Assembly (NCBI GenBank): GCA_017398825.1
Contig: JAFQEV010000033.1
Span: 1-35,416 of the forward strand
Source: Clostridia bacterium
GTDB taxonomy: Bacteria; Bacillota; Clostridia; Christensenellales; Borkfalkiaceae
DNA length: 35,416 nt
Direction of reading: 5' to 3'
This document shows, piece after piece, positions 1 through 35,416 of this stretch (position 1 is its first letter; the number at the start of each line of letters is the position of its first letter). The position numbers were made by a program, and so were the translations under genes. A model generated the notes under the pieces. It had not been told where the DNA came from, ran no database searches, and worked only from the letters and a program-made list of their open reading frames with translations.

Positions 1-1184
1 AGCACTCGGCTGATTACGGCGTTAAGTTTGAAAACCCCTCTATCGACCATGCTTTCGTAGTTGAAAGAAAGAATAAAGTTATTAAGCAACTCGTATCCGG
101 CGTTGGCGCTAAACTTAAAAAAGCAAAGGTTGACGTTGTTTACTCTCAAGCAGTTATCAAAGAGAGAAATGCTGAGGGTTTCGTAGTAACGGCAGGGGAT
201 AAGGAATACGTTGGCAAACAACTCCTTATTTGCACCGGTTCAAACCCAGCACTTCCTCCTATCGACGGGCTTTCCGATTCTTTAAAATCGGGTTATGCCT
301 TAACCAACCGCGAGGTTTTAGACCTCAAGGCTATCCCCAAGGATATCGTTATCGTGGGTGGCGGTGTAATCGGTCTTGAAATGGCGTCTTATTTCAACAG
401 CGTTGGCTCTAAGGTTTACGTAGTTGAAATGATGAACAATATTGCAGGTCCTGTTGATAGAGAAATTTCTACTATGCTCCAAAAGGAATACGCAAACCGT
501 GGCGTTGAGTTTATTCTCGGGGCAAAGGTAGTATCCATTAAAGATAACGCCGTTTCTTATGAAAAAGACGGAAAGGTTACCACGATTAAGAGTGATTACG
601 CTCTCGTTTCTATCGGTAGAAGGGCAAGGACTCAAGGTATCGGTTGTGAAAACATCGGCTTAAAGCTTGAAAGAGGCGCAATCGTGACTAACGAGTTTGG
701 CAAAACTAACGTTCCGGGCGTTTGGGCTGCGGGTGACGTTAACGGAAAGTCAATGCTTGCACACACCGCATACCGCGAGGGTGAGGTTTGCATTAACAAC
801 ATCTTAGGCAAAAAGGATAGAATTAACTACAACTCAATTCCTTCCGTAATTTACACCAACCCCGAGGTTGCTTGTGTTGGTGAGACTGAAGAATCCGCTA
901 AGCAAAAGGGGTTAGACGTTAATATTCAAACTGTAACCTTAAAGTACAGTGGTCGTTACGTAGCTGAGAACGAGGGCGGAAACGGTGTTGTAAAGGTAAT
1001 TACCGATAAAAAGCACAACAACGTTTTAGGTATTCACATTATCGGCTCTTACGCGTCCGAAATGATTTACGGCGCAGCCATGATGGTTGAAACTGAAATG
1101 AGAGTAGCTGATATTCAAAAGCTTGTGTTCCCGCATCCTACCGTGTGTGAGGTTATTCGCGAAACAATGTTTTTAATGCACTAA
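1..1184 (+). CDS. lpdA: Dihydrolipoamide dehydrogenase (E3), 5'-truncated by the window edge
   Basis: The frame is open from base 3 and no start is visible, so the gene begins upstream. It lacks the FAD-binding N-terminus and redox CxxxxC disulfide, which must lie outside the window. Seen here: the central NAD-binding Rossmann motif (GGGVIGLEMASYF), the second FAD-contact motif (GVWAAGDVNGKSMLAHTA), and the C-terminal dimerisation domain with the HPTVCEVIRE signature carrying the catalytic His-Glu pair. The family reoxidises dihydrolipoamide on E2 of 2-oxoacid dehydrogenase complexes, reducing NAD+. The next gene is a fused E1 and the one after is a lipoate ligase, so it serves a pyruvate, branched-chain or acetoin-type complex. 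Its stop codon is also the first base-paired stretch of repeat copy A. The family call is sure; the exact substrate is not. Confidence 0.93.
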   Translation, partial: HSADYGVKFENPSIDHAFVVERKNKVIKQLVSGVGAKLKKAKVDVVYSQAVIKERNAEGFVVTAGDKEYVGKQLLICTGSNPALPPIDGLSDSLKSGYALTNREVLDLKAIPKDIVIVGGGVIGLEMASYFNSVGSKVYVVEMMNNIAGPVDREISTMLQKEYANRGVEFILGAKVVSIKDNAVSYEKDGKVTTIKSDYALVSIGRRARTQGIGCENIGLKLERGAIVTNEFGKTNVPGVWAAGDVNGKSMLAHTAYREGEVCINNILGKKDRINYNSIPSVIYTNPEVACVGETEESAKQKGLDVNIQTVTLKYSGRYVAENEGGNGVVKVITDKKHNNVLGIHIIGSYASEMIYGAAMMVETEMRVADIQKLVFPHPTVCEVIRETMFLMH

Positions 1185-1296
1185 TTGCGGCGTCTATCTG
1201 CGTTTCTGCTTTGTTTACGGACTTCAATGACCAAAAGGTCTATTTTATCCCGTAAACTGCGCGAGCCTTGATATACTTGCAATTAACACCTTAAAG
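1182..1296 (+). repeat. Structured intergenic repeat, copy A
   Basis: First of five related elements (see copies B-E). Outer stem P1 is TAATTGC (1182-1188) with GCAATTA (1279-1285); P2 is GTTTACGG (1213-1220) with CCGTAAAC (1250-1257); an inner hairpin GACC-AAAA-GGTC lies at 1229-1240. Between P2 and P1 on the 3' side is the conserved GCGAGCCTT (1261-1269). The element ends in a TTAAAG shared by its relatives. P1 begins with the TAA stop of lpdA. Strand is assigned by the direction of the upstream gene; the structure itself could work on either strand. Confidence 0.75.
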
Positions 1297-1417
1297 ATTT
1301 AATCCGTTATTTCGGGTATTATGCTACGTTTCTTCTCAACCGATATACTTTGTTGACCAACAAGGTCTAACTCAGCCTATCGCCTTCGAGAGCCTTGCCT
1401 AATACCTAAACTAACGT
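1290..1417 (+). repeat. Structured intergenic repeat, copy B (first unit of a 128-bp tandem repeat)
   Basis: Near-identical to copy C at a period of exactly 128 bp. P1 is GGGTATTA (1314-1321) with TAATACCT (1400-1407), including one G-T wobble. P2 is CGATA (1341-1345) with TATCG (1378-1382). The inner hairpin is GACC-AACAA-GGTC (1355-1367). The conserved 3' block is CGAGAGCCTT. The unit opens with ATTTAATCCGTTAT, which is also found at the start of copy D. P1 and P2 share no sequence with those of copies A and D, but the pairing is kept. Confidence 0.78.
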
Positions 1418-1549
1418 CTTAAAGATTTAATCCGTTATTTCGGGTATTATGCTACGTTTCTTCTCAACCGATAGACTTCGTTGACCAACAAGGTCTAACT
1501 CAGCCTATCGTCTTCGAGAGCCTTGCCTAATACCTAAACTAACGTCTTA
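1418..1549 (+). repeat. Structured intergenic repeat, copy C (second unit of the tandem repeat)
   Basis: P1 is GGGTATTA (1442-1449) with TAATACCT (1528-1535). P2 is CGATAG (1469-1474) with CTATCG (1505-1510), one pair longer than in copy B because T is replaced by G opposite C. The inner hairpin GACC-AACAA-GGTC is at 1483-1495. It ends AACGTCTTAAAG. The remaining sequence up to the E1 start (about 1550-1605) is AT-rich and shows only the ribosome binding site of that gene; no clear promoter was found. Confidence 0.78.
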
Positions 1550-1605
1550 AAGACACTTTATAAAAAACAAAAATATCAATTTTAATATATTAAAGGAGTT
1601 TAATT

Positions 1606-4092
1606 ATGCCTAAAAGTCAATACGTTGATCCGGCGAAAGCCTTTGAAGCAGGTTATATTAAGTTTGACGATATTCCCGTTTGTCAATACAATAAAACCTT
1701 AAAAGAAGAGTTGAAAATATACTCTAAAGCTGACATGCTTAGAATTTATCGTGATATGGCTATTATCCGTGAATTCGAAACTATGCTTAACGAAGTTAAA
1801 ACTAAGAGCGAGTATAACGGTGTTCAATACAACAACCCCGGTCCTGCTCACTTATCTATCGGTCAGGAGGCATCTGCTGTCGGCGAGGCTTACTGTTTGG
1901 ATATCAACGACTTATCCTTCGGTTCTCACCGTTCCCACGGCGAAATTCTCGCTAAGGGCTTATCTTCTATCGAAAAGCTTGATGATAAAGAGCTTTACGA
2001 TATTATGAAGGAATTCTTAGACGGTACCGTTTTAAACGTAGTTGAAAAACATATGAATGCAGGCGGTAACGTAAAAGAGCTTGCAATCAACTTCCTTCTT
2101 TACGGTGCACTTGCTGAAATTTTCGCAAGAAAAACGGGCTTTAACCGCGGTCTTGGCGGTTCAATGCACGCTTTCTTTATTCCGTTCGGCTTAATGCCCA
2201 ACAACGCTATCGTAGGTGCGTCCGGTCCTATTGCACTCGGTGCTGCACTTTACAAGCGTTCTAACCACAAGCCCGGTATTATCGTTTCTAACTTTGGTGA
2301 CGGTGCTACTGGTCGTGGTCCTGTATTAGAATCTATGAACTTTGCCTCCATGGATCAAATCACTAAGCTTTGGGGCATGGATGGTAAGTACGAAAACGGC
2401 GGTCTTCCCATATTATTCAACGTGTTTAACAACCACTACGGCATGGGTGGTCAAACTCGTGGTGAGACTATGGGTTACGATATGGTTGCTCGCCTTGGTG
2501 CTGGCTTTAATCCTGAACAAATGCACGCTGAGCGCGTAAACGGCTATGATCCCTTAGCTGTTATCGACGCTGTTACTAGAAAGAAGAAACTCCTTCTTGA
2601 AGGTAAAGGTCCTGCGCTTTTAGACGTTGTTACCTATCGTGTATCCGGTCACTCTCCGTCCGACTCGTCCACCTATAGAACTGCAGAGGAAATTGAGGCT
2701 TGGAAGAATGCTGATCCCATCGAGGCTTACAAGGCTAAGCTCGTTATGGGTGGTGTTGCAAAACTTGAAGAGTTTGACGCAATCAAGGAAGATATCGTTA
2801 AGCGCATGACTGAGATTATGAAACTCGCTATCAACGATGAAATCTCTCCGCGTATGGACCTCAACAAAGAGCCCGACGCAATTTCTTCTATAATGTTCTC
2901 TAATCAAAAGGTTAAGAGCATGGATCCCTCTCGTGAGCCTGATATGCTTATGCCTAAGGAAGAGTGCCCGCGCGTTAAGGAAATCAAGGGTAAAGTTAGA
3001 ACCTCTAAGGATGCTAACGGCAAGCCCGTTTCCAAGATGAAGATGTATAACATTTGCGACGGTTTGTTCGAGCCTATCATTGATAAGTTCTATGAAGATC
3101 CCACGCTTATTGCTTACGGTGAAGATAATCGTGACTGGGGTGGTGCGTTCGGCGTTTACAAGAAGATGACTGAGGCTGTTCCCTATCATAGATTCTTTAA
3201 CTCTCCCATTTCCGAATCGGCAATCGTTGGCTCGGCAGTAGGTTACGCTATGTGCGGTGGTAGAGCAATCGTTGAGCTTATGTACGCTGACTTTATCGGC
3301 TGTGCAGGTGACGAAATCTTTAACCAAATGGCTAAGTGGCAAGCAATGAGTGCAGGCATCTTAAAAATGCCTATCATCTTAAGAGTTTCCGTAGGTTCTA
3401 AATATGGTGCTCAGCACTCTCAGGACTGGACTGCACTTTGTGCTCATATCCCCGGTCTTAAAGTTGTATTCCCGTCAACTCCGTCTGACGCTAAGGGTTT
3501 AATGACCTCGGCATTAGAGGGAACTGACCCCGTTGTATTCTTTGAATCTCAGAGAATTTACGGTATCGGCGAGGACTTCCTCCCCGGTGGCGTACCCGAA
3601 GGTCACTATGAAATTCCGTTCGGCGAACCCGATATCAAGAGAGCAGGTAAGGACGTTACTATAGTAACTATCGGCGCTGTACTTTATAGGGCTCTCGAGG
3701 CTGCTAAGATTTTGGAAGAAAAATACGGTGTTTCCGCTGAGGTTATCGACACTCGTTCTATCGTTCCTTTCAACTACGAAAAGGTTATCGAGTCTGTTAA
3801 GAAGACTGGTAAGGTTATCTTTGTAGGCGACGCTTGTGAGAGAGGTTCGGTAATGAGAGATATGGCGTCCAACATCACCGAAATGTGCTTTGACTATCTT
3901 GATGGTCCTGCAGTTGTCGTTGGTTCGAGAAACTGGATTACTCCTGCGTTCGAGCTTGAAAAGAGTTTCTTCCCCCAGCCTGACTGGATTATCGATGCTC
4001 TTCACGAAAAGATTATGCCACTTCCCGGTCACGTTCCCACTACGAACTTTACCGATATTGAAAAGATTGATAGATCTAAAAAGGGTCTTTAA
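1606..4092 (+). CDS. Thiamine-diphosphate-dependent 2-oxoacid dehydrogenase E1, fused alpha and beta subunits
   Basis: 828 aa. Residues about 45-430 are an E1-alpha domain, with the GSHRSHG and GGSMHAF motifs and the ThDP-binding motif starting GDGATG near residue 231 and ending NNHYGMGG. From about residue 476 an E1-beta (transketolase-like) domain follows: AYGEDNRDWGGAFG, SPISESAIVGSAVGYA, GSKYGAQHSQDW and a C-terminal domain with VIDTRSIVPFN. Such proteins decarboxylate a 2-oxoacid and acylate the lipoyl group of E2. E1 subunits are separate genes in many bacteria, so the fusion and the about 40-residue insert after GSHRSHGEILAKG are notable. The start has a good site (AAAGGAG at 1592-1598). 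It lies between E3 and a lipoate ligase. Pyruvate, branched-chain 2-oxoacid or acetoin as substrate cannot be told apart by eye. Confidence 0.88.
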   Translation: MPKSQYVDPAKAFEAGYIKFDDIPVCQYNKTLKEELKIYSKADMLRIYRDMAIIREFETMLNEVKTKSEYNGVQYNNPGPAHLSIGQEASAVGEAYCLDINDLSFGSHRSHGEILAKGLSSIEKLDDKELYDIMKEFLDGTVLNVVEKHMNAGGNVKELAINFLLYGALAEIFARKTGFNRGLGGSMHAFFIPFGLMPNNAIVGASGPIALGAALYKRSNHKPGIIVSNFGDGATGRGPVLESMNFASMDQITKLWGMDGKYENGGLPILFNVFNNHYGMGGQTRGETMGYDMVARLGAGFNPEQMHAERVNGYDPLAVIDAVTRKKKLLLEGKGPALLDVVTYRVSGHSPSDSSTYRTAEEIEAWKNADPIEAYKAKLVMGGVAKLEEFDAIKEDIVKRMTEIMKLAINDEISPRMDLNKEPDAISSIMFSNQKVKSMDPSREPDMLMPKEECPRVKEIKGKVRTSKDANGKPVSKMKMYNICDGLFEPIIDKFYEDPTLIAYGEDNRDWGGAFGVYKKMTEAVPYHRFFNSPISESAIVGSAVGYAMCGGRAIVELMYADFIGCAGDEIFNQMAKWQAMSAGILKMPIILRVSVGSKYGAQHSQDWTALCAHIPGLKVVFPSTPSDAKGLMTSALEGTDPVVFFESQRIYGIGEDFLPGGVPEGHYEIPFGEPDIKRAGKDVTIVTIGAVLYRALEAAKILEEKYGVSAEVIDTRSIVPFNYEKVIESVKKTGKVIFVGDACERGSVMRDMASNITEMCFDYLDGPAVVVGSRNWITPAFELEKSFFPQPDWIIDALHEKIMPLPGHVPTTNFTDIEKIDRSKKGL

Positions 4093-4102
4093 TTAAATGA
4101 TT

Positions 4103-4130
4103 ACGGGAGCGTTCTCACGCTCCCGTTTAT
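4103..4130 (+). terminator. Intrinsic terminator after E1
   Basis: Perfect 9-bp stem ACGGGAGCG (4103-4111) and CGCTCCCGT (4118-4126) with a 6-nt loop, then a weak T run. It is only 11 bp before the lplA start codon, so lplA expression probably depends on read-through. Confidence 0.75.
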
Positions 4131-4137
4131 TAAAATT

Positions 4138-5109
4138 ATGAAATTTTGCCTGCTTGATACAATCGACCCGCATTACAATTTAGCGGTAGAAGAATATCTT
4201 TTTAACACCTGTGAAGAAGAGGTTTTTTTGCTGTGGCAAAATTCCAAAACCGTAGTTATAGGTAAAAATCAAAACGCCTATGCTGAGATTGACAGGGAAG
4301 TTCTTGATAAAAACGAAATTAAGCTTGCAAGGCGAATAACGGGCGGAGGAGCTGTTTATCACGACGAGGGGAATATCAATTACTCTTTTATCCTTCCAAA
4401 CGCTAAAACTAAAGGCATAGATTTTGAATATTTTTCTAAGCCCGTTATCAAAGCACTTGAAAATTTAGGCGTAAATGTCACGTTATCCGGCAGGAACGAC
4501 CTTGTTTTAGCTAACGGCAAAAAGGTTTCAGGCAACGCTCAGCATAGAGTTCAAGATAGAGTGCTCCATCACGGCACTTTGCTTTTTTCAAGCGACTTAT
4601 CCGCACTTGAAAAGGTGCTTAAAGTAAGCGACGAAAAACTAATATCGAAAGCGGTTAAATCGGTAAGGGCTCGAGTTCAAAATTTAAGCGACTATATATC
4701 CTTGTCGGTTGACGATTTTATTGCGTATCTTTCCGCCTTTATTTTAAACGAGTATAAAGCTGAAATTTTCGAGGTTGAAAGTTGTGCCGAGATAGATGCA
4801 CTTTATAATAGAAACAAGTCAATAGGGTGGTTATATCCAGAAAATTCAATGCTGTCTGACTATTCTATCGTAAAAAAACGTCGCTTTCCGTTCGGTTTAG
4901 TTGAGGTTAGTTTAAGCCTTAAAAACGACGTTGTAAAAGCCGTTAAAATAAGCGGAGATTTTTTCGAGATAAATTCCGTTTCAGAGCTTGAGCAACTTAT
5001 TGAAAACACAAGCCTTTCAAATTTAAAAACAACGTTTTCTAAAGTTGACGTTTCCTCTTATATCAGCGGAATTACTAACGAGGAGTTTATATCTCTTTTA
5101 AATTCATAG
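4138..5109 (+). CDS. lplA: Lipoate-protein ligase A
   Basis: 323 aa, usual length for the family. LplA attaches lipoate (through lipoyl-AMP) to the lipoyl lysine of E2 or GcvH proteins in the cytoplasm. Signatures: N-terminal NLAVEEYLF, the RRITGGGAVYHDEGNINYS adenylate-binding motif from about residue 65, and NGKKVSGNAQ near residue 126 with the conserved lysine. A C-terminal accessory domain follows from about 240. Position beside E1 and E3 fits its job of activating the complex. No Shine-Dalgarno sequence is visible before the ATG at 4138; the start is chosen because the NLAVEEYL motif lies at the usual distance from it. An lplA whose start sits just after a terminator suggests low or conditional expression. 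Confidence 0.93.
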   Translation: MKFCLLDTIDPHYNLAVEEYLFNTCEEEVFLLWQNSKTVVIGKNQNAYAEIDREVLDKNEIKLARRITGGGAVYHDEGNINYSFILPNAKTKGIDFEYFSKPVIKALENLGVNVTLSGRNDLVLANGKKVSGNAQHRVQDRVLHHGTLLFSSDLSALEKVLKVSDEKLISKAVKSVRARVQNLSDYISLSVDDFIAYLSAFILNEYKAEIFEVESCAEIDALYNRNKSIGWLYPENSMLSDYSIVKKRRFPFGLVEVSLSLKNDVVKAVKISGDFFEINSVSELEQLIENTSLSNLKTTFSKVDVSSYISGITNEEFISLLNS

Positions 5110-5136
5110 CGCGATAAAAATAATTCACAACTAAAA

Positions 5137-5180
5137 ACCCGTGTTAATTTTTGATAAAGTATTGACACGGGTATTTTATT
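5137..5180 (+). terminator. Probable terminator after lplA
   Basis: ACCCGTGT (5137-5144) pairs with ACACGGGT (5165-5172) across a 20-nt AT-rich loop, followed by ATTTTATTTTG. The long loop makes it weaker than the others in the window. Confidence 0.5.
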
Positions 5181-5190
5181 TTGTTAAACT
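5162..5190 (+). promoter_or_regulatory. Candidate promoter of the hydrolase operon
   Basis: TTGACA (5162-5167), 17-bp spacer, TAAACT (5185-5190). The -35 lies inside the 3' arm of the terminator above. The -10 is imperfect. Confidence 0.4.
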
Positions 5191-5228
5191 TAGATAAAGT
5201 TAAAAATAACTTTATTCGGAGAATAAAA

Positions 5229-6266
5229 ATGATTGAAATTAACGGCGATTTATGCCACCAAACGCTAACGAAAAACTTAAAACACACGCTTGCTTTTAAC
5301 AAGGATTGTGACTATGCTACTTGGAAGGCTCAAGTTAAAGATAAATTCTTTGAACTCGTTGGAATTAATTCCATAAAGGAAAACGCTTGCCCTATCGTCG
5401 TATCTGTTGAAGAAGAGGTTGAATGTGACGGATATAAGCGCATTCGCTTTACCTTTGATAGTGAGGTCGGCGCAACCGTTCCCTGTTATTTACTAGTTCC
5501 GAGCGGTGAGGTTAAAAAGCGCCCTGTAGCGATAACCTTACAAGGTCACGCAACGGGTTTTCATAACTCAATCGGCGTTGCAAAATACCCCGGTGACGAG
5601 GCGTATATCACGCGCGGTGATTTTGCCGTTCAGGCGGTAAAGCAGGGCTTTGTTGCCCTCGCTATCGAACAGCGCGCTATGGGCGAGAGGAAGACTAAAG
5701 TTCACGACCCTGATCCTATAAGAATGTGCGCTTTCTTATCAATGATGGCTTTAGAACTTGGCAGAACTATTATCGGCGAAAGAATGTGGGACGTATCTAA
5801 AGCGATTGACGCACTTTCTTATTTTGACAAGTACTGCGACCTTGATAAGATTTTAATTACCGGAAATTCCGGTGGTGGCACTATGAGTTTTTACGCAACG
5901 TGTTTAGACGAGAGAATTAAACTCTCCGTTCCCAGCTGTGCTTTTTGCTCGTATGAAACGTCTATTATGAACGTATACCATTGCCCGTGTAACTTTATTC
6001 CCGGTATACTTAAGTACTTTGAAATGGAAGATTTATCCTGTCTTATCGCACCAAGACCTTTGGCGATAGTGACGGGAGGAAAAGACTATCTCTTCCCGCT
6101 TGACGGCGTTCAAAAATCATACGAAACCGTTAAAGCCGTATACGGAAAAGAGGGAGTTAAAGATAACTGCCGTTTAGTAACTACCGAGATGGGTCACTGG
6201 TGGTGCAAAGATATTATTTGGGATACCGTAAAAGAAGAGATTGACAAACTTGGATGGAAATTATGA
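5229..6266 (+). CDS. Alpha/beta hydrolase (esterase/dienelactone-hydrolase-like), first of two paralogues
   Basis: 345 aa from the ATG at 5229, which follows a CGGAG site and gives the same N-terminus (M-x-EINGDL) as its paralogue; an in-frame ATG at 5181 has no such support. Seen: a strand-turn leading to LQGHATG (oxyanion region), EQRAMGE, the nucleophile elbow ITGNSGGG, a candidate acid in GGKDYLFP and the histidine in EMGHWW. There is no signal peptide, so it is cytoplasmic. The family hydrolyses esters, often acetylated sugars or small acyl groups. It is about 60-65% identical by eye to the next gene, so the pair arose by tandem duplication. The substrate is unknown. Confidence 0.8.
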   Translation: MIEINGDLCHQTLTKNLKHTLAFNKDCDYATWKAQVKDKFFELVGINSIKENACPIVVSVEEEVECDGYKRIRFTFDSEVGATVPCYLLVPSGEVKKRPVAITLQGHATGFHNSIGVAKYPGDEAYITRGDFAVQAVKQGFVALAIEQRAMGERKTKVHDPDPIRMCAFLSMMALELGRTIIGERMWDVSKAIDALSYFDKYCDLDKILITGNSGGGTMSFYATCLDERIKLSVPSCAFCSYETSIMNVYHCPCNFIPGILKYFEMEDLSCLIAPRPLAIVTGGKDYLFPLDGVQKSYETVKAVYGKEGVKDNCRLVTTEMGHWWCKDIIWDTVKEEIDKLGWKL

Positions 6267-7294
6267 AAGAAATAAACGGCGATTTAAGTTATAAAACGCT
6301 ACTTAAAAACCAAGAAAAAAAGCTTGCTTTTAACGACACTGTCGACTACAATACTTGGAAAAATCAAGTTAAGGATAAGTTTTACGAGCTTATCGGCATA
6401 GATTCGGTTATTGCTAACGCTTGCCCGTTAAATCCCGTTATCGAAGAAGAGATTGAATGTGATGGTTACAAGCGTATCCGTTTCGTGTTTGAAAGCGAAG
6501 TTGGCTCGTTTGTTCCTTGCTATTTACTCGTTCCAAACGGCGATAAAAAGCGCCCCGTCGTTATAACGCTACAAGGTCACACCACGGGCGCTCACGTTTC
6601 ACTCGGCATAAATAAGTTTGAGGGCGACGAGAATTATAAAGATTTAGATTTTGCCGTTCAGGCAGTAAAAAACGGTTTTTCCGCGCTCGTTATCGAGCAA
6701 CGCGCTATGGGTGAAAGGGCAACCAAGGTGCATGACGCTTGTCACCTTAGAATGTGTGCCTTCCAAGCCTTTACCGCGTTTGAACTTGGTAGAACTGTAC
6801 TCGCTGAAAGAATGTGGGACGTTTCAAAAGCAATTGACGCGCTCGATACTTTCAAAGACGTCGTTGATACTGACAAAATTTGTATCACAGGCGAGTCTGG
6901 CGGTGGCACTATGAGTTTTTACGCGGGGCTTTACGATGATAGAATTAAATTTGCTGTTCCAGGCTACGCTTTTTGCTCGTATGAAACGTCAATTATGGCT
7001 ATGTATCACTGCGCTTGCAATATTATTCCCGGCGCGCTTAGATATTTTGAAATGGAAGATTTAGCGTGCTTAATGGCGCCAAAGCCCGTTGCGTTCGTAA
7101 CAGGCGATAGAGACTCTCTCTTCCCGTTAAAAGGCGTTGAAAAATCTTTCGCAACCGTAGAAAAGATATATAAAAAGGCAGGAGCGGAAGGCAAGTGCCG
7201 TTTAATTCATACCGACCAACCTCATCACTGGGATAAGATTTACGGTTGGAAAACTATTAAAGAAGAGGCCGAAAAACTCGGCTGGGAGGTATAA
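6263..7294 (+). CDS. Alpha/beta hydrolase, second paralogue
   Basis: 343 aa from the ATG at 6263, whose ATGA overlaps the stop of the preceding gene (translational coupling); an ATG nine bases upstream is possible but unneeded. Same architecture as its neighbour: LQGHTTG, EQRAMGE, nucleophile elbow ITGESGGG, acid in GDRDSLFP and histidine in QPHHWD. Differences cluster after KVHD and around the active-site histidine, which suggests related but distinct ester substrates. Like its neighbour it has no export signal. It is followed after 2 bp by a CapA-like phosphatase, so the three genes probably form one operon. Confidence 0.8.
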   Translation: MKEINGDLSYKTLLKNQEKKLAFNDTVDYNTWKNQVKDKFYELIGIDSVIANACPLNPVIEEEIECDGYKRIRFVFESEVGSFVPCYLLVPNGDKKRPVVITLQGHTTGAHVSLGINKFEGDENYKDLDFAVQAVKNGFSALVIEQRAMGERATKVHDACHLRMCAFQAFTAFELGRTVLAERMWDVSKAIDALDTFKDVVDTDKICITGESGGGTMSFYAGLYDDRIKFAVPGYAFCSYETSIMAMYHCACNIIPGALRYFEMEDLACLMAPKPVAFVTGDRDSLFPLKGVEKSFATVEKIYKKAGAEGKCRLIHTDQPHHWDKIYGWKTIKEEAEKLGWEV

Positions 7295-7296
7295 CT

Positions 7297-8391
7297 ATGA
7301 AACTTTTATTTGGAGCAGATTTAGTTCCTACCAAATTTACCGAGCAATCAATAGTAAATAAAGACCATAAAACCGCTTGGGGTGATATTCAAAGCGTAGT
7401 AAAAAAATACGACCGTTTTGTAGTTAACCTCGAGTGCGCTTTGACCAAGCACGATAAAAGCATTAAGAAATTTGGTCCGGCTTTAAAAGCAGACCCCCTT
7501 TGCGCTGACTCCATTAAAGATTTCGGCGTAACTGACGTTATGCTTGCAAACAACCACGTTTTTGACTTTGGCATCAAAGGTTTTGTTGATACGATGGAAA
7601 ACCTCGATAGAGTAGGTCTTCCGTATACCGGCGTTGGTGAAAACGATACCGATTCAAGAAAAATTTATTACGTAGAAGATAATTCCATAAAAGTTGCTAT
7701 CGTTAACGTATGCGAACACGAGTATTCCTACGCCCTTCCAAATAGAATGGGTACAAACCCTTACGTTCCCTTTGAAACTATGCGTGATATAAAGACGGCA
7801 AAAGAAAATGCCGACCACGTTATAGTAGTTTATCACGGTGGTAAAGAGCATTGCCGTTATCCATCGCCAAGACTTATGGAGCATATGAGGGAAATGGTAC
7901 GCTCAGGCGCGTCGGTAGTACTCACTCAGCACAGCCATTGCATAGGTTGTTACGAAGAGTTTGAGGGCGGTCATATCGTTTACGGTCAAGGCAACCTCAA
8001 TTTCGTTCACGATACCAAGCTCGAAACGTGGAAAACGAGTTTAATGGTAGGCGTTGAAATCGTTGGTCCTGACGTTAAGCTTAATTTCTATCCCATCTAT
8101 CAAAAGGCGGACGGTATGGACTTGGCAACCGGTGACCTCGAAAAAGAGATAATGGACGGATTTTACGCTCGCAACGAAGAGCTTAAGAACGGCGAATGGC
8201 TTAAAGGCTGGGATAAATTTGTAAAAGACAACGAGGGTATGTATCGCTATATGCTCAGCCCAGAATACGCCATAGACTTTAAGAACGAAGAACAAGGCGA
8301 GCAAGTAAAAGCACACTTCTTAGATTGTGAGGCTCACTTAGACGTTATTAAGCATTTGTTCCGTAGTTGGAATTTAGACAACGAAATTTAA
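7297..8391 (+). CDS. CapA-family metallophosphatase (poly-gamma-glutamate capsule protein-like)
   Basis: 364 aa. Matches the PGA_cap domain family, related to calcineurin-type metallophosphoesterases: N-terminal GADLVPT, VVNLECALT, the metal-binding ANNHVFDFG, VYHGGKEH and the late VLTQHSHCIG plus YGQGNLNF. CapA proteins of capsule loci are membrane anchored; this one has no signal peptide or membrane segment and no capB/capC neighbours, so capsule synthesis is unlikely. Its place 2 bp after two hydrolases suggests a shared small-molecule pathway. Start chosen at GGAGGTATAACTATG. Its TAA stop lies within the first conserved block of repeat copy D. Confidence 0.85.
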   Translation: MKLLFGADLVPTKFTEQSIVNKDHKTAWGDIQSVVKKYDRFVVNLECALTKHDKSIKKFGPALKADPLCADSIKDFGVTDVMLANNHVFDFGIKGFVDTMENLDRVGLPYTGVGENDTDSRKIYYVEDNSIKVAIVNVCEHEYSYALPNRMGTNPYVPFETMRDIKTAKENADHVIVVYHGGKEHCRYPSPRLMEHMREMVRSGASVVLTQHSHCIGCYEEFEGGHIVYGQGNLNFVHDTKLETWKTSLMVGVEIVGPDVKLNFYPIYQKADGMDLATGDLEKEIMDGFYARNEELKNGEWLKGWDKFVKDNEGMYRYMLSPEYAIDFKNEEQGEQVKAHFLDCEAHLDVIKHLFRSWNLDNEI

Positions 8392-8516
8392 TCCGTTATA
8401 AACGGCGCACAAGTGCGTTAACTGCCGTCAACTCGTGACTGCAATGACCAAAAAGGTCTATTGCGCCCAACGAGATTGTCGTCGAGCCTTCTTGTGCTTG
8501 TTTCTAACGTCTTAAA
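8387..8516 (+). repeat. Structured intergenic repeat, copy D
   Basis: Begins with TTTAATCCGTTAT, as in copies B and C, and ends TAACGTCTTAAA like copy C. P1 is GCACAAG (8407-8413) with CTTGTGC (8491-8497). P2 is CTCGT (8432-8436) with ACGAG (8470-8474). The inner hairpin GACC-AAAAA-GGTC (8446-8458) is extended by GCAA/TTGC. The conserved CGAGCCTT is at 8483-8490. It lies 7 kb from copies A-C, again directly after a stop codon. Confidence 0.75.
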
Positions 8517-8525
8517 TAATTCTAT

Positions 8526-8573
8526 CAAGCTTAGAGTTTCGCGAGCCTTGTCTTGCTTGCAACTAACGGCTTA
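8526..8573 (+). repeat. Structured repeat, truncated copy E
   Basis: CAAGC (8526-8530) pairs with GCTTG (8555-8559). The conserved GCGAGCCTTG lies between them, and the tail AACTAACGGCTTAAA is kept, but P2 and the inner GACC/GGTC hairpin are missing. It is best read as a deleted copy. Confidence 0.55.
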
Positions 8574-8594
8574 AATTGTGTAATATAAACAAAA

Positions 8595-8624
8595 AAACCC
8601 CTTGCTATGCAAGGGGTTTAAAAT
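8595..8624. terminator. Bidirectional intrinsic terminator
   Basis: 11-bp perfect stem AAACCCCTTGC (8595-8605) and GCAAGGGGTTT (8609-8619), loop TAT, with A and T runs on both sides. It can end the CapA-like operon on the plus strand and the aminotransferase on the minus strand. Confidence 0.85.
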
Positions 8625-8633
8625 TTATGAAGA

Positions 8634-9815
8634 TTAAATCAAATTATAGTGCTTTGCAAGCTTTTCTAAAGCGGGGAGAGAGCGTTTGATAAGGTCAGGG
8701 CTAACGCAGGTTGCTAAACGAACGTAGCCTTTAACGCCAAACGAATCGGACGGAACTACTAATACGCCAAAAGTCTTAGCAACGTCAGAAAACTCCTCGG
8801 CGCTTTCAACGGGTGATTTCATAAATACGTAGAACGCGCCTTTGGGGTTTACGCATTTAAAGCCGAGCCTTTCGAGATTAGAAACCAAAACGTCACGATT
8901 ATCTTTGTAAACTGAACTGTCGCTCACCTTGTCAACGCAAAGCTCAACTACCTTTTGGAAGAGTGAGGGGGCACAAACGTAGCCCAAACTCCTGCCTGCA
9001 CCAGCGATTGCAAGGTAGAGTTTTTGTGCGTTTTCAGCGTTTGGCGATACTGAAACGTAGCCTATTCTCTCGCCGGGTACGGATAAAGCTTTGCTATACG
9101 AATAGCAAACCACCGTGTTATCGTAATACTTGGGGATAAACGGGCAAACTGCACCGTCAAATAATATTTCTCTATACGGCTCGTCGGTTATAAGATATAT
9201 TGCGTGCCCGTATTCCTTTTCCTTGTCGCTTAAAAATTTGGAAAGACGCACGATTGTATCTTCGCCGTAAACCGTTCCGGAGGGGTTGTTGGGGCTGTTT
9301 ATAATCACCGCTTGAACGTCACTACACATAGTTTTTTCAAGCTCTACAAAGTCAATGTCGAAAACGTCGTTACACTTAGAGTAAATAAGCGTACCGCCAG
9401 CATTTTCCGCAAATACCTTATATTCAGGGAAGAAAGGTGCAAACGTGAGCACTTTATCATTTGGAGTTGAAATTAGCGCTCTAAGCGTTATTGCAAGCCC
9501 TGCAGCAGCACCGCAAGTCATATAAGTAAGGTTGGGGTCAAGCCTAAAGCCGTAGCGGTTAAAGTTATAATCGCTAATGGCGCGCCTAACCTCGTTAGTG
9601 CCTTGAGCGGAGGTGTAGCCGTGGATAGATGGGTTTTTAACCTCGTTTATTATAACCTCGGTCACGTCACTCGGGCAGGGAACGCTGGGGTTGCCAAGCG
9701 TGTAGTCAAACACGTTTTCAGCACCTATTTTTTGAGAAAGTTGTTTACCGTATTCAAATAGTTCTCTTATTTTTGAGCGAGTAGAACCAAGCGCATACAT
9801 TTTTTCGTTTATCAT
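8634..9815 (-). CDS. Class I/II pyridoxal-phosphate aminotransferase
   Basis: 393 aa, fold-type I, AspC-like subgroup Igamma in appearance. Seen: FDYTLGNPSVPCP near the N-terminus, INSPNNPSGTVY, DEPYREI, the PLP lysine K242 in SYSKALSVPGERIGY, and VRLATC with the substrate-carboxylate arginine near the C-terminus. The family transfers amino groups between amino acids and 2-oxoacids. It is divergent from the operon that makes phenylpyruvate and hydroxyphenylpyruvate, so the last step of Phe/Tyr synthesis is a likely role (inference); aspartate aminotransferase is the alternative. The start codon is only 9 nt from a perfect -10 box, so the message is probably leaderless. Confidence 0.88.
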   Translation of the reverse strand: MINEKMYALGSTRSKIRELFEYGKQLSQKIGAENVFDYTLGNPSVPCPSDVTEVIINEVKNPSIHGYTSAQGTNEVRRAISDYNFNRYGFRLDPNLTYMTCGAAAGLAITLRALISTPNDKVLTFAPFFPEYKVFAENAGGTLIYSKCNDVFDIDFVELEKTMCSDVQAVIINSPNNPSGTVYGEDTIVRLSKFLSDKEKEYGHAIYLITDEPYREILFDGAVCPFIPKYYDNTVVCYSYSKALSVPGERIGYVSVSPNAENAQKLYLAIAGAGRSLGYVCAPSLFQKVVELCVDKVSDSSVYKDNRDVLVSNLERLGFKCVNPKGAFYVFMKSPVESAEEFSDVAKTFGVLVVPSDSFGVKGYVRLATCVSPDLIKRSLPALEKLAKHYNLI

Positions 9816-9816
9816 A

Positions 9817-9853
9817 GTGTTATAATTATAACACGGAGTGAATAATTAGTCAA
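9817..9853 (-). promoter_or_regulatory. Aminotransferase promoter with an overlapping 18-bp palindrome
   Basis: On the minus strand, TTGACT (9853-9848), 17-bp spacer, TATAAT (9830-9825). GTGTTATAATTATAACAC at 9817-9834 is a perfect 18-bp palindrome covering the -10 and the predicted start of transcription: a likely operator for a dimeric repressor. The ATG at 9815 would be within about 3 nt of the transcript start. Confidence 0.6.
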
Positions 9854-9882
9854 AAAAAATATGTAAAATCTTGCAAAATACC

Positions 9883-9911
9883 TTGACATTAAAAAAAAAT
9901 AAGCGTATATT
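9883..9911 (+). promoter_or_regulatory. Promoter of the aromatic amino acid operon
   Basis: TTGACA (9883-9888), 17-bp spacer, TATATT (9906-9911). Transcription would begin near 9918, which gives a leader of about 175 nt before aroF that includes the peptide and attenuator below. Confidence 0.7.
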
Positions 9912-9943
9912 TTTAGTATAGAAATTCAAAGGAGCGCAAAAGC

Positions 9944-10003
9944 GTGAAAAAGAACGTGTTTAGCTTTTATTTTGCATACTACTTTTTCAAACCAGATTTT
10001 TAA
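9944..10003 (+). CDS. Phe/Tyr-rich leader peptide of the aro operon
   Basis: GTG start at 9944 with AAAGGAG at 9929-9935, stop TAA at 10001-10003. The 19-residue product reads MKKNVFSFYFAYYFFKPDF: six Phe and three Tyr, with no Trp. It is too short for standard gene callers. Peptides of this kind (such as those of E. coli pheA and pheST) sense charged tRNA: ribosome stalling at Phe or Tyr codons changes folding of the downstream RNA. The operon it precedes makes exactly those two amino acids and contains no trp genes. Actual translation is inferred from the ribosome binding site, codon content and context. Confidence 0.82.
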   Translation: MKKNVFSFYFAYYFFKPDF

Positions 10004-10005
10004 TA

Positions 10006-10081
10006 TCGGTTATTTTTGCGTACTCTAAAAGCTTTTTTCAGTATTTTTAAATGACCGAGCTATGCGTTCGGTCATTTTTTT
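10006..10081 (+). promoter_or_regulatory. Transcription attenuator: antiterminator and terminator
   Basis: The terminator stem is AATGACCGA (10050-10058) with TCGGTCATT (10068-10076), followed by a run of T to 10081. The alternative antiterminator is TCGGTTATTT (10006-10015) with AAATGACCGA (10049-10058), ten pairs including one G-U, using the same 5' arm. AGCTTTTA inside the leader peptide (9961-9969) can pair with TAAAAGCT (10026-10033), a possible ribosome-sensitive stem. The aroF site AGGTG (10084-10088) lies immediately after the T run. Confidence 0.78.
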
Positions 10082-10093
10082 ATAGGTGATTTT

Positions 10094-11110
10094 ATGATTA
10101 TTATTGTTAAACAACAGCATGAAGAAAAACAACTTAGTAACCTTATTAAATGGATTAAAGGTCAAGGCTTAGAGGTTGATATTAGTAACGGTCAACATTC
10201 AACCGTTTTAGGTCTTGTAGGCGATACGAGTAAAATCGATATTGACCTCGTTCGTTCACTTGATATCGTTGAAAACGTTAAGCGTATTCAAGAGCCGTTT
10301 AAGTGCGCTAATAGAAAGTTCCACCCGGAAGACACTATCGTAGATATTGCAGGGCATAAGTTTGGTGGAGATAACTTCCAAATTATAGCAGGTCCTTGCT
10401 CGGTAGAAACTGAAAAACAAATCGTAGAAGTTGCTTGGGCGGTAAAAAAGGCAGGCGCAACGATACTTCGCGGTGGTGCGTACAAGCCGAGAACCTCGCC
10501 TTACGCTTTCCAAGGTTTAAGAGAGGCTGGGCTCGACCTTTTGCTTAAAGCAAAGGCGGAAACTGGTATGCCTATCGTAACCGAGATTATGAGCGCAAGC
10601 CACATTGACCTTTTCAAAGACGTTGATATTATTCAAATCGGCGCGCGCGATATGCAAAACTTCGAGCTTTTAAAAGAGGTTGGTAAAACCAAAAAACCCG
10701 TTTTATTAAAGAGAGGTCTTGCAAACACTATTCAAGAATGGCTTATGAGTGCAGAGTACATTATGAGTGAGGGCGGAAAGGATATTATTCTTTGCGAACG
10801 CGGTATAAGAACTTTCGAGCCGTACACCAGAAACACTCTTGACTTATCTGCAATTCCCCTTTTAAAAGAACTCACTCACTTGCCGGTGGTAGTTGACCCA
10901 TCGCACGCATCGGGGCTTTCAAGGCTTGTAAAACCTTTGTCGCTCGCGAGCGTTGGCGCAGGTGCGCACGGCTTAATGATAGAGGTTCACAACGACCCCA
11001 AAAACGCGCTTTGTGACGGTGCTCAATCTATCGTTCCCGAGCAGTTTGACGATATTGTAAAGAGCATTGACGTTATGCTCCCCATTGTTAACAAGAAGAG
11101 AGATTTATGA
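10094..11110 (+). CDS. aroF: 3-deoxy-7-phosphoheptulonate (DAHP) synthase, type I-beta
   Basis: 338 aa. Condenses phosphoenolpyruvate and erythrose 4-phosphate, the first step of the shikimate pathway. Residues 1-70 form a ferredoxin-like (ACT-type) regulatory domain as in the Thermotoga enzyme. The barrel follows: IIAGPCSVE, RGGAYKPRTSPYAFQG, GARDMQNFELL, KRGLANTIQEW, CERGIRTFEPYTRNTLD and VVDPSHASG. Fusion of an N-terminal domain to this subclass usually gives feedback inhibition by Tyr or Phe. It is the first gene after the attenuator. The stop overlaps the tyrA start as ATGA. Confidence 0.96.
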   Translation: MIIIVKQQHEEKQLSNLIKWIKGQGLEVDISNGQHSTVLGLVGDTSKIDIDLVRSLDIVENVKRIQEPFKCANRKFHPEDTIVDIAGHKFGGDNFQIIAGPCSVETEKQIVEVAWAVKKAGATILRGGAYKPRTSPYAFQGLREAGLDLLLKAKAETGMPIVTEIMSASHIDLFKDVDIIQIGARDMQNFELLKEVGKTKKPVLLKRGLANTIQEWLMSAEYIMSEGGKDIILCERGIRTFEPYTRNTLDLSAIPLLKELTHLPVVVDPSHASGLSRLVKPLSLASVGAGAHGLMIEVHNDPKNALCDGAQSIVPEQFDDIVKSIDVMLPIVNKKRDL

Positions 11111-11949
11111 AAATAGGTATTATAGGCTTAGGTCTTATGGGCGGTAGCCTTGGCAAAACTTTAAAAAAACTCGGTGGGCACGAGGTTTACGGCTATGATA
11201 TTAGCGAAACCACCATGCTCAAAGCCGATATGCTCGGCGCAATAAACGGCGAACTCAACGAGGAAACGGCAAAGGATATAGATATGCTTATCGTATCTTT
11301 ATATCCAAGTGCATTCCTATCTTCTATCGAAAGATTTTTACCCCTTTTAAAGAGTGGTGCAATCGTTACCGATTTTTGCGGTATTAAACGCCAAACTATG
11401 CAGGATATGCGCGAGCTTTCCAAAAAATATCCACACCTTATATTTATAGGTGGTCACCCTATGGCAGGTAGAGAGTTCTCGGGCATAGATAGGTCGGTGT
11501 CTACTTTGTTTGACAAAGCGTCCATGATACTCACTAACGTAAACGCCGATATTTTCGTGTTAGAACAGGTTAAAAACTTCTACCTCTCGTTAGGTTTTGC
11601 AGAGGTCGTTATAACGTCTCCGGAATATCACGATAGAGCGATAGCGTTCACCTCTCAGCTTTGCCATATCGTTTCAAACGCGTTTATAAAGAACGAGATT
11701 GCGAGCGAGCACTTTGGCTATTCGGCAGGAAGTTATAAAGATTTAACGAGAGTTGCAAGGCTTAACCCTGAAATGTGGGCTGAACTTATGATGATGAATA
11801 AGGATAACTTATCATTAGAGCTCGATGAACTTATAGGCAATCTCGTAAAGTACAGCGAAGCGCTAAAATCAGGCGATAAGGCGGAACTTAAAAAGCTTTT
11901 GAGCGAAGGTAACGAAAGAAAATTATTGATTGATGCGAGAAAAAAATGA
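11107..11949 (+). CDS. tyrA: Prephenate dehydrogenase
   Basis: 280 aa. Oxidatively decarboxylates prephenate to 4-hydroxyphenylpyruvate with NAD(P)+, the tyrosine branch. N-terminal Rossmann motif GIIGLGLMGGSLG, then DFCGIKRQTM, the catalytic GGHPMAGREFSG with its histidine, and the helical dimerisation domain with HDRAIAFTSQLCHIVSNA. No chorismate mutase or C-terminal ACT domain is fused to it, so the mutase needed comes from pheA downstream. Four-base ATGA overlaps link it to aroF and aroB. Confidence 0.95.
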   Translation: MKIGIIGLGLMGGSLGKTLKKLGGHEVYGYDISETTMLKADMLGAINGELNEETAKDIDMLIVSLYPSAFLSSIERFLPLLKSGAIVTDFCGIKRQTMQDMRELSKKYPHLIFIGGHPMAGREFSGIDRSVSTLFDKASMILTNVNADIFVLEQVKNFYLSLGFAEVVITSPEYHDRAIAFTSQLCHIVSNAFIKNEIASEHFGYSAGSYKDLTRVARLNPEMWAELMMMNKDNLSLELDELIGNLVKYSEALKSGDKAELKKLLSEGNERKLLIDARKK

Positions 11950-12965
11950 AACAAATTAACGTAAAAGCCTCTAAAAATTACACCATTACGGTAGATAGGG
12001 CGTTTGAAAATTTCAAAGCACAAGTTCTCCCTTTGATAAAGGGTAACGTTGTTGCAGTTATAACGGATACTAACGTTGAGCCGTTGTATTACGCTCAGCT
12101 TGAGAGCTTGCTTACAGGCAAAACCGTTTGCAAGTTCGTTATCCCTGCTGGGGAGGAGAACAAAAACGCTGAAAATTATATAAGCCTCGTAAACGCTTTA
12201 GCAAAGGCGGGGTTATCGAGGAAGTCAACCGTGATAGGTCTTGGCGGTGGAGTTGTGGGCGATATGTCCGCGTTCGTCGCATCAACGTATATGAGAGGCG
12301 TATCGTATATAGCAATTCCAACAACATTATTATCAATGGTAGATAGTTCTGTTGGAGGGAAAACGGGCATTGACTTAGATAGCGGTAAGAACTTGCTCGG
12401 TACTTTTTTCCAGCCGGACACCGTTTATATCAATTTAGATTTTTTAAACACGCTCCCTGAGCGCGAGGTTAAAAGCGGGCTTGGCGAGATAATGAAATAC
12501 GCGTTCATAGATAGTAGAATTACTCCAAGTGATTTGCAAAATATCAATTATGAAGATTTAATTGTAAAGTCACTTGAGATAAAGCGAGATATCGTCGAGC
12601 GTGACGAGAGGGAAAGCGGAGATAGAATGCTCCTTAATTTTGGGCACACTATCGGGCACGCGATTGAAAAGCTTTACGATTATAAAGTATCTCACGGCGA
12701 ATGCGTACTAAAGGGAATGGCATACGCTATTGAACTTTCTGAAAAACTTGGCTTTATCTCGGCTGAGCAAAAGGAAACGTCATTAAACTTTTTAAACGGC
12801 GCTGGCGTTTCACTTGAAAAAGAGTTTAACATCAGTCAAATTATAAACGTTGTAAAATCGGATAAAAAAGCTGACGGCAATACCGTAAATTTCGTATTTA
12901 CCAAAGGTTTTGGCGAGGGTGTTATCAAAAAGATTGATATAGCTAAGCTTTCGGAGTGTTTTTAA
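11946..12965 (+). CDS. aroB: 3-dehydroquinate synthase
   Basis: 339 aa. Converts DAHP to 3-dehydroquinate, using catalytic NAD+ and a metal ion. Typical sequence: GLGGGVVGDMSAFVASTYMRG, IPTTLLSMVDSSVGGKTGID, GKNLLGTFFQP, LPEREVKSGLGEIMKYAF, and the metal-binding NFGHTIGHAIE and SHGECV. Complete and of normal length. Starts inside the tyrA stop (ATGA), so translation is coupled; aroA follows after one base. Confidence 0.97.
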   Translation: MKQINVKASKNYTITVDRAFENFKAQVLPLIKGNVVAVITDTNVEPLYYAQLESLLTGKTVCKFVIPAGEENKNAENYISLVNALAKAGLSRKSTVIGLGGGVVGDMSAFVASTYMRGVSYIAIPTTLLSMVDSSVGGKTGIDLDSGKNLLGTFFQPDTVYINLDFLNTLPEREVKSGLGEIMKYAFIDSRITPSDLQNINYEDLIVKSLEIKRDIVERDERESGDRMLLNFGHTIGHAIEKLYDYKVSHGECVLKGMAYAIELSEKLGFISAEQKETSLNFLNGAGVSLEKEFNISQIINVVKSDKKADGNTVNFVFTKGFGEGVIKKIDIAKLSECF

Positions 12966-12966
12966 A

Positions 12967-14217
12967 ATGGAAATATTCAAGATAAAGCCAACGGAATATA
13001 ATGGTGAGATACAAGCCCCTCCGTCAAAATCGTTCGCGCATAGAATTTTAATTTGCGCATACCTTTCAGGAAAAGAGATAACGGTTAAAAATATAGGCGA
13101 GTCTGACGATGCAATCGTAACTTTGAATGCACTCAAAACGCTTGGCGCAACCGTTACTAAAATAGAGGACGGCGTTATAGTTAAAAAAGGCGAATTACCA
13201 AGCAATAAGGTGATTATCGACTGTAATGAGAGTGGTTCTTCGCTTAGGTTTTTACTCCCCGTAGTATCCGCATTAGGCGTTAAAGCCGAGTTTACGGGCA
13301 GGGGTAAGCTTTTGCAAAGGCCTATCAAAGAACTCGTTGATTGTTTAAATTTGCACGACGCTTTGATTGATGGGTATACCGTTTCAGGAAAGCTTAGTAA
13401 AGGCGAATATTTAGTCGACGGCAGTATTAGTTCGCAGTACGTTACCGGGTTAATGCTTGCTCTTTCAGCGCTTGAGGGAGAGAGTGAAATTATAGTAAAT
13501 GGAACACTCGTTTCCGAGCCTTACGTAAATATAACGATTTCCGTTTTAAAAGACTTTGGCGTAGAGGTTTTAAAAACTCAGCGCGGATACAAAATAATCG
13601 GCGGTTACAACCCTAATAAAACTGAATTTACAGTAGAGGGTGACTGGTCGGGCGTTGCTTTCCCCCTCGTTGCAGGTGCGGTTGGCGGTGACGTGACGGT
13701 AAAAGGGCTTAACCTAAATTCCGTTCAAGGCGATATTGAGATTTTAAAAATACTTGATAGTTTTGGCGCGAGCGTTACACAAAACGGAGATAGTGTAACC
13801 GTTAAAAAATCAACGCTTAGCGGTGTTACTCTTGATATGGATAACGTTCCAGACCTATGCCAAATAGTTTCCGTTCTCGGCGCATATGCATGCGGTACAA
13901 CTGAAATTTACGGTGTGGAGCGCCTAAAGATTAAAGAGAGCGATAGAATACAAGCAATAATCGATATGCTCGGTGCTTGCTCGATAAAGGCTGAGTATAA
14001 CGGAGAAAAAATTACGATTTACGGTGGAAAACCCAAAGGCGCAACGCTGAGCGGAGGCAAGGATCACCGTACGGTTATGTCGAGTGCAGTGCTTGCAGGT
14101 AGCGCTGATGGCGAAAGTGCGATTACGGGCGCTGAATATTATAGAAAGTCCTATCCAGAGTTTGTAAAAGACTTTAGGGCGATAGGGGGAGAAATAGATG
14201 TCGAAATTCACGGGTAA
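12967..14217 (+). CDS. aroA: 5-enolpyruvylshikimate-3-phosphate synthase
   Basis: 416 aa. Adds enolpyruvate from PEP to shikimate 3-phosphate. Seen: APPSKSFAHRILI at the N-terminus (PEP and S3P contacts), ESGSSLRFLLPV in place of the usual NAGT-R motif, GRGKLLQRPIKEL, EGDWSGVAFPLVAGA, and the late KESDRIQAI and DHRTVMS. The active-site glycine of the GT-R motif is kept while the following Thr is Ser, so no inhibitor tolerance can be predicted. Its last 20 bases overlap aroC in another frame. Confidence 0.95.
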   Translation: MEIFKIKPTEYNGEIQAPPSKSFAHRILICAYLSGKEITVKNIGESDDAIVTLNALKTLGATVTKIEDGVIVKKGELPSNKVIIDCNESGSSLRFLLPVVSALGVKAEFTGRGKLLQRPIKELVDCLNLHDALIDGYTVSGKLSKGEYLVDGSISSQYVTGLMLALSALEGESEIIVNGTLVSEPYVNITISVLKDFGVEVLKTQRGYKIIGGYNPNKTEFTVEGDWSGVAFPLVAGAVGGDVTVKGLNLNSVQGDIEILKILDSFGASVTQNGDSVTVKKSTLSGVTLDMDNVPDLCQIVSVLGAYACGTTEIYGVERLKIKESDRIQAIIDMLGACSIKAEYNGEKITIYGGKPKGATLSGGKDHRTVMSSAVLAGSADGESAITGAEYYRKSYPEFVKDFRAIGGEIDVEIHG

Positions 14218-15253
14218 AAAATTAAATATTGAAATACTCGGTGAGTCTCACGCCCCCGAGATTAAAATGGCGGTTAAAGGCTTTCCGGCGTTTAAGTTTG
14301 ATAGCGATGAATTGCTAAAATTTTTAGCAAGGCGCAAAGCGTCGGCATCGGCTTTCTCAACTCCTAGAAAGGAAGATGATTTACCACTTTTCGAGGGCGT
14401 TAGCGGAAATGAGATAGACGGTGATTTTTCCGTAGTTATAAAAAACAACAACGTAAAAAGTGGAGATTATAACGAGCTTTACGCTAAGCCTCGCCCCTCT
14501 CACGCCGACTACGCGTGGCATTTAAAGGACGGTGCTTTAGATTTTTCCGGCGGTGGCAGATTTTCCGCAAGGCTCACGGCAGTTTATGCTGTTCTCGGCG
14601 GAATTTGCAAGCAGTATTTAGAGAAAAAAGGCATAAAAATAGCCTGCTATCTTCAATCCGTAGGAAAGGTAAACGGGCGCTCGTATAAAGAGGGAGAACC
14701 GACTTATAATGAGGTTTTAAGCGCTACAGAGGCTTTCCCGTCACTTTCAAATCAAGCTGAAATGCTAAAGGAGATTGAAATTGCTCGTTCAAACGGTGAT
14801 AGCGTTGGTGCGGTAGCCGAGGTTGTAGTTTACGGTTTGCCGTCAGGCGTAGGTGATAACTTATTCGAAGGTTTAGAGGGCAAGCTTTCAAGCTTAATAT
14901 TCTCAATCCCAGCAGTTAAGGGCGTTGAGTTTGGCTCGGGCTTTGATATGGCAAGCCAGCTTGGCTCTAACGCAAACGACGAGCTTTATTACGATGGAGA
15001 TATCGTGAAATTGCGTTCCAACAACAACGGCGGAATTAACGGGGGAATATCAAACGGCTTTAACCTCACGATGAGGGTAGCGTTCAAGCCGACCCCGTCT
15101 ATATCGATAGAGCAAAATACTATTGACCTAATATCAAAAGAAAACGTTAAAATCAAAATAAAAGGCAGGCACGATTCGTGCGTTGCCGTAAGGGGAGTTC
15201 CCTGTATAGAAAGTGCAGTTGCAATTGCACTTGTTGACGAAATTGCTAAGTAA
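14198..15253 (+). CDS. aroC: Chorismate synthase (divergent)
   Basis: 351 aa. Makes chorismate from EPSP with reduced FMN. The histidine of GESHA near residue 17, the histidine of RPSHADY and the aspartate of RHDSC match the known catalytic positions. NNNGGINGGISNG (FMN site) is present. Several near-invariant motifs are altered: GESHG to GESHA, RPGHAD to RPSHAD, (S/A)SARET to RFSARLT, and RHDPC to RHDSC. Length is normal and it sits in a complete operon, so it is probably active. Start chosen at GGGGGAGAAATAGATG, inside aroA. Confidence 0.9.
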   Translation: MSKFTGKKLNIEILGESHAPEIKMAVKGFPAFKFDSDELLKFLARRKASASAFSTPRKEDDLPLFEGVSGNEIDGDFSVVIKNNNVKSGDYNELYAKPRPSHADYAWHLKDGALDFSGGGRFSARLTAVYAVLGGICKQYLEKKGIKIACYLQSVGKVNGRSYKEGEPTYNEVLSATEAFPSLSNQAEMLKEIEIARSNGDSVGAVAEVVVYGLPSGVGDNLFEGLEGKLSSLIFSIPAVKGVEFGSGFDMASQLGSNANDELYYDGDIVKLRSNNNGGINGGISNGFNLTMRVAFKPTPSISIEQNTIDLISKENVKIKIKGRHDSCVAVRGVPCIESAVAIALVDEIAK

Positions 15254-15267
15254 TTATAGGTGATAAA

Positions 15268-16410
15268 ATGAAAGATTTATTAGAGATAAGAAACAGTATT
15301 GACAAGATTGACGACCAAATTATCGAACTTTACAAAGAGAGAATGGCTCTTTCAAAAGAGGTTGGAATAATAAAATCTCAAACCGAAAAAGCCGTTCACG
15401 ACGGAAAGAGGGAAAAGGAAATCGTTTACAGGCTTTCTCAAAAATGCCCTGAGGAAATCAGGCTTTACGTAAAAGAACTTTACGACGCTATTTTCTATTC
15501 GAGCAAAGCATATCAAAGCAAATTTACAGACAGCTCCTCTCCCGTAAAGGAAGAGATTGATAAAATCATAGCAAATCCGCTCGTTGATTTTCCCGTTGAC
15601 GGAACTGTTGCATGCCAAGGCGTGTACGGCGCAAACAGCGGAAAAGCTGCAGAAAAGATTTTCCCCATATCCGATATCACCTATTTTAAAACTTTCGAGG
15701 GCGTATTCAACGCAGTAGAAAAAGGTCTTTGCGAGTACGGCGTATTGCCTATTGAAAACAGTACCGCGGGCTCGGTTTCCGAGGTTTACGACCTTATGAG
15801 AAAGTATGATTTCCATATCGTAAAGAGCGTTCGTTTGCAAATCGACCATTGCTTAGCAGTTAAAAACGGTGCGGAGCTCAAGGATATAAAAACCGTTATA
15901 TCTCATCCGCAAGCCCTTTCACAATGCCATGAATACCTTAAAAAATTAGGCGTTAAGGCGGAAAGCGTTGAAAATACCGCCGTTGGTGCAAAAGCCGTTT
16001 CGGAAGGTGACGATAAAACGATTGCCGTTTTATGTTCTAAAGAATGCGCTACTGCATACGGGCTTAAAATCGTTGAACCGAGAGTTCAAGATAGCGAAAA
16101 GAACTATACTCGCTTTATCTGCATAACCAAGAATATGAGAATTTACAAGGGTGCTGACAAGATTAGTATTATGACGAGCTTGGCTCACACCCCTGGCTCG
16201 CTTAACAAAATCGTAAGCCGTTTCTATGCGTTTGGTTTAAACCTTACAAAGATTGAATCTCGCCCGATTGAGGGTAGCGATTTCGAATTTATGTTCTACT
16301 TTGATTTCGAGGGTGATATTTTAGATCCTCAGGTTAGAAACCTCATTGCAGAGCTCGATAACGGCTCGGATAAATTCGTTCTACTTGGAACTTATAAAGA
16401 GAGTTTATGA
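15268..16410 (+). CDS. pheA: Bifunctional chorismate mutase / prephenate dehydratase
   Basis: 380 aa, three domains: an AroH-type chorismate mutase (about 1-90; RNSIDKIDDQIIELYKERM), prephenate dehydratase (about 110-290; GVYGANSGKAA, PIENSTAGSV, and the catalytic TRF in NYTRFICI), and a C-terminal ACT domain (about 300-380; SLAHTPGSLNKIVSRF and the Phe-binding ESRP). It supplies prephenate for both branches and phenylpyruvate for Phe. The ACT domain implies feedback inhibition by Phe. The start follows AGGTGATAAAATG, and the stop overlaps aroEK by ATGA. Confidence 0.96.
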   Translation: MKDLLEIRNSIDKIDDQIIELYKERMALSKEVGIIKSQTEKAVHDGKREKEIVYRLSQKCPEEIRLYVKELYDAIFYSSKAYQSKFTDSSSPVKEEIDKIIANPLVDFPVDGTVACQGVYGANSGKAAEKIFPISDITYFKTFEGVFNAVEKGLCEYGVLPIENSTAGSVSEVYDLMRKYDFHIVKSVRLQIDHCLAVKNGAELKDIKTVISHPQALSQCHEYLKKLGVKAESVENTAVGAKAVSEGDDKTIAVLCSKECATAYGLKIVEPRVQDSEKNYTRFICITKNMRIYKGADKISIMTSLAHTPGSLNKIVSRFYAFGLNLTKIESRPIEGSDFEFMFYFDFEGDILDPQVRNLIAELDNGSDKFVLLGTYKESL

Positions 16411-17645
16411 AATACTGTTTGTTAGGAGAAAAGCTTTCGCATAGCTACTCCAAGGAAATTCACGAATACTTAGGTCTTAACTATTCGCTTAAAGAAGTTT
16501 CTCCGTGTATGATAGGAGATTTTGCGTATTCTAACGAATACTGTGGGTATAACGTTACTATCCCGTATAAAAAAGTGATAATGAATTTTTTAGACGAGAT
16601 AAGTGATGACGCCCGTTCTATAGGCGCAGTTAACACCGTAGTTATAAAAAACGGCAAGCGCTACGGATATAATACCGACGTTTTGGGGCTTAATTACACC
16701 CTTTTAAGAAAAGGTATTTCTTTAAGCGGTAAAACCGTTATGGTGCTTGGTACGGGAGGCGCGTCAAACGCCGTAAGATACGTGTGCGAAAAATCGGGGG
16801 CAAGGGAAATTATTATAGTTGGAAGAACTTCTCCTGTAAACTATCAAAATTGTTACGAAAAAACGGGCGTTCAAGTAATTTTCAACGCAACGCCCGTGGG
16901 AATGTATCCAAACGTTAGCGAAAGCCCGATAGATTTATCAAAGTTTAAAAATCTCGAGGCGGTTATCGACCTTATTTACAATCCTCAAAAAACCGAGCTT
17001 ATAAAGCAGGCGGAGGAGTTAAAAATAGTTAATTCAAACGGTCTTCCTATGCTCGTGGAGCAAGCGCTTTGCGCGGAGGATTTATGGCTTGATAAAACTC
17101 ACGACAATAAGCTTACCGAAGAGGTTATAGCAAAAATTTCTAAGGATAAATTAAATGTTTGCTTGTGGGGAATGCCGTCTTGTGGAAAATCAACGCTCGG
17201 CAAGCTCGTAGCAAAGGAATTAAACCGCGAGTTTTTCGACCTCGATGAAGAAATATATAAGTCAACCGGCAAAACCCCGTCTGAGATAATTAATAGCGAG
17301 GGTGAAAAAGTTTTCCGCGATATTGAAACCAAGGTTTTAAAACAAACCGTTATAAAATCTAGAGCTGTAATATCTCTTGGCGGTGGTGCGGTTATAAAAG
17401 AAGAAAACCGTAGCATCATTAAAAACAACTCGGTGAGCGTTTACGTAAAGAGGGAACTTTGTTCATTAGTAACCGATGGTAGACCGCTTTCGGTTGCAAA
17501 GGGCGTTGAAACGCTGTATAATGAAAGAAAAAGTTTTTACGAAACCGCCGATATAACGGTTGAAAATAACGGTGATATAACTGTTGCAGTAAAGGAGATT
17601 ATAAAGCAATATGAAACTACTTGTTTTGAATGGTCCAAACCTTAA
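16407..17645 (+). CDS. Shikimate dehydrogenase fused to shikimate kinase
   Basis: 412 aa with two enzymes in one chain. Residues 1 to about 245 are an AroE-type shikimate dehydrogenase: LSHSYS, YNVTIPYKK with the catalytic lysine, IGAVNTVV, YNTDVLG and the NADP motif VLGTGGASNAV. Residues about 250-412 are a shikimate kinase: Walker A GMPSCGKST (255-263), DLDEEI, FRDIE, SLGGGAV and a lid arginine in DGRPL. Together they convert 3-dehydroshikimate to shikimate 3-phosphate. The two are usually separate genes (aroE, aroK), so the fusion is uncommon. The dehydrogenase half is a little short but keeps its motifs. The end overlaps aroQ by 35 bases. Confidence 0.93.
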   Translation: MKYCLLGEKLSHSYSKEIHEYLGLNYSLKEVSPCMIGDFAYSNEYCGYNVTIPYKKVIMNFLDEISDDARSIGAVNTVVIKNGKRYGYNTDVLGLNYTLLRKGISLSGKTVMVLGTGGASNAVRYVCEKSGAREIIIVGRTSPVNYQNCYEKTGVQVIFNATPVGMYPNVSESPIDLSKFKNLEAVIDLIYNPQKTELIKQAEELKIVNSNGLPMLVEQALCAEDLWLDKTHDNKLTEEVIAKISKDKLNVCLWGMPSCGKSTLGKLVAKELNREFFDLDEEIYKSTGKTPSEIINSEGEKVFRDIETKVLKQTVIKSRAVISLGGGAVIKEENRSIIKNNSVSVYVKRELCSLVTDGRPLSVAKGVETLYNERKSFYETADITVENNGDITVAVKEIIKQYETTCFEWSKP

Positions 17646-18039
17646 TATGCTTGGTATTCGCGAGCCTGAGCTTTACGGAAAACAAGGCTATAAGGCGCTT
17701 GTTTCCTATATCAAAAAGGTTGCTAAGGAAAATTACGTTAATGTATCGGTTAAGCAATCAAACAGCGAGGGAGCACTTGTAACGTATATTCAAAAAGCAA
17801 GAAATCGTTTTGACGGCATAATAATAAACGCAGGGGCATACACGCACACGAGCGTTGCTATACTCGATGCTTTAAAGGCTGTTGGGCTTTTAACCGTAGA
17901 GGTGCATTTAACTGACATAAATTCTCGTGAAGAATTTAGAAAGTTAAGCTACGTTTCAATGTTTGCCGAAAAGCAAATTGCAGGCAAGGGCTTTGACGGA
18001 TATAAAGAGGCAATCGAATATTTTGCTCAAAGAAGTTAG
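17611..18039 (+). CDS. aroQ: 3-dehydroquinate dehydratase, type II
   Basis: 142 aa, normal length. Dehydrates 3-dehydroquinate to 3-dehydroshikimate. Motifs: LNGPNLNMLGIREPELYG with the catalytic arginine and tyrosine, QSNSEGALVTYIQ, INAGAYTHTSVAI, and VEVHLTDINSREEFR, where the catalytic histidine is kept and the usual SNIHAREEFR is slightly changed. It completes the operon: all seven shikimate steps plus the Phe and Tyr branches up to the keto acids. Ribosome site AAAGGAG lies inside the preceding gene. Confidence 0.95.
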   Translation: MKLLVLNGPNLNMLGIREPELYGKQGYKALVSYIKKVAKENYVNVSVKQSNSEGALVTYIQKARNRFDGIIINAGAYTHTSVAILDALKAVGLLTVEVHLTDINSREEFRKLSYVSMFAEKQIAGKGFDGYKEAIEYFAQRS

Positions 18040-18186
18040 GCTTTTTAGCGCCAAGCGTTCAATATAAAAACCTTGAAACACTTTGAAACACAAGTTTTAG
18101 TCAAATCAATTGTCTTTTGTGTGTTTGAAGTCTTTAATTATATTAAACGTTGTTACGCGTTGCCTATAAAAATCGAATTAAAAAAA

Positions 18187-18216
18187 CAAGGTGCAGTAAA
18201 ATGCACCTTGTTTTTA
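18187..18216. terminator. Bidirectional terminator between the aro operon and the XRE gene
   Basis: 9-bp stem CAAGGTGCA (18187-18195) and TGCACCTTG (18202-18210), flanked by A6 and T5. The preceding 18040-18186 has an imperfect inverted repeat (AAACACAAG with CTTTTGTGTGTTT, about 18088-18126) and otherwise nothing I can assign. Confidence 0.85.
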
Positions 18217-18228
18217 TTAGTAGAAAAA

Positions 18229-18429
18229 TCAATCGGTTAATCCGAGTATATAATCAGCACTCTCTTCTAAAATCACGCACAAATTATATAAAACGTCAAC
18301 GCTTGGAAGGTTCTTTCCGCTCTTCCAATTTGATATATTACTTTCGGATATTTTAAGCATATTAGCAAGTTCTTTTTGTGAATATTTGCTTGTTTTTAAA
18401 ACTTCAATTAATCTCTCAGAAAATTTCAT
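18229..18429 (-). CDS. Small XRE-family (Cro/CI-type) helix-turn-helix regulator
   Basis: 66 aa, a single HTH_3 domain: YSQKELANMLKISESNISNWKSGKNLPSVDVLYNLCVILEESADYILGL. The recognition helix is about residues 27-37. No second domain. Ribosome site AAGGTGAG before the ATG. Divergent from another small HTH gene, with shared palindromic sites in the 119 bp between them, the layout of a CI/Cro or autoregulated switch pair. Confidence 0.85.
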   Translation of the reverse strand: MKFSERLIEVLKTSKYSQKELANMLKISESNISNWKSGKNLPSVDVLYNLCVILEESADYILGLTD

Positions 18430-18443
18430 AATCTCACCTTAAA

Positions 18444-18527
18444 TTCAGTTTAGCAAAATTATGTCCACTTTGCTTGACAATTCAGTGTGACTGAAGTAAT
18501 ATTAAAATATATTCAGCTGTACTGAAT
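18444..18527. promoter_or_regulatory. Operators and promoter between the divergent XRE genes
   Basis: TTCAGTGTGACTGAA (18481-18495) and TTCAGCTGTACTGAA (18512-18526) are two inverted-repeat sites 31 bp apart centre to centre, about three helical turns. A half site TTCAGT is at 18444-18449. A plus-strand promoter, TTGACA (18474-18479) with TAATAT (18497-18502) at 17 bp, has the first operator between its boxes, so binding would block it. Confidence 0.65.
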
Positions 18528-18548
18528 TACAATTAAAAGAGGTGAATT

Positions 18549-18767
18549 ATGAGTATTGAATTTAACAGTGATTTGGTTATTAACTATTTAAAAAAAGAGA
18601 AAATATCAAAGACTAAATTTTGTAAAGATTGTAAATTGTCAATATCAACTTTGAACAATATGTTGGCGGGAAAAAATTTCGGTTTAATATCTCTTGCTAA
18701 AATTTCAATAAAGATGAAAAGAAATTTATGTGAGTTTTTTATTGAGCAAGAAAAACCTTGTAAATAG
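18549..18767 (+). CDS. Small helix-turn-helix protein (XRE-like)
   Basis: 72 aa. SKTKFCKDCKLSISTLNNMLAGKNFGLISLAKISIKMKRNLCEFFIE fits a minimal Cro/CI-type HTH, with the recognition helix around STLNNMLAG. Good ribosome site (GAGGTGAATTATG). Likely partner or antagonist of the divergent XRE gene. The last base of its stop codon begins a 17-bp match to the nearby tRNA-Pro gene. Confidence 0.7.
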   Translation: MSIEFNSDLVINYLKKEKISKTKFCKDCKLSISTLNNMLAGKNFGLISLAKISIKMKRNLCEFFIEQEKPCK

Positions 18768-18932
18768 CCTCAACGTCCCGAACACGCTCGCAATACACTT
18801 AAAATACCAGCCGTTACCCTGGAGGGTAGCGCCTTGGTTAAAAAGTGATTGCTCGCTTATCCCAAAATTCTTTTACGAGTAAAACAATTTTGAGAGCCCT
18901 GTTATAAATATAGCGCGCGACTTACCGAGGCG
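18767..18932 (-). other. tRNA-Pro-like fragments and a hairpin (possible attachment-site remnant)
   Basis: 18767-18783 is identical over 17 bp to the anticodon-arm region of the tRNA-Pro gene (19024-19040), in the same orientation. 18915-18932 matches 14 of 18 bases of the tRNA 5' end and its upstream flank (19058-19075). Between them is a 30-nt near-perfect hairpin (18863-18892) and no gene. It reads as a broken partial copy of the tRNA. Confidence 0.5.
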
Positions 18933-18959
18933 TTTAAGCGAAGTTTCAAATCTTCAAGC

Positions 18960-18995
18960 AAAAAAGCGGACAGTCAAATGACTATCCGCTTTTTT
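18960..18995. terminator. Terminator of tRNA-Pro
   Basis: AAGCGGA-AGTCA (18964-18976) pairs with TGACT-TCCGCTT (18979-18991) with a single internal mismatch, flanked by A and T runs. It lies just downstream of the minus-strand tRNA. Confidence 0.7.
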
Positions 18996-18997
18996 GG

Positions 18998-19070
18998 TCG
19001 GAGTGACAGGATTTGAACCTGCGGCCTCAACGTCCCGAACGTCGCGCGCTACCATCTGCGCTACACCCCG
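18998..19070 (-). tRNA. tRNA-Pro (anticodon CGG)
   Basis: 73 nt on the minus strand without an encoded CCA. The acceptor stem CGGGGTG/CACTCCG has a G-U pair, D arm GCGC/GCGC, anticodon stem CGACG/CGTTG with loop TTCGGGA (anticodon CGG, reading CCG codons), T arm GCAGG-TTCAAAT-CCTGT, and discriminator A. All arms fold as expected. Confidence 0.93.
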
Positions 19071-19135
19071 AGGCGAATTCTATTTTAGCATATATATTTT
19101 AAAAACGCTACTTTTTTTGCGTTAAAATTCAAAAT

Positions 19136-19831
19136 TTATTTTTCCGCTTGGCGTTTTTGCATTTTCAGCCAGTTGAAGTAACTATATAAATCGTTTACTA
19201 AAAATACGGTAAAGCATACGGCAACCGAAACGTAAGTTATAGATATAAAAGATTGCATTATCCAAAGAACGATTAAAACGATATCGTTAACGGCGTATGC
19301 AAGGGCAAAGTAGGGTGAGCGCTTATAGGTAAAATATACGGCAACAAAGCTCGTTGTAACCGAAATAGTGCTAACGGGCAAATTAGACGTGTTAAGCGCC
19401 TTTAATATAAAGAAAAACGCAAGCGTTACGACAATGGTAAAAATTGATACGAGCATAACGTCTTTTCTATCAAGGGTGTTAACCTTAACCTCGGTTTTAG
19501 TGTGCCTGTTTTTAATCCAAGAAATTAATGAGAGTATTGACATCGGCATCGTCATGCCAACGTAAGTTATTACCTCGCCGTAGTATTTACAAATAAAGCT
19601 CGTAACTCCGTAAAAGCTTGCAAACAATATCATAAGCCCCATACCAATGGGATTTCCTTTAGCGCAAAGAATTAAAGAGGAAATTCCTATCAAGCAGGAA
19701 ACAAGGGTAACGTAATCGGTATTTTTGAATATGAAAAAAGTAGTTATCATAGCGATAACTGAAAATAGCCATAAAAGCTTTTCAAACGTTGTAAAGTAAA
19801 AAAACAGTCTTTTCAAAATACTCATAAGCAT
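19136..19831 (-). CDS. pnuC: PnuC-family vitamin (nicotinamide riboside) transporter
   Basis: 231 aa inner-membrane protein with about seven hydrophobic segments. PnuC-family features: GNPIGMGLMILFASFYG, SWIKNRH, AYAVNDIVLIVLWIM and FLVNDLYSYFNW near the C-terminus. The family moves nicotinamide riboside by facilitated diffusion; relatives carry thiamine (PnuT) or riboflavin (PnuX), so the substrate is not certain. No TPP or FMN riboswitch was recognised upstream. No Shine-Dalgarno is visible at ATG 19831 or ATG 19825; instead a terminator ends directly at the first ATG. Confidence 0.85.
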   Translation of the reverse strand: MLMSILKRLFFYFTTFEKLLWLFSVIAMITTFFIFKNTDYVTLVSCLIGISSLILCAKGNPIGMGLMILFASFYGVTSFICKYYGEVITYVGMTMPMSILSLISWIKNRHTKTEVKVNTLDRKDVMLVSIFTIVVTLAFFFILKALNTSNLPVSTISVTTSFVAVYFTYKRSPYFALAYAVNDIVLIVLWIMQSFISITYVSVAVCFTVFLVNDLYSYFNWLKMQKRQAEK

Positions 19832-19911
19832 AAAAAATAAGCATTACGCAACGCCTTCTAAGACCTAACGGCGCTACACAATGCTTAGTGCATTTTCTAC
19901 CCGGTGGCAGT
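19832..19911 (-). promoter_or_regulatory. Structured leader with terminator before pnuC (candidate riboswitch)
   Basis: Minus-strand promoter TTGACT (19946-19941), 17 bp, TAAAAT (19923-19918). The roughly 80-nt leader contains hairpin CTGCC-ACCG-GGTAG (19910-19897); an AATGC/GCATT hairpin (19894-19880); and a terminator in which TAAGCATT (19887-19880) pairs with AATGCTTA (19845-19838), enclosing an inner GCGCC/GGCGT stem, and then TTTTTT (19837-19832). GCATT (19884-19880) is shared, so the hairpin and terminator exclude each other. Not a motif I recognise. Confidence 0.6.
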
Positions 19912-19957
19912 AATTAAATTTTATAACGAATTTACGTTTAAGTCAAGTATTTTACTA

Positions 19958-19985
19958 TTGACATTATCTACAAATATGTTAAAAT
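19958..19985 (+). promoter_or_regulatory. Promoter of the rubredoxin-fusion gene
   Basis: TTGACA (19958-19963), 16-bp spacer, TAAAAT (19980-19985), followed by the AAGGAG site of the gene at 20013. Confidence 0.6.
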
Positions 19986-20012
19986 TATAGTAATTTTAAG
20001 GAGAACTATACT

Positions 20013-20621
20013 ATGAGCAATGCAATGAAGAATTTGAGCTACGGTTTATTCGTGGTAACGGCAAAAAACGGAACTCGCCAAAACGGTTGCATCACTAATA
20101 CGGCAATGCAGGTTACCACCTCGCCAAACGCGATAACGCTTGCGGTAAACAAGCAAAACTACACGTGCGGTATGATTATGGAAAGCGGTGTTTTTAACGT
20201 TTCTATAATTTCCGAAAAGGCGAATTTTGACTTGTTTAAGCACTTTGGTTTTCAAAGTGGGCGTGACGTTGATAAGTTTGAAAATTTTACCGATTTCAAA
20301 GTTGCATCAAACGGCGTAAATTATATAACTAAGGGTGTAAATTCCGTGATTTCGGCAAAGGTTAAACAGACGGTTGACCTTGGCACTCACGTGCTTTTCA
20401 TTGCAGACGTAACCGATGAATTCGATATTTCGGAGGACGCGTCCGCAACGTATTCCTACTACTTTAAACACATTAAGCCCAAGCCACAAGCTAAAGTTAC
20501 AAAAACGGTATGGCGTTGCAATATTTGCGGTTACGAGGAGGAGGTTGAGGAACTTCCCGATGATTTCCTTTGCCCGCTTTGCAATCACCCCAAATCAGAT
20601 TTTACTAAGGTAACTGCATAA
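20013..20621 (+). CDS. High-molecular-weight rubredoxin (flavin reductase-rubredoxin fusion)
   Basis: 202 aa. Residues 1 to about 150 form a flavin-reductase-like FMN-binding split-barrel (NGCITNTAMQVTTSPNAITLAVNKQNYT, SGVFNVSII). Residues about 164-202 are a rubredoxin: CNICGY (C169, C172) and CPLCNHPKSDF (C187, C190) give four cysteines for one iron. The domain order matches Hrb of Moorella, which passes electrons to the flavodiiron protein FprA for oxygen or NO reduction. No fprA is in the window. Good ribosome site; the stop overlaps the next gene by one base (TAATG). Confidence 0.88.
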   Translation: MSNAMKNLSYGLFVVTAKNGTRQNGCITNTAMQVTTSPNAITLAVNKQNYTCGMIMESGVFNVSIISEKANFDLFKHFGFQSGRDVDKFENFTDFKVASNGVNYITKGVNSVISAKVKQTVDLGTHVLFIADVTDEFDISEDASATYSYYFKHIKPKPQAKVTKTVWRCNICGYEEEVEELPDDFLCPLCNHPKSDFTKVTA

Positions 20622-21454
20622 TGTTTGACGATTCGTTTAGAAAGCGTTTTAAAAACGTTCCGCTTGCAATTTCGTGTGCTAAAAACTGGGGAACTAAGCC
20701 TCACAATCACAGCGAGTTCGAGATATTATATCTCGAAAGTGGCAAACAAACAGTTAAAATAGGCGATAAAGCGTTTAGCACGAGCGGTGGGGATTTAATG
20801 TTTATAAACCCTATGGAAATTCACTCTTTTTCCGTAGATGTATCAGTTGAAAATGCGAGTAAGTGCATTTGTTTTGACTGTTCTATGCTAAATAGCAGTA
20901 ACCTTTCTGAAAAGCTAAAATTAGAGGTTGCATCAGTCGTTCGCCATATTCCGTCAAGTAGTCCTCACAACGAGTATTTAAGAGATTTGTTTTTAAAGAT
21001 ATACAACGAGGTTGATAGAGATAATGAGGGCGGTGATTTAGATAATGAAATTTCCGCAATGGAAATAAAGTCGTATATCACCTTAATATTTGCATACCTT
21101 TTTAAAAATTCGCTCGTTGATAAAGATAGGTTAAAGCCTAAAAACGCCGATTTTTGCGCCTCGGTTATAGATTACGTTAAGGTGCATTATAACGAGCCTA
21201 TAACCTCAAAAGAAATTTCAGCGGCGTTGTCATTTAATCAAAGTTATTTTTGCCGTAACTTTAAAAAGAATTTTGGCAACAACTTTACCGATTATCTTAA
21301 CACTTATAGAATATCCGTTTCTAGAAAGCTTTTGGAAGAGGGTAAAAGCGTTACCAACGTTGCTTTTGAGGTGGGTTTTCAAAGCGCAACTCGTTTTTCT
21401 AAATATTTTAAGAAAAATTTTGGCGTATTGCCGTCAAAATACAAATTGAGATAA
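20621..21454 (+). CDS. AraC-family transcriptional regulator with N-terminal cupin
   Basis: 277 aa. An N-terminal cupin sensor (HNHSEFEILYLESGKQTVKIGDKAF, FINPMEIHSF) and a C-terminal double helix-turn-helix (about 178-277): ITSKEISAALSFNQSYFCRNFKKNFGNNFTDYLNTYRI and NVAFEVGFQSATRFSKYFKKNFGVLPSKY. Such regulators usually respond to sugars. It begins at the last base of the rubredoxin-fusion stop, so it is co-transcribed with it. Its likely target is the following glycoside-hydrolase-like gene, which has direct repeats before its promoter. Confidence 0.9.
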   Translation: MFDDSFRKRFKNVPLAISCAKNWGTKPHNHSEFEILYLESGKQTVKIGDKAFSTSGGDLMFINPMEIHSFSVDVSVENASKCICFDCSMLNSSNLSEKLKLEVASVVRHIPSSSPHNEYLRDLFLKIYNEVDRDNEGGDLDNEISAMEIKSYITLIFAYLFKNSLVDKDRLKPKNADFCASVIDYVKVHYNEPITSKEISAALSFNQSYFCRNFKKNFGNNFTDYLNTYRISVSRKLLEEGKSVTNVAFEVGFQSATRFSKYFKKNFGVLPSKYKLR

Positions 21455-21455
21455 A

Positions 21456-21519
21456 AAGTCAATAAATGATAGTTTTTAAGTCAATACAAGGCTATTATTT
21501 ATCAGTTATTTATTATAAA
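21456..21519 (+). promoter_or_regulatory. Candidate AraC-type binding sites and promoter
   Basis: AAGTCAATA occurs at 21456-21464 and 21478-21486, direct repeats 22 bp apart (two turns). A -10 TATAAA (21514-21519) has no good -35, and the second repeat ends near the -35 position. This is the arrangement of an activator-dependent AraC promoter. Confidence 0.5.
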
Positions 21520-21548
21520 ATAAATACGAACTTAAGGAGACTAAAATT

Positions 21549-22943
21549 ATGGCAGTAAAAATCCCTATGATTATCTATGGCGAGAGAAAAACCGCCCTTC
21601 AAAAAAAAGCTATTGAAGTTTTAACAGAATATCTTCTCGATTACTATTTAGAGTATGCTCCGTGCTATCCTTGTGGAGCGCAAGTAAACACGGAAAATTT
21701 CTACACCTTGTATATAGGAACTAAGCAAAACAACGCATATATCAATACAAACTCAACCGCAGTTTTAACAAAGCCCGAAGAGTATTATATAAAAGCGGAT
21801 AAAGACGGTGCAATTATCGAAGGTTATGACGATGCCGGCGTTTTATACGGTTGCGTTGATTTTTACAATAGATATTTAATAGAGCAAGATTTTATGATAG
21901 GTAACACCTTGGGTAGAGAGGGTGACGTTATGGGCGATTTTGAGCTCCAGTCCGCACCCGTAATCAAAAACCGCGGTCTTTGGACTTGGGGTCACGTTAT
22001 CTACGATTACAAGGGTTATATCGACAATATGGTAAAACTCAAGATGAACACACTTATTATGTGGAACGAATTCGTGCCCTTAAACGCAAAAGAGATTTAC
22101 GAATATGCACATTCCTGCGGTGTTAAACTCGTTTGGGGTTATACTTGGCTTTACAACTTTAATAAACCTATGGACTTATCCACCATCTACGATAAAGTTG
22201 GCGGCATTATCGAAGAGTTTGAACGCGATTATAAAGATATCTCGGCGGACGGTATATATTTCCAAACCTTTACCGAGTACGTTACCGAAGAGGCAAACGG
22301 GGTAGACATTGCACAAACGGCAACCGAATTTGTAAATCACGTTGCAGGAAAATTCTACGAAAAGTATCCTGACCTTGAAATTCAGTTTGGTCTTCACGCA
22401 ACCTCGTGCAAAAACAAGCTTGATATTTTGAAAAACGTAAACCCCAAAATTCAAATCGTTTGGGAAGATTGTGGCGCATTCCCGTTCGCATATTCTCCTA
22501 TGGCGGTTAAAGATTTTGATGAGACTTACGCTTTTGCTGAAAAGATTGCAACTCTCCGTGGAGATAAGGAAAACTTTGGCGTTGTATTAAAGGGCGCAAC
22601 TTGCCTTGACTGGAGGGCGTTCAAGCATCACGACGGACCTTTCAATATCGGTGTAAGCAGTAAAAGGGTTAAGCGCAATAGAGTGGAGAGAAAATCTCAC
22701 GCTTGGCGTTGGGCTCAAACCTACTGGGTATCAAACGGCAAATACGCTCAAAAGATGATAAAAATGCTTGCCGAGAAAACGGGTGGCAACATGTGGATGA
22801 CCGACCTTGTTGAAGACGGTATGTTTGAAGAAATTATCTATCTTCCCGTAGCGATTTTAGGCGAACTTATGTGGAACCCAGATATTGACTTTGATTATCT
22901 ATATAAACTCGTAACGCTCAGGCACAACGTTGAGTTTATATAG
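21549..22943 (+). CDS. Glycoside hydrolase-like protein (GH20/GH67-type N-terminus), function unknown
   Basis: 464 aa. Residues 1 to about 115 resemble the accessory domain of beta-hexosaminidases and alpha-glucuronidases (YYIKADKDGAIIEGYDDAGVLYGCVDFYNRYL). A barrel-like region follows, from VIKNRGLWTWGHVIYDYKGYIDNMVKLKMNTLIMWNEF. I do not see the catalytic Asp-Glu pair of GH20, and the protein is shorter than GH67 enzymes. No signal peptide, so it is cytoplasmic. Acidic candidates include the Glu in QTFTEYV and the Glu-Asp in VWEDCGAF. Preceded by AAGGAG and candidate AraC sites. It may process oligosaccharides taken into the cell. Confidence 0.65.
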   Translation: MAVKIPMIIYGERKTALQKKAIEVLTEYLLDYYLEYAPCYPCGAQVNTENFYTLYIGTKQNNAYINTNSTAVLTKPEEYYIKADKDGAIIEGYDDAGVLYGCVDFYNRYLIEQDFMIGNTLGREGDVMGDFELQSAPVIKNRGLWTWGHVIYDYKGYIDNMVKLKMNTLIMWNEFVPLNAKEIYEYAHSCGVKLVWGYTWLYNFNKPMDLSTIYDKVGGIIEEFERDYKDISADGIYFQTFTEYVTEEANGVDIAQTATEFVNHVAGKFYEKYPDLEIQFGLHATSCKNKLDILKNVNPKIQIVWEDCGAFPFAYSPMAVKDFDETYAFAEKIATLRGDKENFGVVLKGATCLDWRAFKHHDGPFNIGVSSKRVKRNRVERKSHAWRWAQTYWVSNGKYAQKMIKMLAEKTGGNMWMTDLVEDGMFEEIIYLPVAILGELMWNPDIDFDYLYKLVTLRHNVEFI

Positions 22944-22970
22944 TAATTAATTTATCAAGAAAAAATAGAA

Positions 22971-23003
22971 TAAAAAACTCTCGCAAAACGCGAGAGTTTT
23001 TTT
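22971..23003. terminator. Bidirectional terminator
   Basis: AACTCTCGC (22976-22984) and GCGAGAGTT (22990-22998), loop AAAAC, with A and T runs. Nearly the same sequence as the terminator at 24842-24872. Confidence 0.85.
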
Positions 23004-23005
23004 GA

Positions 23006-23215
23006 TTAAAAATCTTTTATTCCTATTAAATAATCTGTTGAAACGCTAAAAAGCTCTGATAATACTATTATCATCTCAACGTCAGGCAACGTTTCGCCTC
23101 GTTCCCACTTACTTACGCACGACTGCTTTACTTTACATAGATTAGCAAGTTCGCTTTGGTTATATCCGTTTTCTATACGTAATTCTTTAATTCTTTGTGA
23201 AAGTTTATTCTTCAT
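23006..23215 (-). CDS. Small XRE-family repressor
   Basis: 69 aa, one HTH_3 domain: LSQRIKELRIENGYNQSELANLCKVKQSCVSKWERGETLPDVEMIIVLSELFSVSTDYLIG, with the recognition helix about residues 28-38. Divergent from a lipoprotein gene; the 112 bp between them carry three copies of one palindrome, one of which contains the -35 box of the lipoprotein promoter. This points to repression of that gene and of itself. Its inducer is unknown. Confidence 0.88.
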   Translation of the reverse strand: MKNKLSQRIKELRIENGYNQSELANLCKVKQSCVSKWERGETLPDVEMIIVLSELFSVSTDYLIGIKDF

Positions 23216-23226
23216 AAACTTAGTAT

Positions 23227-23308
23227 AGTCTTATTTAGACTTTATTTGCATAAAAAGTCTTGACAAGACTATTTATCTTTGTTATACTTAATTAGTCTAA
23301 ATAAGACT
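23227..23308. promoter_or_regulatory. Three-operator control region of the LRR lipoprotein
   Basis: AGTCT-N5-AGACT occurs three times: 23227-23241, 23256-23270 and 23294-23308. The promoter TTGACA (23260-23265), 17 bp, TATACT (23283-23288) has its -35 inside the second site, with the third at the transcription start. The arm sequences are identical in all three. Confidence 0.75.
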
Positions 23309-23327
23309 ATTATAAAGGAGTATAATT

Positions 23328-24821
23328 ATGAAGAAAAAATTGCTTGGAATTTTTACGTCTATAATGCTTACTGCCTTGTGTGCTTTTGGCATGATAGGGT
23401 GTAATAACGATGACGGTAATTCAAATGGTAATGACGTATTTATAATAGAAGGAACAACTGTTACTGGGCTTACTGAGTATGGTAAATCGCTTAGTGAAAT
23501 TGTAGTTCCTGAAACGGTTACCGCAATAGGTGATAGTGCTTTCGTTGGAGCGAGCGCAACCAAAATAGTATTGAGCAGTTCTTTAAACGTTATCGGAGAT
23601 GACGTTTTTGATGGGCTTAGCCTTGAATACAACGTTAAAGACGGAGTTAAATATTTAGGTAATTCAGATAACGATTATTTTTATCTTGCAAGTGTTGTTT
23701 CAACTGAAATCGAGAGTGTTACTATAGATGAAAATTGTAAAATAATCGGTCACGCAGCATTTTCTCTTTGCAAAAATCTTGAAAGTGTAACTATTCCGAA
23801 TAGCGTTGAAACTATAGGAAACTCTGCATTTTTCAAAAACGAAAAATTAACAAGTGCAAACATCGGTACGGGCGTAACTAAAATAGGCAATCAAGTATTT
23901 TTCGAGTGTGAAAAGTTGTCTACTGTGAACGTGCCTGCTGGCGTTACTGAAATCGGGTACTATGCGTTTAAAAATTGTGCTATTGAAAGCATTACCTTGC
24001 CTGACGGTTTAACTGAAATTTCCGATTCGTTATTCTACGGCTGTAGTAAACTTAATTCAGTTAATATCCCTGCAAACGTTACCTCTATCGGTAGCGGTGC
24101 GTTCTATGAATGTAGTGCTCTCACGGAATTATCACTTCCTGCAAACGTAACTAAGATAGGTAATTCAGCATTTGCAGGTTGCGCTTTGCTTAGTTCCGTT
24201 AACGTGCCTGCTGGAGTAACCGTAATTGATAATGCAACTTTCTACGGATGTTCTTCTCTTGTATCTCTTGAACTTCCTAATCAATTAACAACTATTAAAG
24301 ACTATGCTTTTAGCAGTTGTTCAAAGTTGAGCGGTTTAGAAATTCCAGATACCGTTAACAAAATGGGAGCAAACGTATTCAACGAGTGTGCTGCGCTTTC
24401 ATTTACCATTTCGAACGGAGTAAAATACATAGGAAATGATGCTAATAATCATTTATGGGCTATAGAAGTTATAGCGGATAGCAAGAAAGGAGCAACCTCT
24501 ATTACTCTTAATGAAAACTGCAAAGGCATTGCATCTTCTACTATTATAAATTGTGAAAAGTTAACTTCGATAGTTATCCCAAGTTCAATAAGCTGGATAT
24601 GTGATAGAAACCTTGGCGGTTGCGCTAAGCTTGAAAAAATCTACTTTTGCGGAACGGAAACAGCTTGGGAAACCATAGGATATGAAACTGAAATCACAGT
24701 ATATTATTTTAGCGAACTTGAGCCCGCTCTCAACGCTGAACAAACTGCTTATAATGGAGATTTTTGGCATTACGGCGAAAACAAAGAAATTATTGAGTGG
24801 ATATACGTTGTTGAAGAATAA
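23328..24821 (+). CDS. BspA-like leucine-rich repeat (LRR_5) lipoprotein
   Basis: 497 aa. A lipoprotein signal peptide with lipobox GMIGC (Cys about 25) is followed by a short Asn/Asp/Gly linker. Then there are about ten repeats of 23 residues (about 43-345) of the type LxSVxIPxxVTxIGxxAFxxCxxL, and a final partial set with a C-terminal cap. Such proteins sit on the cell surface and are implicated in adhesion or binding of host or polymer ligands. Not a bundle of enzymes: no catalytic domain is visible. Expression is probably controlled by the divergent XRE repressor through three operators. The region is AT-richer than its neighbours. Confidence 0.92.
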   Translation: MKKKLLGIFTSIMLTALCAFGMIGCNNDDGNSNGNDVFIIEGTTVTGLTEYGKSLSEIVVPETVTAIGDSAFVGASATKIVLSSSLNVIGDDVFDGLSLEYNVKDGVKYLGNSDNDYFYLASVVSTEIESVTIDENCKIIGHAAFSLCKNLESVTIPNSVETIGNSAFFKNEKLTSANIGTGVTKIGNQVFFECEKLSTVNVPAGVTEIGYYAFKNCAIESITLPDGLTEISDSLFYGCSKLNSVNIPANVTSIGSGAFYECSALTELSLPANVTKIGNSAFAGCALLSSVNVPAGVTVIDNATFYGCSSLVSLELPNQLTTIKDYAFSSCSKLSGLEIPDTVNKMGANVFNECAALSFTISNGVKYIGNDANNHLWAIEVIADSKKGATSITLNENCKGIASSTIINCEKLTSIVIPSSISWICDRNLGGCAKLEKIYFCGTETAWETIGYETEITVYYFSELEPALNAEQTAYNGDFWHYGENKEIIEWIYVVEE

Positions 24822-24841
24822 ATTGTGACAAAGCTATAAAT

Positions 24842-24872
24842 AAAAAACTCTCGCATTTTGCGAGAGTTTTTT
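24842..24872. terminator. Bidirectional terminator
   Basis: ACTCTCGCA and TGCGAGAGT pair around a TTT loop (about 24847-24867), with A and T runs on both sides. It ends the LRR gene and the minus-strand yjbQ unit. Confidence 0.85.
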
Positions 24873-24885
24873 GTTTGCTTTAAAA

Positions 24886-25380
24886 TTATTCGCCGATAAC
24901 CATGATTTGAACGGTTCTCTTTCTACCGCGAGTCTTGTCCCAGTCGATAAAGTAGATAAAGCCAAATTCGCCAAGGTCGATAACGCCGTCGTCAATAACA
25001 GCGGTAACGCTTCTGCCGATAATAGAGGAGATAAGGTGAGCCTCGGTGTTGTGGCAACCTCTTGCGTCCTCTCCGTGCTCTTCTGCAAATTTGAGTGCCT
25101 TGGGGCCGGGGTGAAGGTATATACCCTCTCTCGTGTAGCTGGGGCAAATCTTTTCCATAGAGTCAACTAAATCTTGCTGTAAAGTTTCTCTGCCCGTCAT
25201 AGACATATCGAACGCGCACTCCTGAGTAATAACCGAACAAGTAGTGTGATGCGAGTAAACTACTACGATACCGTTTTGAATACCTGAATTTTTAACCGTT
25301 TCCTTAACCGCTGCGGTTACGTTGTGGAAGGTTACTTCCTTGTGGTCTGATTCAACTTGAATTTTATTTTTGAAAATCAT
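24886..25380 (-). CDS. YjbQ / UPF0047 family protein
   Basis: 164 aa. Family motifs: VVVYSHHTTCSVITQE, EDARGCHNTEAHLISSIIGRSV and FGFIYFIDWDKTRGRKRTVQIMVIGE. The fold is a small beta barrel with a histidine-rich site; E. coli YjbQ has weak thiamine-phosphate synthase activity, though the true role is uncertain. Most members have about 130-140 residues; this one carries an insert around PSYTREGIYLHPGPKALKFAEE. It is 13 bp downstream of the TIM-like gene with its own AAGGAG, so both probably belong to the same carbohydrate unit. Confidence 0.85.
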   Translation of the reverse strand: MIFKNKIQVESDHKEVTFHNVTAAVKETVKNSGIQNGIVVVYSHHTTCSVITQECAFDMSMTGRETLQQDLVDSMEKICPSYTREGIYLHPGPKALKFAEEHGEDARGCHNTEAHLISSIIGRSVTAVIDDGVIDLGEFGFIYFIDWDKTRGRKRTVQIMVIGE

Positions 25381-25393
25381 ATCAATTCTCCTT

Positions 25394-26092
25394 TTACTTT
25401 TTAAGGTCGTCTGCCGCTTGGCGAGTAGCCTTTATCATTTCTTCCATAACGGCAAACGGGTCTTTAGCGTTAACGATACCGGACGCTGCGCCCGCACCTT
25501 CTGAACCTGCCATAATAAAGTCGTAAACTTGTTTTCCGTTAGTAATACCTGCAGCTTGTTCAACGTAAATATCGGGGTCGATTGCCTTGATTGCGTCAAT
25601 GGTCTCCTTTACGAAACTCATATCCGAAACCTTACCGTCACCACCGCCGATAAGCTCGCTCGGTTCAGGATTAATAATGTCCGGTTTTAAGTGTGCAAGT
25701 GCTTGAGCCTCGGCAGTAGTGTCTGCACAAGCAAAAACTATAAAGTCAAGCTCTCTTGCTCTTTTTATGGTATCCTTGATTTGAGGAAGGCTCATGGGCT
25801 TTTCACAATGGTTAACAACAACGCCGTGTGCGCCTGCAGCTTTTAAACTCTCAGGAAGAACGCACGCCATTCCGCGACCAGGATAAATAGTGTCCATATA
25901 AGGTGCGATGATAATTAAGTTCTTAGTGTTTTCGGCAACTCTTCTAATATCTGCATAGGGGGTGGTGAAGAGTACGTCAACGTCGTACTTTTCAGCAAGC
26001 TCGTCAGCGCGTTTAGCAAGAGCCAACACTTCGTCCCCGTAAATGTAGTTTTTAGTGCCTATTTCAAAAAAGGGTGTTCTTATTTTTTTCAT
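25394..26092 (-). CDS. Triosephosphate isomerase-like (TIM family) protein
   Basis: 232 aa from the ATG at 26092. A longer frame reaches 26140, but its -10 box (TATCAT, 26133-26128) would lie inside that extension, so the transcript starts downstream of it; AAGGAG also lies just before 26092. Motifs match archaeal-type TIM: EIGTKNYIYG (substrate lysine), VVNHCEKP (catalytic histidine; usually NHSE) and PEPSELIGGG (catalytic glutamate), then AAGITNGKQV and GAGAASGIV for phosphate binding. Changes around the lysine and histidine, and the catabolic neighbours, suggest an isomerase for another small sugar phosphate rather than the glycolytic enzyme. Confidence 0.82.
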   Translation of the reverse strand: MKKIRTPFFEIGTKNYIYGDEVLALAKRADELAEKYDVDVLFTTPYADIRRVAENTKNLIIIAPYMDTIYPGRGMACVLPESLKAAGAHGVVVNHCEKPMSLPQIKDTIKRARELDFIVFACADTTAEAQALAHLKPDIINPEPSELIGGGDGKVSDMSFVKETIDAIKAIDPDIYVEQAAGITNGKQVYDFIMAGSEGAGAASGIVNAKDPFAVMEEMIKATRQAADDLKK

Positions 26093-26127
26093 TTTTGATA
26101 GTAACTCCTTGTTTAACGTTTGATTTA

Positions 26128-26222
26128 ATGATACTTTCATATCAAAAAATTGTCAACCTTTTATCGTAATTATAATAAATTTGAGCGTTTTGCTTGACAA
26201 TTTGAGCGTTTTATATTAAACT
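26128..26222. promoter_or_regulatory. Divergent promoter region with DeoR-type operators
   Basis: Minus strand: TTGACA (26156-26151), 17 bp, TATCAT (26133-26128), for the TIM-like/YjbQ unit. Plus strand: TTGACA (26194-26199), with a weak TAAACT (26217-26222) at 17 bp. TTTGAGCGTTTT is present twice, at 26180-26191 and 26201-26212, 21 bp apart and on either side of the plus-strand -35. A reverse copy occurs at 27036-27046. Confidence 0.65.
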
Positions 26223-26250
26223 TAAAGGGTAAATTGATTAGGAGCTTAAC

Positions 26251-27036
26251 ATGAAAAAAACATTAGCTGAAGAAAACGTAATATTAAAAGAGTTACAGCT
26301 TAACGGAACGGTTACTTTAAAAGAGGCTATGGATAAGCTTTCGGTATCCGAGGCAACAGCGAGGCGTTTGTTTTCTCGCCTTGAGGAAAAGGGCTTAGGC
26401 GTTCGTTCGCACGGTAGGATAACTCTACCTGCAAGCTCGTACAACTTTTATCGGTACGACGTTTCTAAGGAGTTATACGTAAAAGAAAAAAAGGCGATAG
26501 CAAACTTTGCCGTGTCCTTGGTAAAGGACGGGGACGTGTTGTTTTTAGATTCCGGCACAACCGTTTGCTTATTCAGTATGGCTCTTGCCGACGCGCTCAG
26601 GCAAAAAACCCTTAATGATATTAAGGTTTTCACAAATTCCTACATGATAATTAACATTTTAAATGATTTAGCCGTTGTTAACCTCATCGGAGGAACGTAT
26701 CGACCTAACCGTAAAGACTTTTGCGGTTATATGACTGAAAAGAGTATAAAGGACTGTCATTTTGACAAATGCTTTTTGGGAACTGACGGCTACACCCAAG
26801 AGTTTGGCTTTACGACCACCGAGTTTGAAAGTGCAAAGATTTGCGAAACGGCGATAGCCTCGTCGGATAGTTCTATAATCATAACGGACTTTCACAAATT
26901 TGGTTCAAGCGCTTTAGTAAGCTTTTCAAACGGTTTGGATATCACTGCCGTGATTACAGACGATAAAATTCCCACAGCTATCGCAAGGGAAATGCAGGGG
27001 CGTGGAATTAACGTAAAAACTGTTAAAATTGATTGA
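26251..27036 (+). CDS. DeoR-family transcriptional regulator
   Basis: 261 aa. An N-terminal winged HTH (VTLKEAMDKLSVSEATARRLFSRLEEKGLGVRSHGRITLP, residues 18-60) and a C-terminal sugar-phosphate-sensing domain (FLDSGTTVCLFSMAL, NSYMIINIL, LIGGTYRPNRKDFCG, FLGTDGYTQEFGFTT, ITDFHKFG). The family usually represses sugar catabolic operons until a phosphorylated intermediate binds. It sits between the TIM-like/YjbQ unit and the amidohydrolase-kinase operon, with matching sites near both promoters. Ribosome site AGGAGC before the ATG. Confidence 0.9.
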   Translation: MKKTLAEENVILKELQLNGTVTLKEAMDKLSVSEATARRLFSRLEEKGLGVRSHGRITLPASSYNFYRYDVSKELYVKEKKAIANFAVSLVKDGDVLFLDSGTTVCLFSMALADALRQKTLNDIKVFTNSYMIINILNDLAVVNLIGGTYRPNRKDFCGYMTEKSIKDCHFDKCFLGTDGYTQEFGFTTTEFESAKICETAIASSDSSIIITDFHKFGSSALVSFSNGLDITAVITDDKIPTAIAREMQGRGINVKTVKID

Positions 27037-27092
27037 AACGCTCAAAATTTTATTAAAACTTATTGACAATGCAAATTAAGGTATGATAAAAT
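27036..27092 (+). promoter_or_regulatory. Promoter and operator of the amidohydrolase-kinase operon
   Basis: AAACGCTCAAA (27036-27046), the reverse complement of the operator motif before the DeoR gene, lies 16 bp upstream of TTGACA (27063-27068), which pairs with TAAAAT (27087-27092) at 18 bp. Confidence 0.6.
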
Positions 27093-27124
27093 CGATTAAA
27101 TAAGTATTATTTAAGGAGAAAATT

Positions 27125-28147
27125 ATGTTTGGATTTAAACTTACTGACTACGACATAAAGGTTTATCAAGAAGAGCTCAACGAATTTTTACCTAAAAACA
27201 TAGTTGACGCGCACACTCACGTTTATTTAGAGAAATTTAAAAAGCCGAAAAAGCCCGGCGCTCGTATTTACTGGCCAAGCCGTGTTGCGGAAGATTGTTC
27301 GATGGAAGACCTTATTCAAACCTATAAAGATTTATTTCCCAACCAAAACGTAGTTCCTCTTATTTTCGGCTCGCCGTCTGCTAATTTAGAACCCAGCAAC
27401 GCGTATATTAGCGAAAAATCTAAAGAGTACAATTATCCTGCGCTTTACTTATCTCATTACGATATGAGCGGGGAGTTTTTAGAGGAAGAGGTTATCAAAG
27501 GCGGTTTCCAAGGTTTAAAACCCTATCTTAACAACTGCAAAGCAGGTGTTGTAGGTGCAAACGCTGGTATTTTTGACTTTCTTCCCCATCACCACTTAAA
27601 AGTTGCCGATAAGCACGGCTGGAAGGTAGTACTTCATATTTCCAAACCCGATAGGCTTAAAGATCCCGATAATATTCGCGACCTTATGGAAATTGAGCAA
27701 AAGTACCCGAACGTTAAGCTTGTTGTAGCGCACATCGGTAGAGCTTATGCGCCTGAAGATATCGGCAATGCTTTCGATACGTTAAAGCACACTAAGAATA
27801 TGATGTTTGATTTCTGTGCCAACACTTTACCTCTCGCTACCGAAAAGTGTATTGAGGCGGTTGGCACTAAGAGGGTAATGTTCGGTACGGACATGCCGAT
27901 TGCAAAGATGCGCATGTATAGAATTAGTGAGGACGGTTATTATATTAACGTCGTTCCGAGAGGGCTTTATGGTGACGTTTCCGATGCGGAACATATGAGA
28001 GAGAGTGACGAGGCTACGATTACTAACTTTACCTACGAGATTGTTCGCGGATTTAAAAAGTGTGCTGAAAACTTAACTCTTTCTAAAAAAGACGTAGAAG
28101 ATATAATGTGTAACAACGCTGCAAACTTATATAACATTAAATTTTAA
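27125..28147 (+). CDS. Amidohydrolase family 2 metal-dependent hydrolase
   Basis: 340 aa. A TIM-barrel enzyme with the HxH metal motif in DAHTHVY (H30, H32), a histidine in VVLHIS, another in VVAHIGRAY, and the late catalytic aspartate in MFGTDMP. Amidohydrolase_2 proteins include decarboxylases, lactonases and C-C hydrolases acting on acids and lactones. First gene of the operon with a kinase and NagB/NagA-like proteins, so a lactone or carboxylated sugar is a plausible substrate (inference). Strong AAGGAG site. Also contains an unusual insert of about 40 residues near 270-310. Confidence 0.82.
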   Translation: MFGFKLTDYDIKVYQEELNEFLPKNIVDAHTHVYLEKFKKPKKPGARIYWPSRVAEDCSMEDLIQTYKDLFPNQNVVPLIFGSPSANLEPSNAYISEKSKEYNYPALYLSHYDMSGEFLEEEVIKGGFQGLKPYLNNCKAGVVGANAGIFDFLPHHHLKVADKHGWKVVLHISKPDRLKDPDNIRDLMEIEQKYPNVKLVVAHIGRAYAPEDIGNAFDTLKHTKNMMFDFCANTLPLATEKCIEAVGTKRVMFGTDMPIAKMRMYRISEDGYYINVVPRGLYGDVSDAEHMRESDEATITNFTYEIVRGFKKCAENLTLSKKDVEDIMCNNAANLYNIKF

Positions 28148-28157
28148 TTAGGAATTT

Positions 28158-29561
28158 ATGAATTATTATCTTGGCATTGATTTAGGTACTACTGGTACTA
28201 AATCCATACTCTTTGACGAATCAGGAAAGGTTATCGGCAAAGGCTATAAGGGCTACGGTTTAATTACCCCGTGTGAAAATTTCTTCGAGCAAAACGCTGA
28301 GGACTGGTATGACGCCGTTGTATGCTCTGTAAAAGAGGCGATAGCTGGCTTTAAGGGTGAGGTGAAGGCGATGTCCTTCTCCGCACAGGGCGGTAGCTTT
28401 TTGTTTGTTGACGTTGATAAAAACGGTCAGCCTATTCCTCTTACCAACGCGATAACTTGGATGGATAAGCGCGCCGAAAAAGAGGCTGAGCTTTTAAAGG
28501 AAAAGTATTATCAATTAACTGGCAACCGCATGGGCGCAAGCAATATGGTTGCAAAGTACGCTTGGGTAAAGAATAACATGCCCGATGCGTTTAGCAAGGC
28601 AAAATACGTTCTTTCAACCTCCGATTATATCTATATGAGATTGACGGGTGAGGTCGTTATCGATTACACGAGCGCCGCAATGATGGGAGTTTACGATACC
28701 GATTTAAACGATTACGATGAAAGGCTTGTAACTCTTGCAGGGCTCAAGATAGAAAACTTTCCACGCATCGTTCAAGCAGGTGAGTTTATAGGCTTTGCAA
28801 ACGCTCAGTTTTTACAAGAAACCGGCTTAAAGGGCGATATTTCGGTATACGCTGGTCTTCACGATCAGTTTGCTGCCAGCCTTGGCGCTAACTATTTTTC
28901 GGAAAATGACGTTATTGTTTCCACCGGCACTACTTGGGTAGTATTTGCAAGGAATAACGACAGGATAAAGGGCAACTTTGCATGCCGTCGTCACCCGGCG
29001 GGAGATTACGGTTACTTTAACTCGGCGGTAAGCTCTGGCACGGTGCTTGAATGGGAGAAAAATCTTTTTGGTCTTCCGTATAAGGAGATGGACGAGCTTG
29101 CGAGTGAAAAGCCGATTGATGAAAACTTATTAGTTTATCCCTTCGTTTCCGGCAACGGCGGATATCGCGGTCAAAACGTTTTGAGTTTTGCTATAAAGAA
29201 CGCTCATTACAGGCACGATAAGGGCGATATTTTCAAAGCTACTATGGAAGGCGTAGCGTTTGAGGTTAAGCAAATAATCAACATCTACAAGCGTAGCGGT
29301 TTTGAACTCGGCAACGTGATAGTTACAGGCGGTGCAACGAGGAGCTCGGTGTGGATGCAAATACTGTCTGACGTTTTAGGTGAAAAGTTATATCTTTCCG
29401 AGCAGGCTGACGGTTGCTGTTTTGGAGCTTATTCCGTGGCAATCAAGGGCGAGAAAGGAAAGTTTGTAAAATTTGAATTTAACGGTAAAACCGTTGATTA
29501 TATTGAAGAAAACGCTACTAAATACGTGGCAAAATTCGACAATTACAATAAAAACATGTAA
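28158..29561 (+). CDS. FGGY-family carbohydrate kinase
   Basis: 467 aa. ATP-dependent sugar kinase: GIDLGTTGTKSILFD (N-terminal phosphate loop), NAITWMDKRAEKE, AGLHDQFAASLGA with the likely catalytic aspartate, STGTTWVVF, and the C-terminal NVIVTGGATRSSVWMQILSDVLGEKL. Relatives phosphorylate xylulose, ribulose, fuculose, erythritol or autoinducer-2; the exact sugar cannot be read here. With NagA/NagB-like neighbours one would expect a ROK kinase, so an FGGY member is unusual. L-fucose isomerase 4 kb away makes fuculose one candidate. Confidence 0.9.
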   Translation: MNYYLGIDLGTTGTKSILFDESGKVIGKGYKGYGLITPCENFFEQNAEDWYDAVVCSVKEAIAGFKGEVKAMSFSAQGGSFLFVDVDKNGQPIPLTNAITWMDKRAEKEAELLKEKYYQLTGNRMGASNMVAKYAWVKNNMPDAFSKAKYVLSTSDYIYMRLTGEVVIDYTSAAMMGVYDTDLNDYDERLVTLAGLKIENFPRIVQAGEFIGFANAQFLQETGLKGDISVYAGLHDQFAASLGANYFSENDVIVSTGTTWVVFARNNDRIKGNFACRRHPAGDYGYFNSAVSSGTVLEWEKNLFGLPYKEMDELASEKPIDENLLVYPFVSGNGGYRGQNVLSFAIKNAHYRHDKGDIFKATMEGVAFEVKQIINIYKRSGFELGNVIVTGGATRSSVWMQILSDVLGEKLYLSEQADGCCFGAYSVAIKGEKGKFVKFEFNGKTVDYIEENATKYVAKFDNYNKNM

Positions 29562-29579
29562 ATAGAGGAGATAATACAT

Positions 29580-30569
29580 ATGGGACTTTACGATGAATTT
29601 AAGTTTAAACCGGCATCTTGGCTACCTCACAGCGAATTACCGCTTGAAGAACTCGAAAGAGTAAGAAACGTTAAGCGTGAGGATATGGAGTACACTAACG
29701 AAAACGGCTATCAAGTAAAGGTAGTTATGAACCCCACTTTACTTATGGTTGCTGATATGTTCTATCGCTTGGTAAAAAGTGATAAGGAAAACAAGCCTTT
29801 CACTATGATTTGCCCCAACCAATGGCCTGATGCTTACGGTGCTGTTGCTGAACTTGTTAACAGCAACAATATCAATTTAAGAAACGTTCACGCGTTCGCT
29901 ATGGACGAGTGGGCTGACCAAGACGGCAACGTTGCACCCCTTACTTACGGTGCGGGTTTAGGCGCGTCCTTTATGGAGCATTTCTACTATAAAATAAGAG
30001 AAGATTTACGTCCTGACGTTTCTCACTGGCACACTTTCAATAACGATAACAAGGCACGTGGCGTATATTCTCAAATGATACAAGACGTTGGTGGGGCTGA
30101 CGTTGTTTATTCGGCTACCGGCTGGCCCGGTCACACCGCGTTTATCGACCCGAGAACTAAAGAATTCGCTGCGGATAGCATAGAGGAATTCATTAAGATT
30201 AAATCGGGCTTAGTAACGCAAAACCCATTAACCATTTGCGAAAACTCCCTCTTTGGACCTATGGGTGCATCGGGTGACGTATGGGCAGTTCCTCCCATGG
30301 CTGCGACTATCGGACCTTACGATATCGTTAACGCAAGGGAAAGTTTTGAAGTTCACAACATTTTAAACAACCCGACGGGTGATACTTGGCAACGTATGGC
30401 ATCACGCCTCCAACTTTACGGTCCTATCTCGATGGAATGCCCGGCAAGTATTATGAGATTAAAACCGGGTATTTGTTACGTTTCAGAGGCTATTGCCGCT
30501 CCGTTTAGAAGTTGGAGCTTTGACGATATCCGTCACGACAACAAAGAGAATAAAGTAAAGGTTTTCTAA
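29580..30569 (+). CDS. NagB-like sugar-phosphate isomerase/deaminase (divergent)
   Basis: 329 aa, longer than the usual 240-270. Resembles glucosamine-6-phosphate deaminase: FAMDEWAD corresponds to the FNMDEY motif with its catalytic aspartate, and ATGWPGHTAFIDP to GxGxDGHIAFNEP. In that second motif the histidine is kept, but the preceding aspartate is Pro and the Glu is Asp, so deaminase chemistry may be lost or altered. The C-terminal part, with FGPMGASGDVWAVPPMAATIGP, is extra. Strong GAGGAG site; one base separates it from the next gene. Confidence 0.75.
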   Translation: MGLYDEFKFKPASWLPHSELPLEELERVRNVKREDMEYTNENGYQVKVVMNPTLLMVADMFYRLVKSDKENKPFTMICPNQWPDAYGAVAELVNSNNINLRNVHAFAMDEWADQDGNVAPLTYGAGLGASFMEHFYYKIREDLRPDVSHWHTFNNDNKARGVYSQMIQDVGGADVVYSATGWPGHTAFIDPRTKEFAADSIEEFIKIKSGLVTQNPLTICENSLFGPMGASGDVWAVPPMAATIGPYDIVNARESFEVHNILNNPTGDTWQRMASRLQLYGPISMECPASIMRLKPGICYVSEAIAAPFRSWSFDDIRHDNKENKVKVF

Positions 30570-30570
30570 T

Positions 30571-31725
30571 ATGAAAGTTATAATTAACACTAACGTTATC
30601 CTACCAGACGGTATACTTTTTGACGGTATAGTTGCGTTTGAAAGGGATAAAATTGTTGCTGTTGCAAAACAATCGGAATACGAAATCCCAGCTACCGCCG
30701 AGATTATCGATGCAAACGGGCTTTATACTGCTCCCGGCCTTATCGATATTCACAACCACGGTAGCGAGGAAAACTTTTTCGTCGATAATCCAGAGGCGTG
30801 CACAGAGCACTTTTTAAAGCACGGTCAAACTACTGTTCTTCCCACCTTCTATCAAACGATGAGCTTAGAGGATATGATTGACGGGGCTAACAAGCTCAAA
30901 GAATTTTCCAAGTCCAAGATAGGCAAGGTGATAAAGGGCTTGTATATGGAAGGCCCGTTTATGCGTGCATCTGGTAGCAACAGCCAGCTCTTTAAATGGT
31001 CTGGCGAGATATCTCGCGAGCAATATACCGCTTTAGTTGACGGTATAGGTGATTTCGTTCGCGTTTGGGCTATTGACCCAGATAGGTCGAATATCGTTGA
31101 GATTATGGACTACGTTATGGCTAAAAAGCCGAGCGCCATATTTACTCTTGGGCACTCGGGCGCTACGAGTGAGCAATGCGAAAAGGTTTACAATTCAAAC
31201 CTCAAAATTCAAACTCACCACGGCGATTCAGGCAACGCTCCGAGAATTAACCAGGCTAAGTTTGGTGCGGGGGTTGACGAGTATGCGCTTTGCAACCAAG
31301 ATATGTTCATCGAACTTATTTGTGATGAATCTGGTATCCATTTAGCGCCTTATTCAATTCGCGCCGCAATTAAGGCAAAGGGAATTGAAAAGGTTATACT
31401 TATTACCGATAGCTTTCCAAAGACGGGCGATTATAAAAACGACGAGTCTAAGGGAATTAAATTCGGCGCTGACCTTAATTACGATGCAAACGGACTTCTT
31501 GCGGGTTCACACTTAACGCTTGATAACGCCGTTAGAAACGTTATGAGCTATACGGGTTACGGTCTTTCCCACGCCGTTCGCTTTGCCTCGTTAAATCCTG
31601 CAAAAGCTTTGGGAATAGATAAGCTTTACGGTTCAGTTCAAGTAGGCAAGATTGCAGACCTTTTATTAGTTGACGATAGGTTTAGTGTTAAGTCAGTTTA
31701 TCTTGAGGGCGAAAAAGTATTTTAA
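30571..31725 (+). CDS. NagA-like amidohydrolase (N-acetylglucosamine-6-phosphate deacetylase family)
   Basis: 384 aa. Metal and substrate motifs: APGLIDIHNHG (H61, H63), YMEGPF with the metal-binding Glu, LGHSGAT, THHGDSGNAPR (NagA usually has TH-FNAM here), LITDS with the catalytic Asp, and AGSHLTLDNAV. Deacetylates N-acetylated sugar phosphates in typical members. The altered THHGDSGN segment lies where NagA contacts its substrate, so another N-acyl or related sugar is likely. It closes the operon and a strong terminator follows. No transporter is encoded beside it. Confidence 0.85.
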   Translation: MKVIINTNVILPDGILFDGIVAFERDKIVAVAKQSEYEIPATAEIIDANGLYTAPGLIDIHNHGSEENFFVDNPEACTEHFLKHGQTTVLPTFYQTMSLEDMIDGANKLKEFSKSKIGKVIKGLYMEGPFMRASGSNSQLFKWSGEISREQYTALVDGIGDFVRVWAIDPDRSNIVEIMDYVMAKKPSAIFTLGHSGATSEQCEKVYNSNLKIQTHHGDSGNAPRINQAKFGAGVDEYALCNQDMFIELICDESGIHLAPYSIRAAIKAKGIEKVILITDSFPKTGDYKNDESKGIKFGADLNYDANGLLAGSHLTLDNAVRNVMSYTGYGLSHAVRFASLNPAKALGIDKLYGSVQVGKIADLLLVDDRFSVKSVYLEGEKVF

Positions 31726-31731
31726 CAACGT

Positions 31732-31763
31732 AAAACAGCGTGATAAATCACGCTGTTTTTATT
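31732..31763 (+). terminator. Terminator of the amidohydrolase-kinase operon
   Basis: 12-bp stem AAAACAGCGTGA (31732-31743) and TCACGCTGTTTT (31748-31759), loop TAAA, with T run. Confidence 0.88.
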
Positions 31764-31837
31764 TTAAAAGATATTGCATACTTTCTTTTAAAGTGATATA
31801 ATTATATAGAATAAATTTAAATTTAAGGAGAAATATC

Positions 31838-32470
31838 ATGGCAAAAAAATACGTTACCATTCCTGAAGAAATAAAGGATTGCATAATGTTGCATATAGGC
31901 AGTCGTTTTGAGAAAAACGCGATTTTACCCTCGAACTATGCAGGTTTTTATTATATAAGCAAAAACGGAGCGTGTAAAAAATTATACACCTTTGAAAAAT
32001 ATAAGCGCATAAATAAGAAGACTACTAAATGCTTTGAGTACGGTTTTTTTGATAAATGGGTAGATGCAGATATCTATCTCTTTAGAAATTACGTTAGCGT
32101 ATCGTATGATAGTTCAATTACCTTTACGATAAAGGATAAGGATATCGGTGATACGCACGCTGTAAAGGTGTACAACGATAGATATTTTAACGTATATATA
32201 AATAACGAAACGCAATTTGTCAGCAAGTATCTTTGGGGCGAAAAGCGTGAGTGCGTTACAACCAAAGAGGTAAAGGAAATGTTCTTTGCGGCAGCTCAAA
32301 AGGCAACCGAAGAGGTTTTCGGCAAGCTCCCTTGGAATCAATATATCATTGATTACGAGAAAGAGAATATGACTAAAGAACAGCAAGACCGTGCAACCGC
32401 ATGGCTCAAGATTATAAACAAAGAGCTCGAGCCTACCGGATTATATTTTAAACACGGCTGGAAGAGATAA
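31838..32470 (+). CDS. Hypothetical protein
   Basis: 210 aa, with AAGGAG 8 bp before the ATG and terminators on both sides, so it is its own unit. I do not recognise the family. It is soluble, with no signal peptide or membrane segment, rich in Lys, Tyr and Phe, and without a repeated or catalytic motif. The first half reads as beta strands (FYYISKNGACKKLYTF, ADIYLFRNYVSVSYDSSITFTIKD), followed by a helical C-terminal part (VKEMFFAAAQKATEEVFGKL, then MTKEQQDRATAWLKIINKEL). The ending, KELEPTGLYFKHGWKR, resembles the end of some SPFH- or virion-core-type proteins, but this is weak. No link to its neighbours is seen. Confidence 0.75.
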   Translation: MAKKYVTIPEEIKDCIMLHIGSRFEKNAILPSNYAGFYYISKNGACKKLYTFEKYKRINKKTTKCFEYGFFDKWVDADIYLFRNYVSVSYDSSITFTIKDKDIGDTHAVKVYNDRYFNVYINNETQFVSKYLWGEKRECVTTKEVKEMFFAAAQKATEEVFGKLPWNQYIIDYEKENMTKEQQDRATAWLKIINKELEPTGLYFKHGWKR

Positions 32471-32490
32471 ATTGTGGCAGAGCCAACAAA

Positions 32491-32520
32491 AAAACGACGG
32501 AACACTCCGTCGTTTTTTAA
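32491..32520. terminator. Bidirectional terminator
   Basis: ACGACGGA (32494-32501) and TCCGTCGT (32506-32513), loop ACAC, with A and T runs. It ends both the hypothetical gene and the minus-strand rsmE. Confidence 0.85.
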
Positions 32521-32522
32521 TT

Positions 32523-33266
32523 TTACAAATTGCTTTCCGCATGCAACATCAAAAGCGATAGGGCGGTTATCGAGGCCGTTTCAGTTCTCAATATGCGGTT
32601 CCCAAGTGAGATTATATTAGCGTTTTCAAGTTGTTTTGCACTCTCGATTTCACTCTCGTCAAACCCGCCTTCAGCACCTATTATAACGCCTATTTTCATA
32701 CCGCGCTTAATCTTAGATAAGCAGTCTTTTGTGGCTTGCATACCGCTTGCACATTCGTAAGGCACTATAAGCATATCTAAGCCTTTAGCGTACTCGAGCG
32801 CCCTGTTAAACGCCATAGGCTCTTTAACTTTTGGGATAACGTTTCTTTTAGATTGCTTTGCTCCGCTTTCGGAAATAAGGTTAAACCTTTCGGTTTTTTG
32901 CTTTACCTTGTTGCCCTCAATCTTGGCAATGCACCTTTTCATTTCAACGGGGATAATCTCGTAAACGCCAAGCTCAACCGCCTTTTGAATAATAAGTTCC
33001 ATTTTCTCGCCCTTTGCAATGCCTTGAAAGAGGTGAATTTTTACAGGGAGCTCGGTGTCGTTAAAATCGGGCTTTATAATCTTTGTAATAACCTTATCAT
33101 CGGAAAAATCAGTTATACAGCACAGGTCGCTTTTACCGCCAAAGGTTACCAAAATATCGTCGCCCGTTTTCATTCTAAGAACGTTTTTAATGTGGTTGTA
33201 GTCTTTGCCGGAAATTTCATATCCGTCCAAAGTCTTTGAACTTTCTTCAACAAAAAAATTATACAT
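32523..33266 (-). CDS. rsmE: 16S rRNA (uracil-1498-N3)-methyltransferase
   Basis: 247 aa. Methylates U1498 of 16S rRNA with S-adenosylmethionine. An N-terminal PUA-like domain (HIKNVLRMKTGDDILVT) precedes a SPOUT knot: KGEKMELIIQKAVELGVYEIIPVEMKRC, ISESGAKQSKRNVIPKV, VIIGAEGGFDESEIE and SLGNRILRTETASITAL. Complete and of usual length. The minus-strand TAAAAT box (33278-33273) is six bases from the ATG, with TTGTAA at 17 bp, so the message appears leaderless. No ribosome site is visible. Confidence 0.95.
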   Translation of the reverse strand: MYNFFVEESSKTLDGYEISGKDYNHIKNVLRMKTGDDILVTFGGKSDLCCITDFSDDKVITKIIKPDFNDTELPVKIHLFQGIAKGEKMELIIQKAVELGVYEIIPVEMKRCIAKIEGNKVKQKTERFNLISESGAKQSKRNVIPKVKEPMAFNRALEYAKGLDMLIVPYECASGMQATKDCLSKIKRGMKIGVIIGAEGGFDESEIESAKQLENANIISLGNRILRTETASITALSLLMLHAESNL

Positions 33267-33302
33267 AGCTATATTTTAACACACGTTTAAATTTTTTACA
33301 AT

Positions 33303-33337
33303 AAAAAACTGCCGAGAGTTTCTCGGCAGTTAAATTA
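33303..33337. terminator. Terminator of fucI
   Basis: AACTGCCGAGA (33307-33317) and TCTCGGCAGTT (33321-33331), loop GTT. The T run on the minus strand (A run at 33303-33308) fits fucI. Confidence 0.85.
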
Positions 33338-35170
33338 TTATTTCTTGTAAAGAGGACCGTAAGTCTGGCAAGCTCTGTAGTCTTGACCTTCTTTATCCAT
33401 ACCAAATGCGTTCCAGCAAGCAGGGCGATAAACGTCTTTCTCAGGTACGTTGTGCATGCATACGGGAATTCTAAGCATTGAGCAAAGAGTGATTAAGTCA
33501 GCACCGATATGACCGTAAGAGATTGCACCGTGGTTAGCACCCCAGTTTTGCATTACTTCGTAGGCGGTTCTGAATGGGCTACCTTCCTTGCCGTCACAAC
33601 GAGGAGCGAACCAAGTGCAAGGCCAAGTGGGGTTAGTTCTCTTCATTAACTTGTCGTTAACGTCTTTGGGAAGGTTTACAGTCCAACCCTCAGCAATTTG
33701 AAGAACGGGGCCTAAGCCTTTAACCAAGTTAAGTCTAATCATGGTAACGGGCATTTCCGCATAAGTGTCAAAGTGGCTAGAGAAACCACCGCCACGGAAG
33801 TTATCAAAACCAGCCTCGCACCATACGGTAGCGTCGGTCATCTTCTTGATATCTTCGTCGGTTACTTCCCACCATTTTTTCATAACGGCGTTGCCGTTTT
33901 CATCGGTACAAACACCGCTAGCATCAAGACAAGCAGCACCGGAATTTAAAAGGTGAATAATACCGTCTGATTCTTTTGCTTTGCCTTCAAGTTTGTAGCC
34001 GGTAACTCTTTCAGTTGCCTCGCCTGACCAGTAAGTTCTAACGTCAGCAAAGATTTGAGCGCGGTGAGTTAAAAGGCGCATCATAAGCATACCCATGCCG
34101 TTTAATACGTCGTTTTCGGTTGCTAAGGTGAACGGTTCTCTTGCACCCTCGTAGTCGAAAGTAGAACTTAAAAGTGCCTCGGGGTAGTCGCAGTTGGGCC
34201 AGTGGTCAGTCCATTGACGTTGACCTTGGAAACCACCAACGATTGCATTATGACCAGCTCTTTCTTCAATGAAAGCATCGGGAAGATTTTGATTGCCTGC
34301 CATTAAGTCTTTGATAATGCAGTACATTTTAACGGTGAATTCCCATTGCTTATCCTTTTCTTCACGTGTAAATTTAATTTTGTGGTCTTTACCTAAGAAC
34401 GGAACGGTATCAGGGTTATCGTCCCAACCTTCTTTACAATGTTCTTTCGTCCAAGCCAAAGCCTTTTGATATTCTTCTTCGTTATATATGCCTTCTTCCA
34501 TACGGCGAAGAATTTCAACTTCGTCAACAGATTCAACGCGCATACCGAAATAGCTTTCCATTACGTCTTGATCGATAATAGAGCCTGCAATACCCATACA
34601 TTGCGAACCGATTTGGAGGTAAGATTTTCCGCGCATAGTAGCAACTGCAACTGCAGCGCGACCAAAGCGAAGGAGTTTTTCCTTAACGTCCTCAGGGATT
34701 TCATTTACTTGGTCTAAGTCTTGAACTTCGTGGCCGTAAATACCGAAAGCAGGTAAGCCCTTTTGAGCGTGACCGGCAAGAACTGCAGCAAGGTAAACTG
34801 CACCCGGTCTTTCAGTACCGTTAAAGCCCCAAACCGCCTTGATAGTGTTGGGGTCCATGTCCATAGTTTCCGAACCGTAGCACCAGCACGAAGTTACGGA
34901 TAATGTAATGTCAACCCCTTCTTTTTTAAACTTTTCAGCACACGCAGCAGCCTCTGCAACGCGACCGATACAGGTATCTGCTAAAACAACTTTAACAGGT
35001 TCGCCGTTTGAATAAAAAAGATTGTCCTCAAACAATTTTTTAGCGGCGTTAGCCATTGCCCAAACGGTAGGTTCGAGAGATTCACGGAGCATCATCGGTC
35101 CACGACGACCGTCAATACAAGGTCTAATACCGATTACGGGGTATCCGCCAAGGTATCTTGATTTTGCCAT
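33338..35170 (-). CDS. fucI: L-fucose isomerase
   Basis: 610 aa. Interconverts L-fucose and L-fuculose, and often D-arabinose and D-ribulose, with Mn2+. Good match along its length to FucI: GIRPCIDGRRGPMMLRESLE near the start, WGFNGTERPGAVYLAA, SYLQIGSQCMGIAGS, GFQGQRQWTDHWPN, FTLATENDVLNGMGMLMM with metal-ligand acids, and the late HGAISYGHIGADLITL with a ligand histidine. The start follows AAGGAGAATATATTATG. Fuculose aldolase and permease are not in the window; the FGGY kinase at 28 kb could act next, but lies in another operon. It is divergent from a gene cut by the window edge. Confidence 0.94.
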   Translation of the reverse strand: MAKSRYLGGYPVIGIRPCIDGRRGPMMLRESLEPTVWAMANAAKKLFEDNLFYSNGEPVKVVLADTCIGRVAEAAACAEKFKKEGVDITLSVTSCWCYGSETMDMDPNTIKAVWGFNGTERPGAVYLAAVLAGHAQKGLPAFGIYGHEVQDLDQVNEIPEDVKEKLLRFGRAAVAVATMRGKSYLQIGSQCMGIAGSIIDQDVMESYFGMRVESVDEVEILRRMEEGIYNEEEYQKALAWTKEHCKEGWDDNPDTVPFLGKDHKIKFTREEKDKQWEFTVKMYCIIKDLMAGNQNLPDAFIEERAGHNAIVGGFQGQRQWTDHWPNCDYPEALLSSTFDYEGAREPFTLATENDVLNGMGMLMMRLLTHRAQIFADVRTYWSGEATERVTGYKLEGKAKESDGIIHLLNSGAACLDASGVCTDENGNAVMKKWWEVTDEDIKKMTDATVWCEAGFDNFRGGGFSSHFDTYAEMPVTMIRLNLVKGLGPVLQIAEGWTVNLPKDVNDKLMKRTNPTWPCTWFAPRCDGKEGSPFRTAYEVMQNWGANHGAISYGHIGADLITLCSMLRIPVCMHNVPEKDVYRPACWNAFGMDKEGQDYRACQTYGPLYKK

Positions 35171-35291
35171 AATATATTCTCCTTAATTTTAATAATTTTA
35201 GAAAATTACTTTCTTAATTATATTATATAATTATAATTATCCCGATTAAAGTAATAAAAATGCCTTTTTATATCAAAATAATGCTATTTTA

Positions 35292-35320
35292 TTGACAACT
35301 TTATTATATAAAGATATAAT
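35292..35320 (+). promoter_or_regulatory. Consensus promoter of the last gene
   Basis: TTGACA (35292-35297), 17-bp spacer, TATAAT (35315-35320): a perfect sigma-70-type promoter. Transcription would begin at about 35327, the A of the start codon. The AT-rich stretch 35171-35291 must hold the fucI promoter; several TATAAT-like boxes on the minus strand prevent a choice. Confidence 0.7.
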
Positions 35321-35326
35321 TATGGT

Positions 35327-35416
35327 ATGTTTAAGATAACTGAGCTTAGAGATTACAATATTAAAAATGGGCTTGGAATTAAACTCGCATACGTTGCCGA
35401 GCTTGAACTTCAAGGC
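35327..35416 (+). CDS. Start of a gene cut by the window edge, unknown
   Basis: ATG at 35327 opens a frame that stays open for 30 codons to the last base, beginning MFKITELRDYNIKNGLGIKL. No ribosome site is present, but the perfect promoter places the transcript start at this ATG, which supports a leaderless gene. Too little is visible for a family call. A regulator of the divergent fucI is possible from position alone. Confidence 0.5.
   Translation, partial: MFKITELRDYNIKNGLGIKLAYVAELELQG

Follow-up and report, generated by a model that had tools for sequence, protein, structure and literature searches.

A DeoR-controlled gene set in gut Clostridia that may catabolize a rare N-acetyl amino sugar ahead of its phosphorylation

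Layout of the gene set

We analyzed a stretch of 35,416 nucleotides (the window) from a gut bacterium of the Clostridia. It contains a tight operon of four genes (27125-31725), which encode an Amidohydro_2 enzyme, an FGGY kinase, a NagB-like protein, and a NagA-like protein, with intergenic gaps of 10, 18, and 1 bp. A DeoR gene lies upstream of the operon, and the genes for a TIM-like isomerase and YjbQ, which are 13 bp apart, are divergent from it. An earlier note on this DNA had named the operon genes and the divergent pair, and all of them are present where it placed them. The features are:

24886..25380, minus strand: YjbQ/UPF0047 (subfamily YjbQ1 of the proposed pathway); PF01894, 87.5 bits; TIGR00149, 72.5 bits
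25394..26140, minus strand: TIM-like isomerase, archaeal-type; PRK04302, 162.5 bits (above cut-off)
26180..26189, plus strand: putative DeoR operator copy 1, motif TTTGAGCGTT
26201..26210, plus strand: putative DeoR operator copy 2; overlaps the DeoR promoter-like site at 26194-26222
26251..27036, plus strand: DeoR-family regulator (AgaR/SrlR/GlpR-like); PF00455, 131 bits; PF08220, 41 bits
27037..27046, minus strand: putative DeoR operator copy 3; upstream of the promoter-like site at 27063-27092
27125..28147, plus strand: Amidohydro_2 metal-dependent hydrolase-fold enzyme; PF04909, 62 bits
28158..29561, plus strand: FGGY carbohydrate kinase; PF00370, 176 bits; PF02782; TIGR01312, 248 bits
29580..30569, plus strand: NagB-fold enzyme, putative deaminase; fold match with Z = 27.2; NCBIfam nagB, 33 bits
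30571..31725, plus strand: NagA-like deacetylase; TIGR00221, 175 bits
31732..31759, plus strand: terminator-like hairpin at the operon's end, 3' of the NagA-like gene (terminator-like matches across the region are no more numerous than in shuffled sequences)

As the earlier note had said, the set has no transporter gene. We left FucI (33338-35170), which scores far above the FucI cut-offs, out of the operon: it is on the opposite strand, behind RsmE.

The regulator has both the HTH_DeoR and the DeoRC domains. The three copies of its putative operator, TTTGAGCGTT, lie in both intergenic regions, at both divergent promoters. The motif is also present at equivalent intergenic places in two related loci (L009 and L014). 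The 10-mer has 14 matches in the genome, versus 6 for a control; only the three sites in the window stand out, and we dropped the idea of a genome-wide regulon defined by this motif.

Conservation in relatives

All seven genes occur in identical order in L014 and L009; the YjbQ of the window is 98% identical in L009 and 87% identical in L014. In another gut Clostridium, the seven genes, in this order, have protein identities of 61-93%. More broadly, the gene set is, in parts, common to many gut Clostridia.

We examined 61 loci with TIM-like genes, which were picked independently of NagB. YjbQ is nearby in 55 of these, an FGGY kinase in 38, and a SIS isomerase in 33; TIM and YjbQ are adjacent on one strand in 46. 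TIM-anchored neighborhoods recover YjbQ, SIS, FGGY, Amidohydro_2, and DeoR. Loci that have both TIM and FGGY mostly use one of two alternative entry enzymes: an AraA/SftI-like ketol isomerase only in 19 cases, the NagB-like protein only in 9, and both in 2. The TIM-like proteins of the two entry types are 81% identical to each other, versus 80% and 84% within types, while the identity of the FGGY kinases in this comparison is only 29%. Because the TIM-like protein is equally conserved in both, the AraA/SftI-like and NagB-like entries probably converge on one ketose phosphate.

TIM-like genes are present in 11 of 71 NagB-like loci (about 1.02 Mb of neighborhood), versus roughly 0.1 expected (a rough estimate from the frequency of TIM-like genes, about 60 copies in 391 genomes of the class), so the linkage is not due to chance. 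TIM is absent from the other 60 of the 71 loci, and NagB-like genes often occur without TIM or FGGY, so the NagB/NagA and TIM/YjbQ/FGGY modules may not always make up one pathway. The genes do not form one indivisible set: NagB/NagA are one module and TIM/YjbQ/(SIS)/FGGY are another, which is usually fed by an AraA- or SftI-like isomerase instead. Beside NagB-like genes, NagA-like genes (17 loci) alternate with M20-peptidase genes (7 loci).

The neighborhood comparison, which the earlier note had suggested as a way to find a co-occurring transporter, gave no constant partner: the relatives have transporters of the Rbs, oligopeptide, SBP_bac_1, or MFS type instead. We dropped the idea of one diagnostic transporter, as we found none. 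The glycosidases that neighbor NagB-like genes (in L012, GH95 and a GH42 domain; in L027, GH38) do not indicate a single sugar as the substrate.

The NagB-like and NagA-like proteins

The NagB-like protein has no match in Pfam, and its NCBIfam nagB score (33 bits) is far below the cut-off of 237. Nevertheless, its fold is that of NagB (2bkv, Z = 27.2, rmsd 2.0, 231 aligned residues; 1dea, Z = 26.2). The equivalent of R172 of E. coli NagB is Leu in 30 of 36 relatives and is never Arg; the TGGTP loop is replaced by NQWP, with two residues missing; and the NagB-like protein has no clear equivalent of K208. By alignment, then, the 6-phosphate site is lost, and this holds across 36 relatives. For the NagB-like step, simple catabolism of GlcNAc can be rejected, given the missing phosphate site and a canonical NagB that is encoded separately, on contig C58.

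The equivalents of D72 and E73 are conserved in 36/36 relatives and that of H143 in 34/36. The catalytic triad is altered (D141 to Pro, E148 to Asp), and judging from this, the NagB-like protein may isomerize without deaminating. It could be an aldose-ketose isomerase (or a lactonase) that replaces the AraA/SftI-like enzyme, in which case the NagA-like protein would deacylate a neutral or modified sugar. This would fit both the altered residues and the largely alternative use of NagB-like and AraA/SftI-like enzymes at the entry of one trunk, and 6-phosphogluconolactonases do share the fold. But their Z scores of about 22 are below those of deaminases (26-27), and NagB-like genes are linked to the N-deacylase families NagA and M20. 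We consider this explanation fairly unlikely.

The NagA-like protein scores 175 bits with TIGR00221, which is below the cut-off of 226. In 22 sequences, H61, H63, E127, H195, H216, H257, and D280 are invariant. Measured against NagA's metal-binding and catalytic residues (E131, H195, H216, and D273), all equivalents are invariant in the 22 sequences. At the phosphate site, N219 is replaced by Asp in 17/22 sequences and H251 is kept. R227 of NagA aligns to Gly or Ala, but its loss depends on the alignment, since in most relatives there is an Arg at a distance of three positions.

The FGGY kinase and Amidohydro_2

The kinase is below every NCBIfam equivalog cut-off. Its best hit is to xylulokinase (TIGR01312, 248 bits versus a cut-off of 380), and the nearest solved structure is 5vm1. 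The earlier note was right to single out an FGGY kinase, in place of phosphorylation by ROK or PTS, as the oddity of the set. It had also proposed that the kinase acts first, followed by deacylation and isomerization. In a conventional order, the FGGY kinase would phosphorylate an N-acetyl amino sugar, the NagA-like enzyme would deacetylate the phosphate ester, the NagB-like enzyme would deaminate the phosphorylated sugar, and TIM and YjbQ would act later. Homology to NagA and NagB and the order of the genes favor this scheme, and the described routes for GlcNAc and GalNAc in gut bacteria, with one pathway per sugar, all proceed via 6-phosphates (PMC5583593). However, a kinase-first order is at odds with the missing phosphate site of the NagB-like protein, with R172 and the TGGTP loop replaced family-wide in 36 relatives, and some loci have M20-type deacylase candidates instead of NagA. 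Also, phosphorylation of N-acetylhexosamines is not known for FGGY kinases. Overall, the conventional order seems unlikely.

For the Amidohydro_2 enzyme (model pLDDT 92.6), the HxH motif, His171, His203, and Asp256 are invariant in 15 relatives. The best fold match is a COG3618 amidohydrolase (Z = 22), with others nearly tied. COG3618-type amidohydrolases include known sugar lactonases. In the scheme of the earlier note, the enzyme might open a lactone or an acylated sugar, with phosphorylation by the FGGY kinase (in this case, of an acid) and with deacylation and isomerization afterwards. But the nearest folds include decarboxylases and hydratases as well as lactonases, all within about 3-4 Z units; a lactone-making sugar dehydrogenase is not recurrent in NagB-type loci; and the TIM/SIS chemistry downstream requires a ketose phosphate rather than an acid. 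We consider this scheme very improbable.

The TIM-like isomerase and YjbQ

The evidence supports the earlier note's idea that a TIM-like enzyme acts on a sugar phosphate. Alignment to 1hg3, 2h6r, and 1w0m shows that the catalytic residues Lys30, His111, and Glu159 are kept, and they are conserved in 62/63, 63/63, and 63/63 relatives. The Asn preceding the catalytic Lys is replaced by Gly28 (Gly in 54/63 relatives, Asn in 3/63). We rejected a glycolytic role: a canonical TpiA (326 bits) is encoded separately, on contig C59, and the TIM-like gene is present in only 11 of 297 genomes of the order.

TIM-like EryH/LerI enzymes convert L-erythrulose 1-phosphate to D-erythrulose 4-phosphate. By analogy, the FGGY kinase might form L-erythrulose 1-phosphate, the TIM-like enzyme might convert it to D-erythrulose 4-phosphate, and SIS might convert that to erythrose 4-phosphate for transaldolase. 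SIS and transaldolase are present on contig C46 and in relatives. On the other hand, this scheme requires a C4 sugar, which does not match NagA and NagB families that act on hexosamines, and homologs of RpiB, EryB, and EryC are absent among the annotated recurring neighbors. We view a tetrulose as an improbable intermediate.

The YjbQ family (UPF0047), which is annotated elsewhere as secondary thiamine-phosphate synthase, is present in 10 of 14 reference genomes. The protein in the window belongs to the same family: its TIGR00149 score of 72.5 bits is above the cut-off of 67.75. However, the TIM-like genes are linked to two divergent subfamilies that score 84-97 bits, versus mostly 120-150 for ordinary YjbQ. 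The gene set probably connects YjbQ, which is ubiquitous and functionally unexplained, with sugar catabolism.

Part of the proposed pathway is off the window. In this genome, the SIS gene is away from the window genes, on C46, where it is grouped with a second YjbQ (YjbQ2), a transaldolase/FSA, and Rpe. The Rpe and transaldolase/FSA genes are the sole matches for either in the genome, and the C46 operon may belong only to the ordinary pentose-phosphate pathway.

Proposed pathway

We tentatively propose that the gene set serves the DeoR-controlled catabolism of a rare N-acetyl amino sugar and that processing comes ahead of phosphorylation, the reverse of the textbook order. We would put this at somewhat under an even chance. 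First, the NagA-like enzyme would deacetylate the free N-acetyl amino sugar. Second, the NagB-like enzyme, which kept the ring-opening and proton-transfer residues and lost the 6-phosphate site, would deaminate and isomerize this amino sugar in its free form, giving a ketose and ammonia. Third, the FGGY kinase would phosphorylate the ketose, most likely on C1 (an assumption drawn from TIM chemistry). Fourth, again from TIM chemistry, the TIM-like enzyme would shift the carbonyl of the ketose 1-phosphate away from the phosphate. Fifth, YjbQ1 and the C46 proteins (YjbQ2, SIS, Rpe, and transaldolase/F6P-aldolase) would lead to the pentose-phosphate pathway or glycolysis. Relatives would feed the same trunk with a neutral aldose via an AraA- or SftI-like isomerase. 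A 6-deoxy amino sugar (similar to FucNAc or QuiNAc) is a candidate substrate. It cannot carry a 6-phosphate, which would explain the order of the steps.

A more specific version is that deacetylation and deamination precede phosphorylation and that SIS, the TIM-like enzyme, and two enzymes of the YjbQ family then shift the carbonyl step by step down the chain, from a ketose 1-phosphate to an ordinary ketose n-phosphate. This is rather doubtful. If true, it would be the first physiological enzymatic role for YjbQ (UPF0047).

If the broader proposal of processing before phosphorylation is correct, then a widespread route in gut Clostridia that acts on an amino sugar in its free form would follow a new catabolic logic. 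Such a route would also account for a large NagB-like family that general annotation would call glucosamine-6-phosphate enzymes, and it would give a concrete and testable context for YjbQ.

Comparison to known pathways

We did not find a described equivalent of the gene set in the open-licence literature. The earlier note's view of an uncharacterized DeoR-controlled sugar pathway is supported. Searches of that literature for YjbQ/UPF0047 function, a free glucosamine deaminase, catabolism of N-acetylfucosamine, FGGY with TIM and erythrulose, or amino-sugar routes through non-phosphorylated sugars did not turn up a fitting description.

Four known systems are partly similar. As in the NagA/NagB pathway for GlcNAc, a NagA-like deacetylase adjoins a NagB-fold deaminase-like enzyme (17 loci), but here the NagB-like protein lacks the 6-phosphate site, both proteins are below the NCBIfam cut-offs, an FGGY kinase replaces NagK or PTS, and TIM-like and YjbQ proteins are added. 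The erythritol/L-erythrulose pathway (EryA-H-I, LerK-LerI) also combines an FGGY kinase with a TIM-like enzyme on a ketose phosphate, followed by another isomerase. In contrast, the gene set has an archaeal-type TIM, SIS in place of RpiB, YjbQ nearly always nearby, and entry through AraA/SftI or NagB/NagA. In the catabolism of L-fucose and L-rhamnose (FucI-FucK-FucA, RhaA-B-D), an isomerase is followed by an FGGY kinase acting on a ketose, with DeoR regulation in some cases, but the recurring neighbors here include TIM, YjbQ, and SIS instead of a FucA/RhaD-type class II aldolase. Finally, some relatives encode an SftI-like isomerase and a transaldolase, as in the sulfo-TAL pathway for sulfoquinovose (SftI, transaldolase), but FGGY, TIM-like, SIS, and YjbQ are additional here, and the SftI-like match is just 55/700 bits.

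Besides the canonical NagB, C58 encodes a distant NagB-like protein along with a candidate PIG-L deacetylase (judged from its N-terminus). PfkB-like and class II aldolase-like candidates accompany this distant NagB-like protein as well.

A conserved catabolic gene set

The gene set is a real, widespread and uncharacterised catabolic module. In the open-licence literature, we found no paper describing such a combination of genes, which are arranged as follows:

24886-25380, minus strand: YjbQ (YjbQ1)
25394-26140, minus strand: TIM-like protein
26251-27036, plus strand: DeoR regulator
27125-28147, plus strand: Amidohydro_2 protein (AH2)
28158-29561, plus strand: FGGY kinase
29580-30569, plus strand: NagB-like protein
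30571-31725, plus strand: NagA-like protein

The gap between the TIM-like and YjbQ genes is 13 bp, the gaps within the run from AH2 to NagA are 10, 18, and 1 bp, and the gap between DeoR and AH2 is 88 bp. A terminator-like hairpin lies 3' of NagA. The source genome is 1.43 Mb and 92% complete, with the window as its contig C30, and in protein searches its nearest relatives were MAGs of gut Clostridia.

The earlier note had placed the DeoR-linked genes in one operon, with TIM and YjbQ divergent across the regulator, and proposed comparing neighbourhoods. Among 71 fetched loci that encode relatives of the NagB-like protein, all seven genes keep this order in L009 and L014 (whose NagB-like proteins are 97% and 75% identical), but more distant loci have members of the set rearranged:

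L021: NagB-NagA-TIM-YjbQ-AraA-like-AH2-FGGY
L031: NagB-NagA-TIM-YjbQ-AH2-FGGY-SIS (SIS is a sugar isomerase-family protein)
L034: NagB-GNAT-NagA-FGGY-TIM-YjbQ-AH2
L054: AH2-FGGY-TIM-YjbQ-NagB

The TIM gene is present in 11 of the 71 loci, versus about 0.1 expected by chance (a rough estimate).

Three copies of the 10-mer TTTGAGCGTT are present: two in the gap between the TIM and DeoR genes, and an inverted one in the gap between DeoR and AH2. Its core (TTGAGCG) is present at equivalent positions in L009 and L014. Across the genome, the 10-mer TTGAGCGTTT has 14 matches, versus 6 for a reversed control. The 10-mer may reasonably be proposed as a DeoR operator, and would connect both transcripts.

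Two probable entry routes

As an independent anchor, we searched the genomes of the order and the class with the TIM-like protein, and found it in 11 of 297 and 48 of 391 genomes, respectively. By domain search, its neighbourhoods hold YjbQ (frequently two copies, from two subfamilies), SIS, FGGY, AH2, AraA-like and SftI-like isomerases, transaldolase/FSA, Rpe, and DeoR. Across all TIM loci, YjbQ lies within seven genes of TIM in 55 of 61, FGGY in 38 of 61, and SIS in 33 of 61.

Among TIM loci with FGGY, 19 have an AraA/SftI-like ketol isomerase without NagB, 9 have a NagB-like gene without such an isomerase, 2 have both, and 8 have neither. TIM proteins from NagB-type and AraA-type loci are 81% identical, which is as high as inside each type, while the FGGY kinases of the two types are just 29% identical. 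Because TIM is equally conserved across both types, we infer that it acts on the same ketose phosphate in both, and therefore that entry through NagB and entry through an aldose isomerase would lead to the same ketose.

The TIM-like protein retains the Lys, His, and Glu, but in 54 of 63 sequences Gly takes the place of the Asn preceding the Lys. TIM chemistry moves a carbonyl that adjoins a phosphate-bearing carbon, so the substrate is predicted to be a ketose 1-phosphate. YjbQ1 and the second subfamily (YjbQ2) are divergent, scoring 84-97 bits versus mostly 120-150 for ordinary YjbQ; their most conserved positions include H44, T45, T46, H89, E103, and H114. TIM, YjbQ, and SIS could catalyze a series of carbonyl migrations whose final ketose would be usable by FSA/transaldolase and Rpe. 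Such a series is chemically coherent, with each step predicted. YjbQ is firmly tied, by genomic context, to sugar-phosphate isomerisation.

Parts of this pathway are found elsewhere in the genome. A run on contig C46 (L225:6479-9256) encodes SIS (C46:21841-22434), which shares 76% identity with the pathway SIS, together with a transaldolase/F6P-aldolase, Rpe, and a divergent second YjbQ (84% to the YjbQ2 type). No other Rpe or transaldolase/FSA matches were found in the genome. C40 carries another FGGY-TIM pair, and canonical TpiA and NagB lie on C59 and C58, respectively.

The AH2 model (pLDDT 92.6) is most similar to COG3618 amidohydrolases (Z = 22.2); its best matches also include 2-pyrone-4,6-dicarboxylate lactonase as well as decarboxylases and hydratases, all scoring within some 4 Z units. 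AH2 is found in NagB- and AraA-type loci alike, so it probably works on the part of the pathway that is common to both.

The NagB-like and NagA-like proteins

The NagB-like protein has no Pfam matches and scores only 33 bits against the nagB profile. Its AlphaFold model (pLDDT 89.7) matches NagB structures with Z = 26-27 and 6-phosphogluconolactonases with Z of about 22. We compared it to E. coli NagB (identical to the 1cd5/1dea chain), in which the residues named here are established phosphate ligands and catalysts. NQWP takes the place of the TGGTP loop, and two residues are absent; R172 is replaced by Leu; and the alignment gave no clear equivalent of K208. Among its relatives, D72 and E73 are kept in 36 of 36 and H143 in 34 of 36, and most have Pro for D141 and Asp for E148. 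This pattern suggests that ring opening and proton transfer are retained, on a substrate without a 6-phosphate.

In the NagA-like protein, the metal and catalytic residues are all invariant. Of 22 sequences, 17 have Asp in place of N219; H251 is retained, and R227 is seemingly lost, in a region of uncertain alignment.

In 7 loci, M20 peptidases adjoin the NagB-like gene, in the position that NagA holds elsewhere. An AraC-linked cluster on contig C58 (L091:6485-9962, minus strand) encodes a PIG-L-like deacetylase (judged by its N-terminus), a distant NagB-like protein that has also lost R172, a PfkB-like kinase, and a class II aldolase-like protein. It is a candidate second route for unphosphorylated amino sugars. 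Because M20 replaces NagA in seven loci, and because of the PIG-L-like/NagB-like/PfkB-like genes on C58, deacylation followed by a NagB-like step and then a kinase is a recurring pattern. The gut amino-sugar pathways known so far run via 6-phosphates, with one pathway per monosaccharide (PMC5583593), whereas in this gene set, the entry of the amino sugar seems to precede phosphorylation. One candidate substrate is a 6-deoxy amino sugar, which lacks the 6-hydroxyl and so could not be phosphorylated there.

Other genes

GNAT acetyltransferases lie near NagB-like genes in L047, L034, L039, L050, L051, L052, and L078 (immediate neighbours in five). Tandem NagB-like paralogues, with 28-74% identity, occur at L016:7938-10969, L032:1-4024, and on this genome's C17 (L088:7827-9739), suggesting several substrate-specific versions or hetero-oligomers.

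Past NagA, the window encodes a full-length L-fucose isomerase (33338-35170, minus strand; 980 bits, above the cut-off); L010 likewise has one near the NagB/NagA end. A 464-amino-acid protein (21549-22943) has no Pfam matches and weakly resembles the N-terminal domains of N-acetylglucosaminidase/alpha-galacturonidase models. Its gene adjoins an AraC gene, and in L009 it is directly upstream of YjbQ; it is possibly an intracellular glycosidase of the system. Between it and YjbQ is an ORF resembling a BspA-like leucine-rich-repeat lipoprotein (23328-24821), which is missing from the equivalent spot in L009. Finally, 10094-18039 is an aromatic amino acid (shikimate) biosynthesis operon, with genes named from reading the translations: DAHP synthase, prephenate dehydrogenase, AroB, AroA, AroC, chorismate mutase/prephenate dehydratase, an AroE-AroK fusion, and AroQ.
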